From Leifsonia sp. TF02-11 (GTDB taxonomy: Bacteria > Actinomycetota > Actinomycetes > Actinomycetales > Microbacteriaceae), in contig NZ_JAGEKP010000003.1 in assembly GCF_017565305.1 (NCBI RefSeq), forward strand, positions 434,001-498,000: a stretch of 64,000 bases of DNA. The letters run 5' to 3'. Each line of letters begins with the position of its first letter. Positions within the stretch are counted from its first letter, which is position 1. This document shows positions 1 through 64,000 of the stretch, one piece after another. The notes below the pieces were generated by a model. The model worked only from the letters and a program-made list of their open reading frames with translations, did not search any database and had not been told where the DNA came from. A program made the position numbers and the translations under genes.

Positions 1-38
1 TCGTAGCGGGCGGGGTCGGCGACGAAAGCTGGGGGCAT
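1..38 (-). CDS. Partial N-terminus, possible aldo/keto reductase
   Basis: Only the first 12 codons of a minus-strand gene are visible, starting at the ATG at 38..36 and running off the left edge. They read MPPAFVADPARY. That opening resembles actinobacterial aldo/keto reductases of the YghZ/GpR type, which often begin with VADPxRYD just before the first beta strand. The assignment rests on memory of the family and on very few residues. The gene is divergent from the LtrA-family gene that starts 43 bases away. Confidence 0.3.
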   Translation of the reverse strand, partial: MPPAFVADPARY

Positions 39-80
39 GGGCACCAGCCTAGGGCGCGCGGTCGGCACTACCTTTGTCGT

Positions 81-1250
81 GTGAGCGGGGCGACGGGAGG
101 CCGGATCGCGCGGGTCGCATCGCGCGTGTCCACGATGGAGCTGCTGTTCGACCTCGTCTTCGTCTTCACGATCGGCCAGCTGACCGCTGTCATCGTGACC
201 GACCCCGGCGTGGAGTCCGTGCTCCGCTCGGCGGCGATCCTCGCCGTCGTCTGGTGGATGTACGACGCCTTCGCGTGGCTCACCAACCAGGCGGTGCCCG
301 ACACCGCGGCGGTCCGCCTGCTGTTGATCGCGGCAATGGCGGCCTTCCTCGTGCTGTCGCTCGCGATCCCCGACGTGTTCACCGGCTCGGGCATCCTCTT
401 CGGAGTCGCGTATCTGGCGGTGGTCGTCATCCACGCCGGACTGTTCATCGCGCGCGGTGGTCGCGAATCGGTGCGCGTGATGCTGCACGTCGGCCCGCTC
501 AACGTCATCGCCGCTCTGCTGATCATCGCCTCCGGGTTCGCGACCGGCTGGCTGGAGTGGGCGCTGTTCCTCGCGCCGCTCGTGCTCTTCCTGGTCTCGG
601 GGCTCGTCGCCAGGGCCGACCCGTTCGCGATCTCCGCGTCGCACTTCGTCGAGCGCCACGGTCTCCTCATGATCATCGCGTTCGGCGAATCGATCGTCTC
701 GGTCGGGGCCGGGCTGACGGCCTCCGGGATCTCGGCGCAGGTCGTGCTCGGCGCGATCGCCACCGTCGCGATGGTGGCCGCGCTCTGGTGGTGCTACTTT
801 TCGGGCGATGATTCCCGGGCCGAGCATGCACTGGGGTCGCTCCCGCGCCGCGGCGGCACGACGCTCGCGCTCACCGCGTACTACCTCGCGCACTTCGTGA
901 TGCTATTCGGCCTGGTCGGGGTCGCTGCGGGCCTCCATCTCGCCCTGGAGGATGCCTTCGCCCCCGCGTCGCCCGCCGCATCGTTGCTGCTCGCCGGCGG
1001 CGTCGCCGTCTACCTCGTCGGGGACGCCGAGTACCGGCGCGAGCTCCGGCTCGGTCCGTGGGGGTTCCGGTTCGCCGGCGCGGCAGCGAGTCTGTGTGTC
1101 GGCCTCCTCGCCGCGTGGATGGTCCCCAGGAGTGCTGGCGGACTGCCAGGGCTCGCGCTGATCGGCGCGCTCCTCGCCGTCGTCGTGCTCGTGCTGGTGG
1201 CGGAACGGCCCCGGCGCACTGAGAGGCAGGGCCAACGTCGGCGCCCCTGA
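81..1250 (+). CDS. Low temperature requirement protein A (LtrA) family membrane protein
   Basis: This 389-residue protein opens with the LtrA family signature around residues 15-35 (STMELLFDLVFVFTIGQL). About ten hydrophobic membrane segments follow, which is the usual LtrA architecture and length. LtrA was named for growth of Listeria at low temperature; its biochemical activity is unknown. A second conserved block near residues 190-215 (HFVERHGLLMIIAFGESIVS) is also typical. The start is the GTG at 81. The next gene begins 15 bases after the stop, so the two may be co-transcribed. Confidence 0.85.
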   Translation: MSGATGGRIARVASRVSTMELLFDLVFVFTIGQLTAVIVTDPGVESVLRSAAILAVVWWMYDAFAWLTNQAVPDTAAVRLLLIAAMAAFLVLSLAIPDVFTGSGILFGVAYLAVVVIHAGLFIARGGRESVRVMLHVGPLNVIAALLIIASGFATGWLEWALFLAPLVLFLVSGLVARADPFAISASHFVERHGLLMIIAFGESIVSVGAGLTASGISAQVVLGAIATVAMVAALWWCYFSGDDSRAEHALGSLPRRGGTTLALTAYYLAHFVMLFGLVGVAAGLHLALEDAFAPASPAASLLLAGGVAVYLVGDAEYRRELRLGPWGFRFAGAAASLCVGLLAAWMVPRSAGGLPGLALIGALLAVVVLVLVAERPRRTERQGQRRRP

Positions 1251-1264
1251 GTAGCATGCGTGCC

Positions 1265-2209
1265 ATGGACACCATCGAGTGGCTCCTCGACTCCGATCCG
1301 AGCATCCGCTGGCAGGTGCTGCGCGATCTGGCCGGTGCGTCCGACGAGACCGTCATCGCCGAACGTGACCGCGTGGCCACCGAAGGCTGGGGCGCGCACC
1401 TGCTCGACCTGCAGGGTCCGGACGGCACCTGGGACGGCGGCGTCTACCGCCCGGGCTGGGCGCAGGAGGACCGGCCGTTCTTCGACGCGTGGACCGCGAC
1501 CCACTTCGTCCTCCAGCAGCTCGTCGCGTTCGGCGTCGACCCCCGTCACCCGCGAGCCATCGAGGCCGTGTCGCACGTGCGCGACCACGTGCGCTGGGAT
1601 CACGCGGGCGAACCGTACTTCGAGGGGGAGACCGAGCCCTGCATCAACGGCGTGGTCCTCTCGGCCGCGGCCTACTTCGGGCAGGACGGTTCTCGCGTCG
1701 CCGCCACGTTGGCCGCCGATCGGCTGGGCGACGGCGCCTGGAACTGCTGGGCCGAGTACGGCGCCCGGGTGTCGTCGTTCCACACGACGATCTGCGCGGT
1801 CGAGGGACTCGCGGCCTGGGTCGCGACCGGGCGCGCCGACGATGCGGCGGCCGACGCCCTGCTGACGGGCGAGGAGTACCTCCTCGAGCGCCGGCTCTTC
1901 CGCCGGCTGACCACGGGCGCCGTCGCCGACCCGCGGATGACCCTGCTGAGCAATCCGGTGCGCTGGTTCCATGACATCCTGCGCGGGCTCGAACACTTCC
2001 GCACCGTCGACCGCAGGGACCCCCGGCTCGAGGAGGCCGTGGAGCTGCTGCGGTCGAAAGCCGACGCCGACGGCCGCTGGAACCTGGAGAACCGGCACGA
2101 GGGTCCGGTCTGGCTCGACTTCGGCGACAACGAGGGCATGCCGAGCCGCTGGGTCACGCTGCGCGCCCTGCGCGTCATGCGGTGGTGGGATGCCGCCTCT
2201 GGGGGCTGA
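1265..2209 (+). CDS. Squalene-cyclase/prenyltransferase-like repeat protein
   Basis: A soluble protein of 314 residues without signal peptide. It contains several QW-like repeats (GPDGTWDGG, GDGAWNCW, DADGRWNLE) of the kind found in terpene-cyclase alpha-toroid folds, and an N-terminus (MDTIEWLLDSDPSIRWQVLR) common to short actinobacterial proteins annotated as squalene cyclase. The DxDD motif of true class II cyclases is not visible, so catalysis is doubtful. I chose the ATG at 1265 over the one three codons upstream because family members begin at MDTIEW. The substrate is unknown. Confidence 0.65.
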   Translation: MDTIEWLLDSDPSIRWQVLRDLAGASDETVIAERDRVATEGWGAHLLDLQGPDGTWDGGVYRPGWAQEDRPFFDAWTATHFVLQQLVAFGVDPRHPRAIEAVSHVRDHVRWDHAGEPYFEGETEPCINGVVLSAAAYFGQDGSRVAATLAADRLGDGAWNCWAEYGARVSSFHTTICAVEGLAAWVATGRADDAAADALLTGEEYLLERRLFRRLTTGAVADPRMTLLSNPVRWFHDILRGLEHFRTVDRRDPRLEEAVELLRSKADADGRWNLENRHEGPVWLDFGDNEGMPSRWVTLRALRVMRWWDAASGG

Positions 2210-2224
2210 ACGTCGCCGCGGGGC

Positions 2225-3415
2225 TCACGCCTCGACCAGCGGCTCCTTCGGTAGGCGGCGCACCTTCTGGCGGCGCTTGCGGCGGTCGGGGATCATCGAC
2301 CGCATCTCCTCCAGCTTGCCGAAGCAGAGCAGACGGTCGCCTGCCTGAAGCTCGACGCCGCTGCGCGGGTTCGGGATGACCGTCGCGCCGCGGTGCAGGG
2401 TCAGCACTGTGATGTCGCGGTCCCAGAGGCCGGACTCCTTGATCGTCTTGCCCACGAGGTCCGCGTTGCCGTGCACGAGCAGCTCGGCGACACCGTAGCC
2501 GCGGGAGACGCTCAGCCGCTGGCGCACGTCGATCTCGGGGAAGGCGACCTGGTTGTCGATGAAGTCGATGATCGCGCCGGCGACGTCGAGTCCGGTGGCG
2601 CGCTCGATGCCTTCGAGGCCGGGGGAGGAGTTGACCTCCATGACCAGCGGGCCGTCGTGCCCTTCGAGCATGTCGACGCCGGCGACGCGGAGGCCCATGA
2701 TCTGCGCGGAGCGCACGGCGGCCTCCTCGTACTCGGGGGTCAGCTCCACCTTCTCGACGGTGCCGCCGCGGTGCACGTTGGAGCGGAACTCGTCACCGCT
2801 CGCCACTCGGCGCATCGCCGCGACGACCCGGTCGCCGACGACGAGGGCGCGGATGTCGCGGCCGCGGCTCTCCGCGATGAAGCTCTGGATGAGCACGTTC
2901 TGCTTCGTCGAGTGCAGGGTCTCGACGATCGACTCCGCGATCTTCGCCTCCGGCGCGAGGATGACCCCGATGCCCTGGGTGCCCTCCAGCAGCTTGATGA
3001 CGACAGGCGCGCCGCCCACCTGCTCGATCGCCATGCGCACGTCGGCGCGGCTGTTCACGAACGTGGTCGCCGGCATCCCGATGTTGTGGCGGGAGAGGAT
3101 CTGGTTGGCGCGCAGCTTGTCGCGGGAGTTGGTGATCCCGTTGGCCGTGTTCGGGGTGTACACGTCCATCTGCTCGAACTGCCGCACGACGGCGGTGCCG
3201 TAGTACGTGATCGAGTTGCCGATGCGGGGCAGCACCGCATCGTAGTCCGACAGCAGCCGGCCGCGGTACTGCAGGTCCGGCTCGTCCCCGGAGAGGTCGA
3301 TCGCGAACCGCAGGGTGTTGAGCACCTTGACCGTGTGGCCGCGATCCCGCGCGGCGGCACGCAGGCGCTGGGTCGAGTACGCGTGCGGAGCGCGGGAGAG
3401 GATGGCGAGCTTCAT
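2225..3415 (-). CDS. RimK-family ATP-grasp ligase with C-terminal TrkA-C-like domain
   Basis: The 396-residue protein begins MKLAILSRAPHAYSTQRL. An ATP-grasp core covers roughly residues 95-290, with the ATP-binding stretch PVVIKLLEGTQGIGVI, QSFIAESRGRDIRALVV and the metal-binding EVNSSPGLEGIE. RimK enzymes add glutamate to protein or cofactor C-termini. The last ~90 residues (GNADLVGKTI, ELQAGDRLLCFG) look like a TrkA-C ligand-binding domain, an extension seen in many RimK homologues that may sense a small molecule. The gene is divergent from the RimB-like protease gene, with only 25 bases between the start codons. Confidence 0.88.
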   Translation of the reverse strand: MKLAILSRAPHAYSTQRLRAAARDRGHTVKVLNTLRFAIDLSGDEPDLQYRGRLLSDYDAVLPRIGNSITYYGTAVVRQFEQMDVYTPNTANGITNSRDKLRANQILSRHNIGMPATTFVNSRADVRMAIEQVGGAPVVIKLLEGTQGIGVILAPEAKIAESIVETLHSTKQNVLIQSFIAESRGRDIRALVVGDRVVAAMRRVASGDEFRSNVHRGGTVEKVELTPEYEEAAVRSAQIMGLRVAGVDMLEGHDGPLVMEVNSSPGLEGIERATGLDVAGAIIDFIDNQVAFPEIDVRQRLSVSRGYGVAELLVHGNADLVGKTIKESGLWDRDITVLTLHRGATVIPNPRSGVELQAGDRLLCFGKLEEMRSMIPDRRKRRQKVRRLPKEPLVEA

Positions 3416-3440
3416 CGATGGATCCTGCAAAGATAGGGGG

Positions 3441-3917
3441 ATGGCCGGTGACCTCCATTCAAACACCCTGGTGGTGGGGTGGCGTGAATGGGCGAGCCTG
3501 CCCAGCATCGGCATTCCGTGGATCAAAGTCAAGATCGACACCGGGGCGCGCAGCTCGGCGCTGCACGCGTTCGATCTGGAGGAGCTGTCGGGTGACCGCG
3601 TGCGCTTCACGGTGCACCCCTGGCAGGACGCCGACACCGACGCCACCATCGTCGAGCGCCCCATCCACGACCGCCGGGTCGTCCGCAGTTCGTCCGGCCA
3701 CACCGAGGAGCGGATCGTGGTGCTCCTGGAGCTGTCGCTGGGCAAGGAGGCCGTGCTCGCCGAGACCACCCTGAGCAACCGCGACCAGATGGGGTTCCGC
3801 ATGCTCGTCGGCCGGGAGGCCCTCCGCCAGGGCTTCGTCGTCGACCCCGGCCGGTCGTTCCTCGCGGGGCGGGCGCCGCGGGAGGTGCGCCGCCGCAACC
3901 GCGGGCGCTCGGTGTAG
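3441..3917 (+). CDS. RimB-like retropepsin-type protease (PF05618 family)
   Basis: The protein has 158 residues. The conserved block VGWREWASLPSIGIPWIKVK leads into DTGARSSALHA at residues 33-43, an aspartic-protease-like DTG motif. In proteobacteria the RimB member of this family is a retropepsin-like protease working with the glutamate ligase RimK, and the older name is ATP-dependent zinc protease. Pairing with a divergent RimK-type gene fits that relationship, although the target is not known here. The ATG at 3441 follows AGATAGGGGG at short spacing. The MFS gene begins 3 bases after the stop. Confidence 0.82.
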   Translation: MAGDLHSNTLVVGWREWASLPSIGIPWIKVKIDTGARSSALHAFDLEELSGDRVRFTVHPWQDADTDATIVERPIHDRRVVRSSSGHTEERIVVLLELSLGKEAVLAETTLSNRDQMGFRMLVGREALRQGFVVDPGRSFLAGRAPREVRRRNRGRSV

Positions 3918-3920
3918 CGG

Positions 3921-5324
3921 GTGGTTCGCACCGCCGTCTCGTTCAGCCGCGGCCTCGCGCTGCTGGTGGCCGCGACGTTCTTCATGGAGAACCTCGACGG
4001 CACGATCATCCAGACCGCCGCGCCGACCATGGCGCGCGAGTTCGGGGTCGCCCCCGCCGACGTGAGCGTCGCGATGGTCGCGTACCTTCTGGCCGTCGCC
4101 GCCGGCATCCCGGCGACCGGCTGGCTGTCCAGGCGTCTGGGCATCCGTCCGGTGCTGATCACGGCGATCATCGTCTTCACCGTCGCGTCCCTGCTGTGCG
4201 CGTTCGCGCCCTCCCTCACGCTGCTGACCATCGCCCGGGTGCTGCAGGGCATCGGCGGCGCGCTCATGGTGCCGGTCGGCCGGCTCGCGGTGCTGCGCGA
4301 CATCGACCCTGTCGACCTTCTCGACGCGATCGCCTATCTGACCTGGCCCGCCCTGATCGCGCCGGTGATCGCCCCCGCGCTCGGCGGCATCCTCTCGGAC
4401 ACGATCGGGTGGCGCTGGATCTTCCTGATCAACCTCCCGCTCGGGCTCGCGGCGTTCGTCGCGGGACTCGTGCTGGTGCCGCGCACGTCGCGGGAGCCGG
4501 CGCTGCGCTTCGACGGGCGGGGCTATGCCGCGATCGCGCTCGCGCTGGTGCTGCTGACCGCGGGGGCGGAGGGGCTGAGCGCCGAGGACGCCCGGTTCCA
4601 GCTCGCCGGCGGGGCCGCGATCCTGGTCGCGATCGCCGTCGGCTGGGTCGCCATCGCCTCCTCGCGCGGCAGGGAGCACGCGCTTTTCGACTGGAGCGTT
4701 CTGCGCCTGCACTCCTTCCGCGCCGGCAACATCAGCGGCGGCGTGTACCGCATGATCATCACGGGGGCGCCGTTCCTCTTCACGCTGCTCTTTCAGCTCG
4801 CCTACGGGTGGAGCGCGACGGTCGCGGGTCTCACGGTCATCGCGATCTTCGTCGGAAACCTCGCGATCAAGCCGTTCACGACACCGCTCATCCGGAGGTT
4901 CGGCTTCCGCACCGTGCTGATCTGGTCGAACCTGCTCGGCATGCTGGTGCTGGCCGCGTTCGTCGGCATCGGGCCCGCCGCACCGCTTCCTGTGCTGCTC
5001 GGATTGCTGGTGGCGAGCGGCGTCTTCCGGTCGATCGGCTTCAGCGCGTACAACACGCTGCAGTTCGCTGACGTCGAGGCGACGGACACGAACAACGCGA
5101 ACACGCTCGCCTCCGCACTGCAGCAGGTCGCGACCGCGCTGGGCCTGGCGGTGGTGGCGGTGTTCGTGCGCGCCTCCACCGCGGTGTCGGAGGGCGTCAC
5201 CGGTTCACCGCTGCCGGGCTACCACTGGGCGTTCGCGCTCGCGGCGGCTCTGCTGCTGATCCCGCTCGTCGGCGCCGTGCTGCTGCCGCACGACGCGGGC
5301 GCTCGCGCCACCGCCCGCCGCTGA
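3921..5324 (+). CDS. MFS transporter, DHA2 (EmrB/QacA) type
   Basis: A 467-residue integral membrane protein with about 14 hydrophobic segments. The start region MENLDGTIIQTAAPTMAREF is the typical first helix of DHA2 drug:proton antiporters, and the motif C-like stretch PALGGILSDTIGWRWIF lies near residue 155. It probably exports hydrophobic compounds; the substrate cannot be inferred. The GTG start at 3921 follows the protease stop by 3 bases, so translation is probably coupled. A palindromic repeat lies 24 bases downstream. Confidence 0.88.
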   Translation: MVRTAVSFSRGLALLVAATFFMENLDGTIIQTAAPTMAREFGVAPADVSVAMVAYLLAVAAGIPATGWLSRRLGIRPVLITAIIVFTVASLLCAFAPSLTLLTIARVLQGIGGALMVPVGRLAVLRDIDPVDLLDAIAYLTWPALIAPVIAPALGGILSDTIGWRWIFLINLPLGLAAFVAGLVLVPRTSREPALRFDGRGYAAIALALVLLTAGAEGLSAEDARFQLAGGAAILVAIAVGWVAIASSRGREHALFDWSVLRLHSFRAGNISGGVYRMIITGAPFLFTLLFQLAYGWSATVAGLTVIAIFVGNLAIKPFTTPLIRRFGFRTVLIWSNLLGMLVLAAFVGIGPAAPLPVLLGLLVASGVFRSIGFSAYNTLQFADVEATDTNNANTLASALQQVATALGLAVVAVFVRASTAVSEGVTGSPLPGYHWAFALAAALLLIPLVGAVLLPHDAGARATARR

Positions 5325-5347
5325 GCGCCGCCACCCCGAATAGACCG

Positions 5348-5406
5348 CCGAGGGGCACGTCGTTGTCCCTTTCGGCGCTCGAGGGGGACAACAACGTGCC
5401 CTTCGG
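5348..5406. repeat. 59-bp palindromic repeat, copy 1
   Basis: Two 27-base arms (5348-5374 and 5380-5406) enclose a 5-base loop. The left arm starts CCGAGGGGCACGTCGTTGTC and ends CCTTTCG; the right arm starts CGAGGGGGACAAC. It sits between the 3' ends of two convergent genes, so it could act as a transcription terminator, but it also recurs at four other places (5585, 25620, 27942, 30079). Its inner half is asymmetric (TTTCG against CCTCG), which gives the unit an orientation. Confidence 0.9.
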
Positions 5407-5415
5407 CGGAGAAGT

Positions 5416-5520
5416 TCAGCGGAGGCGCTCCTCCTCCTGGCGTTCGAGGCGGTCCTTCTCGGCGTCCTTCGCCTCCTGCTCCTTCTGGATCTCCTCTTCG
5501 CGAGGCGTCTTGTTCGTCAC
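5416..5520 (-). CDS. 34-residue highly charged small protein
   Basis: This short minus-strand gene starts at the GTG at 5520 behind a good ribosome binding site (GGAGGAGCGAC) and ends at a TGA at 5416. The product begins VTNKTPREEEIQKEQEAKDA and is almost entirely Glu, Lys, Arg, Asp and Gln, predicted as a single helix. Similar tiny charged proteins occur in related actinobacteria as conserved hypotheticals, as far as I recall. The gene lies exactly between palindromic repeat copies 1 and 2. Function unknown. Confidence 0.6.
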   Translation of the reverse strand: MTNKTPREEEIQKEQEAKDAEKDRLERQEEERLR

Positions 5521-5584
5521 GTCGCTCCTCCATCCTCTGTCGTTGGCAGGAGCCTACGCCGCCGCTTCCACCCCGACCAGGCCG

Positions 5585-5643
5585 CCGAGGGGCACGTTGT
5601 TGTCCCCCTCGAACGCCGAAAGGGACAACAACGTGCCCTTCGG
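5585..5643. repeat. 59-bp palindromic repeat, copy 2 (inverted relative to copy 1)
   Basis: Arms at 5585-5611 and 5617-5643 enclose a 5-base loop. Here the left arm ends CCCCTCG and the right arm begins CGAAAGGG, the mirror of copy 1. The two copies therefore face each other in opposite orientation around the 34-residue gene. It lies 15 bases after the TetR stop codon. Confidence 0.9.
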
Positions 5644-5658
5644 GGATGGGGTGTGTGC

Positions 5659-6243
5659 TCAGGCGGGGCGCGGGCCGAGCGTGAGGTCGACGAGGCGCTC
5701 CGGGAGGCCGGGGTCGCGTGGCGTGCGTGCCAGTGCGCGCAGCATGATCGCGCCGATGAGCGTCTCGCTGACCTCGTCGACGGGGAGGTCGGCCCGCACT
5801 TCTCCGGAGTCGCGGGCGGCCCGGAGCCGCGGCGCGAAGAGCCGCGGGTCGGCGAGCGACTCGCGCAGCCGCTGGGCCACCTCGGCGTTCTCGGAGGCGG
5901 CCGCGATCAGGGAGCGGAACAGTCCTTCCCCCGTCGGGCTGTCGAGCACACCCTCCACCCCCGCGAGCCACGCGATGAGATCGGCGCGGAGGTCACCGGT
6001 GTCGGGCACGGCGAAGCGGTCGGGCAGCAGCATCCCCTCGAGGAGGCAGTCTGCGATCAGGGCGCTCTTGCCGGGCCACCACCGGTAGACGGTCTGCTTG
6101 CCGACGCCGGCGCGCGCGGCGATGCCCTCGATGCTGAGGTGGTCGTAGCCGCGCTCGGCGAAGAGCGCCGCCGTCGCCTCGAGGATGGCGACACGTGCCG
6201 CTTCGCTGCGCACCGCTCCCCGTCGACCTTCAGGCATGCTCAC
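5659..6243 (-). CDS. TetR/AcrR family transcriptional regulator
   Basis: A 194-residue protein with an N-terminal helix-turn-helix at about residues 30-60 (LSIEGIAARAGVGKQTVYRW), the classic TetR DNA-binding unit. The C-terminal ligand-binding domain (DLRADLIAWLAGVEGVL and following) is of the TetR_C type seen beside exporters. It is divergent from the MMPL exporter at 6312, with a palindrome between them, so it probably represses that exporter and itself. The start is the GTG at 6243; an ATG two codons later (6237) is possible. Confidence 0.88.
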   Translation of the reverse strand: MSMPEGRRGAVRSEAARVAILEATAALFAERGYDHLSIEGIAARAGVGKQTVYRWWPGKSALIADCLLEGMLLPDRFAVPDTGDLRADLIAWLAGVEGVLDSPTGEGLFRSLIAAASENAEVAQRLRESLADPRLFAPRLRAARDSGEVRADLPVDEVSETLIGAIMLRALARTPRDPGLPERLVDLTLGPRPA

Positions 6244-6257
6244 AGCCTACATACATT

Positions 6258-6275
6258 CAACGAGACGGACCGTTG
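6258..6275. promoter_or_regulatory. Candidate TetR operator between regulator and MMPL exporter
   Basis: CAACG at 6258-6262 and CGTTG at 6271-6275 form an inverted repeat, and a second perfect palindrome, ACGGACCGT, lies inside it at 6265-6273. It stands 15 bases upstream of the TetR start and about 37 bases upstream of the MMPL start. That position and symmetry suit autoregulation and repression of the exporter. This is inference from sequence symmetry only. Confidence 0.5.
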
Positions 6276-6311
6276 CGTATTCTTTTCGCCGGGATGTCGA
6301 AAGGACCGCAC

Positions 6312-8804
6312 ATGGCCGAACTGCTCTACCGCCTCGGGAAGTTCTCGGCGCGCCGCGCCTGGACCGTGATCGTGGCGTGGCTCGCGGTGCTCGGCATCGC
6401 CGTCGTCGGCTTCCTCATCGGGTTCAAGGGCCTGACCACCTCCTTCGACATCCCCGGCACTGCGGCGGGCGCGGTGGTCGACGAGCTCACCCACAAGCTG
6501 CCCGACTACGCAGGAGCGTCGGGCACCGTCGTGTTCCGCGCCGACGACGTGTCGGCCCTCACCGACACGCAGAAGAAGGGCATCAGCTCCCTCATCGCCG
6601 GTGCCGACGGCCTCCCGGACGTCTCCGCCGTGATCGACCCGTTCTCCACGGAGGCCGAGCGCGCGGCGCAGCAGACCAAGGTCACCGATGGCCAGGCGCA
6701 GCTCACAGCCGGCCAGGCGCAGCTCGACGCGGCGAAGGCCCAGCTGACCGCGGGCCAGCAGCAGTTGGACGCCGCGAAGGCGCAGCTGGACGCGGCCCCG
6801 GCGGGGAGCATGCCGGCCGCGCAGCAGGCCGCCGCGCAAGCGCAGCTCGCCGCGCAGCAGAAGACCATCGACGACGGGCTCGCGCAGCTCGCCACCCAGC
6901 AGACGAAGCTCACCGCCCAGCAGAAGCAGCTCGATCAGGGCGCGGAGCTGCTGACACTCTCCAAGAACATCCGGATGGTCTCGTCCGACGGCTCGACCGC
7001 GCTCGTCAACGTCGCGTTCACCAAGCCGCGGCTCGAGCTCTCCGAGACCTCCAAGCAGGCGGTCATCGACCACTTCGAGTCCACGCCGATCGACGGCGTC
7101 ACCGTGTCGTTCTCCACCGACATCGCCCAGGGCGTCCCGCAGATCGTCGGGGTCGGCGAGGCCGTCGGCGTCGTCTTCGCCGCGATCGTCCTCATCGTCG
7201 TGCTCGGCTCGGTCGTGGCCGCAGCGCTGCCGATCGTCACCGCACTCTTCGGCGTGGCGGTGGCGGCGCTCGGCTCGCTGGCGTTCTCGGGCGTCGTCGA
7301 CATGGCCTCCGTCACCCCGGTGCTCGCGATCATGCTCGGCCTCGCCGTCGGGATCGACTACTCCCTGTTCATCGTCAACCGCCACCGCAAGCAGCTGCTG
7401 GAGGGCGCGGAGCCGCGGGAGTCCATCGGCCTCGCCAACGGCACCTCCGGCAACGCGGTCGTCTTCGCGGGCACCACGGTTGTCGTCGCCCTGCTGGCAC
7501 TCAACGTCACCGGCGTGCCCTTCCTCGGCCTGATGGGAACCGTCGGCGCCATCGCGGTCGTGCTCGCGGTGCTGATCGCCGTCACCCTGACCCCCGCGAT
7601 CCTCGGGCTCCTGAAGCTGCGCGTGCTCAGTCGCCGCGCCCGCGCCAAGGTCGGCCAGGTGCACCACGACGACACCGCGGCCAAGCCGATGAAGACCTGG
7701 CGCGCGGTGGTCACCGCGGTCGGCGCCGCCATCGCGCTGCTGATCGTCGCCATCCCGGCACTGTCGATGCGCGTCGGCCTGCCCGACGGCTCCTCCGAAC
7801 CGGTCGGCTCGACGACGTACGAGGCGTTCACGGTCACCGAGAAGGCCTTCGGCGCCGGGACTACCGGCCCGCTGCTCGTCACGGCGACCGCGAAGGACGC
7901 GGTGGCGAAAGACGATGTCACCTCCGTGCAGCTCGACGTCGCGCGCGCCCTCAGCGAGCAGAAGGACGTCGTCGCCGTCGCGCCGATCGCGGTCTCCGAC
8001 GACCGCACACTGTTCGCATTCCAGGTCGTCCCGGAGGAAGGGCCGAACAGCGTCTCGACGGAGAACCTCGTCACCGCGCTGCGCGGTCTGGCGCCGATCG
8101 ATGGCACCTACCGGCTCGGCGTCTCCGGTCAGACCGCGATCAACCTCGACATCTCCGCGAACCTGGCGTCCGTGCTGCCGCTCTACCTCACGGTGGTCGT
8201 CGGGCTCTCGCTGCTCATCATGATCCTCGTGTTCCGGTCGATCCTGGTCCCACTGATCGCGACTGGAGGCTTCATCCTGTCGCTGTTCGCGACGTACGGC
8301 GCGATCACCGCCCTGTTCCAGTGGGGCTGGGGTGCCGACGCGCTCGGAATCCACACCGGCCCGATCCTGAGCTTCCTGCCGGTGATCCTGGTGGGGATCC
8401 TGTTCGGCCTCGCGATGGACTACCAGCTGTTCCTGGCCTCCGGGATGCGCGAGGCGTACGTGCACGGTGCGTCCGCGCGTCTCGCGGTCGTGAAGGGCTT
8501 CCGGGCCGGCCGTTCGGTGGTGATCGCCGCCGGGCTCATCATGATCTCGGTCTTCGGCGGCTTCATCTTCAGCGAGTCGACCATGATCCGCTCGATCGGA
8601 TTCGGCCTGGCCTTCGGTGTGCTCGTCGACGCGTTCGTCGTGCGCATGCTGCTCATGCCGGCGCTGATGCACCTGCTCGGCCGTTCGGCCTGGTGGCTGC
8701 CGAAGTGGCTCGACCGCATCATGCCCAACGTCGACGTCGAGGGCGCAGCCCTGGAGCGCCGCCACCACGCGCCAGCGGCCGCGCCCGACCCGGCGCGCGT
8801 CTAG
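6312..8804 (+). CDS. MMPL-family (RND-type) membrane exporter
   Basis: An 830-residue membrane protein with the two-fold RND layout: one membrane helix near residue 20, a large extracellular domain, five helices, then the same again. The extracellular domain holds an Ala/Gln-rich coiled-coil-like insertion around residues 115-215 (repeats of AQLDAAKAQL). The paired GxxxDY-type motifs GLAVGIDYSLFIV and GLAMDYQLFLA are diagnostic for the MMPL family. Relatives export lipids, siderophores or drugs; the substrate here is unknown. I chose the ATG at 6312 because GAAAGGA precedes it at ideal spacing; an ATG at 6294 is in frame. The divergent TetR gene likely controls it. Confidence 0.9.
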   Translation: MAELLYRLGKFSARRAWTVIVAWLAVLGIAVVGFLIGFKGLTTSFDIPGTAAGAVVDELTHKLPDYAGASGTVVFRADDVSALTDTQKKGISSLIAGADGLPDVSAVIDPFSTEAERAAQQTKVTDGQAQLTAGQAQLDAAKAQLTAGQQQLDAAKAQLDAAPAGSMPAAQQAAAQAQLAAQQKTIDDGLAQLATQQTKLTAQQKQLDQGAELLTLSKNIRMVSSDGSTALVNVAFTKPRLELSETSKQAVIDHFESTPIDGVTVSFSTDIAQGVPQIVGVGEAVGVVFAAIVLIVVLGSVVAAALPIVTALFGVAVAALGSLAFSGVVDMASVTPVLAIMLGLAVGIDYSLFIVNRHRKQLLEGAEPRESIGLANGTSGNAVVFAGTTVVVALLALNVTGVPFLGLMGTVGAIAVVLAVLIAVTLTPAILGLLKLRVLSRRARAKVGQVHHDDTAAKPMKTWRAVVTAVGAAIALLIVAIPALSMRVGLPDGSSEPVGSTTYEAFTVTEKAFGAGTTGPLLVTATAKDAVAKDDVTSVQLDVARALSEQKDVVAVAPIAVSDDRTLFAFQVVPEEGPNSVSTENLVTALRGLAPIDGTYRLGVSGQTAINLDISANLASVLPLYLTVVVGLSLLIMILVFRSILVPLIATGGFILSLFATYGAITALFQWGWGADALGIHTGPILSFLPVILVGILFGLAMDYQLFLASGMREAYVHGASARLAVVKGFRAGRSVVIAAGLIMISVFGGFIFSESTMIRSIGFGLAFGVLVDAFVVRMLLMPALMHLLGRSAWWLPKWLDRIMPNVDVEGAALERRHHAPAAAPDPARV

Positions 8805-8814
8805 CGCAGTAGCC

Positions 8815-8858
8815 AACGGAGGAGGCCCGCGGTCGACACGCCGCGCGCCTCCTCCGTT
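8815..8858. terminator. Bidirectional hairpin terminator between convergent genes
   Basis: AACGGAGGAGGC at 8815-8826 pairs perfectly with GCCTCCTCCGTT at 8847-8858 across a 20-base loop. It lies just after the MMPL stop and before the stop of the convergent DNA ligase gene. A third partner, TCCTCCGTTGG at 8891-8901, could pair with CCAACGGAGGA at 8813-8823 instead. Confidence 0.65.
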
Positions 8859-8909
8859 ACCTGCCGTTCCCGGGCGTGTCGCAGCCGATCTCCTCCGTTG
8901 GCGACGGGG

Positions 8910-10433
8910 CTATTCCCGCAGCAGCGACCGCAGTGTCGCGATCGTGTCCGCCTCCCCAGCCTCCTTGTCGTCGCGGTACCGCTTCACCCGCGCGAACCGG
9001 AGGGCGATACCGCCCGGATACCGGGTGGAGCGCTGCACGCCGTCGATCGCGATCTCGACGACGGTGGTCGGCGCGACCCAGACCGTGCCGGGGGTGCGGC
9101 GCACCTCGATGCGCTGGAACTCCTCCGTCTGCCAGCGCAGCAGCTCGTCGGTGAGGCCCTTGAACGTCTTGCCGACCATCACGAAGCCGCCGGGCTCGCC
9201 GAAGTCGCCGTCCGGGTCGCGCGCGCCGAGGTGGAGGTTGGACAGGAGCCCCCGCCGGCGCCCCGACCCCCACTCGCACGCGAGCACCACGAGGTCGTAG
9301 GTGAGCACCGGCTTGACCTTGATCCAGCTGGACCCGCGCCGGCCCGCCGCATACGGGGAGTCGATCGCCTTGACCACGACGCCCTCCTGGCCGGCCGCGA
9401 GCGCCTCCCGCGACACCCGCTCGGCCGTCTCGGGATCGTCGGTGACCTCCCCCGGGATGCGATACTCGCCGGCTACCCGCTCCAGCTCGTGCCGACGCAC
9501 CGAGAGCGGCTCGTCGAGCAGGTCGCGGCCGTCGACGTGGAGGATGTCGAAGAACCAGGGATGCAGCACGGCTTCGCGTGCAGCCTCGGCGCCAAATCTC
9601 GACATCGTCTCCTGGAACGGCCGAGGCCCGCCGTCCTCGTCCAGCGACAGGGTCTCGCCGTCGAGGATGACGTCGCGCGCGGGCAGCCGGCGCACGATCT
9701 CCACGACCTCGGGCACCCGGTGCGTGATGTCGGCGAGGTTGCGCGTGAACACGCGCACGCTGTCGCCCGACCGGTGAACCTGGATGCGGGCGCCGTCGAG
9801 CTTGTACTCCACGGAGGCCGGCCCGGTGGTCGCGAGCGCGGCCGACGCCGACGCGGCGGTGGCGGCGAGCATCGGCAGCACCGGCCTGCCGACCTCCAGG
9901 CCGACGGCGTCGAGCTCGTCGGCGGTGCCGGTCAAGGCGATCACCGCGGTCTCGCCCAGATCGCCGGTGAGCATCGCGGCGCGACGGACGCTCGTGCCGG
10001 GGCGATCGGCCGCCCTCGCGATCGCGTCGATCAGCACGCCCTCCAGCGCTCCCGTGCGCATCTCGCCCAGGAGCACGCGGGCCAGGAGATCCTGTTCGCC
10101 CGCGGTGCCACGCGCCGCGAAGTCGCGGAGCGCTGCACTGCGGTCGCCCGCCGAGCCGGCGCCGCCCAGCGCGGCCAGCTCGCCGAGCAGCGCGTCGAGG
10201 TCGAGGACGGTCAGCGTCGCCTCGGCGGCGGGCTCACCCATCACGGCCGAGACGCCGCGCCAGCCGACGCCGACGCGACCCTGCCGCGGCTTGCCGACAA
10301 GGAACCCGACCGCCGGGGCGATCTCGTCCGGCTGCAGCTCGCCGAGCAGGCCCGCGAGCGCGTCGACCTTGGCCAGCCGCGACCGCGTGGCCGCGACAGC
10401 ATCGAGTGTGGTGACTACCGTGTCGAGGAGCAC
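8910..10433 (-). CDS. ATP-dependent DNA ligase (actinobacterial LigB type)
   Basis: The protein has 507 residues. An N-terminal ligase domain (about 1-180) is followed by the nucleotidyltransferase core, with the AMP-accepting lysine in EYKLDGAR near residue 211. Further motifs are FTRNLADIT, ILDGETLSLDEDG, EGVVVKAIDSPY and SSWIKVKP, then an OB-fold C-terminus. Length and order match mycobacterial LigB, an accessory ATP-dependent ligase found beside the essential NAD-dependent LigA. The GTG start at 10433 follows GAGGGA. Role: sealing DNA nicks, probably in repair. Confidence 0.93.
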   Translation of the reverse strand: MLLDTVVTTLDAVAATRSRLAKVDALAGLLGELQPDEIAPAVGFLVGKPRQGRVGVGWRGVSAVMGEPAAEATLTVLDLDALLGELAALGGAGSAGDRSAALRDFAARGTAGEQDLLARVLLGEMRTGALEGVLIDAIARAADRPGTSVRRAAMLTGDLGETAVIALTGTADELDAVGLEVGRPVLPMLAATAASASAALATTGPASVEYKLDGARIQVHRSGDSVRVFTRNLADITHRVPEVVEIVRRLPARDVILDGETLSLDEDGGPRPFQETMSRFGAEAAREAVLHPWFFDILHVDGRDLLDEPLSVRRHELERVAGEYRIPGEVTDDPETAERVSREALAAGQEGVVVKAIDSPYAAGRRGSSWIKVKPVLTYDLVVLACEWGSGRRRGLLSNLHLGARDPDGDFGEPGGFVMVGKTFKGLTDELLRWQTEEFQRIEVRRTPGTVWVAPTTVVEIAIDGVQRSTRYPGGIALRFARVKRYRDDKEAGEADTIATLRSLLRE

Positions 10434-10472
10434 TCCCTCAGTGTTCCACCGACCTCCGACGCCCCGACGCGT

Positions 10473-10501
10473 TTACGCCGCCGGCGTCGCCACCCCGCGC
10501 C
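10473..10501. repeat. 29-bp copy of the hdeD 3' end
   Basis: Bases 10473-10501 are identical to 10596-10624, the last codons and stop of the HdeD-family gene (reading RGVATPAA and stop on the minus strand). The copies are in the same orientation, 123 bases apart. The upstream copy is outside any gene, between the hdeD stop and the ligase start, and looks like a relic of a local duplication or of a lost second gene. Confidence 0.7.
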
Positions 10502-10595
10502 GCGCGGTGGAGCTCAAGAGGGGCGCGAAGCGATCCTGCGACCCCAGCGCCGAGGGAGCCTGCGACCGAGGTTTCCAGCGCTCGTCATGCGAAAC

Positions 10596-11204
10596 TTACG
10601 CCGCCGGCGTCGCCACCCCGCGCCCGAACGTGATCGCACGCACGATCTGCACGATCCCGAGCACGATCAGGCTGATGCCGGCCAGGATGAACAGCACGAC
10701 GATCCCCCACAGCGGGCTGAACAGCAGCACGATGCCCGCGACGATGCTCAGGATGCCGAAGAAGATCGACCAGCCGCGCGAGGTCGAGTCGCCGAGCTGG
10801 GCGAGCGCGACCACGCCCTCCACGATCCACGCGATGCCGACCAGGATGCCGATGAAGGCCGCGAGGAAGGTCGTGGTTCCCGCGAGGTTGGCGAACGCCA
10901 CGATCGCGGCGATCACGAGCAGGACGCCGAAGATGATGTCGAGCGCGCGAGCTCCGCCGCCGATCCCCTTGGCGAAGATGCCGATGCCGAGGTAGGCGAT
11001 CCCGGAGACGAGCAGCGAGATCGCGATCAGCACTGTGAGCCCGACGGCCGCGGTCTTCGGCCAGAAGACGATGATGATGCCGATGATGAGGGCGACGGCT
11101 CCGCTGATCCCGAGTGCGACGCGCACGCTGTTGATGACAGCCGGGGTGAGGTCTCTGCCGTTGACGGAGAACGACGCGAAGGCGGACGGCTGGGAGTTGG
11201 ACAT
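10596..11204 (-). CDS. HdeD-family (DUF308) acid-resistance-type membrane protein
   Basis: This 202-residue membrane protein has six predicted helices in three repeats (for example SVRVALGISGAVALIIGIII, then VLIAISLLVSGIAYLGIGIF), the pattern of DUF308/HdeD. E. coli HdeD contributes to acid resistance at high cell density, but for actinobacterial members the role is unproven. The start ATG at 11204 is preceded by AGAAGGA at good spacing. The C-terminal tail RGVATPAA is duplicated outside the gene (see 10473-10501). Confidence 0.85.
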   Translation of the reverse strand: MSNSQPSAFASFSVNGRDLTPAVINSVRVALGISGAVALIIGIIIVFWPKTAAVGLTVLIAISLLVSGIAYLGIGIFAKGIGGGARALDIIFGVLLVIAAIVAFANLAGTTTFLAAFIGILVGIAWIVEGVVALAQLGDSTSRGWSIFFGILSIVAGIVLLFSPLWGIVVLFILAGISLIVLGIVQIVRAITFGRGVATPAA

Positions 11205-11345
11205 CGACTGGATCCTTCTGGTGGGAACGGACGAACGTCTTCGGACGCTATCGCTGCCGCGCACACGGTGTCTAGGGTCCTCGGACCCCTCGCGTAACAC
11301 GCGCCGCCGGCCTCGGCCTGGCCGCCGTCGGCTCGCGGACGCGCG

Positions 11346-11516
11346 TCAGTAGTCCTCGCGCCCCTCGCCGAGCACCGCGAGGGTGTCCTGGTCGAGCGCC
11401 CAGTCGCGCAGCGCCCTCTCGAGCTGCCTGCGCGTCCACTCCGGCGTGACGTCGGTGTCGGCGAGCCGTTCGAGCCGATCGAGGCGTTCTGCCGCCGTTC
11501 CTACGAGATCGTCCAT
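11346..11516 (-). CDS. 56-residue small hypothetical protein
   Basis: A short gene with a strong ribosome binding site (AGGAGGACCCAACC before the ATG at 11516). The product begins MDDLVGTAAERLDRLERLAD and ends LGEGREDY; it is acidic, helical and soluble, with a coiled-coil-like first half. No family was recognised. It is followed downstream by hdeD at 142 bases. Confidence 0.6.
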   Translation of the reverse strand: MDDLVGTAAERLDRLERLADTDVTPEWTRRQLERALRDWALDQDTLAVLGEGREDY

Positions 11517-11766
11517 GGTTGGGTCCTCCTGGCGTCGATCCTGAACCTCGGGCGCCGGCGGTGCAAGAGCGGGTGGTGCATCCGCGCATACCGACCGGTC
11601 TGATCGGCCGCTACCGCGACGGCCGCCGCGTCTCAAGTGCCCTTCGTGACCTCGCAGAGGGTACGGACGGGAGGTCCAGAACCGTCTCGTAACGTCGCCG
11701 GATGCCCGCGGTCGGAACAGGCCGGCACCCCCGCCGGCCCTGTCGCGGGCGACGGAAAGGATCCAC

Positions 11767-12597
11767 GTGAAGAACACCATCCAGAACACCTCCGCACACA
11801 GCACCACCGCACACAGCACCACCGCGCGCACCGCCTTCGGCGCCCGTCGCCTGGTGATCGGCGCCGCCTCCGTCGTGGCAGCTGGGGCGCTCATCGGCGT
11901 GGGGGCGCAGGGAGCCTTCGCGGCGACCGGCGACACCGGTGCGTCCGGTTCCGGTTCGGCGTCCGTGTCCGCTTCGACGTCGCTCGGCGGCGACGCGCAC
12001 GGGTTCTCGCTGGCCGGTCAGGCCCATGCGCTGTTCGACGGCCACCTCAACGGCGCCAAGGCGCAGCAGCTCGCCAAGCGGATCGTCTCGGATACCGCCG
12101 TCTTCTCGCTGCTCCCCGACAGCCTGCAGAGCGACCTGAAGACGCTCGCCGGCGCGTCCGCCCAGGACCGCACGGCCGACGCGAAGAAGATCGTGTCGAC
12201 CGCGCTCTCGGGAGGCTACGGCAGCGCCATCCAGAAGCTCGCGACCCAGTTGAAGGGCGACGGCCACGGCCTCGATCTGAAGGGCCTGGACCTGAAGGGC
12301 CTCGACCTCGACGGCCTCCTCCAGGGCCTGCGCGGCGGCGATCTGGGCTCCGGCTCGACGGCGCAGCTCGGTACGGACGCCGCGGGAGTGGCCTCCGCCG
12401 TCACGGGCGACAGCCAGCTCGCGGCGAAGCTTCCCGACGCGCTGCGCAGCGATCTGTCGCAGCTCGCCTCGGCGCCGGCCGCCGACCGCACCGCCGACGT
12501 GCAGCGGATCGCGACCACGGCGCTCTCGGGCGGCTACGGCGCGCAGGTCCAGCAGGTCGCCGACCAGGTCGAGCAGGCGGTGACCGCCGCGCACTGA
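11767..12597 (+). CDS. Secreted protein with an internally duplicated helical domain
   Basis: A 276-residue protein with a signal peptide: basic N-terminus, hydrophobic stretch LVIGAASVVAAGALIGVGAQ and an AFA-A cleavage site near residue 52. The mature part carries two related units of about 60 residues (residues ~95-155 and ~205-265). Each contains LPD(S/A)L, a run ending DRTAD and the sequence TALSGGYG. Between them is a leucine/aspartate repeat (LDLKGLDLKGLDLDGLL). No known family was recognised. The GTG start at 11767 follows GGAAAGGATCCAC. Confidence 0.75.
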   Translation: MKNTIQNTSAHSTTAHSTTARTAFGARRLVIGAASVVAAGALIGVGAQGAFAATGDTGASGSGSASVSASTSLGGDAHGFSLAGQAHALFDGHLNGAKAQQLAKRIVSDTAVFSLLPDSLQSDLKTLAGASAQDRTADAKKIVSTALSGGYGSAIQKLATQLKGDGHGLDLKGLDLKGLDLDGLLQGLRGGDLGSGSTAQLGTDAAGVASAVTGDSQLAAKLPDALRSDLSQLASAPAADRTADVQRIATTALSGGYGAQVQQVADQVEQAVTAAH

Positions 12598-12615
12598 CGC
12601 TGCACCCCAGCTATC

Positions 12616-12671
12616 GCGTCCTTACTTCCTCCCGCGACTCGCCGAGCGCGACCGGGAGGAAGTGAGGGCGC
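12616..12671. terminator. Hairpin downstream of the secreted-protein gene
   Basis: A 19-base left arm (12616-12634, containing CTTACTTCCTCCCG) pairs with 12653-12671 (CGGGAGGAAGTGAGGG) with two mismatches and an 18-base loop. It lies 19 bases after the stop of the secreted-protein gene, so termination is the likely role. Confidence 0.6.
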
Positions 12672-12768
12672 GTTGCTGTTTCGCGGGGGATCCGTCGTGG
12701 GAGGGATGCGGCGACGTGCTGCGCGGGCGCATGATTCGAGCATGTAGCTCAGGAGGATCATCGCCGCG

Positions 12769-13296
12769 GTGGCCGCCTACGCGCTCTTCGCGGGCGGTCT
12801 CGCGACGCTCTACGTCGTCGTGCAGCAGGACGGCAGGCACGCCGTCGAGGACGCGCCCCGCGCCCTCCTCTCCGCGGGCGCGACCACGGCGACCTCGACG
12901 GACCCGGGCGCGGGCCGGCCCGGCGGTTTCGACCTCGACAACTACCTCGGCACGTTCTGGGTGACCTACGACGCCGCCGGGAGGCCGACCGCCGGGAACG
13001 GCTACCTCGGCGGTTCGCTCGCCCAAGTGCCGCGCGGGGTCCTGCAGACGGCCCAGGCCACGGGTGAGGACGCCGTGACCTGGCAGCCCCAGCAGGGCCT
13101 CCGGTTCGCGATCGTGGCGCAGCCGCTCGGCGACGGCTCCATCGTCGCCGGCCAGTCGCTCCGGCCGACCGAGGAGAGGGCGAGTCGCACGCTGTTCATC
13201 ATCGCGGGTGCACTCGTCGCGGGCTTGTTCGTGGTCGGCGCCGCTGTCGCCGCCGATGCGCTCGTGGCCCGGCGGCGTCCGTTCAGCGGCGCTTGA
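12769..13296 (+). CDS. Membrane-anchored sensor-like protein without kinase domain
   Basis: A 175-residue protein with an N-terminal membrane helix (residues ~1-17), an extracytoplasmic domain of ~110 residues (FDLDNYLGTFWVTYDAAGRP and following) and a second helix at ~148-168. This is the layout of the sensor half of a histidine kinase, but no kinase follows. Starting at the GTG at 12769 leaves AGGAGG 12 bases upstream. In the same frame an ATG at 12742 is followed at once by TAG, so the original start may have been lost to a nonsense change. The gene is convergent with, and overlaps by 14 bases, the response regulator, and may be linked to that system. Confidence 0.65.
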   Translation: MAAYALFAGGLATLYVVVQQDGRHAVEDAPRALLSAGATTATSTDPGAGRPGGFDLDNYLGTFWVTYDAAGRPTAGNGYLGGSLAQVPRGVLQTAQATGEDAVTWQPQQGLRFAIVAQPLGDGSIVAGQSLRPTEERASRTLFIIAGALVAGLFVVGAAVAADALVARRRPFSGA

Positions 13297-13987
13297 CGCC
13301 GTACCGGTGCTCCGGCCGGCCGGTGGCGCCGTAGCGGAGCTCGAGTTTGAGCACATCGCTCTGCTCCAACTGGGTGAGCGCGCGCTGCGCCGTCGTGCGG
13401 CTGATCCCGATCGCGCTCGCGACGTCGTTGGCCGACAGGCTCCCCTGGCTCGCCGCGACGGCGTCGTAGACCGATTGCAGCGTCGGCGCGAGTCGGCGCA
13501 GCGCGTCCGCCTGGGTCGGTGTTCCGGGCCGCAGGAGGTCGAAGATCCGGTCGATGTCGTGCTGGGTCGCCTCGGTGGGCAATCCGTTCAGGTCGTCGTA
13601 CGCCCTCCGGAACGCCGTCAGGCGTTCGGCGAGCTGCGCGAAGCCGAACGGCTTGACCAGGTAGTGCAGCGCACCGAGCTGCACTGCCTGCCGCACGGTC
13701 GCGACGTCGTTGGCGGCGGAGATCACGATGACCGCCGGGGCCGACGGCCCTGCCAGCAGCTGCCGCACGACCTGGAGGCCGTCGCCGTCCGGCAGGTAGA
13801 TGTCCATGAGCACCAGGTCGGGGCGCAGCTCCCCGGCGAGCCGGAGGGCGTCGGCCGCGCTGTGCGCCTGGCCGGCCACGCGGAAGCCGGGGACGGCGTC
13901 CACGAACCCCACGTGCACCGATGCGACCCGGTAGTCGTCGTCGACCACGAGCACGGTGAGCGAGGGAGAGGTGCCGGCGTCGCTCAT
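13283..13987 (-). CDS. Response regulator, CitB/DcuR family
   Basis: A 234-residue protein. The receiver domain at residues ~8-125 has the acidic pocket VVDDD and the phosphorylation site LVLMDIYLPDGDG (Asp near 58). It is followed by a C-terminal winged-helix part with SLSANDVASAIGISRTTAQR, typical of the CitT/DpiA branch. These regulators respond to citrate, C4-dicarboxylates and similar carboxylates. The gene overlaps the upstream kinase gene by 4 bases (ATGA), so the pair is co-translated. It probably controls the ABC importer that starts at 15807. Confidence 0.9.
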   Translation of the reverse strand: MSDAGTSPSLTVLVVDDDYRVASVHVGFVDAVPGFRVAGQAHSAADALRLAGELRPDLVLMDIYLPDGDGLQVVRQLLAGPSAPAVIVISAANDVATVRQAVQLGALHYLVKPFGFAQLAERLTAFRRAYDDLNGLPTEATQHDIDRIFDLLRPGTPTQADALRRLAPTLQSVYDAVAASQGSLSANDVASAIGISRTTAQRALTQLEQSDVLKLELRYGATGRPEHRYGVKRR

Positions 13988-15627
13988 CGTGCATCCTCGA
14001 TCGACCGGGCGGCCGTCGTCGCCGTCGCCGTCGCCCGCGGCAGCACCACCGTGAACACCGCTCCGGGGCCGCCCGACACGCTCACGCTCCCGCCCAGCTT
14101 GGTCGCCGTCGAGTGCACGAGCGACAGCCCGAGCCCGCTGTGCCGCACGAGGGAGCCGCGTTTCGTCGAGTAGCCGCTCTCGAAGATCCGGGGCAGCTCG
14201 GCGCTCGGGACGCCCGGCCCGGTGTCGGCGACGCGCACCGTGACCGACTCGCGCGTCTCGACGACGCTCACGACCGTCTGCCGCGGGCCCGGCGCGCCGG
14301 CGAGCGCGTCGAAGGCGTTGTCGATCAGGTTGCCCAGCACCGTCGTCAGCGCCTGCACGCGCTCCGGCGCCTCCCCGAGGTCCGTGTCCGGTGCGATGAC
14401 CAGGTCGATGCCGCGCTCGTTGGCCTCAGCCGCTTTGCCGAGCAGCAGGCCGACGATCATCGGCGAGGCGATGTGCGTGCGCAGGGTCGCGTCCAGGTCG
14501 GCCGTCGTTCCGCGGATCTCGTTCAGGTAGTCCAGCGCCTCCTGCGTCCTGCCCAGCTCCAGCAGCCCGGAGACGGCGTGCATGCGGTTGGAGAACTCGT
14601 GCTGCTGCGCGCGGATGGACTCGCTGAAGCTGCGCTCGCCGTCGAGCTCTCGGGTGAGTCCGGTGAGTTCCGTGCGGTCCTGGAGGGTGAACACGGCGCC
14701 GTGCTGGCGGACGCCGATCTTCACGGGCATCCGGTTGATGACCAGGATGTGGTCGTCGGTGAGCGCGATGGCGTCTTTGACCTCGCTCGTGCCGGTCAGG
14801 GTGTCACGGATGGGGCCGGCGACGAGCACGTCCTTCAACAGCCTGCCCCGCGCACCCTCCGGTAGGCGCAGCAGCCGCTGGGCCTCGTCGTTGACGACCG
14901 TGATTCGGCCGGCCGGGTCGATCGCGATGACACCCTCCCGGATGCCGTGCAGGGTGGCCTCCCGCTCCTGCAGCAGCCGGGCGATCTCGTCGAGCTCGAG
15001 CCCGAACGTGCGGCGCTTCAGGAGGCTCGCGAGCGCGAACGACGCGAGCGCGCCGATCGCCAGCGCGAGCACGAACCAGGCGCCGTAGGCGGGCAGCTCG
15101 GAGAGCAGCTCGCTCGCGACGGAGCTCTCGCGGATGCCGACCGACACCTCCCCGACGACGCGGTCGGAGTCCGGCGCGAAGAGCGGGACGCGCGCGTTGG
15201 CGTTGAGGCCCGTCGCACCTTGGTCGGTGCCGAGGTGCACCTTGCCGTCGGCGGCGACCAGCGGCTCCTCCACCTTCTTGCCGATCAGTGCAGCGTCGGG
15301 GTGCGAGTGGCGCACGCGGTTCGTGTCGATGACGACGACGTAGGCCGCTCCCGTGCGGTTCGCGGTCTGCGTTGCGAGGTCCTGAACCGTGCTGGTGCAG
15401 CCGGTGCCGCCGCTCGTCATGCAGTTCTGGATGTCGGGGATGCCGGCGAAGGTCTGCGCGATGGCGGCGGCGCGCGCCTGGTAGTCGGCGTCGAGGTTGG
15501 CGCGGGCGGTCTGGGCGAGGAGCAGGAAGCCGATCAGCATCGAGGCGGCAAGGATCGCCAGTTGAGCCAGCAGTATCTGGCTCGAAAGTCGTCTGATCCG
15601 TCGTCGCATCACCCGAGATTGTGTCAT
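13984..15627 (-). CDS. Sensor histidine kinase, CitA/DcuS family
   Basis: The protein has 547 residues. A first membrane helix at ~20-40 precedes an extracytoplasmic PAS-like sensor domain (FAGIPDIQNCMTSGGTGC, then GAAYVVVIDTNRVRHSHPD). A second helix lies near 185, followed by a cytoplasmic PAS domain. The family-specific phosphoacceptor motif HEFSNRMHAVSGLLELG and a HATPase domain (GNLIDNAFDA, DTGPGVP, GLGLSLVHS) complete the protein. CitA/DcuS kinases sense carboxylates outside the cell. I chose the ATG at 15627; another in frame is at 15609. It is divergent from the NitT/TauT-type importer, its likely target. Confidence 0.92.
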   Translation of the reverse strand: MTQSRVMRRRIRRLSSQILLAQLAILAASMLIGFLLLAQTARANLDADYQARAAAIAQTFAGIPDIQNCMTSGGTGCTSTVQDLATQTANRTGAAYVVVIDTNRVRHSHPDAALIGKKVEEPLVAADGKVHLGTDQGATGLNANARVPLFAPDSDRVVGEVSVGIRESSVASELLSELPAYGAWFVLALAIGALASFALASLLKRRTFGLELDEIARLLQEREATLHGIREGVIAIDPAGRITVVNDEAQRLLRLPEGARGRLLKDVLVAGPIRDTLTGTSEVKDAIALTDDHILVINRMPVKIGVRQHGAVFTLQDRTELTGLTRELDGERSFSESIRAQQHEFSNRMHAVSGLLELGRTQEALDYLNEIRGTTADLDATLRTHIASPMIVGLLLGKAAEANERGIDLVIAPDTDLGEAPERVQALTTVLGNLIDNAFDALAGAPGPRQTVVSVVETRESVTVRVADTGPGVPSAELPRIFESGYSTKRGSLVRHSGLGLSLVHSTATKLGGSVSVSGGPGAVFTVVLPRATATATTAARSIEDAR

Positions 15628-15806
15628 CCGCGGCTGGTGACCGCATGCGCGCAGAACGCCCAAAAGCTGCGACAACGCACACAACCGGATGAATCGCCCT
15701 CAAGCGAGACAGGCGCCGTGCGCTCGGCGAGCATCGATCTCCAACGGGCACCGGAGGTCGAACCACCTTCCCGGCCCGCAACGGAAAGACAGAGAGGTCT
15801 TGACTC

Positions 15807-16664
15807 ATGGGTGAACACCGACCCCGCAGCGCGCCAGGCGCCGCCCCCGCGGCGGACGAGGCGGCGCGCATCGACATCGTCGGACTGACGAAACGCTTCC
15901 TGACGCCGAAAGGCGACACCTTCACCGCGATCCGCGACGTGACGCTCACGGTCGAGCCCGGCCAGTTCTGCGCCATCGTCGGCCCGACCGGCTGCGGCAA
16001 GTCGACGACGCTGGCACAGGTCTCCGGGCTCGAGCGGCCGAGCGCCGGGTCCGTCAGCGTCGGCGGCCGCATCGTCGACGGGATCACGAGCGGCGTGAGC
16101 TACATGTTCCAGGCCGACTCGCTGTTCCCGTGGAAGACGGTGCTCGCCAACGTGATGATCGGCCCGATCCTCATCGGCACGCCCAAGAAGGAGGCGACAG
16201 CGCTGGCGCTCGACTGGCTGCGCCGGGTCGGCCTCGCCGGGTTCGAGGATCGCTACCCGCACCAGCTGTCGGGCGGCATGCGCAAGCGCGTCGCGATGGC
16301 GGCGGCGCTCATCAACAACCCGCGCATCCTGCTGATGGACGAGCCGTTCGGAGCACTCGACGTGCAGACCAAGGCGATCATGCAGACCGAGCTGCTGACC
16401 CTGTGGGAGGAGCTGCGGCCCTCCGTGCTCTTCATCACCCACGACCTCGACGAGGCCGTCGCCCTCTCCGATCGCGTGGTGATCATGACCAGCAGCCCGG
16501 GAACCGTCAAGGACGTCTTCGACATCGACCTCCCGCGGCCGCGCGGCGACGTGCAGGAGATCCGGCACGAGCAGCGGTTCATCGAGCTGCAGGGGCGCAT
16601 CTGGGAGTCCCTGCGCGACGAAGTGACCAGAGCGTACGAGCAGACGGCAGGAGCGGCGGCGTGA
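15807..16664 (+). CDS. ABC transporter ATPase, NitT/TauT (SsuB-like) type
   Basis: A 285-residue ATPase with Walker A GPTGCGKST near residue 65, signature LSGGMRKRVAMAAAL, Walker B ILLMDEPFGALD and switch His in FITHDLDEAV. It belongs to the nitrate/sulfonate/taurine import group by sequence and by the gene order ATPase-permease-binding protein. The ATG at 15807 lies 180 bases from the divergent kinase start; this shared region probably holds the response-regulator sites. Its stop overlaps the permease start (GTGA). Confidence 0.92.
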   Translation: MGEHRPRSAPGAAPAADEAARIDIVGLTKRFLTPKGDTFTAIRDVTLTVEPGQFCAIVGPTGCGKSTTLAQVSGLERPSAGSVSVGGRIVDGITSGVSYMFQADSLFPWKTVLANVMIGPILIGTPKKEATALALDWLRRVGLAGFEDRYPHQLSGGMRKRVAMAAALINNPRILLMDEPFGALDVQTKAIMQTELLTLWEELRPSVLFITHDLDEAVALSDRVVIMTSSPGTVKDVFDIDLPRPRGDVQEIRHEQRFIELQGRIWESLRDEVTRAYEQTAGAAA

Positions 16665-17542
16665 CCACCATGACCATTGCAGAGAACCTCACCCCCAGCA
16701 CCGCAGAGCGGGAGATCGAACTCAAGGCCTCCGCCCGGCGCACACACCGTCGCCGCACCGCCTGGGTGTGGACGGGGCGCGTGGCCGTCGCCGTCGTCGT
16801 GATCGGCGGCTGGCAGTGGTTCACCTCGGCCGGCTGGGTCGACAAGTTCTTCTACGGCCAGCCCTCCGGCATCTGGGACAGCCTGGTGCACCTGTTCACG
16901 CAGGGCACCGCGTTCGGGACGATCTGGGAGAACCTGTGGATCACCGTCCAGGAGGCCTTCCTCGGCTTCCTGCTCGGTACCGCGCTGGGTGTCGTCTTCG
17001 GCATCCTGCTCGGCTCCAACCGCTACCTCGCGTCCGTGTTCGGCCCGTACATCAAGGTCGTCAACTCCATCCCGCGCATCGTGCTCGGCTCCATCTTCAT
17101 CGTCGCCTTCGGGCTGGGGGTCTTCCCGAAGGTGCTGCTGGCGGCGGTGCTGGTCTTCTTCGTCGTCTTCTTCAACGCCTTCCAGGGCGTGCGGGAGGTC
17201 GACCAGAACCTGATCGCGAACGTGCGCGTGCTCGGCGCGTCGCCGTTCCAGGTCGCGCGGCACGTGACCATCCCGTCGGCGATGACCTGGATCATCGCGA
17301 GCCTCCACACCGCGTTCGGCTTCGCCATCATCGGCGCCCTGGTCGCCGAGGTGCTCGGCGCCCAGCACGGCATCGGACTGATCATCAGCCAGGCGCAGGG
17401 CAACTTCGACCCGAACACGGTCTTCGCCTGCATGGTGATCGTCGCCGTGGTCACGCTCGTGGCCGAGTACCTCATCACCTTCCTCGAGAAGTCCCTCCTC
17501 AAGTGGCGTCCGCCGAGCCGCTCAGAGGCTCAGGCGATCTAG
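16661..17542 (+). CDS. ABC transporter permease, NitT/TauT type
   Basis: A 293-residue permease. A basic cytoplasmic N-terminus leads to about six membrane helices. The EAA-loop sequence NVRVLGASPFQVARHVTIPS near residue 190, which docks on the ATPase, is typical of SsuC/TauC. The GTG at 16661 overlaps the ATPase stop by 4 bases, so translation is coupled; an ATG at 16670 is a possible alternative. Confidence 0.9.
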   Translation: MTTMTIAENLTPSTAEREIELKASARRTHRRRTAWVWTGRVAVAVVVIGGWQWFTSAGWVDKFFYGQPSGIWDSLVHLFTQGTAFGTIWENLWITVQEAFLGFLLGTALGVVFGILLGSNRYLASVFGPYIKVVNSIPRIVLGSIFIVAFGLGVFPKVLLAAVLVFFVVFFNAFQGVREVDQNLIANVRVLGASPFQVARHVTIPSAMTWIIASLHTAFGFAIIGALVAEVLGAQHGIGLIISQAQGNFDPNTVFACMVIVAVVTLVAEYLITFLEKSLLKWRPPSRSEAQAI

Positions 17543-17604
17543 CCTCCCGACCTGCAATGAAGCAGAGCCGGCCTCGCGCCGGCACGACGAAAGGAACACA
17601 TCCC

Positions 17605-18705
17605 ATGAAGAAGCGCAGCATCGCAGCCATCGCGGCGGCGGGCATCGTGGCCCTCGGCCTGGCGGCCTGCAGCGGCGGGGGAGGCGGCACCGCGGCCGCC
17701 GGCGGCTCCGGCTCGGGCTCCGGCTCGCTTCCGACCGTCAAGATGATGGTCGGCGGCATCGACAAGCAGATCTACCTCCCGTACCAGCTCGCCCAGAGCC
17801 TCGGCTACTACAAGAAGTACGGCATCAACATGGAGCTGTCGACCGAGCAGAACGGCGGGGTGGGCGCAGAAGACGCCATGGCCTCCGGCCAGGTCGACCT
17901 CGCGGGCGCCTGGTACATCCACACCGTGGACTTCCAGTCCAAGGGCAAGGACGTCGTCAATCTGGTGCAGCTGTCGGGCGCGCCGGGCGAGCGGGTCATG
18001 TGCAACCCGAAGAGCAACGTCTCGTCGGCGGCCGACTTCAAGGGCAAGAACATGGGCGTCACCGACCTCGGCTCGGGCACCGACGAGCTGACCCAGTTCC
18101 TCGCCGCCAAGCAGGGCATCGACAAGAAGCAGTACAACACCATCGCCGTGCACGCCGGTTCCACCGCCATCGCCGCCATCCAGCGCGGCAGCGCCGACTG
18201 CGTGATGACGACGCAGCCGACCGTCGGGGCGCTCACCTCTCAGAAGCTCGCCACCTCGGCGGTCGACCTGGCCACCACGAAGGGCGCGACCAAGGCGCTC
18301 GGCGGCGCCTGGCCGGCAGCGGGTCTTCTCGCGCAGGCCAGCTGGGTGAAGGCCCACGGCGACGAGGCCCAGAAGGTCGTCGACGCCCTCGTCGCGACCA
18401 TGCACTGGATCGCGAGCCACTCGGCCGCCGACATCGCGAACAAGCTGCCGCAGGACTTCGTGCAGAACAGCACCATCACCAAGCAGCAGTACATCGACGG
18501 GCTGACCACCGACAAGGGCCAGTTCCTGCCCGACGGCATCATGCCCGCCGGCGGCCCGAAGGTCATCTTCGACATGGAGAAGACCATCGGCGTCGACACC
18601 TCGAAGGTGAAGATCTCCGACACCTTCACGAACACGTACGCCGAGGCGGCGAACAAGCTGGAGGGCTACCAGACCACGACGACGCCCGCCGGCGCGGACG
18701 GCTGA
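17605..18705 (+). CDS. ABC transporter substrate-binding lipoprotein, NitT/TauT type
   Basis: A 366-residue lipoprotein with lipobox LGLAAC (Cys ~23), a Gly/Ser-rich linker and a periplasmic-binding-protein type 2 domain of the SsuA/NMT1 kind (KYGINMELSTEQNGGVGAEDAMASG region near residues 70-95). It captures the ligand for the importer encoded just upstream. The ligand is unknown; the neighbouring CitA/DcuS-type kinase suggests a carboxylate-containing or aromatic acid rather than a sulfonate, which is inference. Start ATG at 17605 follows GAAAGGA. A strong terminator follows the gene. Confidence 0.92.
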   Translation: MKKRSIAAIAAAGIVALGLAACSGGGGGTAAAGGSGSGSGSLPTVKMMVGGIDKQIYLPYQLAQSLGYYKKYGINMELSTEQNGGVGAEDAMASGQVDLAGAWYIHTVDFQSKGKDVVNLVQLSGAPGERVMCNPKSNVSSAADFKGKNMGVTDLGSGTDELTQFLAAKQGIDKKQYNTIAVHAGSTAIAAIQRGSADCVMTTQPTVGALTSQKLATSAVDLATTKGATKALGGAWPAAGLLAQASWVKAHGDEAQKVVDALVATMHWIASHSAADIANKLPQDFVQNSTITKQQYIDGLTTDKGQFLPDGIMPAGGPKVIFDMEKTIGVDTSKVKISDTFTNTYAEAANKLEGYQTTTTPAGADG

Positions 18706-18732
18706 GCCCCTCCGCCCGCTACCGCGAGAACC

Positions 18733-18780
18733 AGCCCGCCCACGTGCATCCAGCCATCCACCGCACGTGGGCGGGCTTTC
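18733..18780 (+). terminator. Intrinsic terminator after the ABC importer operon
   Basis: AGCCCGCCCACGTGC (18733-18747) pairs perfectly with GCACGTGGGCGGGCT (18763-18777), followed by TTTC. It lies 28 bases after the stop of the binding-protein gene. Confidence 0.85.
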
Positions 18781-18796
18781 GCGTCCCGCCCACAAG

Positions 18797-18853
18797 ATTC
18801 GTCACGAATGTGCACTTTCGTGGCACGAATCGCGACATTCGTCACGAATGTGC
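18797..18853. repeat. Two identical 17-bp palindrome-containing repeats
   Basis: ATTCGTCACGAATGTGC occurs at 18797-18813 and again at 18837-18853, exactly 40 bases apart. Each contains the perfect palindrome ATTCGTCACGAAT, and a partial third (TTTCGTGGCACGAAT) lies between. They are in the gap between the importer terminator and the stop of the convergent methyltransferase gene. A hairpin terminator for the methyltransferase or a protein-binding array are both possible. Confidence 0.7.
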
Positions 18854-18859
18854 GCGCTG

Positions 18860-19498
18860 TCAGCGGCGTGTGGCGCGGATGCGTTCCAGTGCCCCGCGGC
18901 GCAGGCGCTCGTGCTCGACCACCTCGAGGCCGGCGGCCTCCACTTCGGCGCGGTGCCGACGGGTGAGGTGCTCGCCCTGCAGCGGGATGGTGAACCGCTC
19001 GATCAGCCACTGCCCCGCGTAGACGAGCGCGCGATCGCTGCGCGTGTGGTCGACGAGGACGACAGAGCCGCCAGGACGCACCACTCGCGCCATCTCAGCG
19101 AGGGCGACCTCCGGGCGCGGGATGGAGCACAGTGCCAGCGCGCACACGACCGTGTCGAACTCCGCGTCGCCGAAGGTCAGCGCCTCGGCATCGCCCTCGC
19201 GCAATTCGGCGCGGATTCCGGCATCGTCCGCCCTCGCCCGCGCGATGGCCAGCATCTCCGGGCTCAGATCGATGCCCACGAGCTCGATCCCGGCGGGATA
19301 GTACGGGAGGTCGCGCCCGGTGCCGACCGCGACCTCGAGCACCCGCCCACTCGCTCGCGCGCCCACCCACTCACGGCTGCCATCGAGCATGGTCCGCTCG
19401 GCCCGCTCGACCTTGCGGTCGTAGCCCGCGGCTTGGCGCCGCCAGGCGCGCCGCTGGCGGAGGGTCTCCTTGGAGCTGCTCGAGGGCGTGTCGGTCAC
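18860..19498 (-). CDS. Class I SAM-dependent methyltransferase
   Basis: A 212-residue soluble protein. The SAM-binding motif I is VLEVAVGTGRDLPYYP near residue 50, followed by VGIDLSPEMLAIAR, EGDAEALTF and DTVVCALALCSIP, the usual UbiE/Methyltransf_11 order. Relatives methylate quinones, phospholipids or other small molecules; the substrate is unknown. I placed the start at the GTG at 19498 (VTDTPSSSSKETLRQRR), because upstream codons show no family similarity and run into the AT-rich leader of the divergent secreted-peptide operon. Confidence 0.85.
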   Translation of the reverse strand: MTDTPSSSSKETLRQRRAWRRQAAGYDRKVERAERTMLDGSREWVGARASGRVLEVAVGTGRDLPYYPAGIELVGIDLSPEMLAIARARADDAGIRAELREGDAEALTFGDAEFDTVVCALALCSIPRPEVALAEMARVVRPGGSVVLVDHTRSDRALVYAGQWLIERFTIPLQGEHLTRRHRAEVEAAGLEVVEHERLRRGALERIRATRR

Positions 19499-19526
19499 GC
19501 GGCCATTCTGGCCCGGGCCTGGGCGA

Positions 19527-19599
19527 TGCGGAAAAAATACAAGTAAAATTGAAAATGCTAGATTGTTCTCGTCGAAATCAGCCATTCGCAAAGGAGAGA
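19527..19599 (+). promoter_or_regulatory. AT-rich leader of the secreted-peptide operon
   Basis: A short stretch of unusually AT-rich DNA (GGAAAAAATACAAGTAAAAT at 19530-19549 and beyond) interrupts the otherwise GC-rich sequence. TAAAAT at 19544-19549 is a plausible -10 element, though no convincing -35 is visible. The ribosome binding site AAGGAG is at 19591-19596. Its base composition suggests the downstream cassette came by transfer. Confidence 0.45.
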
Positions 19600-19605
19600 A
19601 TGATC

Positions 19606-19890
19606 ATGTCTATTCGTAAGCTGCTCGCCGGCAGCACCGCAGCTGCCGCTTTGATGATCGGCGTCGTCGTCGACACCAGCGAAGCGCCGGAAGTGGCGGC
19701 GGTCGAGTGCGTTCAGAACGTCACCAAATGGCAGGCGTACAACAAGTGTGCCGGTGTTCCGGCACGCCACTGGGATGCGATCAGGAACAGCACGCCGAGA
19801 TACGGAAACTGGGCGACGGCGGGAAACTGGTCGGTCCAGTCCGCGTGTTGGCCCGACGTGGTCTCGTACGGCTACTCGCTGAAGGCGTAA
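19606..19890 (+). CDS. Small secreted cysteine-containing peptide, candidate exported effector
   Basis: A 94-residue precursor. The N-terminus (MSIRKLLAGSTAAAALMIGV) is a signal peptide with likely cleavage after residue ~30 (EVAA-VEC). The mature ~60 residues contain three cysteines and are rich in Trp, Tyr and Asn (CVQNVTKWQAYNKC, YGNWATAGNWS, CWPDVVSYGYSLKA). I recognise no family with certainty. Size and neighbours (lipoprotein, adaptor, ABC pair) resemble lactococcin-972-type bacteriocin loci, but the sequence lacks the patterns I associate with that family. I chose the ATG at 19606, 9 bases after AAGGAG; an ATG at 19600 is in frame but too close. Lower GC than neighbours. Confidence 0.7.
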   Translation: MSIRKLLAGSTAAAALMIGVVVDTSEAPEVAAVECVQNVTKWQAYNKCAGVPARHWDAIRNSTPRYGNWATAGNWSVQSACWPDVVSYGYSLKA

Positions 19891-19893
19891 GCA

Positions 19894-20499
19894 GTGCGTG
19901 CACGAGCAGCCGGCTGGGTGGCGGTCGCCGTCGCTGGAGCACTGATCTGCCTTGTCGGCTGCTCGGGCCCCGATGCGCCTCGACCTGAAGCGAGCCTGCT
20001 AGCGGTGACCGGCCCGTGGGCCTCGGACTTCCAGACCGCGTATGCGGACGCCAAGAGTGACTTCGAGCGTGAGGTACTGGCCGACGGTGAGATCACCGCG
20101 ACCGAGTACGAGCAGTCTCGAAACCATGTCCGGTCGTGTCTGGCCGACTCCGGCCTCGGGATCGAGTGGGATGAGCGCGGCGGCTTCGCGCTCATCGCGA
20201 AGAACGGCCAGTACCCGGACGGATTCTTCGAGCGCTCCGACCCGATCCTCCGGGAATTCGAGTCGAAGTGGGCCGGATGGATACCCATTCTCTACGAGCA
20301 GGTCCGGCGCAACCCGCAGAAGCAGGATGAAGCCGCGCTTCAGATCACGTGCCTCAGGAACGCAGGACTCGTCGATGAGACCTACACGAAAGCCCAATGG
20401 CGACGGGACAACGAGAACGATGCGCTTCCCTTCGAACGCCGCAGCGGGCCGGCGACAGCATGCGAGCTCGACCCCCTCGGCCTCTGGTACTCGGGATGA
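19894..20499 (+). CDS. Lipoprotein of unknown function in the peptide-export operon
   Basis: A 201-residue protein with a lipoprotein signal (hydrophobic stretch then CLVGC, Cys ~23). The mature domain starts after a Pro-rich linker; it is acidic and helical, with several cysteines (RSCLADSGL, ITCLRNAGL, ATACEL). No family was recognised, though similar lipoproteins sit in actinobacterial loci of this layout. It could be an immunity or export accessory factor, which is inference from position. The GTG start lies 3 bases after the peptide stop, and its own stop overlaps the next start by 4 bases. Confidence 0.7.
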   Translation: MRARAAGWVAVAVAGALICLVGCSGPDAPRPEASLLAVTGPWASDFQTAYADAKSDFEREVLADGEITATEYEQSRNHVRSCLADSGLGIEWDERGGFALIAKNGQYPDGFFERSDPILREFESKWAGWIPILYEQVRRNPQKQDEAALQITCLRNAGLVDETYTKAQWRRDNENDALPFERRSGPATACELDPLGLWYSG

Positions 20500-21545
20500 G
20501 TCCGCGCGCACCCAAGCTGCGCTGGTCGATCGTCGGGATCGTCGCGATCGTGGCGGCGAGCGCCGCCGGGGCGGGTGTCGCCCTCGTGGTGCCCGTTCCC
20601 GAGCCGAGCGCGCTCTCGACGCCGCGCCCCGACACCATCGTCCCCGTGACCGAGAGGGCGTTCGCTGACGAGCGGCAGGCTCAGCTCCAGGTGAGCACCG
20701 GGCCTCTGGGCTCTGTCGTCGCACCTCGCCAGGGCCGGCTGACGGCGCTCACCTGTCGAAGCGGTGACCGGATCAGTTCGGGCACGACCTTCGCGACCAT
20801 CGACGGAAGCCCGGTCGTCGCGCTGGCCACGGCGATCCCGCTCTGGCGCGAACTCGGCGCCGGTGACAAAGGCGACGATGTCCGCGCGCTGCAGACCGAG
20901 CTCGCGCGACTCGGGCAACCCGTTCAGGCCGACGGCGTCGTCGGCCGCGACACGATCCGAGCGGCGGGAGCGGTGCGCGGTGTGCAGCCTCCCGAGACGA
21001 ACGACCTCACCGCCGTGAGTCCAGTCGACTTCGCATGGATCCCGGCGCACGAGGTGACCGTCGGCGAGTGCCCCGGAGTGGTCGGCGCGCCGGTGGAGGC
21101 GGGCGCCGTCCTCGTCGGGCTTCCGGTCCCCCTGGTGTCCGCCCGGTTGAGCACCTTTCCCGCGAACGCGGCCGAGGGCCGGCGAGTCCTCCGCGTCGGC
21201 TCGGTGTCGATACCTGTCTCGGGGGACGGCGCGGTGACCGACCCCGATGCGTTGGCGCGCATCGCATCCACACGCGAGTTCCTGGCGACGGGCGCGGGAC
21301 CCAGTGAGGACAAGGCGATCCCCGTCCTGTGGTCTCTCGAAGATCCGGTTGCAGCGCTCGTGGTTCCGCCGTCTGCACTGTGGGACGTCGAAGACGGCAG
21401 CGCGTGCGTGCTGGCGGCCGATGACAGGGTTCTTCTCGTCACGGTTCTCGGGTCCGAGCTCGGACAGTCCTACGTGCGGGTCGCGGACGGGCGATCTCCG
21501 GATGCGGTGCGATCCGCTCCGCCGACAGGTCGCTCGTGCCGGTGA
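20496..21545 (+). CDS. Membrane-fusion-like adaptor with peptidoglycan-binding segment
   Basis: A 349-residue protein. One N-terminal membrane helix (residues ~11-31) is followed by a HlyD/biotinyl-lipoyl-like part (GSVVAPRQGRLTALTCRSGD, then ISSGTTFATIDGSPVVAL). An embedded PG_binding_1-like unit lies at ~125-155 (ELGAGDKGDDVRALQTELAR, then LGQPVQADGVVG). A C-terminal part with VPPSALWDVEDG resembles the membrane-proximal domain of RND/ABC adaptors. Such adaptors bridge an ABC exporter to the wall. It overlaps the lipoprotein stop by 4 bases and the ATPase start by 10. Confidence 0.75.
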   Translation: MSPRAPKLRWSIVGIVAIVAASAAGAGVALVVPVPEPSALSTPRPDTIVPVTERAFADERQAQLQVSTGPLGSVVAPRQGRLTALTCRSGDRISSGTTFATIDGSPVVALATAIPLWRELGAGDKGDDVRALQTELARLGQPVQADGVVGRDTIRAAGAVRGVQPPETNDLTAVSPVDFAWIPAHEVTVGECPGVVGAPVEAGAVLVGLPVPLVSARLSTFPANAAEGRRVLRVGSVSIPVSGDGAVTDPDALARIASTREFLATGAGPSEDKAIPVLWSLEDPVAALVVPPSALWDVEDGSACVLAADDRVLLVTVLGSELGQSYVRVADGRSPDAVRSAPPTGRSCR

Positions 21546-22159
21546 CGTTCGAGGGGGTCTCCCATGAGTTTCATCAGGGGCGACCACTGTTCCGGCCGAT
21601 CAGCCGCAGTTTCGCCGCGGGCACGATCACGGGTGTCGTCGGTCCGAGCGGGTGCGGAAAGTCCACGCTGCTCGCCATCGCTGCAGGGATGATCCGGCCG
21701 ACGGTCGGCACGGTGACACGTTCGGGCGATCGCTGCGTCTGGGTCTTCCAGAACCCCCACGGGGTCGCGCGGCGATCGGCGTTGGACCATGTGAGTCTGC
21801 CTCTCGTGGCGGCCGGCCGCCGACGTCGAGAGGCAGACCTGGACGCGAAGCGGCTGCTCGCGGATTTCGGGCTGACGGACCGTGCCGACGTGCCGTTCTC
21901 GGCGCTCTCCGGTGGCGAGGCCCAGCGTCTGATGCTCGCCAGGGCGGTTGCGGCAGCGCCGGACCTGCTCCTGGTCGATGAGCCGACCGCGCAACTCGAC
22001 CGGCCGATGGCGGCGCACGTGAACACGGTGATCGCGCGGCTGGCGAACGCTGGTGCGGCGGTCGTGATCGCCACACACGATGCCGATACCCGTCGTGCCT
22101 GCGACGAGGTCATCCACCTCGAGGGCCCGCGACCAGTCCCGACGGAGCGCGAGGGATGA
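21536..22159 (+). CDS. ABC transporter ATPase, MacB/LolD-like
   Basis: A compact 207-residue ATPase with Walker A GPSGCGKST (residue ~38), Q-loop WVFQNPHG, signature LSGGEAQRLMLARA and Walker B LLLVDEPTAQLD, ending with a switch His (IATHDAD). The short length and neighbours fit the MacB/FtsE group, which drives export or extracytoplasmic work rather than import. The GTG start at 21536 lies inside the adaptor gene. The stop overlaps the permease start (ATGA). Confidence 0.88.
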   Translation: MPVTFEGVSHEFHQGRPLFRPISRSFAAGTITGVVGPSGCGKSTLLAIAAGMIRPTVGTVTRSGDRCVWVFQNPHGVARRSALDHVSLPLVAAGRRRREADLDAKRLLADFGLTDRADVPFSALSGGEAQRLMLARAVAAAPDLLLVDEPTAQLDRPMAAHVNTVIARLANAGAAVVIATHDADTRRACDEVIHLEGPRPVPTEREG

Positions 22160-23223
22160 GGCTTCGGGAGGCCCTCCGAGAGAGCTGGCGAGACGTCGCG
22201 AGCGGAGCCGGCCGCACAGTCCTCTTCGCACTGCTCTATGCCGCACTCGTCGGCGGAGTGGTCCTGGCCTCAGCCCTGTCGGCTGCGGCCGCCGTTCGTG
22301 ACGCCCGGGCGTACGTGGCATCGGGCGCGGCCATCTTCGTGATGAAAGCGGCAGGCGGGATCGACGGTCGATCGTGCGATGCGATGTCGGCGCTCGTCAA
22401 CGTCGTCGCGTCCGGCGCAGTGCGCGAAGAGATCGAGGGCGTCGCGTCCGCGCGGCTTCCGCAGACCCCGATCTCGCTGTTCGAGGTGTCGGATGGATTC
22501 TCCGACCTGCTGGAAAGCGTTGGCGACCCGCGGAGCGGCGGTCTCGGCCTGTCTCAGGAGGTGGCCGACACGTTGGGGCTGCAACCGGGAGACCAGCTGG
22601 AGACGACGAGGGGGGCCACGAAGGTCGCATCGGTCTTCGACTATCCGGACGACGGCCGCGATCCGCTGCTCGCATTCGCGGCGATCGGGCGGGCACCACA
22701 GGCCGCGTCGGCCTTCGATCAGTGCTGGGCGTCGATCTGGCCCCACGACGAGAAAGCGGTCGCTGCGCTCGGGCGCACAGTGCTCGCTGGTCCGACCGAG
22801 AGCGGGGAGCGTCCGACGCTCGTCCAGCTGAACCAGACCCGTGGTTCGCAGTTCATCGCCGGGACGACATTCGATCACACGGTCGCCGGGCCGCTCGCCG
22901 CCGCCGCCGGTGGGCTGCTCGGAGCCGCCTTCGTGATCCGGCGTCGGCTCGCTCTCGCCTCCGACCGCCATGTCGGCGTCGCGCGGGCCGCCCAGGTCGT
23001 GTCCCAGACCGCACAAGTGTTGCTCTGGGTGGTCGTGGGCGCCCTCGCATCGCTTGCGCTGGTGCTGGTCGCGGTGCGGCTTCCGATCGACGACAGAATG
23101 CCGATCGTCCAGCAGAGCGTGGTCCTCCTCGCGGCAGGTGGCGGTGCAGCCCTCGCGGCCGGTGCGGTGACCGTGTGTGCCATCCGCGACAGCGCACTCT
23201 TCCGCTACTTCAAGAATCGCTGA
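22156..23223 (+). CDS. FtsX/MacB-like ABC permease
   Basis: A 355-residue membrane protein with one helix near residues 22-47, an extracytoplasmic domain of ~200 residues, then three helices at ~245-265, ~290-310 and ~325-345. This is the four-helix FtsX/MacB topology. The extracytoplasmic domain has two cysteines (GRSCDAMS, DQCWASIW). With the ATPase and adaptor it should form a tripartite-like export or self-protection complex for the small peptide encoded first in the operon. Confidence 0.82.
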   Translation: MRLREALRESWRDVASGAGRTVLFALLYAALVGGVVLASALSAAAAVRDARAYVASGAAIFVMKAAGGIDGRSCDAMSALVNVVASGAVREEIEGVASARLPQTPISLFEVSDGFSDLLESVGDPRSGGLGLSQEVADTLGLQPGDQLETTRGATKVASVFDYPDDGRDPLLAFAAIGRAPQAASAFDQCWASIWPHDEKAVAALGRTVLAGPTESGERPTLVQLNQTRGSQFIAGTTFDHTVAGPLAAAAGGLLGAAFVIRRRLALASDRHVGVARAAQVVSQTAQVLLWVVVGALASLALVLVAVRLPIDDRMPIVQQSVVLLAAGGGAALAAGAVTVCAIRDSALFRYFKNR

Positions 23224-23243
23224 GACAGCGCCGATCCACCCCG

Positions 23244-24797
23244 TCACCCCACCCGCACCAACGTCGACTGCCACCCCGTCGACCCGTTCGGGGCGATCGG
23301 GGTGCGGCGCTCCTCCTGCAGCCGGCCGTCGCGGTCCGTCGCGCGCACGGCCAGGGTGTGGCTGCCCGCGGTCGCGTTCCAGTCGAGCGACCATTGCACC
23401 CAGGTGTCGGTGTTGATCGCCGCGGCGAGGGTGGCCTCCTGCCAGGCGCCGCCGTCGATCTGCACTTCCACCTTGGCGATGCCGACCGTCTGCGCCCAGA
23501 CCACGCCCGCGATCTTCGTCGGGCCCGCCGCGAGCGGCCTGTCGATGCGTGGGGTGTCGATGCGGCTGGACAGCTTGATCGGGGCCTTCGGGCTGTAGCC
23601 GCGGGGCGTCCAGTAGGCCTGGTCGGCGGCGAAGGTCGTGACCTTCAGCTCGGTCAGCCATTTCGTCGCGGAGACGTAGCCGTAGAGGCCGGGGACCACC
23701 ATGCGCACCGGGAAGCCGTGCTCCAGCGGGAGCGGCTCTCCGTTCATCCCGACTGCGAGGATCGCGTCCCTGCCGGGGTCGGTCAGGGCCGAGAGCGGGG
23801 TGCTCGCGGTGAAGCCGTCGATGCTGCGCGACAGCACCATGTCGGCGCCGGACCGCGGGCGCGCGCGGGCCAGCACCTCCCGCACGGGGACGCCCAGCCA
23901 GCGGGCGTTTCCGACCAGGTTCCCGCCGACCTGGTTGGAGACGCAGGTGAGCGTGATCGCGTACTCGTCGACGCCCAGCGCAAGCAGGTCGTGGAAGCCC
24001 AGCTCGACGCGCTGCTCCACCAGTCCGTCGACGGTGAGCCGCCAGTCGGCCGGGTCGATCGTGGGAACCGTGAGCGCCGTGTCCACGCGATAGAAGTCGG
24101 CGTTGGGCGTGAAGAGCGGCGAGAGGTCCGGCAGACGCAGATCGGCGCCGGCGGGAACCGGGACGCGGGAGGCCGGTGACGGCAGCCGGAGCGCTGCGCG
24201 GACGGCGGCGATGGAGGAGGTCGCCGCCGATCCGACCCTGGCCCCGACTCCTGCCAGCAGAGCGACCGCCGCCCCGGCACCGGTCAGCAGCAGGAAGCGG
24301 CGGCGGTCGACGGCCGCCGTCGCGTCCGTGTGCTCCCGGGCACCCCGCCAGCGCCGCAGCGCACCCACCAGCAGGTGGAGGCTCGCGGCTCCTGCCAGTG
24401 CGCCGATCGCCGGAGGCAGGAAGGCCAGCGGGCTCGCATCGGCGCGCGTCACCGTCGCGGCGATCGCCGCCAGAGCCGCCGCCGCGAACAGGGCGACACC
24501 GGCCCACCGCTTCCACAGCTCGAGAATGCCCGCGACGGCCGCCGCCAGCAGCGCGGCGATGCCGACCGTGGAGATCAGGAAGAGCTTGTCGTTCGATCCG
24601 AAGAGCTCGATGGCGAGCTCCTTGGCCCAGCGCGGAACGATGTCGACCACGAACGATCCGACCGCGATCAGCGGGCTGGCGTCGCGGGCGACGACCAGGG
24701 CCACGAGATCGGCGACGGCGACGAAGAGCGCACCGCTCACCGCCCCGGCCAGCGCGGCCCAGCCTGCGGTGCCGAGAGTCCTTCTCCGAATGCTCAC
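23244..24797 (-). CDS. Molybdopterin-dependent oxidoreductase (sulfite-oxidase-like), membrane-anchored
   Basis: The protein has 517 residues. Four or five membrane helices make up the first ~170 residues. After [19 protein letters not shown] (a hydrophobic, twin-arginine-like stretch near residue 165) comes an oxidoreductase molybdopterin domain. Its conserved cysteine is in [20 protein letters not shown], with [20 protein letters not shown] further on. A C-terminal Mo-co dimerisation domain ([20 protein letters not shown]) follows. Related actinobacterial genes pair with fasciclin lipoproteins under SigK; here a fasciclin gene is divergent, but no sigma or anti-sigma factor is present. The physiological substrate is unknown. 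Confidence 0.9.
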
Positions 24798-24950
24798 GTT
24801 TCCTGTTCGGTGCGGTGCGGCCGCTGGATTGGCTCCGACGGTCCGGGAACCGTTCCAATCCGATCGGCCGACCGGCCCGAAACCCTATTGTCGGCCGCGG
24901 AAGAGCGGCTACCCGATGCACCATCCAGCACTCTCTCGAAGGAGAAGAAC
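24798..24950. promoter_or_regulatory. Divergent promoter region, oxidoreductase and fasciclin genes
   Basis: This 153-base gap carries the perfect palindrome GGAACCGTTCC (24846-24856) inside GGGAACCGTTCCAATCC. GGAAC-type elements are common at -35 of ECF-sigma promoters, and both flanking genes are SigK targets in mycobacteria, so an extracytoplasmic sigma factor may act here. No sigma gene lies in the window. Confidence 0.35.
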
Positions 24951-25607
24951 ATGCGATCCACCACACGTCTCGCTGCTGCCGGTATTCTCGCGGCCGCCGC
25001 ACTCGCGCTCACGGCCTGCTCGTCGGGCGCCGGCTCGTCCTCCACCGACACCAGCTCGTCCATGCCGTCATCGTCTCCGTCGGCTTCGGCGTCGATGGAC
25101 CCCGCCGCCGACCTGGTCGGCCCCGGCTGCGCCGCGTACGCCAAGCAGGTGCCGTCCGGTTCCGGCTCGGTGGCGGGCATGGCCCAGGACCCGGTCGCGA
25201 CCGCGGCGAGCAACAATCCCCTGCTGACGACGCTCGTCGCGGCCGTGTCCGGCAAACTCAACGCCAAGGTGAACCTGGTCGACACGCTCAACGGCGGCCA
25301 GTTCACGGTGTTCGCGCCGGTGGATGACGCGTTCAAGAAGATCGACCCCGCCACCATCGACACCTTGAAGACCGATGCCGGCGCACCGACGCTGACCAGC
25401 ATCCTGACGTATCACGTCGTCCCGGGGCAGATCGCGCCGAAGGACATCGTCGGCACTCACACGACCGTCGAGGGTGGAACCGTCACGGTGACCGGATCGG
25501 GAGACTCCCTGAAGGTCAACGACGCCAACGTGATCTGCGGCGGCGTGCACACCGCGAACGCGACCGTGTACCTCATCGACTCGGTCTTGATGCCTCCGGC
25601 GAAGTAA
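24951..25607 (+). CDS. Fasciclin-domain lipoprotein (MPT70/MPT83-like)
   Basis: A 218-residue lipoprotein with lipobox LALTAC (Cys ~23), a Ser/Thr-rich linker of ~30 residues and one fasciclin (FAS1) domain from ~65 to the end. FAS1 motifs are [18 protein letters not shown], then [11 protein letters not shown] and [11 protein letters not shown]. This is the MPT70/MPT83 architecture of actinobacteria; FAS1 domains mediate adhesion or ligand binding at the surface. The ATG at 24951 follows GAAGGAG. It is divergent from the molybdopterin oxidoreductase, a recurrent pairing. Confidence 0.92.
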
Positions 25608-25619
25608 CCGAAACAGACA

Positions 25620-25679
25620 CCGAGGGGCACGTCGTTGTCACTTTCCGTGGGGGAGAGGCGACCATGACGTGCCCCTCGG
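25620..25679. repeat. Palindromic repeat family, copy 3 (diverged, 60 bp)
   Basis: The outer 14 bases are perfectly inverted (CCGAGGGGCACGTC at 25620-25633 and GACGTGCCCCTCGG at 25666-25679), but the centre has diverged from the other copies. It begins 12 bases after the fasciclin stop. Confidence 0.8.
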
Positions 25680-25755
25680 CTTCGTGGGTGGACGGCTCCG
25701 AGGTCGCGGATGCGCCCTGCCCACCAGCCCCCACCCCCGTCTACACTCGGGTCTC

Positions 25756-26160
25756 GTGTCCAGGAAGCACCGCGACTCCCGTGACGCCCAGGCGGCGATC
25801 GACCGGTACGAGTACGTGCTCGCGACCGGGCAGCAGGACCAGGTGTACCGGGTGCATCAGGAGGCGTTCGCCGCACTGAGTGACGAGCAGCGGGCGGAGC
25901 TGCGGATGCGCCTCTCCGCCGAGATCGGCGAGGAGGCCGACAGTCCCGTCGACGAGCGCCCCGAGACGCTGGCGAGGGTGGCGACCGACCTGGAGGCCGC
26001 CCGGCCCGGCACCGTCCCGCGCGCACTCGGGCCGCTGCTCCCGGTCGTCGCCGGCCTGATCATGGCGTCTCCCGTGGCGATCGCGCTCTTCCCCTACGAC
26101 TACGCGGCGGGCACGGAGCAGTGGGCGACAGGTGCCGAGGAGGACGGCGAGTTCTTCTGA
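25756..26160 (+). CDS. Hypothetical protein with C-terminal membrane segment
   Basis: A 134-residue protein. An acidic, helical cytoplasmic part (AAIDRYEYVLATGQQDQVYR, EQRAELRMRLSAEIGEEA) is followed by one hydrophobic helix at ~98-115 (ALGPLLPVVAGLIMASPVAI) and a short acidic tail. The start at the GTG at 25756 gives VSRKHRDSRDAQAA; upstream codons overlap the palindromic repeat and look non-coding. I know similar sequences only as conserved hypotheticals near actinobacterial membrane-stress genes, so no function is offered. Confidence 0.6.
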   Translation: MSRKHRDSRDAQAAIDRYEYVLATGQQDQVYRVHQEAFAALSDEQRAELRMRLSAEIGEEADSPVDERPETLARVATDLEAARPGTVPRALGPLLPVVAGLIMASPVAIALFPYDYAAGTEQWATGAEEDGEFF

Positions 26161-26371
26161 GCCGGGAGCGGCTGCTCGGCGCCGATTGAGGGGTTCTCCT
26201 CAGCTCTCCGGCGTGAGCGGCGGAGGTTGCGGGTTGTCCCGCATACCCGCGCGCCGCCGCACGGAGCAGGGTGTCTCCCGGCGGCGCACGCCGTGCGCGG
26301 CGGCGTCGAAGCCCAGGTGGCGGAGCCGATTGACGGGCCACAACGCGTGCTGCTCGCGAGGCGGCGGGACC

Positions 26372-26920
26372 TCAGCCGTCTTGGCGGGCGCGGAACGCGA
26401 CCATGTTCATGCGGTTGCCGCAGCGGACGCTGCAGAAGCGTTTCGAGCCGTTGCGGGAGAGGTCGAGCAGGAGGCCGTCGCAGTCGTCGGCTGCGCAGCT
26501 GCGCAGCCGGTCGTTCTCGTTCGATCGGATCACGTCGACGAGCGCGAGCGCGACCTCGACCCGGATGCGCTCCGCCAGCGGCGCCTCCAGCGAGGTCGCG
26601 TGCAGGTGCCAGTCGAAGCCGTCGTGCCGCATCAGGTAGGGGGAGGCGTGCGCATCGGCCAGCATCGCGTTGACTTCGCCCACGGCCTCGTCGCGCGGCA
26701 GAGTCCAGGCCCGGCGCAGGAGATCGCGGGTCTCGTGCACCTGCCGCAGCTCCTCCTCGTCTCCGTCGATCCGCCCCGAATACTGGTTCTCGTGCAGCAG
26801 GGCGACCAGGAGCTCGGGTGTGGCGAGCTCGTCCTCGCCGCTACGGGAGGCGCTCGGCACGGTGTTGCAGAGCTCGACCGCGAACCGCAGCGCCTCCTCT
26901 GTGTCAGGGGCAAAATGCAA
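26372..26920 (-). CDS. CGNR zinc-finger protein (ABATE domain)
   Basis: A 182-residue protein. The N-terminal ABATE-like region (EEALRFAVELCNTVP) is followed by a C-terminal CGNR zinc finger with four cysteines: SCAADDC, then RFCSVRCGNRMNMVAFRAR. This family is a putative stress-related transcriptional regulator in actinobacteria. It is divergent from the EamA transporter, with 85 bases between the starts, and may regulate it. The start is the ATG at 26920. Confidence 0.88.
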   Translation of the reverse strand: MHFAPDTEEALRFAVELCNTVPSASRSGEDELATPELLVALLHENQYSGRIDGDEEELRQVHETRDLLRRAWTLPRDEAVGEVNAMLADAHASPYLMRHDGFDWHLHATSLEAPLAERIRVEVALALVDVIRSNENDRLRSCAADDCDGLLLDLSRNGSKRFCSVRCGNRMNMVAFRARQDG

Positions 26921-27005
26921 GTTGACTCCTTACTCTGCCGAGTACTAGCGTCAGGATCATAACGCACGACACCCCTGACATCCCGAGCTCGACAGGCAGC
27001 ATCCC

Positions 27006-28004
27006 ATGGCCACCACCCACACCACCCGCGGTCTCATCGTCGCGGTGATCGCCGCGGCCTCCTTCGGCCTGTCCGGGGCGTTCATCAAGCCGCTGCTCGA
27101 GAGCGGCTGGTCGCCGGCGGCGGCGGTCAGCGCGCGGGTGCTGATCGGTGGCGCGGTGCTGGCGCCGTTCGCCGCGGTCGCGCTGCGCGGCCGGTGGAGC
27201 ACGCTGTGGCGCGGTCGCTGGCGGGTGCTCGGGATGGCGCTGATCGGCGTCGCGGGCACCCAGGTGCTGTACTTCGCGGCGATCGAGCGCATCCCGGTGA
27301 GCACCGCCATCCTGATCGAGTACCTCGCACCTGTCGTGCTCGTGCTCCTCGTCTGGGCGCGCACCCGGCGCGCACCGCGCTGGATGGTCCTCGCCGGGTC
27401 CGGCGTCGCGATAGCCGGCCTGCTGCTCGTCGTCGCCCCCGGCGGGGGCCGCGGCCTCGACCCGGTCGGCGTGACGCTCGCGGTCACTGCGATGCTCGGC
27501 TGCGCCGGGTACTACGTGATCGCCGCGCGCCCGGCCGAGGGGCTCCCGCCGGTCGCGCTCGCGGCGGTCGGGCTCCTGCTCGGCGGCGTCGCGCTGCTCG
27601 CGGTCAGCGCCACCGGTCTGCTGCCGTTCGTCGTCAGCTTCCGCGATGTCGAGCTGTTCGGCGGCCCCGCACCGTGGTGGGTACCGCTCGCGGTCGTCGG
27701 CGTTCTGGCGACCGCGCTCGCCTACGCGGCCGGCATCACGGCGGCCGGCCTGCTCGGCTCGCGGCTGAGCTCGTTCGCCGGCCTGCTGGAGGTCGTGGCC
27801 GCGACCCTCTACGCGTGGCTGCTGCTGGGCGAGTCGCTCGGCGCCCTCCAACTCGTCGGCGGCGTGCTCATCCTCGCCGGCATCGCCCTCGTCCGAGCCG
27901 ACCCCACCCCCGCACCCTCCCCCTCCGCGCGGCAGGAGCCGCCGAGGGGCACGTCGTTGTCCCTTTCGACCGCCGAAAGGGACACCAACGTGCCCCTCGG
28001 CTGA
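27006..28004 (+). CDS. EamA/DMT-family transporter with repeat-encoded tail
   Basis: A 332-residue membrane protein with ten predicted helices in two EamA halves (GLIVAVIAAASFGLSGAFIK, later LLGSRLSSFAGLLEVVAATL). EamA members export amino acids, metabolites or drugs. The last ~21 codons (PPRGTSLSLSTAERDTNVPL) are encoded by palindromic repeat copy 4, which has been read into the gene; without it the protein would end shortly after helix ten. The divergent CGNR regulator may control it. Substrate unknown. Confidence 0.85.
   Translation: MATTHTTRGLIVAVIAAASFGLSGAFIKPLLESGWSPAAAVSARVLIGGAVLAPFAAVALRGRWSTLWRGRWRVLGMALIGVAGTQVLYFAAIERIPVSTAILIEYLAPVVLVLLVWARTRRAPRWMVLAGSGVAIAGLLLVVAPGGGRGLDPVGVTLAVTAMLGCAGYYVIAARPAEGLPPVALAAVGLLLGGVALLAVSATGLLPFVVSFRDVELFGGPAPWWVPLAVVGVLATALAYAAGITAAGLLGSRLSSFAGLLEVVAATLYAWLLLGESLGALQLVGGVLILAGIALVRADPTPAPSPSARQEPPRGTSLSLSTAERDTNVPLG
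27942..28000. repeat. 59-bp palindromic repeat, copy 4 (inside the EamA 3' end)
   Basis: Arms at 27942-27968 and 27974-28000 with a 5-base loop. Both inner ends are of the TTTCG/CGAAA type, so this copy is the most symmetrical. It encodes the C-terminal tail of the EamA protein and lies in front of the stop of the convergent MFS gene. Confidence 0.9.
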
Positions 28005-28041
28005 GGACACAGCGCGCGGGAGGGAGCGCGGGGGGCGCGCG

Positions 28042-29283
28042 TCAGCCGATGACGCGGCCACGGCCGGCGAAGGCGCCGACGGCCACGAGCAACAGCTGCA
28101 GCGTGATGACGACGACGAGTGCGGGAGTCCACGACCCGGTCGCATCGTGCAGCGCGCCGACCGCGATCGGCCCGGCCGCCGCGAACAGGTAGCCGACCGT
28201 CTGCGCCATCCCCGAGAGCGCTGCCGCCTGCGAGTGGTGGCTGGTGCGCAGGCCGAAGAACGACAGCGCGAGCACGATGCTCGCGCCGCCTGCTACGCCG
28301 GTCAGACTCGTCCAGACGCCCGACAGCTGCGGCGCGACCAGGATCCCGGCCGCGGACACGACGATGATCGCGGGCGCGACCATCGCGAGCAGCCGCTGAT
28401 CGCGGAAGCGGGGGATGAGGAACGAGCAGCCGATGCTCCCCACGATGCCGAACCCGTTGAGGAACAGCTGGTGGAGACCGGCCTCGCCCGGGCTGATCCC
28501 TGCCGTCGTCTCGATCGACGGCAGCCAGGTGATGAAGACGTAGAACCCGACGGACTGCATCCCCATGAACGCGGTGACCTGCCAGCCGAGCGCCGACCGC
28601 CAGGGCGACCGCCAGCGGGTGTCGTCGAGGTCGCGCGCGCTCACGCTCACGTCGTCTTGCGCGCGCGAGACCACGGTGTGCCTGCGCAGTTGCGGGGCGA
28701 GCACGGCCAGCGCGATCACCGCGAGCACCGCCCACATCCCGAGCGGCAGCCGCCAGCCGAGCGCCGACATCCCCGCGACCGGCACGGCGATCCCCGCCGC
28801 GACGGCCGCGAAGATCGACTGCACCGCGGAGTACGACCCCGTGATCTGTCCGATGCGGGTCGGGAAGTCGCGCTTGACCAGGGCGGGGAGGACGACGTTG
28901 AGCACCGCGATCGCTGCGCCCAGCAGCGCCGTGCCGCCCCAGAGGAACGGGAGGCCCGGAAGTGACCGCAGCACCAGCCCGACGGTGAGCACGATGAGCC
29001 CCGACCCGAGCGCCCACTCCAGCCCGACCCGGCGGGCGAGCCGCGGGGCGAGCGGGGAGATCAGCGCGAACGCCAGCAGGGGGAGGCTCACGAGCACGGA
29101 AGCCGAGACCGAGTCGAGACCGAGATCGCGCTCGATGTCGGCGAGCAGGGGGCCGACCGTCGTGATGCCGGCGCGGAGGTTGCCGGCGACCAGCAGCAGG
29201 CCGATCAGCACGAGCGCTGGACTCAGCGTGCGGGCGGCGGAGGTGGTGCGCGAAGTCGCGAGGGCGCGGTCGTCGACGGTCAT
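28042..29283 (-). CDS. MFS transporter, CynX/NimT family
   Basis: A 413-residue protein with 12 predicted helices and the family's opening LSPALVLIGLLLVAGNLRAG (N-L-R-x-x-I/T). Further features are VLVSLPLLAFALISPLAPRL and a central loop of ~40 residues. CynX/NimT members move cyanate, nitroimidazoles or related anions. The ATG at 29283 overlaps the GntR stop by one base (TGATG), so the regulator and transporter are one operon. Confidence 0.87.
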   Translation of the reverse strand: MTVDDRALATSRTTSAARTLSPALVLIGLLLVAGNLRAGITTVGPLLADIERDLGLDSVSASVLVSLPLLAFALISPLAPRLARRVGLEWALGSGLIVLTVGLVLRSLPGLPFLWGGTALLGAAIAVLNVVLPALVKRDFPTRIGQITGSYSAVQSIFAAVAAGIAVPVAGMSALGWRLPLGMWAVLAVIALAVLAPQLRRHTVVSRAQDDVSVSARDLDDTRWRSPWRSALGWQVTAFMGMQSVGFYVFITWLPSIETTAGISPGEAGLHQLFLNGFGIVGSIGCSFLIPRFRDQRLLAMVAPAIIVVSAAGILVAPQLSGVWTSLTGVAGGASIVLALSFFGLRTSHHSQAAALSGMAQTVGYLFAAAGPIAVGALHDATGSWTPALVVVITLQLLLVAVGAFAGRGRVIG

Positions 29284-30020
29284 CAGGAGGTGTGCTTCCG
29301 GGCCGGGGCCGGGGCGGGGGCGGGGGCGCGAGTGATCGGCAGTTCGATGCCCTGCTTCTCGTTGACGAGTCGCACCGCGTGCGTCGCCGCCGCCTCCGCG
29401 GCGACGGGGTCTCTTGCCGCGACGGCCTCGACGATGGCGTCGTGCGCGTCGTCGATCGCACTGGGGCCGTTCGCGGCGGCGTCGGCGATCGCCCGGGTCG
29501 CGATGAGCGCCTGCTCGTTGCCGCCGACCCCGCGGTAGAGCTCCGCGAGCAGCGCGTTGCCCGAGGCCTCCAGCAGCACGCGGTGGAACTCGATGTCCGC
29601 GTCCTCGTATCCCGGGCCCCCGAGCTGTGCGATGCGCTCGGCTGCCGCGCCCTGCAGCCGTGCGAGCTGCTCCGGCGTCCGCCGGATCGCCGCGAGTCTG
29701 GCGGCCTCGCGCTCCAGCAGCAGCCGGACCTCGGCGACGTCGACCGCGCGCTCGTGGTCGAGGCGTCGCGCGAGCGTCGGTGCGACCTCGCTGGTCGCGA
29801 GCACGAAGGTGCCGTAGCCTGCGCGGGCGCCGAGGAGGCCGACGTGTACGAGCGACCGGAGGGCCTCCCGCACGCTGTTGCGGCTCACGCCGAGCTCGTG
29901 CGTGAGCTCGGCCTCCGTCGGGATGAGGGAGCCGACCGGGAACTCGCCGTCGGCGATTCGGCGGCGGAGCTGGTCGGCGACCTGCTCGGAGAGTGTCACG
30001 TTGGGGGAGATTCGGGTCAC
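29283..30020 (-). CDS. FadR-type GntR transcriptional regulator
   Basis: A 245-residue protein. The N-terminal winged helix (VADQLRRRIADGEFPVGSLI, then ELGVSRNSVREALRSL) is typical of GntR. An all-helical FCD ligand-binding domain follows (EVRLLLEREAARLAA, DIEFHRVLLEASGN). A low-complexity Ala/Pro tail ends the protein. FCD regulators sense small carboxylates or sugar acids. The GTG at 30020 is used because it matches the family start; a palindrome upstream suggests autoregulation of this regulator-transporter operon. Confidence 0.88.
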   Translation of the reverse strand: MTRISPNVTLSEQVADQLRRRIADGEFPVGSLIPTEAELTHELGVSRNSVREALRSLVHVGLLGARAGYGTFVLATSEVAPTLARRLDHERAVDVAEVRLLLEREAARLAAIRRTPEQLARLQGAAAERIAQLGGPGYEDADIEFHRVLLEASGNALLAELYRGVGGNEQALIATRAIADAAANGPSAIDDAHDAIVEAVAARDPVAAEAAATHAVRLVNEKQGIELPITRAPAPAPAPARKHTS

Positions 30021-30046
30021 ACTGCACCTTATCGCCGCAAAGTGCC

Positions 30047-30061
30047 AAATGTCCAACAAAT
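30047..30061 (-). promoter_or_regulatory. Candidate GntR (FadR-type) operator
   Basis: Read on the minus strand, ATTTGTTGGACATTT fits the FadR-type pattern T-GT-N3-AC-A (TTGT TGG ACA). It lies about 27 bases upstream of the GntR start, a position suited to autorepression. Confidence 0.4.
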
Positions 30062-30078
30062 ACGGCAACGCCTCACCG

Positions 30079-30137
30079 CCGAAGGGCGCGTCGTTGTCCC
30101 TTTCGGCGGTCGAGGGGGACAACGACGTGCCCCTCGG
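30079..30137. repeat. 59-bp palindromic repeat, copy 5
   Basis: Arms at 30079-30105 and 30111-30137 with a 5-base loop, in the same orientation as copy 1. It lies between the promoter region of the GntR gene and the 3' end of the aldo/keto reductase gene, both transcribed leftward. Confidence 0.9.
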
Positions 30138-30185
30138 CAGAGGGCGAGAGGGCGAGGGGGCGAGGGGGGCGAGCGGGCGGCCGGG

Positions 30186-31016
30186 CTAGCGGCCCTCGGC
30201 GTGGCCGGTGTCGAGCGCGTCGAGGGCCGCCAGGTCCTCCGCGGTCAGCTCGAAGTCGACGTCGGCGTTCTCGACGATGCGGCTCGGCGTCGTCGACTTG
30301 GGCAGCGGCAGGATGTCGCGCGACAGCAGATACCGGATGCTCACCTGGGCGACCGTCTTGCCGTACTTCTCGGCGATCGCCGCGATGTCGCTGTTGCGGA
30401 TGAGCTTGCCGGTCGCGAGCGGTGAGTAGCCCTCCACCCGGATGTCGTGCTGCCGGCAGAACTCCGTCGTCTGCGGCTGGGTGTGGCCGACGAACCAGCG
30501 GATCTGGTTGGCGTGCGGCACGACGTCCGTCGCGGCGATGAGGTCCTCCAGGTCGTCGACGACGAAGTTGCTCACGCCGATCGCGCGGGTCTTGTCGGCG
30601 TCGTAGAGCTCCCCGAAGACCTTCCAGACCTCGATGTTGCCCGCGCGATGGTCGCTGCCGATGGCGGTCCACGGCCAGGGCGCGTGGATCAGGTAGAGGT
30701 CGACGGGCCCGAGGTCGAGCAGAGCGGTCGAGCGCTCGAACGCGTGCCGCGCGCCGGCGGCGTCCTTGACCTCCGCCGGGCACTTGGTGGTGATGAAGAT
30801 CTCCTCGCGCGGGACGCCGCTGTCGCGCACCGCCCGGCCGACGCTCTCCTCGTTGCCGTAGGCCCGGGCGGTGTCGATGTGGCGGTATCCCGCGTCGAGC
30901 GCCGTCCGCACGGAGTCGTACGTCGCCGGTCCGTCGGGGATCTGCCAGGTTCCGAACCCGATCTGCGGGATCGTCACGCCGTTCGAGAGGGTGAAGGTGT
31001 CGGTCAGCGCCGGCAT
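30186..31016 (-). CDS. Aldo/keto reductase
   Basis: A 276-residue NADPH-dependent oxidoreductase of the AKR5-like group. The catalytic tetrad is visible: Asp and Tyr in HIDTARAYGNEE (residues ~46-57), Lys in FITTKCP and His in LYLIHAPWPW. The cofactor motif PLPKSTTPSRIVEN lies near residue 245. It reduces aldehydes, ketones or 2,5-diketo acids. The ATG at 31016 follows AAGGAG, in preference to in-frame codons upstream. Confidence 0.92.
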   Translation of the reverse strand: MPALTDTFTLSNGVTIPQIGFGTWQIPDGPATYDSVRTALDAGYRHIDTARAYGNEESVGRAVRDSGVPREEIFITTKCPAEVKDAAGARHAFERSTALLDLGPVDLYLIHAPWPWTAIGSDHRAGNIEVWKVFGELYDADKTRAIGVSNFVVDDLEDLIAATDVVPHANQIRWFVGHTQPQTTEFCRQHDIRVEGYSPLATGKLIRNSDIAAIAEKYGKTVAQVSIRYLLSRDILPLPKSTTPSRIVENADVDFELTAEDLAALDALDTGHAEGR

Positions 31017-31115
31017 GGGGACTCCTTTTCTCCGGGGTACTTCGGGCCGGCGCTCATGGTAGACCTTGCTCCGAAGCACGGATACGCCCCGTAGTGACGG
31101 TGCGCCCGTGACCCC

Positions 31116-32597
31116 CTAGCCCACCACCTCCAGCCGCACCTCCACGCGCGGCGGCACGACGGCCGGGTGGGTGCCCGCCATCGCCTCCAGCACGCGCACG
31201 ACCTGGCACGAGTAGCCGTACTCGTTGTCGTACCAGACGTAGAGCACGAGGTTGGTCTCGTCGGCGATGGTCGCGAGGCCGTCGACGATGCCCGCGCGGT
31301 GGGAGCCGACGAAGTCGCTGGAGACGACCTCCGGCGACTCGACGTAGTCGATCTGCTGGCGCAGGCGCGAGTGCAGGGAGACGCGGCGCAGGTAGTCGTT
31401 GACCTGCTCCTTGGTCGCGGACCACTCCAGGGTGAGGTTGAGGATCGCGAGCGAGACGTCCGGGGTGGGGACGCGAATGCTGGAGCCCGTGAGCTTTCCG
31501 GCGAGCTGCGGGAGCGCCTTGGCGACGGCCTTCGCCGCGCCCGTCTCGGTGATCACCATGTTCAGCACGGCGGAGCGGCCGCGGCGGTCGCCCTTGTGGA
31601 AGTTGTCGGTGAGGTTCTGGTCGTTCGTGAACGAGTGGACCGTCTCGACGTGGCCGCGCACGATCCCGTAGGCCTCGTCGACGGCCTTCAGCACCGGGGT
31701 GATCGCGTTGGTGGTGCAGGAGGCGGCGGACAGGATGCGGTCGTCGTCGGCGATGGTGTCGTCGTTGATGCCGTGGACGATGTTCTTCAGCGGCGTCTTG
31801 CCGGGCGCCGTCAGCAGCACGCGCGCCACACCGGGGCTGCTCAGGTGCTGGGCGAGTCCGGCTTCGTCGCGCCACCTTCCGGTGTTGTCGACGATGATCG
31901 CGTCGCGGATCCCGTAGCCGACGTAGTCGATTCCCGCCGGGTCGTCGGAGTAGATCACCTGGATGCGGGTGCCGTTGGCGATGAGCACGTCGTTCTCGGT
32001 GTCGACCGTGACCGCGCCGGGGAACGGCCCGTGCACCGAGTCGCGCGCGAGGAGGCTCGCGCGCTTGTGGAGGTCGTTGTCCGACCCGCGCCGCACGACG
32101 ATCGCCCGCAGGCGGAGGCCGTTGCCGTTGCCCGCGTGGGTGATCAGGATGCGCGCGAGGAGCCGGCCGATGCGCCCGAAGCCGTAGAGCACGACGTCCG
32201 TCGGGCCGGCGGCGTACGCCGGGTGGGCCGCGTCGATCTCCGCCCGCAGCCGCGCGGCGACGGCGTCGCCCTCGAGGCCGCGCACCGACATGGCGAGTCG
32301 GGCGACATCGACGGAGGCCGGCTCGGGTTCGATCGCGAGCAGCGCAGCGAGCACCGTCGCCGTCTCCTCCAGCGTGAGCTCCTCGTGGCCCAGCTCGCGC
32401 GCGCGGTCGTGAACCGAGATGACGCCGGTGGCCGACAGGTTGATGAGCCGATGGCCGTGGATGGAGGTGACGACTCCGTGGTCGCGGTAGAGCCGACCGA
32501 TGAGCGGGATCAGCTGCTCGGCGCGCTCCTCCCGGGCGACCCACGCCGCGCGGTGGGACTCGAAGGCGTGCGGGTGGTCGGTGTTGAAGGCGGTCAC
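31116..32597 (-). CDS. gap: Glyceraldehyde-3-phosphate dehydrogenase, long actinobacterial form
   Basis: At 493 residues it is far longer than the usual ~335. An N-terminal extension of ~125 residues (RAEQLIPLIGRLYRDHGVVT, INLSATGVISVHDRARELGH) precedes the NAD-binding Rossmann start DVVLYGFGRIGRLLARIL. The catalytic Cys is in AASCTTNAITPVLK, and the C-terminus has WYDNEYGYSCQVVRV. This extended type occurs in many actinobacteria beside a conventional GAPDH. It would catalyse reversible oxidation of glyceraldehyde-3-phosphate with NAD(P); the extension's role is unknown. The start is the GTG at 32597, with only a weak, distant ribosome binding site. Confidence 0.9.
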   Translation of the reverse strand: MTAFNTDHPHAFESHRAAWVAREERAEQLIPLIGRLYRDHGVVTSIHGHRLINLSATGVISVHDRARELGHEELTLEETATVLAALLAIEPEPASVDVARLAMSVRGLEGDAVAARLRAEIDAAHPAYAAGPTDVVLYGFGRIGRLLARILITHAGNGNGLRLRAIVVRRGSDNDLHKRASLLARDSVHGPFPGAVTVDTENDVLIANGTRIQVIYSDDPAGIDYVGYGIRDAIIVDNTGRWRDEAGLAQHLSSPGVARVLLTAPGKTPLKNIVHGINDDTIADDDRILSAASCTTNAITPVLKAVDEAYGIVRGHVETVHSFTNDQNLTDNFHKGDRRGRSAVLNMVITETGAAKAVAKALPQLAGKLTGSSIRVPTPDVSLAILNLTLEWSATKEQVNDYLRRVSLHSRLRQQIDYVESPEVVSSDFVGSHRAGIVDGLATIADETNLVLYVWYDNEYGYSCQVVRVLEAMAGTHPAVVPPRVEVRLEVVG

Positions 32598-32949
32598 GCT
32601 CGGTACTCGGGATCCTTCTGCGTCGGTGAACGCGTCGGCGGGGTGCGGTGCGGGGATGGTCGCGAGAGCAGCCTATTTGCCGGTGGGCGCAAGATTCGTG
32701 GAATCGACGTGGAAAGAATCCCGGTTCTTGCGCGGGTGGGAAGAACGACTATTCACACCTCGTGCGGATGAATGCCAGAACCTCCACTTGTTTGACCGCT
32801 GAATCGTCGGTCCTTAACATCGGTGTAGGACGTCGTCGCTGCTGCCCTCGCGACGACGTCTCGGCGCGACGGCGCCGGCGCGGGTCCCCGCAACACGTAC
32901 CCGACCCGCGCCCGCGACCTCCCGGTCGCCGCACCACTCTCGAGGGATC
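32598..32949. promoter_or_regulatory. 352-base gap with promoter for the downstream small gene
   Basis: No gene is visible here. TTGACC at 32792-32797, a 17-base spacer and TAACAT at 32815-32820 form a good sigma-70-type promoter on the plus strand, about 120 bases upstream of the DUF3892-like gene. The left part should hold the promoter of the leftward GAPDH gene, though no clear element is seen. Confidence 0.5.
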
Positions 32950-33330
32950 ATGCTCGACCTGAGGATCGAAGTCGTCGCCCGCAACGAACTGGGAGCGATC
33001 GTCGCGCTCGTCACCCCGCACGGCGTCGTCGACGCCCAGTCGGCGTCGTCGCAGATCGCCCGCGGCGAGGCCAGCTACGTCACCGGACCCGACTCGTACT
33101 CCCGGGTGCCCGTGCGGTCGATCTCCGCTACGGGAGGCGCCTACCTCTACGCCAATTGGGACGGCACCCAGCGCAACAACCTCCACGACCTCGCCGCCGT
33201 GCGCGTCCGCACGCAGCCGGCCGCCGAGGTGGGCGATGCGCTCGCGACCACCTGGTCGACGCGGCGCGGGCGGGTCGCCGCGCTCTGGGGCCGGCTGCGT
33301 GCCGGCGTGCGCGCGGGCACCGGCGCCTAG
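32950..33330 (+). CDS. DUF3892-like small protein
   Basis: A 126-residue soluble protein. Residues ~15-82 (VALVTPHGVVDAQSASSQIA, YSRVPVRSISATGGAYLYAN, then QRNNLHDLAAV) follow the DUF3892 pattern: a short beta-rich unit with a YL-(R/Y)-T/N...DNL-LP-like ending. The C-terminus is basic. Function unknown. The ATG at 32950 has a close GAGGGA; a sigma-70-type promoter lies upstream. Confidence 0.6.
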   Translation: MLDLRIEVVARNELGAIVALVTPHGVVDAQSASSQIARGEASYVTGPDSYSRVPVRSISATGGAYLYANWDGTQRNNLHDLAAVRVRTQPAAEVGDALATTWSTRRGRVAALWGRLRAGVRAGTGA

Positions 33331-33437
33331 GGCGTGCCTGACAAAGGTGGGTGTGCCTACCGACACGCGATCATTTACCGCGGAGCAGACCTCCTCAACG
33401 CCCTCATCGCCTGGACTCGACGCTTGACGAGGGCGCT

Positions 33438-33815
33438 CTAGGCGCCCGTGGCGGCGTTGCGCAATTCCGTCCCCGTGCGCACGAGGACCAGCCCATCAGC
33501 CTTGAGCTCCTCAGGCACAGTATCGGCCTGTCCTTCCCTGATGGTGCAGACGGGTCCCCCGACTGGCAGGATCACCCAATCGCCGGCGACTGCGGCGTCG
33601 AAGATCACGTCCCAGGCGAGAACGCCATCAATGTGGTTGAACATCAATCCGTCCAACGGCACATCGCTTGCCCCGTACACCGCTGCCGAGCCATCAGCAG
33701 TCACAACATTCTCACCGCGTGCGTCGAGCAAGGGTGCCAAAATGCACTGCCCAACGGACTCGCTGCGGTCTGCGGGGACAGTCGAGAAGTCCTGTAGATA
33801 GACGTCGAAGCTCAC
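33438..33815 (-). CDS. Hypothetical protein of the MSFDVYLQ type, lower GC than surroundings
   Basis: A 125-residue acidic protein beginning MSFDVYLQDFSTVPADRSES, an opening shared by a group of actinobacterial conserved hypotheticals that I cannot assign a function. There is no signal peptide or membrane helix. Both the gene and its flanks (about 33340-33870) have visibly lower GC and looser codon choice than the neighbours. Along with its isolation, this suggests recent acquisition. The start is the GTG at 33815. Confidence 0.6.
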   Translation of the reverse strand: MSFDVYLQDFSTVPADRSESVGQCILAPLLDARGENVVTADGSAAVYGASDVPLDGLMFNHIDGVLAWDVIFDAAVAGDWVILPVGGPVCTIREGQADTVPEELKADGLVLVRTGTELRNAATGA

Positions 33816-33871
33816 GTTGTCATCTTGGTCGAAGTCGACCTCGCATTAGTGCCCACCATTGTCAGACACGC

Positions 33872-34909
33872 TCAGACCGCGCGCACCGGCAGCTTCGTGT
33901 CGTCCTGGTGGTACAGGAACTCCTCGAGCGGGTAGGGCTTGTGCCCGATCGCGGCCGCGATCGCCAGCTGGCCGATCACCGTCTCGACGACCGAGCGCTC
34001 GAAGTGGCCGAGCCCGGCGGGCACCGTCACGATCGTGAGCCCGGGGTGACCCGACGACGGGACCTCCTCGGCCGACGCGGAAGTGACGAGCACGACGCGC
34101 ACCCCCGCATCGAGCACGGAGGACGGGATGGTCGTCTCGCGCCCGTCGCCGAACAGCACGAGCACATCGTCGCTCGACAGCACCTCCATCGGGCCGTGCA
34201 GGTACTGGTAGGTCTCGAACGCGCTGCTCGGCGTGCGCAGACCCTCGCGCACCATGAGCGAGAGCTCGGAGGCCGCGGCGAGCGACGAGCCCCTCCCCAC
34301 GACGTCGATGCTCGTCGCCTGCGCGAGCACCCCGCCGACCGTCTCTGCGATCGACGCGTAGTCGCGGAGGGCGTCGGCGGCGCGGCCGGGGAGCCGTGCG
34401 GCCTCCGCGCCGGCGTCGAGCGCCCCGACGCGGTCGAGGAGCAGGGCGTAGGCGAGGATCGTCGCGGTGTAGCCGCTCGTGTAGACCGGGGAGTCCGGGA
34501 AGCCGCCGAGACCGAGCACGATGTCGGTCGCCTCCCGGATCGGCTGGTCGGGGAAGTTCGTGACGCCGATCCGCGACCCCTGCGGGAGGACGGCAGCGGC
34601 GGCGAGCGGCTCGGGGCTCCGGCCCGACTCGGACACGATGATCGCGTGCTCGGCGCGGACGACGGCCAGCCCGTCCGCCACATCCGAGGCGATCACGGCG
34701 GTGGCGGGCCGCCCGGTCTCCGCGAGCGCGGCGACCGGAACGTGCGCCGAGTTGAGGGAGGCGCCCATCGCGACGATGGCGACGCTCTCGTCCGCGCCCC
34801 AGCCGGGGAGCGCCGCGGCGTCGAGCTCGCGCGCGACGGTCTCGAGGGCGAGCTGCAGGTTGGCGGGCTGGGCGTTCATGGCGTCGATGAAGGATGCGGT
34901 GGGTTCCAT
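33872..34909 (-). CDS. SIS-domain phosphosugar-binding protein (GlmS/AgaS-like)
   Basis: A 345-residue protein with two SIS domains (SVAIVAMGASLNSAHVPVAA, then HAIIVSESGRSPEPLAAAAV; second half DVVGRGSSLAAASELSLMVR). It lacks the glutaminase domain of GlmS. Such proteins isomerise or deaminate aldose/ketose or amino-sugar phosphates. As the last gene of an operon with a sugar kinase and ABC importer, it probably acts on the phosphorylated imported sugar, perhaps as a deaminase-isomerase. The start is the ATG at 34909. Confidence 0.88.
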   Translation of the reverse strand: MEPTASFIDAMNAQPANLQLALETVARELDAAALPGWGADESVAIVAMGASLNSAHVPVAALAETGRPATAVIASDVADGLAVVRAEHAIIVSESGRSPEPLAAAAVLPQGSRIGVTNFPDQPIREATDIVLGLGGFPDSPVYTSGYTATILAYALLLDRVGALDAGAEAARLPGRAADALRDYASIAETVGGVLAQATSIDVVGRGSSLAAASELSLMVREGLRTPSSAFETYQYLHGPMEVLSSDDVLVLFGDGRETTIPSSVLDAGVRVVLVTSASAEEVPSSGHPGLTIVTVPAGLGHFERSVVETVIGQLAIAAAIGHKPYPLEEFLYHQDDTKLPVRAV

Positions 34910-34946
34910 GGTCGTCTTTCTCGATGAGAGGGTCGGGTTCGGGAGG

Positions 34947-35791
<845 letters not shown>

Positions 35792-35795
<4 letters not shown>

Positions 35796-36748
35796 AGCAG
35801 GCTCATCTCGGATCGGCGCAGCAGGCGGAGGTAGAAGAACGTCAGGGCGAGGATGACGAGCACGATGATGTATGACAGCGCGGCTCCCACCCCGAAGTTC
35901 TGGTCAGAGAAGGCCGTGGTGTACGCGTAGTACGCGACGGTCTGCGTGCCGTTGACCGGGCCGCCGCGGGTCATCGCGTAGATGATGTCGAAGACCTTGA
36001 AGGCCTCGACGGTGCGCAGCACGAGAACCACCGAGATCGACGGCACGAGCATCGGGAGGACGATCGACCGGAAGATCCGCGGCCAGCTCGCCCGGTCGAC
36101 CTTCGCCGCCTCGTAGAGCTCGGACGGGATGGAGGTCAGCCCGGCGAGCAGGAAGAACGCCACGAGCGGCGTCGTCTTCCAGACGTCGGCGATGATCACC
36201 GCATTGAGCGCCGTGGTCGGGTCGCCGAGCCACGCCTGGTACTGGTCGATGATCCCGAGCTGGGTCAGGGCCGCGTTGAGCGCGCCGTACTGCGCGTTGA
36301 AGATGCCCTTCCACATCGCGGCGTTGACGATCGTCGGGATCGCCCACGGGATGATGACGATCGCGCGGAACAGCCAGCGCGCCCGGAGCTTCGCGTTCAG
36401 CAGCCCGGCAACGATGAGCCCGAAGACGAGCTCGAGCGCCGTCGACACGATCGTGAAGTAGAGGGTGCGGCCCATCGCCGCCCAGAACCCCGACGAGGTG
36501 AGGACGCCGATGTAGTTCTGCAGCCCGACGAACGGGGTGTCGGTCGCCAGCGCCGAATTGACCTCGAAGAACGAGATCAGCAGGGTTCGCAGGATCGGGT
36601 AGACGATCACCCCGAAGACGGCGATCGCGGCAGGCAGGAGCAGCCAGAAGGCCAGCCTCCCCTGGTTGTCGCGCCTGCGCCGGGTGCGGCGCTCCCGTAC
36701 GGGGGAGCGCCGTTCCGTCTCGACTCCGGCGACCGACACGCCGGTCAC
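35792..36748 (-). CDS. Carbohydrate ABC permease, MalF-like
   Basis: A 318-residue permease with a basic, arginine-rich cytoplasmic N-terminus (RRSPVRERRTRRRRDNQGRL) and six predicted helices. The EAA loop is YEAAKVDRASWPRIFRSIVL near residue 225. It forms the CUT1 channel with the MalG-like protein. It overlaps both neighbours by 4 bases, so the operon is tightly coupled. Confidence 0.9.
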
Positions 36749-38046
36749 TTCTGGCCCGCGTTGGCGGCCGCGACCGCGTCGTCGAGGGCCTGCTGCGGGC
36801 TCTTCTTGCCGAGCAGCGCGTTCTGCAGCTCGACCTGGATGGCCTGCGAGACGGTGTTGTAGTTCGCCACCGGCGGGCGCAGGATCATCGAGTCGTAGGC
36901 CTTGCCCGCCGCGGCGAACACCTCGGGGTTCGTCTTGGTGATCTCGGGCTTGGTGTAGCTGGACTTCCAGTTCGTCATGGAGCTGGTGACGTACTTGTCC
37001 TGCACGGCCTCGCTAGTCATGTACTCGATGAACTTCCACGCGGCCGCCTGGTGCTTCGACTTCGCGCCGATCGCGAGGGCCATCGAGCCGTTCACTCCGG
37101 GGTTGTCCCCGTTCGGGCCGGCCGGCGGCACGGTGACGGCGACCTGGCCGACGACCTTCGAGATCGAGGGGTCGTTCTGGTCGCGGAAGGTGGACTCCCA
37201 GTTCAGCTCCATCGCGGTCTTGCCCGCCGCCATGGACTTGTCGGTGTCGTCCTCGAGGAAGGTCGTCGATGCCGGGTCGGTGAGGCCGTCGTCGATCGAC
37301 TTCTTCATGAACTCCAGGGCCTGGACTCCCGCGCCCTTGTTGATGACGAGCTTGCCGCTGGAGTCGGTGAACTGGCCGCCGAACGCGCCGAGCAGTTCGG
37401 CGTAGTCGCAGACGAGGGCCTCGGCCTGCGACCAGCTCCACGAGATCGGGTACTGCACGATCCCGGCATCCTTGAGCTTCTTCGCGACCGCCAGGACGCC
37501 GTCCCACGTCTTCACGTCGTCGGGGCCGGCGCCGACCTTGGCCAGCATGTCCTTGTTGTAGAAGAACAGCTTCGTGGAGGGGCCCCACGGCACCCCGTAG
37601 TACTTGCCCTGGTATTCGGCGCTGCTGAGCGCGCCGCCGAGCATCTCCGACTTCCAGCTCGCCGGGAAGTTCTTCGTCACGTCGGTGATGATGCCCTTGG
37701 AGGCGAACTCCGCCGGCCAGATCACGTCGAGGTGCACGACGTCGTACGTGCCGGCCGGAGCCGAGGTGACGATCTTGTCGTGCAGCGCCTCGTAGGCGAC
37801 GAACGTCGGCTTGACGGTGATCTTCGGGTTCTTCGCCTCGAAGTCCTTGATCATCGAAGCGACGTCGGACTCGGAATAGCCCGCCTGCTTCATGAAGAGC
37901 GCGTTGATCGTTCCGGTGCCGTCTCCTTGGCTGCCGCCGCCGGAACTGGCTCCCGTCACGCTGCAGGCGCTGAGGGCGAGCGCGGCCACCGCCGCGAGCC
38001 CGACGCCGGCGAGCGTTCGACGTCGCCGAGGGGATGTGATTCTCAT
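36745..38046 (-). CDS. Sugar ABC importer substrate-binding lipoprotein (CUT1)
   Basis: A 433-residue lipoprotein with lipobox ALALSAC (Cys ~28) and an extracellular solute-binding protein family 1 fold (INALFMKQAGYSESDVASMI, YYGVPWGPSTKLFFYNKDML, GGQFTDSSGKLVI). It delivers an oligo- or monosaccharide to the two permeases. A ribosome binding site (GGAGGAAGCC) precedes the ATG at 38046, which overlaps the kinase stop by 4 bases. Confidence 0.92.
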   Translation of the reverse strand: MRITSPRRRRTLAGVGLAAVAALALSACSVTGASSGGGSQGDGTGTINALFMKQAGYSESDVASMIKDFEAKNPKITVKPTFVAYEALHDKIVTSAPAGTYDVVHLDVIWPAEFASKGIITDVTKNFPASWKSEMLGGALSSAEYQGKYYGVPWGPSTKLFFYNKDMLAKVGAGPDDVKTWDGVLAVAKKLKDAGIVQYPISWSWSQAEALVCDYAELLGAFGGQFTDSSGKLVINKGAGVQALEFMKKSIDDGLTDPASTTFLEDDTDKSMAAGKTAMELNWESTFRDQNDPSISKVVGQVAVTVPPAGPNGDNPGVNGSMALAIGAKSKHQAAAWKFIEYMTSEAVQDKYVTSSMTNWKSSYTKPEITKTNPEVFAAAGKAYDSMILRPPVANYNTVSQAIQVELQNALLGKKSPQQALDDAVAAANAGQK

Positions 38047-38999
38047 GGCTTCCTCCGTGATGGTGTTGTTGGTGCGAAGGGGACAGCGTCGGCCGCCTCC
38101 GTGAGTCGCCTGGCCATCGCGAGCGCGCCCTCGACCGGGGGCGCGGCGAGCAGATGGACGGCGTGTCCGAGTCCGCGGGCGCGGAGGCGCTCGCGAAAGG
38201 CCCGAAGCAGGCGTGGCTGGTGGGTGATGACGCCGCCGGCGCAGACGACGTGGTCGCCGACCGCTCCGTGCCGGTGGACGAGCTCCACGCTGCGGGCCAG
38301 CTCGTCCGCCGCCTGGTCGATGACCTGTGCCGCTCGCGGGCTGCCCGCGTCGGCGGCGGCGAAGACGAGCGGTGCCGCAGCTCCCCAGCGGGTGATGCGG
38401 GGATGGACGGTCAGCGCGTTCGACAGCCCGACGATGTCGTCGACGTCGAAGTGGGCGAACAGCGCGTGGGCGAGCTGGTCGAGCGTCTCCCGCTCGTCGA
38501 CGGCGTCGAACAGCGAGCGCACCGCGTCGCGGACGAGGGCCGGCGCACTCCCCGGATCGTTCAGGATGTAGCCGTAGCCTCCGGCGGTGACCGGAGAGCC
38601 GTCGGCACGCCTGCCGACGATCTTGGAGCCCGTGCCGGCGATCACGGCGATGGCTTCGTCGAAACCGGCCGCCGGGCCGAGCAGCTCGACGTCGTTGACG
38701 GTCCAGGTGCGACCGGGCCGGGCGTCGGCGAGGGCCGTCTGGAAGGCCTCGGCCTGCGCGTCGCTGTCGAGCCCGTGCGCCCCGACGGCCAGTGCGGCCT
38801 CTTCGGCGCCGGGGAGGTGGCCGAAGAGCGCCAGCAGGCGCTCGACGCTCGCGGCGGAGTCCAGCCGCCCGTCGACCTGCCACTCGGCCGTGGGAACCGC
38901 GCGGTCGAGGAGCGTCACGCCGGTGGATTCTGCGCGGACGTGCGTCTTCGTGCCGCCGATGTCGATCCCAACGATCACACGTCGCTCCTCTGTCGTCAT
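38043..38999 (-). CDS. BadF/BadG-type sugar kinase (N-acetylglucosamine kinase-like)
   Basis: A 318-residue ASKHA kinase with phosphate-1 motif VIVGIDIGGTKTHVRAES, phosphate-2/adenosine region IAVIAGTGSKIVGRRADGS, GGYGYILNDPGSA and a C-terminal GGVITHQP motif. This resembles N-acetylglucosamine kinases of the BcrAD_BadFG family. It is first in the importer operon, so the imported sugar is probably phosphorylated on entry; an amino sugar is likely but not proven. The start is the ATG at 38999. Confidence 0.87.
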   Translation of the reverse strand: MTTEERRVIVGIDIGGTKTHVRAESTGVTLLDRAVPTAEWQVDGRLDSAASVERLLALFGHLPGAEEAALAVGAHGLDSDAQAEAFQTALADARPGRTWTVNDVELLGPAAGFDEAIAVIAGTGSKIVGRRADGSPVTAGGYGYILNDPGSAPALVRDAVRSLFDAVDERETLDQLAHALFAHFDVDDIVGLSNALTVHPRITRWGAAAPLVFAAADAGSPRAAQVIDQAADELARSVELVHRHGAVGDHVVCAGGVITHQPRLLRAFRERLRARGLGHAVHLLAAPPVEGALAMARRLTEAADAVPFAPTTPSRRKP

Positions 39000-39048
39000 T
39001 GCCAGACACCCGGCGTGATGCCAGGACCTTCTCCCGATCGGTCGGGTT

Positions 39049-39114
39049 ACTTCTTTCCGATCGGAGTGAGAAGAAGTTGGAATGACACTAGAAGCACCAC
39101 CCGCCGTCTGTCAA
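39049..39114 (-). promoter_or_regulatory. Promoter and ROK-type operator of the sugar operon
   Basis: On the minus strand TTGACA (39109-39114), an 18-base spacer and TAGTGT (39085-39090) form a good promoter. Just downstream, ACTTCTT (39071-39077 on the minus strand) and AAGAAGT (39049-39055) make an inverted repeat around the palindrome TCCGATCGGA. Its position over the transcription start suits repression by the adjacent ROK regulator. Confidence 0.6.
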
Positions 39115-39123
39115 GGGCAGCGG

Positions 39124-40344
39124 TCAGAAGTCGATGTACGCGAACCCGTTCACCTCGGCAGCGGCCAGCTCGGCGATCCCCAGGAGCACGCCGTCGTCGC
39201 GATGCGTCGCCGCGGCGACGCGCGGCACCCGGATGATCCTGCCGCGGAGCCGCTGCTCGATCTCGGGGATCACGGTCGCGTCGGCGCCGGCGAAGCTGCT
39301 GCCGAAGACGACCAGCTCGGGGTCGAGCACGATCACCAGAGCGGCCACGGCGATCGCGACCATGTCGAGGATCTCGTCGGCCATCTCTCTGGCGTCGCCG
39401 TCGCCGGTGCGCGCGAGCGCGAACACGTCCTCCGCCGTGATGGTGCCCGAGGCCGGGAGGGTCATCCCGCGTTCGCGCGCGCGCCGGGTGAGCGCGAGCG
39501 ACCCGATGCGGTCCTCCAGGTCGCCGTGCTCGTCGTACGAGCGCTCCAGCGAGGAGCGCTCCATCAGCAGGTAGCCGATCTCGCCGGCCTCCGCCCGCGC
39601 GCCGCGGTACAGCTCCCCGTTGGTGATGATCCCGGCTCCGAGGCCGTTCTCGAGGAAGATGGCGACCAGGCTGGAGAGGCCTTTGCCCGTGCCCGCGTGC
39701 AGCTCGCCGAACGCGAGGGCGTTGGCGTCGTTCTCGACCACGATCGGGACCGTCGTCCGCTCGCGCAGGAGCGTGCCGAACGGCACGCCGGTCCAGCCGA
39801 ACTCCGGCATCGTGCCGACGATGCCGTCGGGCTGCTCCACGACGCCCGGCACGGCGATGCCGGCGGCTAGACACGGTGTGCCGAGCGACTCCGCTGTGGA
39901 GATCAGCTCGTCGAACAGACTGAACACCCGTTCCAGCTGGGCCTGCTGGTCGGCGAGCCGCTCCTCCTCCGGCGCCGCCTTGGTCGCGCGGGGACCGAGC
40001 TCGATCGTGCGCCGGAAGACGATGGTGCCGTCGAAGTCCACGAGGATCCCCGTCACGACGTCCGCACGCAGCTGGATGGCGGCGACCAGGCGTGAGCTGC
40101 CCGCGTACCGCAGGAGGACGGAGGGGCGGCCGCCGCGCGACGGCTCCTGGCCGGCTGCGACCACGAGCCCCTCGTCGACGAGCGTCGCGGTGAGCCGGTT
40201 GATGGTCGCCGGGGCCAGCCCCGTCATCGCGCCGAGCTGCTGCCGCGACAGCGGCCCGGACGCTCGGAGCGCTTCGATGATGGCCGTCTGGTTGACCCGC
40301 GCGAGCGTGCTCGTCGTCGCCGTGCCCCCTGCGCGTCGTGCCAC
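39124..40344 (-). CDS. ROK-family transcriptional repressor (NagC/XylR-like)
   Basis: A 406-residue protein. An N-terminal MarR-like winged helix (TAIIEALRASGPLSRQQLGA, then LAPATINRLTATLVDEG) is joined to a ROK sugar-kinase-like domain (IVVENDANALAFGELHAG, GLGAGIITNGELYRGARAEA). The usual ROK zinc site CxCGxxGC is not visible, as in several regulators. It probably represses the kinase-ABC-SIS operon downstream and is released by the sugar or its phosphate. The start is at 40344 and gives MARRAGGTATTSTL. Confidence 0.88.
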   Translation of the reverse strand: MARRAGGTATTSTLARVNQTAIIEALRASGPLSRQQLGAMTGLAPATINRLTATLVDEGLVVAAGQEPSRGGRPSVLLRYAGSSRLVAAIQLRADVVTGILVDFDGTIVFRRTIELGPRATKAAPEEERLADQQAQLERVFSLFDELISTAESLGTPCLAAGIAVPGVVEQPDGIVGTMPEFGWTGVPFGTLLRERTTVPIVVENDANALAFGELHAGTGKGLSSLVAIFLENGLGAGIITNGELYRGARAEAGEIGYLLMERSSLERSYDEHGDLEDRIGSLALTRRARERGMTLPASGTITAEDVFALARTGDGDAREMADEILDMVAIAVAALVIVLDPELVVFGSSFAGADATVIPEIEQRLRGRIIRVPRVAAATHRDDGVLLGIAELAAAEVNGFAYIDF

Positions 40345-40352
40345 CAGAACAC

Positions 40353-40372
40353 CTTCCGTCGTAGCTCGGAAG
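40353..40372 (-). promoter_or_regulatory. Inverted repeat upstream of the ROK gene
   Basis: CTTCCG (40353-40358) and CGGAAG (40367-40372) are inverted around 8 bases, 9 bases upstream of the ROK start codon. The core TTCCG/CGGAA resembles part of the operator before the sugar operon, which suggests autoregulation. Confidence 0.4.
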
Positions 40373-40414
40373 AACTTTACTATCCGTGTGGAAGGAACGG
40401 GGCGCGGAGTCCGA

Positions 40415-41254
40415 CTATGACCGGAACGGCGCTGACGTCGGGAAGTGCTTGCGCAGCATCACGCCGATTCCGTCCTCGTCGTTCGACAGCGTCCGCTCGA
40501 TCCGCGCGCTCGCGTCGAGACCCTTCGAGGCGTTCGCCATCAGGACTCCGACGCCGGCGTTCTCGAGGAGCTCGAGGTCGGACAGGCTGTCCCCGAAGGC
40601 GATGACCTCGCTGAGCTCACGACCGAGATGCTTCGTCAGCGCGGCGACCGCCGGCAGCTTCACCGCGTGCGAGGAGTTGATCTCGATGACGTGCGGCACG
40701 CGGTGGATGAACGCCTCCGCTCCCACCTCACGCAGCGGCGCTTCGAGAGCGTCCAGTGCCGCACCGTCGCCGCGGAACATCAGCTTGAACACGGTGTCGG
40801 CGGCGACCGCGTCGGCCCGCACCCGCTCGGTGCCGACGGCGCTCGGCCACACGGAGGTGTTCCTGGCCTCCCGCAGTCCCCAGTAGTCCAGCCGGTTCAC
40901 GAACCAGTCGTCGCGCGTGTAGACGCCGATGTGCACGTCGGTCGCCGCGGCGAGTTCGACGAACCGAGCCGTCGCGGCCGGATCGAGAGGGGTCTCGGAG
41001 AGCGTCGTGAACCCGCCGTCCGCCTCCCGCGCCCAGACCAGCGCCCCGCCGAAGGTGGCGTACGACGCCGGGACGCCGAGCTGCTCCTCGATCAGCGCGG
41101 TCGACTGCGGGCCGCGCGCGGTGACGAGGATGAGGTGGATGCCGTCCGTCTCCACCACTCGGCGGATCTCCTCCGCGGTGAAACGCGGGATGCGCTTGTC
41201 GGAGCCGATCAGGGTGCCGTCGATGTCGAGCGCCAGGATGCGCAGTCCGCTCAC
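40415..41254 (-). CDS. Cof-type HAD-IIB family phosphatase
   Basis: A 279-residue protein with HAD motif I LALDIDGTLIGSD, motif II ILVTARGP, a C2B cap in the middle and motif IV VIAFGDSLSDLELLENAG. Cof-type enzymes dephosphorylate sugar phosphates and similar metabolites. The gene is just upstream of the ROK regulator and may belong to the sugar unit. I chose the GTG at 41254 because GGGAGG precedes it by 7 bases. Confidence 0.9.
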   Translation of the reverse strand: MSGLRILALDIDGTLIGSDKRIPRFTAEEIRRVVETDGIHLILVTARGPQSTALIEEQLGVPASYATFGGALVWAREADGGFTTLSETPLDPAATARFVELAAATDVHIGVYTRDDWFVNRLDYWGLREARNTSVWPSAVGTERVRADAVAADTVFKLMFRGDGAALDALEAPLREVGAEAFIHRVPHVIEINSSHAVKLPAVAALTKHLGRELSEVIAFGDSLSDLELLENAGVGVLMANASKGLDASARIERTLSNDEDGIGVMLRKHFPTSAPFRS

Positions 41255-41311
41255 GCCGAGACCTCCCGTCCGGTTGGGCCTCTCCACACTAGCGGCGATC
41301 GTGCTGGGCGT

Positions 41312-43207
41312 TCAGACGCCCCCGCCGCCTCCTCCGCCGCCCCCGCCGCCGGAGAACCCGTCGCCTCCGGTGCCGCCGGAGGACGAGCTGCTCGTCATGG
41401 TCGTGCTTGACGAGATCCCGCTGACCATCTCGGAGAGCACGGCGACGTTGAACGCGGTCTGGCCCGCGTACCACGTCGGTGCCTCGCCCGCCTGCTCGTA
41501 GAACCTCCCGAGCTCGGCCAGCCACTTCTTCTCGTCGCCGAACAGCACCGCCCAGGGGAGCAGCCGCTCTGTGAGCTTCAGCATCTCGCGAGGGTCGTCC
41601 ACGGCGACGGACACCCGCTCCGCGCCCTGCGGCGATTGGAGGTAGCGGATGCGGTCGGCCTCGGCCAGGTGCACGTACATCCGCAGGCCGTCCACGTACT
41701 CGCGGAGCGCCGTTCCCGTGCTCGTCAGCGGCGACCGGGACACGAGGGCGGCACTGGCGATGAAGAGCGCAACCGCTCCGGCCGCGATCCCGAACGGCAC
41801 CGCCCCTCCATAGACGCCGACGATGCACAGCACCGCGGCGATGACGGCGAGCGCTGCCGCCGCCAGCGCCGTCACGACCACAGCGCTGACCGGCCCGCGC
41901 GGTCCGCCGGTCCGGTAGCCGAGCCCCGTCGCGCCTTTGTGCACACGCTTCATGAGGGCCGTGATGCCCTGCGCGACGCGGGTGTTGGAGGAACCGAGCT
42001 GCAGCGTGCTGCCTGGCGTCAGCGACTCCCCGAACAGGGCCTGGAGGAACCGGAGCTCGTCGGCCGTCGGGTGCGGATCGCGGAGCGCCTGACGTCCGGT
42101 CGCCTCGGTCGAGACGAGTTCGAGCGCGTAGGACGGGTGCCCGAAGAAGCCCTTGGCCGCCTCCACCACCCGCACGCGCCCCGAGACGGCGAGGTCGAGC
42201 GTCTGCGCAGGCACCGCCTTCTTGGTGAGGCCGGCCACATCGGCCGCGAGGAGCAGCCCCTCCTGCGGAGGCACGTACTCGGGGATGATCGTTCCGCGCC
42301 CGGGAGCGTCGCGCAGGAAGCGGACACGCACGACGATCGCGCCGACCAGGGTCAGCAGGCCGATCAGCAGGCCGGCGACGGCCGCGTAGCCCCAGCCGGT
42401 GTCGAACAGCCCGTCGGCCCGCGCGGTGAACGTGCCGGGAGCGAAGCCGATCGCGAACGTGAGGTTCTCGTACGCGCCGAGCTTGTCCGCGCTGAAGCGG
42501 AACCCGTCGCCCGTACGCTCGACGTTCGCCGGGTCGGTCGAGCCCTGCGCGCCCCGGTAGGCGGACGCCTCGCCCTGGAGCGCCGACTCCAGGCCGGCGC
42601 CGAGGTGCACGGTGGCGGTGACGCGGTCGAACGGCTGCGCCCACTCGGTGCCGTTGGTGTCCCAGTAGAACTCGTCGTTGTCGGTGTCGGCGAAGAACCG
42701 CGTGACGTTTGTCTGCCGGTAGGTGATGACGTAGGTCTGCTCGCCGTGCACGAAGTCCTTGGCGGCGATCGTCAGCGTGCGGATCCCGTTGGAGGACTCG
42801 CTGGTGTACGGCCGCGGGGTGCCGTTCTGGTCGGTCACCGACACGACCTGCAGATCGGTCGGCTGGCCCTGGTAGTCCTCGACCAGCGAACGCCGCATGC
42901 CGTGGTTCTGGTCGGTCTCGGGAAAGCGGGCGACCAGGGTCTCGACGGTGGTGAGCGTCGAGTGCCCCTGCGCGTCCCGGCCGAGACGGTAGTCCCCGTC
43001 GAAGCTCGCGAAGGTGAAGTCGTCGACGCCGGCGGGGGCGGCGGCGGGGGCGACGTGCTGTGGGCGGGAATCCGCCGCAACAGCGCGGGCGCTCGCCGCG
43101 CTCGCCGCGCCGCCGGTCGTGACGAGGGTCGAAACGGCCACCGCAAGACCGATCGAGAGCAGCCGGCCGATCCGGCCCGGCCGCGAGCCGCGCCCACGCA
43201 CTCCCAC
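41312..43207 (-). CDS. DUF2207 membrane protein
   Basis: A 631-residue protein. A signal peptide (IGRLLSIGLAVAVSTLVTTG) is followed by a beta-rich extracytoplasmic domain (DDFTFASFDGDYRLGRDAQG, then TYVITYRQTNVTRFF, the DUF2207 hallmark). A membrane helix lies at ~260-280, then a cytoplasmic region, two helices near 450-500 and a glycine-run C-terminus. DUF2207 proteins are widespread in actinobacteria, with unknown function. The start is the GTG at 43207. Confidence 0.87.
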   Translation of the reverse strand: MGVRGRGSRPGRIGRLLSIGLAVAVSTLVTTGGAASAASARAVAADSRPQHVAPAAAPAGVDDFTFASFDGDYRLGRDAQGHSTLTTVETLVARFPETDQNHGMRRSLVEDYQGQPTDLQVVSVTDQNGTPRPYTSESSNGIRTLTIAAKDFVHGEQTYVITYRQTNVTRFFADTDNDEFYWDTNGTEWAQPFDRVTATVHLGAGLESALQGEASAYRGAQGSTDPANVERTGDGFRFSADKLGAYENLTFAIGFAPGTFTARADGLFDTGWGYAAVAGLLIGLLTLVGAIVVRVRFLRDAPGRGTIIPEYVPPQEGLLLAADVAGLTKKAVPAQTLDLAVSGRVRVVEAAKGFFGHPSYALELVSTEATGRQALRDPHPTADELRFLQALFGESLTPGSTLQLGSSNTRVAQGITALMKRVHKGATGLGYRTGGPRGPVSAVVVTALAAAALAVIAAVLCIVGVYGGAVPFGIAAGAVALFIASAALVSRSPLTSTGTALREYVDGLRMYVHLAEADRIRYLQSPQGAERVSVAVDDPREMLKLTERLLPWAVLFGDEKKWLAELGRFYEQAGEAPTWYAGQTAFNVAVLSEMVSGISSSTTMTSSSSSGGTGGDGFSGGGGGGGGGGGV

Positions 43208-43309
43208 TGTGTTTCCCGCCGTCCTCCGCCCGACCGGACGGTGTCTGCCGGCTGCCGGACCACCCGGCAGCGCGCAACCATCCTGGCACCATCTCCCACC
43301 GAGGCGCGG

Positions 43310-43927
43310 CTAGTGCAGGGATGCGTCGCGCGGCCCTACCTTCCATGTCGTGAACTCGGCGACGAACCCCGCGCGTTCAGGCGCGCAGAGGTAGGGTCCT
43401 GCCACGACCACAGCGTCTCCGTGAGGCGACCACGGCGCGAGTCTGATGAGTTCGAACTCCTCGTCTTCTGCCTTGGCGCGGACAGAGAGCGCCCCGGAAG
43501 CCCAACTCGCCCGAATCGTGACCTTCTTGTCCTGCCACCGGGGAACCGGCGCCGTGGACCAGTCTGAATACGCATCCGTGACGACGGTCGACAGGCGAAG
43601 GACGCCGTCCACGTATTCCGTTCCGGCCTTGACCCAGTGGTCTCCGTCCACGCGCACGATCACCCCGGCCTGATCGAACTGTTGCGACATGTCGGCCACG
43701 AACTCCACTTCCACGGCCGTGTCGACATCGAAACGTCGGAGCAGGCCGTGTGCGGAGTCCCGCTCGAACCCGTACGACGTCTTCTGCCACGCATCACTGC
43801 CTTCGATGGCTTCGACACGAAGGCCTCCGGAGGGCGTGTCCGTGACGGACGCGGGCGGATTGCGCCACGTGCCCTGATCCCAGGGAATGTCTCGCACGAG
43901 CGTTGCCGGGGTGGTGCTCTGTGTCAT
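43310..43927 (-). CDS. DUF1349 concanavalin-like protein
   Basis: A 205-residue soluble protein with the DUF1349 pattern: IPWDQGTWRNPPASV, WQKTSYGFERDSAHGLL, FDQAGVIVRVDGDHWVKAGT and VVVAGPYLCAPERAGF. The fold is a beta-sandwich lectin/glucanase type, and yeast relatives are annotated as regulators of enolase. It probably binds a carbohydrate. Its position next to the APC permease and FGGY-kinase cluster suggests a part in that pathway. ATG start at 43927. Confidence 0.83.
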   Translation of the reverse strand: MTQSTTPATLVRDIPWDQGTWRNPPASVTDTPSGGLRVEAIEGSDAWQKTSYGFERDSAHGLLRRFDVDTAVEVEFVADMSQQFDQAGVIVRVDGDHWVKAGTEYVDGVLRLSTVVTDAYSDWSTAPVPRWQDKKVTIRASWASGALSVRAKAEDEEFELIRLAPWSPHGDAVVVAGPYLCAPERAGFVAEFTTWKVGPRDASLH

Positions 43928-43977
43928 CGATCGTCCTTCCGCCTGACGATGGCCCTCGCCGGCGATCTGCCGTCCCT

Positions 43978-45522
43978 CTAGCCGATCTCGGAGGTCGCCG
44001 GGCTGACCTCGTCGGGGTGGTTGCGGGCGAAATGCGGTCCCGCGTTCCCGGTCTTCAGCCGGCGGCGGAGGGCGAACAGCCACCACAGGGCCGCGAGGGC
44101 CACGATACCGCCGAAGACGTACCCGTTTCCGGCGAAGGCAGGCAGGAAGATGAGCGCGAACTCCACCGCTAGGAAGACGACCAGGCTGATGATCAGCAAC
44201 GGGAGCCGCGCGCGGCCGAGGTCGAACGTCCCCGGCTCTGCTGCGGGGATGCGATGGCGCAGGGTGGCGACCAAGAGCCCGATCGTCTGCAGCACATAGG
44301 TGGTGAAGAAGGCCAGGGTCGCGATCCCGAGGAAATAGTTGAACGCCTGCACGCTGATGAGCGCGGAGAGCAGCAGGAGTATCGACACAACGCCGAGGGT
44401 GATCACCGCCGTCGACGGCGTCTTCCGCTTGGGCGCGACGTGACGCAGTGCGCGTGAGAACGGCATCATGTTGTCCCGCGACAGGGAGTAGAGCAGCCGC
44501 GTCCCGACAAGGACGTTCGAGAGGAGGCACACCAGGATGTTGGTGAGGGCGATCGCGACGACGATCCGGGCGAACACCGGGCCGAGCTGCTGCTGGATGA
44601 TCTCCTCGATCGGAGCGGGCGAGTTGGCCAGAACCGATGGGTCCTTGATCGCCAGCACGTAGACCAGGTACATCAGGAACTCGATGACGCACGAGGCGGC
44701 AAAGGCGTAGAACATCGTGCGGGGGATCACCCGTCGGGCGTTCTTCGTCTCCTCCGCCACGTCGGCGACGGCTTCGACGCCCACGAGCCCGAAGAACGGG
44801 CCGAGCGACGCGGAAAGCCAGGCGAGGATGTACGGAGTCGCCTGATCGGGGCTCTTGCCGATGAAGAGCGACGAGAACGGCTGCGCATTGTCCGGCACGA
44901 TGATCAGGAGGACCGCGATGGTCAGCGTGACACCCACCGTCACGACGATCTCGAGACCGACGCCGATGTTGTTGATGAAGGTCGCCAACCTGACCCGGTA
45001 GGCGTTGATGAGCACGCAGACCGCGACGACGGCGATGGCGATGAAGATCTGCTGGGGCTGCGTGAGGGTCCAGCCGAAGACGCTGCCGAGGTAGCCGGCG
45101 AAGATGTAGCCGAGGCTCGTCATCCCGCTCACCCAGCCGATGAGCGCTGCGTAGCCGGTGAACCAGCCGAAGGTCGATCCGTTGAGACGGCTCGTCCACT
45201 GGTAGGCGTATCCGGCGAGGGGGATCTTCGCGGCGACGTCGGCAGCGATCAGCGTCCACAGCAGGAACACCGGAATCGCGAGGAACAGGGTCCAGATGAA
45301 GGGGGAGCCGGCGTTGAGGTACCCGGCGGCGAAACCCGTGAATACCGCGGTGGTCGCGCTGATCGTCGAGAACCCGATCGCGAACGAGGCGATCTTGCCG
45401 ACCGACCGGTCGAGCTTCTGCTTGTAGCCGAACTCTTCGAGGCGGGCGTCCTCGTCCTCACCGACCACCCGAGCGGGCGGGGTCAGCGATTCTTCTTCTT
45501 CGGGGGTGGTCGAATTGACCAT
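43978..45522 (-). CDS. APC-family amino-acid/polyamine-type permease
   Basis: A 514-residue protein with 12 predicted helices. Its opening EDARLEEFGYKQKLDRSVGK and SFAIGFSTISATTAVFTGFA matches the AAT/ACT-type APC permeases that often take amino acids, choline-like or ethanolamine-like compounds. Conserved FGLVGVEAVADVAEETKNAR lies near residue 250. It is the only transporter of the neighbouring sugar-kinase cluster, so the pathway substrate may carry an amine or be charged; this is inference. Start ATG at 45522. Confidence 0.88.
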   Translation of the reverse strand: MVNSTTPEEEESLTPPARVVGEDEDARLEEFGYKQKLDRSVGKIASFAIGFSTISATTAVFTGFAAGYLNAGSPFIWTLFLAIPVFLLWTLIAADVAAKIPLAGYAYQWTSRLNGSTFGWFTGYAALIGWVSGMTSLGYIFAGYLGSVFGWTLTQPQQIFIAIAVVAVCVLINAYRVRLATFINNIGVGLEIVVTVGVTLTIAVLLIIVPDNAQPFSSLFIGKSPDQATPYILAWLSASLGPFFGLVGVEAVADVAEETKNARRVIPRTMFYAFAASCVIEFLMYLVYVLAIKDPSVLANSPAPIEEIIQQQLGPVFARIVVAIALTNILVCLLSNVLVGTRLLYSLSRDNMMPFSRALRHVAPKRKTPSTAVITLGVVSILLLLSALISVQAFNYFLGIATLAFFTTYVLQTIGLLVATLRHRIPAAEPGTFDLGRARLPLLIISLVVFLAVEFALIFLPAFAGNGYVFGGIVALAALWWLFALRRRLKTGNAGPHFARNHPDEVSPATSEIG

Positions 45523-45621
45523 GAGCTACTCCTAGCTTCTTTGCTGGCCGAGGGGGAAACGATCCGCGGGTTCGTTCCAGTAAGTGAAGCGAGGATGTGG
45601 GTTCGGTGGAAGGTTGGAGCC

Positions 45622-45639
45622 GTTATGGAGTGATAAGCC
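45622..45639. promoter_or_regulatory. TTAT/ATAA motif upstream of the APC permease
   Basis: GTTATGGAGTGATAAGCC contains TTAT and ATAA half-sites and the string TGATAAGCC. The same string occurs in the LysR-YjbQ intergenic region at 46567. A shared LysR site is plausible, about 100 bases upstream of the permease start. Confidence 0.4.
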
Positions 45640-45646
45640 GAGCCGA

Positions 45647-46552
45647 TCAGTCCCGTGGCTCGGGCCGGGACGTGCTGACCATGTGCTCTACCAACCGACG
45701 GGCCGGAGTGGTCAGGCGCTCAGGGCGCCAGGCGATCGCGGTGTAGCTGACCGGACGATCGATGATCGGGACGAACTGGATTCCGGGGCGGTCGTAGAGC
45801 CGCACCATCGACGACGTCGTGAAGCTCAGCCCGACCCCGCGCGAGACCAGGGTCGCCTCCGCCTCGTAGGTGGCGGCCTCGGCGGCGATCTGCGGTTCCT
45901 TCCCTCCGCGGGCGTCGGCGGCGTACCAGTACTCGCGCCATTTGCCTGCGGACTTCGGTGCCACCACGATCGGCTCGTCGAGGAGCTCCTCGATCCGGAG
46001 CTCCTCCCGGCCGGCCAAGCGGTGCGACCGCGGAAGGCACGCCACCCAGGACTCCTCGGCGACGATCGCCAGCTGCATGTCCGGCACGTCGACCGGCGGG
46101 CGGAGCAGGGCGATGTCGGTGGCGCCCGACGCCAGTCCCGCGGTGGGGTCGGAGAAGTCGTACTCGATGGTCTCGACCGTGATGTCGGGGAAGACGGTTT
46201 CGATGCCGTCCAACAATTGGAACAGCAGGTCCGCGCCGGTTCCGATGAGGTAGCCGAGCCGGACATGACCGTAGTCCACCAGGAGCGCGACGGCTTCGAG
46301 CGCTGCGTCGACACCCGCGAGCGCCGACCGCACGTGGGGCAGCCACTCACGTCCGGTCGCCGTGAGCGAGACGGACCGGGTGTCACGATCGAACAGGCGG
46401 TCGCCGATGACGCGCTCCAGGTTCTGGATGGCCGCGGACAGTGCCGGCTGCGTGATGAAGAGCTTCTCCGCGGCGCGCCGGTAGTTCAACTCGGTTCCGA
46501 GGGCCTCGAAGTAGCGAAGCGATCTCAGATTCACGTCCGGGAAGGACCTCAC
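45647..46552 (-). CDS. LysR-family transcriptional regulator
   Basis: A 301-residue protein. The N-terminal LysR helix-turn-helix (LRYFEALGTELNYRRAAEKL, then TQPALSAAIQNLERVIG) is followed by a type 2 periplasmic-binding-like effector domain (GHVRLGYLIGTGADLLFQLL). It lies between the APC permease gene (same strand) and the divergent YjbQ-kinase-isomerase genes, so it is the likely pathway regulator. GTG start at 46552. Confidence 0.92.
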   Translation of the reverse strand: MRSFPDVNLRSLRYFEALGTELNYRRAAEKLFITQPALSAAIQNLERVIGDRLFDRDTRSVSLTATGREWLPHVRSALAGVDAALEAVALLVDYGHVRLGYLIGTGADLLFQLLDGIETVFPDITVETIEYDFSDPTAGLASGATDIALLRPPVDVPDMQLAIVAEESWVACLPRSHRLAGREELRIEELLDEPIVVAPKSAGKWREYWYAADARGGKEPQIAAEAATYEAEATLVSRGVGLSFTTSSMVRLYDRPGIQFVPIIDRPVSYTAIAWRPERLTTPARRLVEHMVSTSRPEPRD

Positions 46553-46566
46553 GTCACCCTTTCGAT

Positions 46567-46584
46567 TGATAAGCCCCCGTTATG
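46567..46584. promoter_or_regulatory. Candidate LysR-binding site in the divergent promoter region
   Basis: TGATAAGCCCCCGTTATG holds inverted ATAA/TTAT half-sites separated by 7 bases, of the dyad type bound by LysR proteins. It is 15 bases upstream of the LysR start and ~90 bases from the YjbQ start. TGATAAGCC and GTTATG recur at 45622-45639. Confidence 0.45.
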
Positions 46585-46673
46585 TGGTCATTGTAACTAG
46601 CAGTTTCCGCCGGGATGGCGCGCGATCGCAGACTGAGGCTCTAGTCGCTGCACCAACGAGAGCAGGTAGAAGC

Positions 46674-47171
46674 ATGCGCAGTCAGAGTCGATCGATCACG
46701 GTGGAGACCCCCGCTCGACAGGAGTTCTTCGACGTCACCGCGCAGCTGGAGGACTTCGTCGCCGCAGAGGGTGTGGGCGACGGCATCGCCGTGGTCTACT
46801 CGCCCCACACGAGCTGCTGCGTGATCCTCCAGGAGGAGTCGGAGGACACCACCTACTACGGCACCCAGCTACTGCTCCAGGACACGCTCAACGTCTTCGC
46901 GAAGATCGCGCCGCCGGCGCGTCACGAGGGCCAGTACCTGCACCCCGGCCCCATCCACATCCGCAACGCGGGCGAGCTGCGCGACGAGCTGCCCGAATGG
47001 GGACTGAACACGGACGGCCACATCATCTCGTCCATCCTCGGGCGCTCGGAGACCATCCCGATCGTCGCCGGCCGTCTCGTGCTCGGCGAGTTCGGCCGGG
47101 TGTACTTCGGTGACCTCGACTCGGTGCGGGCTCGGACGCGCACGGTCCACTTCCAGCTCGTCGCGGGCTGA
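46674..47171 (+). CDS. YjbQ/UPF0047 family protein
   Basis: A 165-residue protein with the family signatures VVYSPHTSCCVILQEESED and HIISSILGRSETIPIVAGRL. YjbQ of E. coli has weak thiamine-phosphate synthase activity, but its main role is unknown. The gene is first in a run with the FGGY kinase (2 bases to the next start), an arrangement that suggests a metabolic-repair or auxiliary role. ATG at 46674. Confidence 0.9.
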   Translation: MRSQSRSITVETPARQEFFDVTAQLEDFVAAEGVGDGIAVVYSPHTSCCVILQEESEDTTYYGTQLLLQDTLNVFAKIAPPARHEGQYLHPGPIHIRNAGELRDELPEWGLNTDGHIISSILGRSETIPIVAGRLVLGEFGRVYFGDLDSVRARTRTVHFQLVAG

Positions 47172-47173
47172 CG

Positions 47174-48625
47174 ATGCTCGTCTACGCAGTCGATATCGGC
47201 ACGACCAACCTCAAGGTCGTGCTGTACGACGGAGAGCTCCGGCGGCTGGCCACAGCCTCCGCGCCCGCCGTGTACGCGCGGGAGGGCGTGCGTGTGGAGT
47301 TCGACCCGGCGCAGCTCTTCGACACTCTGATCGAGCTCATCGGCCGATGTGCCGACGCCGCCGATTCCGCCGGCCGCGACGACGCGGTGATCGCCCTGAC
47401 GGGACAGGCCGAGTCGTTGGTGCTGCTGGATCGCAATGGTGAACCGATCCGCCCCGGGCTGTCCTGGCTGGATGACAGAGCTGTCGCGGAGGCCTCCGAG
47501 CTAGAGGAGCGCTTCGGCGCCGACGCGGCCTTCGCCGTAACGGGAGAGCCGTTCCCCACCGCGACCTGGCCCGCGGCGAAACTCCGCTGGCTGCGCCGTC
47601 ACGAGCCGGAGACGCTGGCCGCCACGCGGTCGGTCCTGATGATCAAGGACTACATCGCCTACCGGCTCACCGGTGCGTTCGCCGGTGACGCCTCCACCCG
47701 AGGGTTCTCGTACCTTTGGGATGTCAGGAACGGCTCGTACTGGAACGCGATGATCGACTTCTGCGCGGTGCCCGCCGAGAGCCTCCCGCGCGTCGTCGCA
47801 GCCGGGACCGAGCTGGGCGCCGTTTCGAATGAGGTCGCCGAGAGCCTCCCGTCGGCCGTGCGTTACCGGGTCAACATCGGCGGCCTGGACCACTTCTGCG
47901 CGATGGTCGGAACCGGGTCGTATGTCCACGGCAGCGTCAGCGAGTCGGCCGGCACAGTCCTGTCGCTCTCCGCGCTCGCGCGCGACTGGCGATTCGACCC
48001 CGCGCGCAAGGTGTCCTTCCACGCAGGCCTCCGGCCAGGCGACACGGTGCTCTTCAACGGCGTCGACGGCGGCGGAGCGGCGCTCGACTGGTTCCGCGTC
48101 CAGGGACTCGGCGGGATGCCCTACTCCGAGCTGGAGAGCCTGCTCGCATCTCGGGACCACCGGAACCCGCCGATGTTCCTGCCGTACCTGACAGGGGTCA
48201 ACCCGCCCGACTACTTCCCGCACGCTAAGGGCGCCTTCCTGGATCTCGATCTCGGTCACGACCGCGTCGATCTGGCGTATGCGGTCGAGGAGGGGATCGC
48301 GCACCTGCTGCGGCGCAACGTCGAGTATTTCGACGGCGACACACCGCAAGAGATCGTCTCCACCGGGGGAGGCGCCGCGTCCCCGTTCTGGAACCAGCTG
48401 AAGGCGGACGTCTGCGGCGTGGACGTCGTGGTGCCCGATGAGCTGGAGGCCACCTGCCGTGGCGCGGCCGTCCTCGCACTGGCTGCCGAGGGGGCGGTGA
48501 GTGATTTTCGGGACGCCGGAATCGAGGTATCGCCGCCCCTTCGGTACACGCCGTCCCGGGACGCACGACGCGACGAACGCTACGCGCGCTTCGGTGACTA
48601 CCTGCGCCGACTGTTCGAGCCCTGA
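47174..48625 (+). CDS. FGGY-family carbohydrate kinase
   Basis: A 483-residue kinase. FGGY_N begins VYAVDIGTTNLKVVLYDGEL, with the substrate region LSWLDDRAVAEASELEERF. FGGY_C contains GSVSESAGTVLSLSALARD, NGVDGGGAALDWFR and the ATP motif STGGGAASPFWNQLKADVCG. It phosphorylates a sugar, polyol or sugar acid; sequence alone does not tell which. The partners downstream (TIM-barrel isomerase, TPI-like protein and SDR) resemble four-carbon polyol (erythritol/threitol) pathways. It is immediately after YjbQ. Confidence 0.9.
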   Translation: MLVYAVDIGTTNLKVVLYDGELRRLATASAPAVYAREGVRVEFDPAQLFDTLIELIGRCADAADSAGRDDAVIALTGQAESLVLLDRNGEPIRPGLSWLDDRAVAEASELEERFGADAAFAVTGEPFPTATWPAAKLRWLRRHEPETLAATRSVLMIKDYIAYRLTGAFAGDASTRGFSYLWDVRNGSYWNAMIDFCAVPAESLPRVVAAGTELGAVSNEVAESLPSAVRYRVNIGGLDHFCAMVGTGSYVHGSVSESAGTVLSLSALARDWRFDPARKVSFHAGLRPGDTVLFNGVDGGGAALDWFRVQGLGGMPYSELESLLASRDHRNPPMFLPYLTGVNPPDYFPHAKGAFLDLDLGHDRVDLAYAVEEGIAHLLRRNVEYFDGDTPQEIVSTGGGAASPFWNQLKADVCGVDVVVPDELEATCRGAAVLALAAEGAVSDFRDAGIEVSPPLRYTPSRDARRDERYARFGDYLRRLFEP

Positions 48626-48657
48626 TCGCGAACGACGAGAAAGTAGAGAAACGAACG

Positions 48658-49464
48658 ATGAAGTTGTGCTGCTCATCCCCGATGGTCCCTGGTGAGACGT
48701 TGACGGCCAAGGCCGACCTGCTCAGGGGCTGGGGCTATGACGCCATCGCGGTCTTCCAGCCGCTCGAGACGTGGGGCGCCGCCGCGCGCGACGAGCTGTT
48801 CGCGCTCGAGGCCCGGACAGGTATCCGCCCTGTCGAGTTCGTCCTGGTGGACGACGTGTACGGGAACGCCATGTCCGCCGACCCGGAGCTGCAAGCGCGG
48901 TGTCGGGCAATGTACCGCGAGACCGCCGAGGTCTGCGCCGATCTCGGTGCCGTCACCGAGATCGAGTTCGAATACGGCGCGCAAAACCCACTGCCCCTCT
49001 TCGACCCGTTCCAGCAGCTGAGTTCCGCCCAGCACGACGCCTTCGTGACCTTCTACCGCGAGATGCTCGGTCGGGTGGAGGGCAGCGAAGCGCGTGTCCT
49101 CCTCGAACCGATCAACCGCTACGAGAGCCGCTACCTGAACCGGGTGGAGGACAACCTGCGCATCATCGAGGAGGTCGCCCATCCGAACGCGGGCCTGCTG
49201 CCCGACCTCTTCCACATGTCGATCGAGGAAGCCGATCCTGCCCGATCGCTGCGGGAAGCAGCGGATCGCATCGTCCACGTGCATCTGGGCGACAGCAATC
49301 GGCTGCTCCCCGGTCACGGTCATCTCGACTGGTCGGCGGTGTTCGACGCGTTGCATGATGTCGGCTACAGCGGCTACCTGAACCTCGAGTGCTCCACCGA
49401 GGGCGACCCGGCGGTGAGTCTCCCCGCCACCGCCGGCCGGCTGCGGAAGCTCCTTGACCGATGA
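48658..49464 (+). CDS. Xylose-isomerase-like TIM-barrel sugar (phosphate) epimerase/isomerase
   Basis: A 268-residue AP-endonuclease-2-like TIM barrel with metal-binding residues in LLEPINRYE (Glu), LPDLFHMSIEE (Asp, His), VHVHLGDSNRLLPGHGHLDW (His) and LNLECSTEGD (Glu). These suit epimerisation or isomerisation of a keto-sugar (phosphate), as in EryC, tagatose 3-epimerase or hydroxypyruvate isomerase relatives. It follows the kinase by 32 bases and overlaps the next gene by 4. Confidence 0.85.
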   Translation: MKLCCSSPMVPGETLTAKADLLRGWGYDAIAVFQPLETWGAAARDELFALEARTGIRPVEFVLVDDVYGNAMSADPELQARCRAMYRETAEVCADLGAVTEIEFEYGAQNPLPLFDPFQQLSSAQHDAFVTFYREMLGRVEGSEARVLLEPINRYESRYLNRVEDNLRIIEEVAHPNAGLLPDLFHMSIEEADPARSLREAADRIVHVHLGDSNRLLPGHGHLDWSAVFDALHDVGYSGYLNLECSTEGDPAVSLPATAGRLRKLLDR

Positions 49465-50168
49465 GTGCCTTATTGACCGCGCCCTTCTTCGAGATCGGGC
49501 CGAAGAACCTCCTGCGTCGCCCGGAGCTGGAAGAGTTGGCCCGGGCGGCCGGAGAAGCCGGCAGGGAGCTCGGCGTCGCGGTCGTGATCACCGTCCCGAA
49601 CGTGATGGTCGCACCGATCGCCGAACTCGACACCGGCGTCCTCGTTTTCGGCCAGAGCATGGACCCGGATCGGCTCGGCGCGTCATTCGGCCGGGTCACC
49701 GCAGAGGGCCTACTCGACGCGGGCGCGGTCGGCGTGATGCTCAATCACGATGCCGACCCGTTGGACGCCGCGACATTGGCCGCGACCGTCGATCGCGCGC
49801 ATGAGACCGGGCTGGAAACAATCGTGTGCGCGGGAACTGAGAGCGCCGCATTGGCCTTCACCGCTCTGGCGCCGTCGGCCGTGCTCATCGAGCCGCCGGA
49901 TCTCATCGGGACGATCGGCGGAGCCGAACGCGACTGGGTTCGGCCGCTCACCGAGGAGATGCACCGCGTCGACGCACACGTCCTCGCGATGCACGCCGGA
50001 GGCGTCTCCTCTCCGATCGTCGCCCGGGGAATCATGGCGGCCGGCGCCGACGGTACCGGCTCGACCAGCGGTGTCCTCACGGCCCAGGATCCGCTCGTCG
50101 CGGCGGTGCATTTCATCGCGGCGGCCCGCGCGGGCTGGGACGACGCCCGCTCGAACGCCCGTCTCTGA
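49461..50168 (+). CDS. Triosephosphate-isomerase-like protein
   Basis: A 235-residue TIM barrel without conventional N-terminal TPI sequence but with family elements: FEIGPKNLLRRPELE (Lys), VLVFGQSMD, AGAVGVMLNHDAD, VLIEPPDLIGT (catalytic-Glu position) and MHAGGVSS (phosphate loop). Such divergent TPI proteins interconvert tetrose or triose phosphates in erythritol-type pathways (EryH/TpiB). The ATG at 49461 overlaps the preceding stop by 4 bases. Confidence 0.75.
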   Translation: MSALLTAPFFEIGPKNLLRRPELEELARAAGEAGRELGVAVVITVPNVMVAPIAELDTGVLVFGQSMDPDRLGASFGRVTAEGLLDAGAVGVMLNHDADPLDAATLAATVDRAHETGLETIVCAGTESAALAFTALAPSAVLIEPPDLIGTIGGAERDWVRPLTEEMHRVDAHVLAMHAGGVSSPIVARGIMAAGADGTGSTSGVLTAQDPLVAAVHFIAAARAGWDDARSNARL

Positions 50169-50199
50169 TCACAACCGATAACCAACGAAGGAATCACAC

Positions 50200-50967
50200 A
50201 TGGACACGAACCTCTCCGGCAAGACCGCCGTCATCACGGGTGGAGCACGCGGGATCGGCTACGCCGTCGCCCGGTCGCTCGCCGCGGAAGGCGCCGACAT
50301 CGCGCTCCTGGACCTACTCGACACGGTCGAGGAGTCGGCCAGGAAGATCTCTGACGACTACGGAGTCCGCACGCACGGACAGCGCTTGGACGTCACCGAC
50401 CAGGACGCGACGAACGCGGCCTTCGAGACGATCGCCGATCGTTTGAGCGTCCCGCAGGTGCTCCTCACCGCAGCCGGAATCGAGATCAACGGCGATTCGA
50501 TCGACGTCCCCGCTGCGGCCTGGCGGAAGGTGATCGACGTCAACCTGACCGGCACGTTCTTCTCGGCGCAGGCGTTCGGACGCGGTCTCCTCGCTTCCGA
50601 TCTCCCCGGCAGCGCGATCCTGATCTCGTCGATGTCGGGTGAGATCGTCAACGTCCCGCAGTGGGCCGCGTCGTACAACTCGTCGAAGGCTGCCGTCGCG
50701 CATCTCGCAACGTCGCTCGCCGTCGAATGGGCTGCGTCGGACATCAGGGTCAACTCGATCGCCCCCGGCTATGTTCTGACCGACCTGACGCAGCAGATCC
50801 TCGACCGCGAGCCGGAACTCGAAGCGGACTGGGTCTCCCGCATCCCTCAGGGCCGCATGGCGACGCCGCAGGACCTGACCGGCCTGGTGACGTTCCTGGC
50901 GTCGAACGCCTCGAGCTATCTCACGGGGCAGCAGATCGTGATCGATGGCGGCTACACCGCGATCTGA
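50200..50967 (+). CDS. SDR-family NAD(P)-dependent dehydrogenase
   Basis: A 255-residue classical SDR. The cofactor loop is TGGARGIG near residue 14, the NAG-like motif is LLTAAGIE, the catalytic Ser is in LISSMSG and the YNSSK motif supplies Tyr and Lys. It oxidises or reduces a hydroxyl of the pathway substrate, as in polyol or sugar-acid dehydrogenases. The strong terminator at 50999 marks the end of this operon. Confidence 0.9.
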   Translation: MDTNLSGKTAVITGGARGIGYAVARSLAAEGADIALLDLLDTVEESARKISDDYGVRTHGQRLDVTDQDATNAAFETIADRLSVPQVLLTAAGIEINGDSIDVPAAAWRKVIDVNLTGTFFSAQAFGRGLLASDLPGSAILISSMSGEIVNVPQWAASYNSSKAAVAHLATSLAVEWAASDIRVNSIAPGYVLTDLTQQILDREPELEADWVSRIPQGRMATPQDLTGLVTFLASNASSYLTGQQIVIDGGYTAI

Positions 50968-50998
50968 GAGAGCGTGCACGGCGAATCGAAGGCCAGAG

Positions 50999-51057
50999 AG
51001 CCCAACCAGCTCAAGAAGTGACAATCGGTGTCACGTCTTGAGCTAGTTGGGCTTTCT
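50999..51057. terminator. Long hairpin terminator after the SDR gene
   Basis: Two arms (50999-51023 and 51029-51053) pair over 25 positions with two mismatches around the loop ATCGG, followed by TTCTC. The inner segments AGCTCAAGAAGTGACA and TGTCACGTCTTGAGCT are inverted copies of each other. The left arm region also reappears next to the tRNA-Gly at 59580-59610, and GCTAGTTGGGC is repeated at 51061-51071. Confidence 0.75.
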
Positions 51058-51061
51058 CAAG

Positions 51062-54000
51062 CTAGTTGGGCACAGGAGTCGACTTGTGACGACGGGAATG
51101 GTTCTCGTGGCCAGTGGCGCCCAGGCGGCGGATCAAAGCTGCGGCCAAACCCGCTGTCAGGAGGGCGGCGGCTAGCAGTAGGCCGCCGGTCGGGTCGCTT
51201 CCGGTGTCGGAGAGGCTCCCTGCGGGCGTCGCCGGTGGTGACGGTGCCGGCGCAGGAGCCGGCGCCCAGACGGCGTAGAGCGTGAGGTCGGCGGTGAGGG
51301 TCGAGACCACCAGTCGGTCGTACGCGGGGTCGGGAGCCGTCGCGGACGGCGAGGTCGACCAGCCGAGGAAGGCGGAACCGGGCCCGGTGAAGAGCAGGTC
51401 TGCGGCGTCCGGATAGGTGATCGAGGCGCCAGGCGGCCCGTCCCACGCCGTCGAGCGCGAGAGCCCGGCATTCTCGCGGAACGTCACGGTGAACTGCGGA
51501 TCGGGGTTCGCATAGGCGGCGGTCAACGTCACACCCCCCGCGCCGAAGCGGACCGTCTGGCCGGCCTGATAGAGGCCGTCGCCCGGCGCGGGGACGGTGA
51601 TGATGCGCATAGCTACGACGCCGGAAGCCAGACGCCAGCCGACGAAGACCTCGTCGTCGCGCCGCAGCGACGAGCCGTCGGCGACGATCGCACTGGAGCC
51701 GGCGTCGTAGCGATACGGGTCGCTCGGGACGGCCCCCGACGTGTTCCTGTCGCCGAAGTAGAGCATCGGGAACGGCGCGGCGGCCGGCTGCTGCCAGCGG
51801 GCGTACAGGCTCAGGTCGCCGCCGACCGGGGTGTCGAAGTCGTAGGGGACGAAGAAGCCCTCTGCTGTGCGCTGGAACCAGCCGACGAAGGTCTGGCCGT
51901 CCGGTTGCGGTGGCAGCGGGGCAGGTTCGGTCGCCGTGCCCTGGTCCTCGACGATTTGGGTGAGGCCGGCGATCGGATCGGGCGCGGATGGGTGGTCGTA
52001 GAACTGCACGGTGTGCGGGTCGTTCAGCCATTTGGCGTACAGGACGAGGTTGCTCGGCGGCATCGTCGCGCCGGCGAAGGTGAACGGCACGTTGAAGTCC
52101 GAGTCGGTGTACCAGCCCTGGAAGACGTCGCTGCCCCGTGTGGGGTCGGCCGGCTGGAGCTGTTCGAGCGAGCCTTGGTAGGGGATGTCCGCGACGGGTG
52201 GGATGGCGGTGCCGCCTCCTGTCACGAACGTCAGCGTGTAAATGTTGCGGCTGTAGAACTGGTAGCGGTACTTGTCGTTGGTGTTGCCGGAGTTGTTCAG
52301 CTGATACAGCCGGTTCGTCGGCGCATCGAGTTGGAAGTAGTTGCCGACGGTGTTCGCGCCGGTGCCGTACCCGACGTAGGAGGTGAAACCTTCGATGGGA
52401 CCGGCGACCTGCCGGTCGCCGGTCGTGGCCCAGTACCAGGCCGTTCGGTACTGGGAGAAGATCTGGTGCCCGGCGGGGATGTCCGCGCGGACGGTGGTCT
52501 TGTTGTTGTTGTACAGGGTCGCGACGTGCAGAGGGTTGTTGGGGGTGCCGTCCGGCCCGATCACCGGATCCGGCGCCGGCGCCGTCTGGTCCACGGTCTC
52601 GGTGTAGATGAACCGCTGCGTCTGGTTCTGTGTTCTGCTCGCCGCCATTGCGCCGGTCAGTCGTGTCGTGCGGGCCGGGAGGTTCACCGATGACGTGTCC
52701 GCGTACGCGCCGGTGTAGGTGGCGTTGAAGACGTCCGGTGTGACCTGTTGCGGACCCCAGCCGCGCAGGACGCAACTCTGGTTCTGGGTGCCAGCGTCGA
52801 AGGCGGTGATCACACCGGACCCGTCCGTTTGAGAGAGCGGCACGGGGGCGACATTGGCGGCCTGCATGTCGAAGCCGATCTTCTCCCGCACCGAGAACGT
52901 GCCGAGAAGCTGGCCGCCGCCGGGTTGCGTCGACTGGTAATAGGTCGTGCCCCCGACGGCCATGGTGACGTCGTAGCTTGTCGTGCGAACGCAGGGGGTC
53001 GAGGTGTTGACGGTGCCGCCGGGGCTGATCAGCGTGAAGTCCGCCCGCCACAGCGCCCGGGTCAGGTATACGTTCACGACGGTGGAGCCGTCGCCCTTCA
53101 CTGTGATGTTCTGCTGGCTGACGGCCAAGTCGGCGAACGCCATCGGGTCCGGCTGCACGTTCGAGGGGTCGAGTTGAGCGCGCACGAGACCCTGGATGGA
53201 GGCGGGGACATCGGCCTTGGTCGCCGGTCCACTCACGGTCGCCCCCGCGACGGCGGTGGAGGTGATGTCGTCGAGGAAGTCGTAGGTGGCCGGGTCCGCC
53301 AGCTGCGCAGGGCTCAGGGCGCCGTCGGCCGCTCCCCAGCTGGGCGGCGTTCCACCGGCTGGGGTGAACACCGGCGCGGGATAGGCGGCGGGCACCACGT
53401 TCGCCTTCTCCAGCCAGTAGCTGACGTGGTAGTCGACGCTGTCCCCGCTCCATCCGGCGTAGAGGGTCGTCGTGGCCGTGATCGGGAAGGCGATCGGCTG
53501 GGTGCGCGCTTCGTCCGCCCACCACTGTGTGAACGTGTAGCCGGGGCGGGTCGGCGGCGGGACGGCCGCGAGATCGGCCGCCGTGAATTCGGTGTTCGGT
53601 TCGAGGACGAACGACGGCTCGACCGCGGTCCCGTCCGTCACATAGGAGACGGCGAAACCGGCCGCGAAGACCGGGATGAGCCGCAGATTCGCCGTGACCG
53701 GCGACGAGAAGTCGTACGGCGTCCGCGACGCGTCGCCCTGCCGATACCAGTCGCCGGTGAACACCTGTCCCGCGGGTACGTGCGACACATCGGGGGCGAT
53801 GTCTCCGATGGGCGCGCCGTCTGCAACCTCGTCGGCGTCGATGACGTGCTGCGCGTCGGTGCCGGACGGCCCTGCGAGGAACTGCACGACGTGGGTGTCG
53901 GTGAAGCGCGCGTCGACGACCAGGTCGGACGTGACCACGGTCGTCAGGAAGTCGAAGGGCACGACCGAGCCGCCCGCGTCGGTCACCCAACCGTTGAAGA

Positions 54001-54256
54001 CGCCATCGGCCGCGGGAGGAGCCGGTTGCCGCGGTGCGTGGCCGCCATCGACGACCTGCACGCTCGCGACGGTGCGGCCGAGCGAACGGAATGTGACGGT
54101 GTGGACGTTCCACACACCCGGGGTCGTCGCACTTCCCGTGGGCGCGGAACTGACGGCGGGGGCGGCGATGACCGGACCATCGACGAGTGCCGGGGCGAGC
54201 AGGCCAATGAGCACACCGGTCGCGACCGCACCGACTACTGCCCCCGACATCCTCAT
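51062..54256 (-). CDS. Large wall-anchored surface protein with Listeria-Bacteroides repeats
   Basis: The protein has 1064 residues with a signal peptide (VVGAVATGVLIGLLAPALV). About seven repeats of the Listeria-Bacteroides/InlB B type follow, each with FxGW-(Y/F) then (L/V)YAxW or similar: FNGWVTDAGG, FTQWWADEART with LYAGWSG, FQGWYTDSDF with LYAKWLN, FVGWFQRT with LYARWQQ, and FLGWSTSPSA with LYAVWAP. A Pro/Ala linker leads to LSDTG, a hydrophobic helix and a positive tail, a degenerate LPxTG sorting signal. It is probably an adhesin or stalk protein. I chose the ATG at 54256, preceded by GGAGGGG. Confidence 0.87.
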   Translation of the reverse strand: MRMSGAVVGAVATGVLIGLLAPALVDGPVIAAPAVSSAPTGSATTPGVWNVHTVTFRSLGRTVASVQVVDGGHAPRQPAPPAADGVFNGWVTDAGGSVVPFDFLTTVVTSDLVVDARFTDTHVVQFLAGPSGTDAQHVIDADEVADGAPIGDIAPDVSHVPAGQVFTGDWYRQGDASRTPYDFSSPVTANLRLIPVFAAGFAVSYVTDGTAVEPSFVLEPNTEFTAADLAAVPPPTRPGYTFTQWWADEARTQPIAFPITATTTLYAGWSGDSVDYHVSYWLEKANVVPAAYPAPVFTPAGGTPPSWGAADGALSPAQLADPATYDFLDDITSTAVAGATVSGPATKADVPASIQGLVRAQLDPSNVQPDPMAFADLAVSQQNITVKGDGSTVVNVYLTRALWRADFTLISPGGTVNTSTPCVRTTSYDVTMAVGGTTYYQSTQPGGGQLLGTFSVREKIGFDMQAANVAPVPLSQTDGSGVITAFDAGTQNQSCVLRGWGPQQVTPDVFNATYTGAYADTSSVNLPARTTRLTGAMAASRTQNQTQRFIYTETVDQTAPAPDPVIGPDGTPNNPLHVATLYNNNKTTVRADIPAGHQIFSQYRTAWYWATTGDRQVAGPIEGFTSYVGYGTGANTVGNYFQLDAPTNRLYQLNNSGNTNDKYRYQFYSRNIYTLTFVTGGGTAIPPVADIPYQGSLEQLQPADPTRGSDVFQGWYTDSDFNVPFTFAGATMPPSNLVLYAKWLNDPHTVQFYDHPSAPDPIAGLTQIVEDQGTATEPAPLPPQPDGQTFVGWFQRTAEGFFVPYDFDTPVGGDLSLYARWQQPAAAPFPMLYFGDRNTSGAVPSDPYRYDAGSSAIVADGSSLRRDDEVFVGWRLASGVVAMRIITVPAPGDGLYQAGQTVRFGAGGVTLTAAYANPDPQFTVTFRENAGLSRSTAWDGPPGASITYPDAADLLFTGPGSAFLGWSTSPSATAPDPAYDRLVVSTLTADLTLYAVWAPAPAPAPSPPATPAGSLSDTGSDPTGGLLLAAALLTAGLAAALIRRLGATGHENHSRRHKSTPVPN

Positions 54257-54380
54257 GCGACGCGCCCCTCCGTCCACGCAGCAGATCGACCCAGTGTGCA
54301 CCATTCGGGGGGCACACGGCCAGGCCTGTCCCTCTGACCCAATTCGCGCCCCGCCAGGGTTTCGCCGTTGCCGCGACCTC

Positions 54381-54599
54381 CTAGGGTTCGACCACGGTGC
54401 CAGGCGCGTCGGAACTGTCCAGGAAGGCGAACTTCGAGAGGTTCCACACAGGCAGGCCGTTGGGAAGCACATCGTCGAACTCGTCGACGGTTGCGATGAA
54501 GCCACGCTGGGCGTCATCGAAGTCCTGTCGGTCGTCGAACGGCAGTTCGTGCAGCAGTCGCGCGTTCGCGTTCTCGGTGACATCGCTCGCTTCGGTCAC
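54381..54599 (-). pseudogene. Truncated N-terminus of a type III alkylsulfatase (MBL fold)
   Basis: A 72-residue fragment starting at the GTG at 54599 behind GGAGGAG. Its sequence (TENANARLLHELPFDDRQDF, FIATVDEF, LSKFAFLDSSDAPGTV) matches from memory the start of SdsA1/BDS1-type alkylsulfatases, which are ~620 residues with a metallo-beta-lactamase core. Here a stop (TAG) ends the frame right where the enzyme would continue with a SLWRQ-type segment. The rest of the enzyme is missing and the large surface-protein gene follows 125 bases further on. It is a remnant without catalytic residues. Confidence 0.7.
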
Positions 54600-54767
54600 G
54601 TGTAGCTCCTCCCCGCTGGGCCGGCCGCCGTCGCGGGGCCGAATCACCGACAGGGAATCACATCCGATGGTCCAGCGGGAAGTGCGTTCGGGTGCCCCTA
54701 GACGATGTGGCCCGGCTGCAAGTAACGTCTGGCGCATTGCCGCGTCGGGCAAGGTGAGGAGGTGCCC

Positions 54768-56447
54768 GTGTCAGGGACGAGCACCCGTGAGAGTCGCTCC
54801 TTCCGGCTTCTCCCCGGGCTCACCGGTCACAACGTCGTCCGTGAGTTGTTGGCGGGCGTCACCTTGCTCGCGATCGCGATCCCGCTGAACATCGGGTACG
54901 CGCAGATCGCCGGGCTGCCGCCGACGGCCGGACTCTACGCGCTGGTCGTCCCCGCAGTTCTCTACGCCCTGACTGTGTCGTCGCGGCAGCTGGTCGCCTC
55001 CCCGGATGCCGCTGCTGCGGCCCTTGTCGCGTCCTCGATCGCCGGCCTCGCGGTGAGTCATGGCAACTACATCGCGTTGACGCTGGCGCAGGCGCTGATC
55101 GGTGGGGTGCTGTTCCTGGCGTGCGCGTTCCTCAAGCTGGGGTTCTTGGCGAACTTCCTCTCCAAGCCGATCCTCGTCGGCTTCGTCGGCGGCCTCGCGC
55201 TGGACATCCTCGTTTCGCAGGTGGCGAAGATGCTGGGCGTGAAGATCGACTCCGGCGGTGATTTCCTCGGCAAGGTCGTCGGTCTCGTAACGGGGCTGCC
55301 GAAGGCGAATGGCTGGTCCGTGCTGATCGCTGCCGGCGCCTTGCTCGTCCTCCTGCTGGGACGACGAATCGCGGCGGCCGTTCCGTGGGCGCTTGTGGTG
55401 CTCGTGGTCGGGACGATCATCGTGGTCCTCACCGACGCACCGGCCGCCGGAGTGTCAGTACTCGGGAAGGTGCAGGCCGGCCCGCCGACATTCACGTGGC
55501 CGGTCATCGACTGGTCGCAGTGGTTGGCCGTCATCCCCTCCGCGATCGCTCTCACCCTGGTCACTATGGGTGAGGGACTGCTGGTCTCCCGCTCGTATGG
55601 TGAGCGTCGGCACTACCCAACGAGCCCGAACCGTGACCTCTTCGCCTTCGGTGTCGGCAACCTCGGCGCCGGGATCACCGGCGGGTTCTTCCTCGGAACT
55701 TCCACCTCCCGCACCGCGGCAATGGACCAAGCCGGCTCCCGCACCCAGCTGCCGACACTCGTGACCGCGGTCGGGACGCTCGCGCTGCTGATCTTCGGCA
55801 CCGCCCTGCTGGAAGACATCCCATCGCCGGCGATCGGCGCGATCGTCGCCGTGGCTGTCTTCCCGCTGCTCGGCATCCCGGACTTCATCCGGCTGTGGCG
55901 ACTGGACAAGTTCGAGTTCGCGATCGGCGCCGCCTGCTTCCTCGGGGCGCTGCTCATCGGCCCGATCGCCGGAATCGTCATCGCATTCGTCCTCGCCGTG
56001 GTCAACGTCACCCGCCGCGCGGCGAACCCGCCCATCGACACCCTCGCCGTCGACGGCGACCCCGCCCACTCGCTCCTCGACGAAGCCGATCCCGGCACCC
56101 TCACCGCGCCCGGCGTGGTCGTCATCCGTCTGGCCGCACCGCTGTTCTTCGCCAACAGCACCGTGTTCCAGCAAGCTGTCGAGCACGCGGTCGAGACGAC
56201 TGAGGCCTCACACGTCGTCCTCGACATGGAGGCTGTCACCGACATCGACGTGACCGGCGCGGAGTCCTGGCAGGCAGTCCAGGACTTCCTCACCGCCCGC
56301 GGCGCCGACCTGTCGCTCAGCCGCGTCCGACCCGGCATACGCGACCGGCTGGCCCGCTTGGAGATCGCATCCGGGTTCACCGTCTTCGACACCAACCGTT
56401 CCGCGATCGCCGCGTTGCGCACCGACACCACCCCGCGAGCGGGTTAG
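54768..56447 (+). CDS. SulP-family anion transporter with STAS domain
   Basis: A 559-residue protein. A SulP membrane domain (IPLNIGYAQIAGLPPTAGLY, FLSKPILVGFVGGLALDILV) of about 12 helices is followed by a C-terminal STAS domain from ~445 (VVLDMEAVTDIDVTGAESWQ). Such proteins move sulfate, bicarbonate or other anions. It is adjacent to an alkylsulfatase remnant, so sulfate handling is a possible past link. I chose the GTG at 54768 because AGGAGG ends 5 bases before it; the GTG at 54762 is also in frame. It leads a run of four genes. Confidence 0.9.
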   Translation: MSGTSTRESRSFRLLPGLTGHNVVRELLAGVTLLAIAIPLNIGYAQIAGLPPTAGLYALVVPAVLYALTVSSRQLVASPDAAAAALVASSIAGLAVSHGNYIALTLAQALIGGVLFLACAFLKLGFLANFLSKPILVGFVGGLALDILVSQVAKMLGVKIDSGGDFLGKVVGLVTGLPKANGWSVLIAAGALLVLLLGRRIAAAVPWALVVLVVGTIIVVLTDAPAAGVSVLGKVQAGPPTFTWPVIDWSQWLAVIPSAIALTLVTMGEGLLVSRSYGERRHYPTSPNRDLFAFGVGNLGAGITGGFFLGTSTSRTAAMDQAGSRTQLPTLVTAVGTLALLIFGTALLEDIPSPAIGAIVAVAVFPLLGIPDFIRLWRLDKFEFAIGAACFLGALLIGPIAGIVIAFVLAVVNVTRRAANPPIDTLAVDGDPAHSLLDEADPGTLTAPGVVVIRLAAPLFFANSTVFQQAVEHAVETTEASHVVLDMEAVTDIDVTGAESWQAVQDFLTARGADLSLSRVRPGIRDRLARLEIASGFTVFDTNRSAIAALRTDTTPRAG

Positions 56448-56459
56448 AAGGGGCCGCCG

Positions 56460-57290
56460 ATGCGCACTGCCGCCTCACCCTCGGACGCTGCCGGCTTCTT
56501 CGCCGGCCTGGATCCCTGGTCGGTCCTGCTCGCGCTTGCCTCGGTGGTCGCGGGCGTGCTGCTGGGAATCGCCGTCCACCGCGTGACCGAGCGGCTGCTG
56601 AAACGCCTCGGCGGCCTTTCTCCGGAACTGGTCCGCCGGATCGCGCGGGGCGCCCGACTGGTGGTGATCCTGCTCGGTGTCGGGGTCGCGATCGCGTTCC
56701 TCGGTGCCCCGATCCAGCCGGTCCTCGCCGTCGCGGTGATCGTGGCCGTGATCGCCGGCCTCGCTCTCCGCGGGATCAGCGAGAACTTCGCGGCCGGCGT
56801 CGTGTTGCAGACCCGCCGGCCCGTCAAGGTCGGGGACGTGGTCGAGATCGCCGGGTTCACCGGCGTCGTGCGGGAGATCAACGGAAGGACGACCGTCATC
56901 CGGACCACGGACGGCCGGGTCGCTCACATCCCGAACGCCGACGTCGTCGGCAACCCGTTCGTCAACGAGTCCGAGCTCGGCGGCCGCCGGGCTGAGGTCG
57001 AAGTGCGAGCGAAGGCCACCTCGGGCGAACGCGCGGACCTGCGGGCCGCCGTGGCGGCGGCCTGCGAGAAGGTGGCCGGGGTCCGCAGCCGCGACCCGGT
57101 CCGGGTGCTCACGGTCACTGCCGAGCCCGACCGGGTCATCTACCGGGTCCGGTTCTGGCACGACCCCGGGCACGGGCCGGAGGTGACCGCCGCGGTCGTC
57201 GACGCTCTCGCCGAGCAGCTGGAAGGTCGGGACGCCGTCGTCACCTCCGAGCACCCGCCACCGCCGCTCACCCCGCCGGGGACGGTGTGA
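56460..57290 (+). CDS. MscS-family mechanosensitive channel
   Basis: A 276-residue protein. Three membrane helices include the pore-lining third, with the conserved GISENFAAGVVLQTRRPVKV and VGDVVEIAGFTGVVREINGR. A cytoplasmic beta domain follows with VAHIPNADVVGNPFVN. It releases solutes on hypo-osmotic shock. It lies 12 bases after the SulP gene and one base before the next gene, so these form one operon. Confidence 0.92.
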   Translation: MRTAASPSDAAGFFAGLDPWSVLLALASVVAGVLLGIAVHRVTERLLKRLGGLSPELVRRIARGARLVVILLGVGVAIAFLGAPIQPVLAVAVIVAVIAGLALRGISENFAAGVVLQTRRPVKVGDVVEIAGFTGVVREINGRTTVIRTTDGRVAHIPNADVVGNPFVNESELGGRRAEVEVRAKATSGERADLRAAVAAACEKVAGVRSRDPVRVLTVTAEPDRVIYRVRFWHDPGHGPEVTAAVVDALAEQLEGRDAVVTSEHPPPPLTPPGTV

Positions 57291-57291
57291 C

Positions 57292-58011
57292 GTGGGGCAG
57301 TTGGTTCTGGACCTCGTCCCGCTGCTGTTCGGCATCCTGCTCAGTCCACTCGCACTGATGGCGTTGATCGCGGTGCTCGTCTCGGCCCGAGCACGAACCA
57401 ACGGGATCGCGTTCGCACTCGGCTGGCTGGCCGGCATCGCCCTCGTGCTGACGATCTGCTTCCTTCTGTTCGGCGCGCTCCAAGTGCGCTCGGTGCGGCA
57501 CCCGCCACTGTGGGTACCGATCGTGCAGCTCCTGGTCAGCGCCGTCCTGATCAGCGGCGCGGTCGCCGTCTATCGTCGCGGGAAGGCGCGGATCGAGCAG
57601 ATGGCGGCCGCACGCTCACCCCGCCAGGTCGCCGCGGCGGCACCGCAGCTGCCCGGCTGGTTGCAGCAGGTCGAGTCGTTCCGGCCGATCCGGACATTCC
57701 TGCTGGGACTTGGCCTGTTCGTCCTCAACCCGGTGGACGCCTCCTGCGCGATCATCGCAGCACTCGACGCCCGGCAGGCTGCGGTCGACGACACGACCGC
57801 CGCGGTCACCCTGATCGTCTTCGGACTGGTCGCCTCGCTGTCGATCGTCGCACCCGTGGTCATCGTCGTCGTCCGCGGCCGCGCCGCCGAACCGTTCCTC
57901 GCCCGCATCCGCACCTGGGTCGCCGGGAACACGCACGTCCTCAACGCCGCACTGCTGCTCGTCATCGGCGTCCTCCAACTCCAAAAGAGCCTCTCCGGCC
58001 TGATCGGCTGA
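57292..58011 (+). CDS. GAP-family (Sap/GPL-addressing-like) membrane protein
   Basis: A 239-residue protein with six predicted helices. The opening VLDLVPLLFGILLSPLALMA and the central FLLGLGLFVLNPVDASCAII fit the GAP family (Sap, GPL addressing protein) known from mycobacterial glycopeptidolipid export. Function here is unknown. The GTG at 57292 begins one base after the MscS stop. Confidence 0.78.
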   Translation: MGQLVLDLVPLLFGILLSPLALMALIAVLVSARARTNGIAFALGWLAGIALVLTICFLLFGALQVRSVRHPPLWVPIVQLLVSAVLISGAVAVYRRGKARIEQMAAARSPRQVAAAAPQLPGWLQQVESFRPIRTFLLGLGLFVLNPVDASCAIIAALDARQAAVDDTTAAVTLIVFGLVASLSIVAPVVIVVVRGRAAEPFLARIRTWVAGNTHVLNAALLLVIGVLQLQKSLSGLIG

Positions 58012-58034
58012 ACCACCACACGAAAGGACACCCC

Positions 58035-58376
58035 ATGCCCCTCCTCCGACGCTTCGGCCGCCCCGGCCTGATCGGGCTCGCCGTCCGCACCGCCGTGGTC
58101 GCCGGCACCGCCACCGCTGTCACCGGCGGAATGGTCCGCCACCAGCAACGGCGCAGCCAAGAGCAGTACGAGCAGCAGCAGTACGAAGCAGGCCAGCAAC
58201 AACAGGCCATGCAGCAAGCGGCCGCCGACGCTGTCCAGCAGCAGACGCCGGCGCCCTCGCCGGCGCCGGGCGGGGAAGACATGCTCGATCAGCTGACCGC
58301 ACTCACACAGCTGCATCAGCAGGGCGCGCTGACCGACGCCGAGTTCACCGCCGCGAAGGCGAAGCTCCTCGGGTAG
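58035..58376 (+). CDS. SHOCT-domain small membrane protein
   Basis: A 113-residue protein. One hydrophobic stretch (LIGLAVRTAVVAGTATAVTG) is followed by a Gln-rich linker and a C-terminal SHOCT motif (QLTALTQLHQQGALTDAEFT, AAKAKLLG). SHOCT proteins are often beside membrane proteins and may act in oligomerisation. The ATG at 58035 follows GAAAGGA. Confidence 0.85.
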   Translation: MPLLRRFGRPGLIGLAVRTAVVAGTATAVTGGMVRHQQRRSQEQYEQQQYEAGQQQQAMQQAAADAVQQQTPAPSPAPGGEDMLDQLTALTQLHQQGALTDAEFTAAKAKLLG

Positions 58377-58393
58377 GCAGCGGTGCCTGGTGG

Positions 58394-58600
58394 TCAGGGC
58401 TGGAAGGGAAGCCACTCCTCGCGCGACAGGCGCGTCGGGGAGCCGGCGCGTTCGACCACCCATTCCTCAGGCGTCGACGACACGTAGGTGACGAGGATGG
58501 TCTCCGGCGTCCACGCATCCGCCTGCTGGCTCCACCGTACGAGGTGGAATTCCGCGCCGACCTTCGGTGCGTTCCCGAGCGGGATCTCGAACTCACGCAT
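58394..58600 (-). CDS. 68-residue hypothetical protein
   Basis: A short soluble protein, MREFEIPLGNAPKVGAEFHL, continuing with ETILVTYVSSTPEEWVVERA. Start at the ATG at 58600 follows GGGAGG at 5 bases. It has a beta-rich look and no recognised family; it may belong to the accessory stretch. Confidence 0.55.
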   Translation of the reverse strand: MREFEIPLGNAPKVGAEFHLVRWSQQADAWTPETILVTYVSSTPEEWVVERAGSPTRLSREEWLPFQP

Positions 58601-58745
58601 CGCAACCTCCCCCTGGCCGATGGCCCGGACTCTACCGACAACCAGACAGACTCGTCTAGCCAGGAGCGAAACCACGATTGCGTCTGCCCAGTGGTGCGAT
58701 CTCGCGGGTAGAGTCCGGCCACGTCAGCCCGGGGAAGAGGACCTC

Positions 58746-58961
58746 ATGTCACGCTTTGTCGCCACGTTGCTGCCGGTCGGAGAAGACGGGTACCCGCAGG
58801 TAATCGACATCCCGATGCCCGCAGGGGAGACTGAACTGCCGGCTCGGCTCCGGCTCCCGATCGATACCCCCGACGGCCGGCAGTTCGAGGTGTGGGAACT
58901 GGCGGAGCGCACTGGGCGGCGGGCGGCCACCTACCGGCTGGCTCGGCTGGTCGGGCCGTAG
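58746..58961 (+). CDS. 71-residue hypothetical protein
   Basis: A short soluble protein, MSRFVATLLPVGEDGYPQVI, then PARLRLPIDTPDGRQFEVWE and TYRLARLVGP. It is divergent from the previous small gene. No family was recognised. A GAAGAGG-like element precedes the ATG. Confidence 0.5.
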   Translation: MSRFVATLLPVGEDGYPQVIDIPMPAGETELPARLRLPIDTPDGRQFEVWELAERTGRRAATYRLARLVGP

Positions 58962-59089
58962 CCTCGTCCAAGAGCCGTCGCATTCCACTGGCGGGCTAGA
59001 CGAGCCCATGACCCTCTGAGAGGATCTCGGCATTGCTCTGTACGCGAACCAGCTCGTACCGCGGCCCGAACCGTGCCACATCGTATCCG

Positions 59090-59538
59090 CCGACCATGCA
59101 GAACCTGTCCACGACGTACGCGAAAGAGATCCGTGACCGCGGGAAGATCTTCGTGCCAGCGGGGCGTTCCCACACCGCGTTCATCGACGCCCGCGACATC
59201 GGCGCCGTCGCCGCCGCGGTGTTCACCTCGGCCGGTCACGACCGGAAGGCGTCACCCTCTCCGGTGAACAGTCGCTCACCTACCAGGCCGTCGCCCGCAT
59301 CATGACCGACGTCCTCCGGCGGCCCATCCGCTACACCCGGCCGAGTGAACAGTCATACCTGGCCGCTCTCGCCGAGCAGGGCGCCCCGCAGGACTACATC
59401 GACGTGCAGAAGATGATCTACCGGGTCGTGCGCCTGAACATCTCCGCATTCCCGAACCACGCTGTCCAGAAGCTCACCGGTCGGCCGGCGACACGGTTCG
59501 ACCAGTTCGTCGACGACTACCGGGACGTGTGGTCCTGA
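59090..59538 (+). pseudogene. Truncated, frameshifted NmrA/SDR-type NAD(P)-binding oxidoreductase
   Basis: The remnant reads MQNLSTTYAKEIRDRGKIFV, PAGRSHTAFIDARDIGAVAA from about 59096. It then shifts frame near 59240-59250 and continues as VTLSGEQSLTYQAVARIMTD, YTRPSEQSYLAALAEQGAPQ, LTGRPATRFDQFVDDYRDVW to 59538. Together these match the C-terminal ~150 residues of NmrA-like oxidoreductases. The cofactor-binding N-terminus is gone and the frame is broken, so it should be non-functional unless the break is a sequencing error. It lies next to the tRNA-Gly and its flanking repeat. Confidence 0.75.
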
Positions 59539-59579
59539 CCCTGGAAGCTGCGGGCCCATGCCCAAGTAGAACGAGAAAT

Positions 59580-59610
59580 GCCCACCTAGCTCAAGAAGTG
59601 ACACAATCGG
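59580..59610. repeat. Direct repeat at the tRNA-Gly 3' end
   Basis: GCCCACCTAGCTCAAGAAGT and the following GACACAATCGG match 51000-51028 with two mismatches and a 2-base indel, in the same orientation. It touches the discriminator base of the tRNA-Gly gene. This may be one end of an island, or a shared terminator relic. Confidence 0.55.
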
Positions 59611-59681
59611 AGCGAGTGACGGGAATCGAACCCGCGCTATCAGCTTGGGAAGCTGAGGTTCTACCATTGAACTACACTCGC
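59611..59681 (-). tRNA. tRNA-Gly (anticodon CCC)
   Basis: On the minus strand the 71-base gene folds as a cloverleaf. The acceptor GCGAGTG pairs with CACTCGC, the D arm is GTTC-AATGGTA-GAAC, and the anticodon stem TCAGC/GCTGA encloses TTCCCAA with anticodon CCC. The T arm GCGGG-TTCGATT-CCCGT has one G-U pair. The 3' CCA is not encoded (TCCG follows). Confidence 0.93.
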
Positions 59682-59843
59682 GCGGCCCGTAAATCCCAGT
59701 AAATCACTGGGATGTGAGGCTGCGGCCCAGACTACCCGGTCGCTGGTGTTTGGCCAAACTCGCCACTTCGACCTGCCCTGGATTTCACCGACCCCTGACC
59801 GCCGTGAGGCGACGGAGGAGCACCGCGCATTCGCATTAATATG

Positions 59844-59855
59844 TAGACCGGTCTA
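59844..59855. promoter_or_regulatory. Palindromic TetR operator TAGACCGGTCTA
   Basis: A perfect 12-base palindrome, 10 bases upstream of the TetR start codon. Its TAGACC half-site recalls the operators of LmrA/YxaF- and NemR-type TetR repressors. Autorepression of the TetR-fusion operon is the likely function. Confidence 0.65.
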
Positions 59856-59865
59856 TTATCGACCC

Positions 59866-60462
59866 ATGACATCCAAAGGTGACCTGACGAAGGCGCGGCT
59901 CGCAGAGTCGATGCTCGAGTTGATCCAGACCAGCGGCTTCAGTGGCACGGGGCTGAACGCCGTGATCGAACACGCTTCCGCGCCGAAAGGTTCGATCTAC
60001 TTTCACTTCCCCGACGGGAAGGAGGGCCTGGGCCTGGCCGCGGTCGAGCTCGCCACGACGCAGTTCGAGGAGCTGATCGCTGCCGCCGCGGCGTCCGCAG
60101 GAAGCGCGGCCGAGGCCGCGCGCGCCGTGATCGGGGCCGTCGCGACCATCGTCGAGGAGAGCGATTTCCGGCTGGGATGCCCGGTTTCCGTCGTCACCCT
60201 GGAGATGGGTGCGGAGAGCGAGCGACTGCGGCAGGCGTGCGCCACGGCCTTCGAGTCGTGGATCGCTCCCACGGCCGCGCTCCTCGAGGCCGACGGTGTC
60301 GGTGCCGAGGAGAGCCGATCCCTGGCGACTGTCGTCGTGTCGATGATCGAGGGGGCCGTCATCGTCTCCCGCGCCACGCGAAGCGTCCAGCCGCTGCTCT
60401 CCGCCGCCGACAGCGCCGCGGACCTCATCGGCCGGCGCGCGACCGCGGGAGGGGCGCGATGA
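59866..60462 (+). CDS. TetR-family regulator, LmrA/YxaF-like
   Basis: A 198-residue protein with helix-turn-helix TGLNAVIEHASAPKGSIYFH and FPDGKEGLGLAAVELA, the diagnostic stretch of the LmrA/YxaF branch. The C-terminal domain holds GCPVSVVTLEMGAESERLR. The perfect palindrome upstream and the ATGA overlap with the downstream fusion gene suggest it represses its own operon and is released by a small hydrophobic compound. ATG at 59866. Confidence 0.9.
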   Translation: MTSKGDLTKARLAESMLELIQTSGFSGTGLNAVIEHASAPKGSIYFHFPDGKEGLGLAAVELATTQFEELIAAAAASAGSAAEAARAVIGAVATIVEESDFRLGCPVSVVTLEMGAESERLRQACATAFESWIAPTAALLEADGVGAEESRSLATVVVSMIEGAVIVSRATRSVQPLLSAADSAADLIGRRATAGGAR

Positions 60463-62255
60463 CCCCGGGCGGAGGCTCCCGTCACGCCCTGGTCTTCGGT
60501 GCCTCGGGTCTCATCGGCCGCTACCTCGTCCTGGCCCTCGCCGAGGCGGGTGCGGACGTCACCGCGGCGGTTCGGTCGGCCGCGTCCGGAGCGAAGCTCG
60601 AACAGTGGCTGAGCGAGCACGGTCTGGCCGGGCGCATCAGCACGGCGATCGTCGACTTCGATGCCCCGGAGCTCCTCCCAGGCGGTCCGGCGGCGTTCCC
60701 GTTCGTCACCGAGATCCACAATTGCGCCGGGTCCTTCCGATTCGGCATGCCCGCCGACGAAGCGCGCAGCGCCAACGTCGGAATCGTCGAGGGCCTCATC
60801 GACTTCGCCGCGGGTCTTCCCCGCCTGCAGCGCGTGGTCCACGTCTCGGGATACCGCGTCGGCGGACAGGACCCCGCAACCGTGCCGTGGTCGGACGAGC
60901 ACCGCGCAGAGGTCTACCGGGAGCTCGGCGGCTACGAGGCGTCGAAGGTGGAATCCGACGCGATCTTCCAGGCCAGGGCACTGCAGCGAGGGGTGCCGTG
61001 GACCATCGTCAACCCGGCCACCGTGATCGGTGACAGCGTGACAGGGGAGGCCGACCAGCACCTCGGCATCGCCGTCACCATCGAACAGCTCTGGAACGGC
61101 ACCGCGGCCGCCCTCCCCGCCGGCGCGTCCACGTTCGTCCCGGTCCTCACCGTCGACTACCTGGCGGCCTTCATGGTCGCGGCAGCGGCGGATCCCGACG
61201 CTGAGGGCAGGTCGTACTGGGTCCTCGACGACGCGACCCCGCCGCTGACGGACCTGCTCACGCACGTCGGCCGGCACCTCGGTGCGAAGATCCCGAGCCT
61301 GAAGATCCCTGTGGGCGTCATCAAGCGGCTGCCGCGACGGTTCACCGGGGCAGATCCCGAGACCCTCGGCTTCCTGTCCTCCGACCGCTATCCGACGGAG
61401 TCCGCCGTCGAGCTCGCCGCGAGACACAGCATCCCGATGCCCGACGTGCGCGTCTCGCTCGACCGATGGGTCGACTACCTGGCCGCGCACCGGTTCGGAG
61501 CTGCGACGGGCGACGGGCGACGATTCGTCGACGCCGGAGGCGTGCGCACGTTCGAGCTCGGCACATCCGGATCCCGTCAGGTGATCTTTCCGGGCCTGCC
61601 TGTCAACGCGGACACCTGGGCCGACGTGGCGGCGGGCATCGGTGCGCGCGCCGTCGACCTGCCAGGACTCGGCCTCAGCGGAGGAACGGGCGTTCAGGAC
61701 TGGGAGCAGTGGTTGCCGGCCGTCCTGGGCGATGAGCCTGCGGATCTCGTCGGCCATTCCATCGGCGCGGCTGCGGCCGTGGTCGCGGCCGACCGGTTCC
61801 CGGCACGGGTGGACTCCCTCACTCTGATCGCGCCGTTCTTCCTCCAAGCCCCGGCGGGCGCCTCGGCCAGGCTGCGGCCGCTCGTCGGCGCCTACCTGCG
61901 GCACAGCGACCCGGCGCGGCTTTCGCGCACGCTGACCGGATCGGAGGCGAGTGCACCCGCCCTCGCCTCGAGCCGCAGCGACCTCAAGCGCGGCACCGCC
62001 ACGAGGGTGGCCGAGCAACTCGCCCTCGCCGGATCGCAACGGTGGCGTGTCGAACTCCGCGAAGCGTTGGCCCGGTTCCGAGGCCCTGTCCGCATCATCA
62101 CGGGGAGTGAGGACCCGCTCGCGCCTGACGCCATCGAGCTGCTCGAATCGGCTTCGAATGTCGAGCTGATCTCGGTGTCGGGCGCCGGACATCATCCGCA
62201 GCTGACCCACGGCGATGCGCTCATCCGACTGCTCATGAGGGTGGCCGCTGCATGA
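60459..62255 (+). CDS. Fusion of NAD(P)-dependent epimerase/dehydratase and alpha/beta-hydrolase
   Basis: A 598-residue two-domain protein. Residues ~1-345 are an extended SDR: cofactor loop LVFGASGLIGRYLVLALAEA, HNCAGSFRFG, HVSGYRVGG and GGYEASKVES with the YxxxK motif. Residues ~360-598 are an alpha/beta-hydrolase: IFPGLPVNADTWADVAAG, nucleophile elbow LVGHSIGAAAA, SEDPLAPDAI and GAGHHPQL with the catalytic His. Coupled reduction and hydrolysis of an ester-containing xenobiotic or signal is a reasonable guess. It overlaps the TetR stop by 4 bases. Confidence 0.87.
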   Translation: MTPGGGSRHALVFGASGLIGRYLVLALAEAGADVTAAVRSAASGAKLEQWLSEHGLAGRISTAIVDFDAPELLPGGPAAFPFVTEIHNCAGSFRFGMPADEARSANVGIVEGLIDFAAGLPRLQRVVHVSGYRVGGQDPATVPWSDEHRAEVYRELGGYEASKVESDAIFQARALQRGVPWTIVNPATVIGDSVTGEADQHLGIAVTIEQLWNGTAAALPAGASTFVPVLTVDYLAAFMVAAAADPDAEGRSYWVLDDATPPLTDLLTHVGRHLGAKIPSLKIPVGVIKRLPRRFTGADPETLGFLSSDRYPTESAVELAARHSIPMPDVRVSLDRWVDYLAAHRFGAATGDGRRFVDAGGVRTFELGTSGSRQVIFPGLPVNADTWADVAAGIGARAVDLPGLGLSGGTGVQDWEQWLPAVLGDEPADLVGHSIGAAAAVVAADRFPARVDSLTLIAPFFLQAPAGASARLRPLVGAYLRHSDPARLSRTLTGSEASAPALASSRSDLKRGTATRVAEQLALAGSQRWRVELREALARFRGPVRIITGSEDPLAPDAIELLESASNVELISVSGAGHHPQLTHGDALIRLLMRVAAA

Positions 62256-62285
62256 GGGCCGTCACCGCGACCCCCGGGGATGCCC

Positions 62286-62303
62286 CATAGACTCCCGTCT
62301 ATG
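62286..62303. promoter_or_regulatory. ArsR operator overlapping the arsR-arsC start codon
   Basis: CATAGAC (62286-62292), TCCC, GTCTATG (62297-62303): a perfect 7-4-7 inverted repeat whose right arm includes the ATG of the gene. It has the same geometry as the site at 63219. Confidence 0.75.
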
Positions 62304-63212
62304 GATGCCCCGCCGAACTCCGACGCACTGCGGAGTCTGAAGCGCATCAGCGATCCCACCCGCGCCCGCCTCCTCCGCCTCCTCCTCGACGCACCGGATG
62401 GCCGCGGCTCCGTCACCCGCCTCGCCGAGACGCTGGGCCTGCGGCAGCCGACGGTGTCGCATCACCTCAAGCTGTTGCGCGACGAGGGCTTGGTCGAGCG
62501 CACTCAGGAGGGTCGCACCGCCTGGTACTCGATCAGCGCCGACCAGCTCGACCGGGTCGCCGAACTCGTCCGCGACGACCAGCCCGCAGACGATACGGCC
62601 GCGCTCGGCAGGATCGTGGCAGACCTCGCCACCCGATACCGCGGTGTCTTCGCCCGCGAGAGCATCGAACAGTACGTGCGCGACAGCTACGACCGGCTCG
62701 GTGGGCGCAACAACAGGGCCTCCCTGACCAGCGCGTTCGCCGTCTCCCGTCTCGACGCCCTCCTGCGCGCGACCGGCGACCGGGGCGGAGTGCCGGAGGT
62801 GCTGTTCGTGTGCGTGCAGAACGCGGGCCGGTCCCAGCTCGCCTCGGCGGTCCTTCGGCAGCTCGCCGGCGACCGGGTCAGCGTCCGCAGCGCCGGCTCC
62901 GAGCCCGCGAGCGCCGTGCGCTCCACGATCGTCACCGTGCTCGACGAGGTCGGCACCCCGCTCGGCGGTGAGTTCCCCAAGCCGCTGACCGACGAAGCCG
63001 TCCGCGCGGCGGACTACGTGATCACGATGGGCTGCGGCGATGCGTGTCCGATCTACCCGGGCCGCGAATACCTCGACTGGGACGTCCCCGACCCCGTCGG
63101 CCAGCCGCTGGCCAGGGTGCGGGAGATCCGCGACGACATCGAAGAACGTGTCCGCGACCTCCTGAAGCGGATCGACGCCGAACGGCTCGCGAACACCGCG
63201 AACGCCGGCTAG
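62301..63212 (+). CDS. ArsR regulator fused to low-molecular-weight arsenate reductase
   Basis: A 303-residue protein. The N-terminal ArsR winged helix (RISDPTRARLLRLLLDAPDG, then QPTVSHHLKLLRDEGLVERT) is joined by a ~50-residue linker to an ArsC/LMW-phosphatase domain from ~170 (VLFVCVQNAGRS with the catalytic Cys, VITMGCGDACPIYPG). Such fusions combine sensing of arsenite with arsenate reduction by the mycothiol or thioredoxin route. The ATG at 62301 lies inside the operator, so binding would block initiation of transcription. A second operator precedes the following arsC. Confidence 0.9.
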   Translation: MDAPPNSDALRSLKRISDPTRARLLRLLLDAPDGRGSVTRLAETLGLRQPTVSHHLKLLRDEGLVERTQEGRTAWYSISADQLDRVAELVRDDQPADDTAALGRIVADLATRYRGVFARESIEQYVRDSYDRLGGRNNRASLTSAFAVSRLDALLRATGDRGGVPEVLFVCVQNAGRSQLASAVLRQLAGDRVSVRSAGSEPASAVRSTIVTVLDEVGTPLGGEFPKPLTDEAVRAADYVITMGCGDACPIYPGREYLDWDVPDPVGQPLARVREIRDDIEERVRDLLKRIDAERLANTANAG

Positions 63213-63218
63213 CGAAAC

Positions 63219-63236
63219 CATAGATAGACATCTATG
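63219..63236. promoter_or_regulatory. ArsR operator upstream of arsC
   Basis: CATAGAT (63219-63225), AGAC, ATCTATG (63230-63236): a 7-4-7 inverted repeat nearly identical in form to 62286-62303, 32 bases upstream of the arsC start. Confidence 0.75.
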
Positions 63237-63267
63237 CTTTTGCCTACCGGAGAAAGCGAGAACCGCC

Positions 63268-63681
63268 ATGGCCGACGCCACGCCCACCGTCCTGTTCGTC
63301 TGCGTCCACAACGCCGGCCGCTCCCAGATGGCCGCCGGCTACCTGCGTGAACTCTCCGGAGGCCGCGTCGAGGTCCTCTCCGCCGGCTCGGAGCCGAAGG
63401 ACCGGATCAACCCGGTCGCCGTGCAGGTCATGGCCGAGGAGGGCATCGACATCGCGAACGAGCAGCCGAAGATCCTCACCACGGAGGCCGTCAAGGAGTC
63501 CGACGTCGTGATCACGATGGGTTGCGGCGACACCTGCCCGATCTTCCCCGGCAAGCGCTACGAGGATTGGGACCTCACCGACCCGGCCGGACGCCCGGTG
63601 GAGGAGGTCCGCCCGATCCGCGACGAGATCAAGCAGCGCGTGCAGAACCTGCTCGCCGAGCTGCTGCCCGCGGCGGTGTGA
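63268..63681 (+). CDS. arsC: Arsenate reductase (arsenate-mycothiol transferase type)
   Basis: A 137-residue LMW-phosphatase-fold protein with P-loop VLFVCVHNAGRSQMAAGYL, the TMGCGDTCPIFPGKRYEDWD stretch and DPAGRPVEEV. This is the actinobacterial ArsC1/ArsC2 group, which joins arsenate to mycothiol for reduction. It follows the ArsR-ArsC fusion with its own operator. No arsenite efflux gene (ArsB or Acr3) is in the window. Confidence 0.93.
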   Translation: MADATPTVLFVCVHNAGRSQMAAGYLRELSGGRVEVLSAGSEPKDRINPVAVQVMAEEGIDIANEQPKILTTEAVKESDVVITMGCGDTCPIFPGKRYEDWDLTDPAGRPVEEVRPIRDEIKQRVQNLLAELLPAAV

Positions 63682-63720
63682 AGCAAGGCACTGACACGCT
63701 CCCAGACCGCCGGACCGCCG

Positions 63721-64000
63721 TCAGTGGTGCTGCAGGGTCGGTGCAGCCTCGTTCGGCAGCGCGCCGTACACCTCGGCCCACTCCGCTTCGTACGTCACCG
63801 GGTCGACCAGACCCGACCTGCGCCGCGATTCCAGATCCTCGAGGCGGGAAGCGGCGACGCGGAGGAGGTGGACGTTGCCGTACTCCCGCACTTCGCCGCC
63901 GACGTATTCGGAGGCGACCGTCAGGACGCGGCAGTGCTCCCGCAGCTCGCGGGTGAGCCGCGCGGTGACGAGGAAGCCGGCGACATAGGCGGTCAAGACG
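63721..64000 (-). CDS. Partial hypothetical protein, running off the right edge
   Basis: The visible C-terminal ~93 residues read VLTVASEYVGGEVREYGNVH, RVAASRLEDLESRRRSGLVD, EAEWAEVYGALPNEAAPTLQ and end HH. They are mostly helical and soluble. The reading frame is open to the end of the window, so the start is outside. No family was recognised. It is convergent with arsC, 39 bases from its stop. Confidence 0.5.
   Translation of the reverse strand, partial: VLTAYVAGFLVTARLTRELREHCRVLTVASEYVGGEVREYGNVHLLRVAASRLEDLESRRRSGLVDPVTYEAEWAEVYGALPNEAAPTLQHH

Follow-up and report, generated by a model that had tools for sequence, protein, structure and literature searches.

Tn7 encodes TnsABC together with TnsD and inserts at attTn7, downstream of glmS. 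Excerpts of two papers describe how, in the type I-B2 and I-D CASTs, TnsD targets tRNA; the selectors are TniQ/TnsD proteins with HTH-type C-terminal regions, and CRISPR systems accompany them (PMC11406308, PMC10293859). TnsF of Tn6022 is, in part of the latter text, derived from a recombinase, has a separate TniQ partner and targets comM (PMC10293859). The excerpted methods of the Benler 2021 survey identify TnsD/TniQ proteins by PF15978, PF06527 and CAST alignments (PMC8649781). Our literature search found no description of TnsABC-DUF4379 elements at tRNA-Gly like those reported here.

The window, a stretch of 64,000 nucleotides from Leifsonia sp. TF02-11, contains at 51029-59603 a cargo-only Tn7-like element of approximately 8.6 kb with inverted L and R ends. 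In all likelihood, it is a non-autonomous Tn7-like transposon next to an earlier insertion from its own family, presumably placed by TnsABC and a DUF4379 protein. The features of the region are as follows.

41312..43207, minus strand: DUF2207 membrane protein (Pfam), which forms the outer boundary of the variable zone
43314..50967, no strand: older variable block with permease, FGGY kinase, TIM-barrel and SDR genes (Pfam, relatives' neighbourhoods)
50998..51023, minus strand: R end of the older element (R model E 4.5e-4; following match of the model E 4.3)
51024..51028, no strand: left copy of the target-site duplication ATCGG (from sequence)
51029..51073, plus strand: left (L-type) end, TGTCAC and two roughly 20-bp sites
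51062..54256, minus strand: surface protein, 1064 aa, four Listeria-Bacteroides (Flg_new) repeats (Pfam E 3e-47)
54381..54599, minus strand: N-terminal remnant of an alkyl/aryl-sulfatase (E 2e-8 to 4nur, PSdsA)
54762..56447, plus strand: SulP sulfate-permease family protein with STAS domain (Pfam)
56460..57290, plus strand: MscS-type channel (Pfam)
57292..58011, plus strand: SfLAP/GAP family membrane protein (Pfam)
58035..58376, plus strand: SHOCT-domain protein (Pfam)
58394..58600, minus strand: orphan ORF, 68 aa (nothing above the Pfam cut-off)
58746..58961, plus strand: orphan ORF, 71 aa (nothing above the Pfam cut-off)
59302..59538, plus strand: 78-aa fragment (nothing above the Pfam cut-off, no PDB match)
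59554..59603, minus strand: right (R-type) end, adjoining the tRNA (R model)
59606..59610, no strand: right copy of ATCGG, its final GG forming the tRNA gene's 3′ end
59609..59681, minus strand: tRNA-Gly(CCC) (ARAGORN), the attachment gene, still intact

The cargo had been listed in a preliminary description of this DNA, and most of it was recovered: the giant surface protein is real, though its reading frame is 51062-54256 on the minus strand, and the alkylsulfatase remnant and the SulP-MscS-GAP-SHOCT cluster were confirmed. The 78-aa piece, which had been called an oxidoreductase pseudogene, did not bear out that name.

Models of the ends were built from ends outside the window (six for L, and seven for R, of which one, L177, is from the same genome as the window). 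The left end is the top match of the L model within the 64 kb (E 1.2e-13), and the right end is the top match of the R model (E 1.6e-17). Both begin with TGT, are inverted and carry repeated internal sites; those in the left end are likely TnsB sites. The 5-bp duplication is exact only if two extra base pairs, CA (59604-59605), are discounted, which probably reflect a TG slip at the R terminus. The insertion lies 3 bp downstream of the tRNA gene. The element encodes none of TnsA, TnsB and TnsC. TnsA, Mu-transpos_C (TnsB) and TniQ had no matches in the whole genome that carries the window; since TnsA and Mu-transpos_C are unmatched there, we filed the element as a non-autonomous derivative.

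Direct repeats of about 30 bp had been described near 51000 and 59580. The repeat is real (51000-51023 and 59580-59603, 92% over 24 nt, resuming through ATCGG after the 2-bp CA offset), but the pairing was not: the 51000 copy is the R end of the older element, and the true left end, at 51029, is inverted. A 17-base core of the repeat with up to three mismatches has four matches in the window, where 0.24 would be expected; none of 100 shuffles reached four, and the repeat is thus not a chance product. The older R end is located 5 bp outside the younger L end; its second site is lost, and the left end of the older element was not found between 43.2 and 51 kb. As the 51000 repeat belongs to an older element, insertion was serial.

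The region 50995-51057 is an inverted repeat with a 5-base loop, for which both a terminator and a relic of transposon ends had been suggested. The hairpin consists of two transposon ends set back to back, with a single 5-bp target duplication between them. Such an inverted repeat could speak for transcription terminators or REP-like hairpins, with the cargo as ordinary variable DNA. We regard this as scarcely credible, because the hairpin is made of ends that flank a duplication, and end pairs in G033, G026, G029 and, off-site, G009 bound other cargo. Copies of the repeat in the window's own genome are few, all but one at the tRNA-Gly locus (a count taken partly from best-scoring candidates only); their small number and structured pairing led us to reject terminator or REP hairpins.

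A direct repeat, the 3′ end of a tRNA and variable cargo would also fit an integrase-type island, which a tyrosine recombinase brought in at the tRNA 3′ end, leaving attL and attR as repeats before the integrase was lost. Such islands may have used the tRNA elsewhere, as a second tRNA-Gly 3′ fragment in G028, seen by eye, suggests. Here, however, the repeat covers just two bases of the tRNA, those of the duplication, so that the 3′ end is not restored, and no integrase was found among the ORFs scanned between the two ends. The lack of an integrase and the start of the repeat just outside the tRNA had been pointed out before (the overlap is only two bases of ATCGG); both are explained by Tn7-like transposition. 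The asymmetric, inverted L and R ends and the 5-bp duplications contradict att repeats, and the same ends bound a TnsABC element in G029. An integrase origin is thus very improbable.

The block 51029-59603 was compared with the tRNA-Gly neighbourhoods fetched from 27 relatives. Conserved synteny was not found, and the proposal of a genomic island ending at tRNA-Gly(CCC) is supported: the closest relative, G024, matches 41312-50967 at 92.6% identity, and its DNA from there to the tRNA differs. Between the two ends of the element only G009 aligns, with part of the cargo in reversed orientation, and the 71-aa ORF has a 68% identical stretch in the G009 tRNA-Gly neighbourhood. In 80 named loci that surround relatives of SulP, roughly a dozen of them in Leifsonia, neither such an end at E 0.05 nor tRNA-Gly(CCC) was found. 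The older block 43314..50967 lies before the same tRNA in G024, and at other loci in G030 and, for the most part, G006. The DUF2207 protein is beside tRNA-Gly in 12 of the 27 relatives, in the stretches fetched next to the tRNA. A suggested check of base composition gave little: GC is slightly low (0.686 in the element versus 0.703 elsewhere in the window), and the cargo genes have a GC3 within the range of neighbouring genes. Foreign composition is, at best, weak evidence for an island.

The same ends at the same tRNA enclose other cargo in the relatives. Of 28 genomes of the genus, 10, including that of the window, have an R end directly against the tRNA (leave-one-out E < 0.01 over the adjacent 70 bp); G024 has a degraded one (E 0.02). 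Exact 5-bp duplications are seen in the window (ATCGG), G033 (AACGG), G026 (CCTGG) and an element with the same ends in G009 that is away from any tRNA (GGCGG). In G029, four of five bases match (ACTGG/CCTGG), and AGTGG of G003 is its tRNA junction, though the R end is no longer present there. In all four complete L-R pairs adjacent to the tRNA, the terminus of an older R end is found exactly 5 bp beyond the L end. The window and G026 show it clearly; in G029 it is degraded, and in G033 it is reduced to the final six bases. In G003, 31 bp instead of 5 separate the L end from the nearest older R end. A short-pattern scan for ends in 398 genomes matched six genomes versus seven for a backwards control and on its own proves nothing; an earlier scan, with 13 of 20 genomes matched by the backwards control, is weak evidence. 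Five of the six genomes (G062, G008, G009, G025, G032) were confirmed at tRNA-Gly, with the end in G025 at E 0.15.

G029 carries a complete element of 32.2 kb with the same ends, in which TnsA (E 6e-46), TnsB, TnsC and a DUF4379 protein (E 4e-47) form one operon. The fourth protein has 642 aa and about five tandem zinc fingers at its C-terminus, mostly DUF4379. Remnants of it occur in G026, within the element next to the tRNA (92% identical), and in G003, within an older element that adjoins the tRNA-adjacent one (80-90%). The order TnsA, TnsB, TnsC, DUF4379 protein recurs in 14 of 16 further regions, in Microbacteriaceae. With the G029 protein as query, 20 of 398 genomes were matched, of which 10 were fetched and examined; five of the 10 (G040, G035, G266, G405, G324) have a tRNA-Gly with an adjoining end, and the remaining five are G398, with ends elsewhere, and G136, G122, G306 and G369. 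We located both ends around five further operons (G266, G398, G405, G035, G040), each with TnsA, TnsB and TnsC in a single operon between them. Of the operon, G324 retains only a fragment of the fourth protein, and the search for a second end sharing a duplication found none. A search of viral contigs found no relatives of the DUF4379 protein.

Complete elements from five genera lie downstream of tRNA-Gly genes, at a distance of either 3 or about 21-24 bp. Besides G029, these are G266 (TCC, 3 bp), G040 (CCC, 3 bp), G405 (CCC, 21 bp) and G035 (CCC, 24 bp), all four with exact 5-bp duplications and from four genera other than that of the window. The tRNAs of G040 and G035 lay beyond the initial 78-80 kb and were later found on the side and strand predicted by the geometry of the other elements. 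The terminal repeats of G040 are weak (score 7 versus 8 for another candidate pair). G398 has the operon and intact ends but is located between two protein genes. A first search for ends, an exact 30-base comparison in seven regions, gave G029 only; a 48-base gapped score requiring an exact duplication found G398 and G405; starting from the tRNA yielded G266 and, again, G405 and G029. This last search gave no partner end for G324 or G062 and nothing for the tRNA-Arg regions of G022 and G026. No tRNA-Gly was present at five other Leifsonia DUF4379 operons (60 kb read) or in G136 and G122 (38 kb read). For G306 and G369, which lie on short contigs, the sole tRNA-Gly that the search matched was a TCC gene; it is located on a different contig and no end adjoins it.

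We propose that TnsA and TnsB would cut and join at the TGTCAC ends, recruited by the ATPase TnsC, while the DUF4379 protein would bind the conserved tRNA-Gly gene. The element would then insert at a constant distance from it, duplicating 5 bp. Since the tRNA is left intact, the site could be used again: a newcomer would settle against the tRNA and displace older elements outward, and there their tns genes would be lost and they would decay. The heteromeric TnsA/TnsB, the TnsC ATPase, asymmetric ends with repeated sites, the 5-bp duplication and insertion directly downstream of a conserved gene left intact are shared with Tn7. Unlike in Tn7, the target is tRNA-Gly, not glmS, the window copy has no tns genes, and the fourth protein carries DUF4379 fingers and does not match TniQ significantly.

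The DUF4379 protein is probably the target selector that steers the elements to tRNA-Gly genes. Unlike the proteins collected by the criteria in the excerpted Benler 2021 text (PMC8649781), the fourth proteins have neither PF15978 nor PF06527 (TniQ) among their matches; the hosts are actinobacterial, as in the Actinobacteria-dominated clade 2 of Tn7-like transposons in that text. Comparison of the N-terminal part with TniQ by hhalign gave E 0.05, with one of 30 shuffles scoring better, which is not significant (a previous run used a poor TniQ alignment). TniQ identity is therefore unsupported by Pfam or profile-profile comparison. By eye, a motif and Cys/His residues of the N-terminal part are common with TniQ.

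The non-significant TniQ homology, together with the G398 element, which has a DUF4379 protein away from a tRNA, would be in line with a Tn7-like element in which this protein is accessory or cargo and another factor picks the target. We think this unlikely. The protein holds the fourth position, after TnsC, in 15 operons (G029 and 14 others), and the contig with the G029 element has no TniQ match. The fingers of G405, G266 and G040, all at tRNA-Gly, are 47-49% identical to those of G029, whereas the N-terminal part of G405 is 28% identical. This trend is not clean: the corresponding identities are 40% and 39% for G398 (no tRNA) and 32% and 37% for G035 (at a tRNA).

With the DUF4379 protein as the probable selector, the elements would share protein-guided insertion at tRNA genes with the CAST TnsD proteins, unlike which the C-terminal part consists of DUF4379 fingers (excerpts of PMC11406308, PMC10293859). 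Several zinc fingers would be shared with the selector TnsF, which, unlike the DUF4379 protein, is recombinase-derived, acts with a separate TniQ and targets comM (part of PMC10293859). We tentatively suggest that DUF4379 arrays might be natural modular DNA readers that guide Tn7-like transposition, in which the array, not the transposase, sets the address, and which might be exchanged between elements. Similar fingers could then lead to tRNA-Gly, and differing ones, as in G398 and the five further Leifsonia operons, to other sites.

The element in the window is itself unremarkable debris, left by a Tn7-like variant that appears to be new. The "decayed island" of the preliminary description is recast as an ordered pair of transposon insertions, and a gene-gain hotspot at one tRNA across the genus is explained. 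Microbacteriaceae carry a group of Tn7-like elements whose probable selector consists of DUF4379 fingers and is not recognisable as TniQ/TnsD, and surveys based on TniQ/TnsD models may have overlooked such selectors or labelled them wrongly. Should the fingers read the target, these elements would represent natural protein-guided insertion of up to about 49 kb at tRNA-Gly genes.

The only tRNA gene detected in the window is a tRNA-Gly(CCC), and the direct repeat that the preliminary description reported next to it was confirmed, with 51000–51023 and 59580–59603 being 92% identical. Contig C23 of a 5.09 Mb genome carries the window. The 17-base core of the repeat (≤3 mismatches) occurs four times in the window, where 0.24 copies are expected, and the copies at 51036–51052 and 51055–51071 are inverted. 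Alignment of the window copies with copies near tRNA-Gly in relatives revealed two types of end, L and R. The L end has the sequence TGTCACGTCT..GCTAGTTGGGC and, after it, a second site, TTCTCAAGCTAGTTGGGC. The R end reads TGTCACTTCTTGAGCTAG.TGGGC, followed by TTTCTCGTTCTACTTGGGCATGGGC. Models of both were trained only on ends outside the window (6 L ends; 7 R ends, one R end being taken from a different contig of the window's genome) and run over the 64 kb.

51029: L end (L model, E 1.2e-13)
59603: R end (R model, E 1.6e-17)
50998–51023: partial R end of an older element (R model, E 4.5e-4 at 51023)
59609–59681, minus strand: tRNA-Gly(CCC) (ARAGORN)

Cross-matches to the opposite end type aside, all other matches had E values of 0.15 or worse. 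The element therefore spans 51029–59603 (8,575 bp). The surface-protein gene runs into the L end (51029–51073): its stop codon (51062) falls within the second site there. The best relatives of the SulP protein in named genomes are from Leifsonia, which makes this the probable genus.

The genome of the window gave no match to TniQ, Mu-transpos_C or actinobacterial TnsA; thus, the element is now non-autonomous. A genus relative, G029, has an element of 32.2 kb bounded by these same ends, and the following products are encoded close to the L end of that element.

TnsA (NF033179, E 6e-46)
TnsB (Mu-transpos_C and part of rve)
TnsC (TniB, AAA_22)
A fourth protein of 642 aa (four DUF4379 treble-clef zinc fingers, E 4e-47)

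The fourth protein has no TniQ match. AbiTii (PADLOC, E 2e-31), TIR and Ymh-type genes adjoin this operon. A fragment of the fourth protein (92% identity over 154 aa) is found in the tRNA-adjacent element of G026, and G003 has fragments with 80–90% identity, there inside an older element that borders the one at the tRNA. The ends are thus tied to the machinery in three genomes. A second Tn7-like system in G029 (L207, G029:C31:114755–120697) combines TnsA and a Mu-transpos_C protein with a classical TniQ; this genome thus has the classical selector type as well as the proposed one.

The five bases preceding the L end of the window element are ATCGG; beyond the R end, CA separates the terminus from a second ATCGG, the GG of which forms the 3′ end of the tRNA gene. 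A slip of TG in the terminus is the most likely origin of the CA. Exact duplications are seen in G033 (AACGG) and G026 (CCTGG), and away from the tRNA in G009 (GGCGG), while four of five bases match in G029. In G003, AGTGG outside the L end corresponds to AGT plus GG at its tRNA, where no R end remains. The off-site G009 element (L176, 5646–9920) has the same ends and measures 4.3 kb, and the 18 kb read at that locus contained no tRNA; by eye, its cargo consists of genes for a histidine kinase, a response regulator and a CPBP-type protein.

A single site can hold several Tn7-like elements side by side. In all four complete tRNA-adjacent L–R pairs, an older R terminus lies exactly five bases beyond the L end, the pattern that repeated insertion at one intact site gives; each newcomer would insert between the tRNA and the older element. 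The window and G026 show this outer terminus clearly; in G029 it has decayed but can still be recognised, and in G033 only the six terminal bases are left. In G003, the closest older R end is instead 31 bases off. The older R end in the window (50998–51023) has lost its second site, and a search for the left end of that element found none. The older G003 element that holds the DUF4379-protein fragments (L083, 6907–11426) belongs to the same family and lies behind the element at the tRNA; its flanks agree in four of five bases.

An R end adjoins tRNA-Gly(CCC) in 10 of the 28 genus genomes, the window counted (leave-one-out E <0.01, 70 bp beside the tRNA scored). It is degraded in G024 (E 0.02), doubtful in G025 (E 0.15) and absent from the scored 70 bp in 16. 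G024 is the closest genome at this locus (92.6% identity to 41312–50967); beyond that match it has 2.3 kb of different DNA, including a broken DUF4379 fragment, and then the tRNA. The block 43952–50978 is present in G030, and mostly in G006, at other genome positions. The DUF2207 gene (41312–43207) recurs in the stretch fetched beside tRNA-Gly in 12 of 27 relatives and is only 0.7 kb from the tRNA in G028; hence the region of approximately 43.3–59.6 kb is variable throughout. The tRNA-Gly neighbourhood of G009 shares part of the window cargo in reverse orientation (SulP 87% identity; MscS 79%, 140 aa; small ORF 68%). In G028, a copy of the tRNA-Gly 3′ part was seen by eye approximately 0.35 kb from the tRNA (L076, ~2146–2183), a trace expected of an integrase-type island. 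The window's own genome has a lone R-type end (L177, 8908; G000:C1:125907) approximately 140 bp downstream of tRNA-Pro(GGG), with no partner L end found in the 18 kb read.

Matches to the G029 fourth protein (E 1e-20 or better) occur in 20 of 398 Microbacteriaceae genomes and 14 of 85 genera. We examined ten of these genomes and five more Leifsonia operons. TnsA, TnsB, TnsC and the DUF4379 protein are found together, in that order, in 14 of 16 regions; the exceptions are G324, which has just a fragment of the fourth protein, and G062, which was picked for its end and not for its genes. Sites were sought by pairing the 3′ side of the tRNA with the best distant terminus having a common duplication.

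Elements at tRNA-Gly (genome: tRNA; distance from the tRNA; length; duplication; score)
G029: tRNA-Gly(CCC); 3 bp; 32.2 kb; 4/5
G266: tRNA-Gly(TCC); 3 bp; 20.6 kb; CCAAT, exact; 22 (next pair 10)
G405: tRNA-Gly(CCC); 21 bp; 37.2 kb; GCCCG, exact; 19 (next pair 8)
G035: tRNA-Gly(CCC); 24 bp; 48.9 kb; TATTC, exact; 21 (next pair 11)
G040: tRNA-Gly(CCC); 3 bp; 41.9 kb; CCAGT, exact; 7 (another pair 8)

The terminal similarity in G040 is weak; 188 bp lie between its L terminus and the end of the DUF4379 gene. No tRNA was found within the initial 78–80 kb read in G040 and G035; a tRNA-Gly farther out, with side and strand predicted from the geometry of the others, was present in both. This farther search covered five genomes. 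In G306 and G369 it found tRNA-Gly(TCC) on another contig with no end beside it, and in G398 no tRNA-Gly match. G062, of another genus, has a window-type end (E 4e-12) 3 bp from tRNA-Gly(CCC). The distances form two classes, 3 bp (G029, G040, G266) and approximately 21–24 bp (G405, G035), which differ by roughly two helical turns. Some loci run counter to the tRNA-Gly pattern: no tRNA-Gly was found in the 38 kb read in G136 and G122, or in the 60 kb read for the five Leifsonia operons with dissimilar fingers (23–31% identity to G029).

In Tn7, the sites in the ends are bound by TnsB, which cuts and joins together with TnsA, and TnsC links the two to the target protein. By analogy, TnsB would bind the end sites here, cutting and joining would be carried out by TnsA with TnsB, and TnsC would couple both to a target protein. 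We propose from sequence that the DUF4379 protein is this target protein, because it follows TnsC in 15 operons, a TniQ match is absent, attachment at tRNA-Gly is seen in five genera, and the fingers of G029 and G405 are 49% identical whereas their N-terminal parts are 28% identical. Two observations count against this. A 21.3-kb TnsABC–DUF4379 element in G398 (G398:C1:1956173–1977500), with good ends and an exact CGAGA duplication (score 24), sits between two protein genes instead of at a tRNA; by eye, one encodes a metal-binding lipoprotein and the other an FAD oxidase. In addition, the finger trend relative to G029 is not clean (G035, at tRNA-Gly, 37%; G398, elsewhere, 39%). By eye, the G398 element carries a restriction-modification gene. 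The N-terminal part of the fourth protein, about 300 aa with Cys/His motifs, is about equal in size to the TniQ core as given in the available text of PMC10293859; the profile comparison with TniQ was not significant.

The available text of Benler 2021 (PMC8649781) describes a clade of Tn7-like transposons that is dominated by actinobacteria and has no characterised member, and also insertion downstream of tRNAs. Different tRNA genes have repeatedly been adopted as attachment sites via TnsD/TniQ or CRISPR, according to the available text of PMC11406308. By title and abstract, none of the DUF4379 papers among the matches listed concerned Tn7, and none of the matches listed dealt with a selector of the DUF4379 type or with tRNA-Gly as the site of Tn7-like elements in Actinobacteria; few subscription papers were covered, and such absence is no proof. 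The feature in the window is itself unremarkable, a passenger of a Tn7-like family. That family has a DUF4379 protein at the operon position of a selector, is attached at tRNA-Gly in five genera, and looks like a new form of Tn7-like element.
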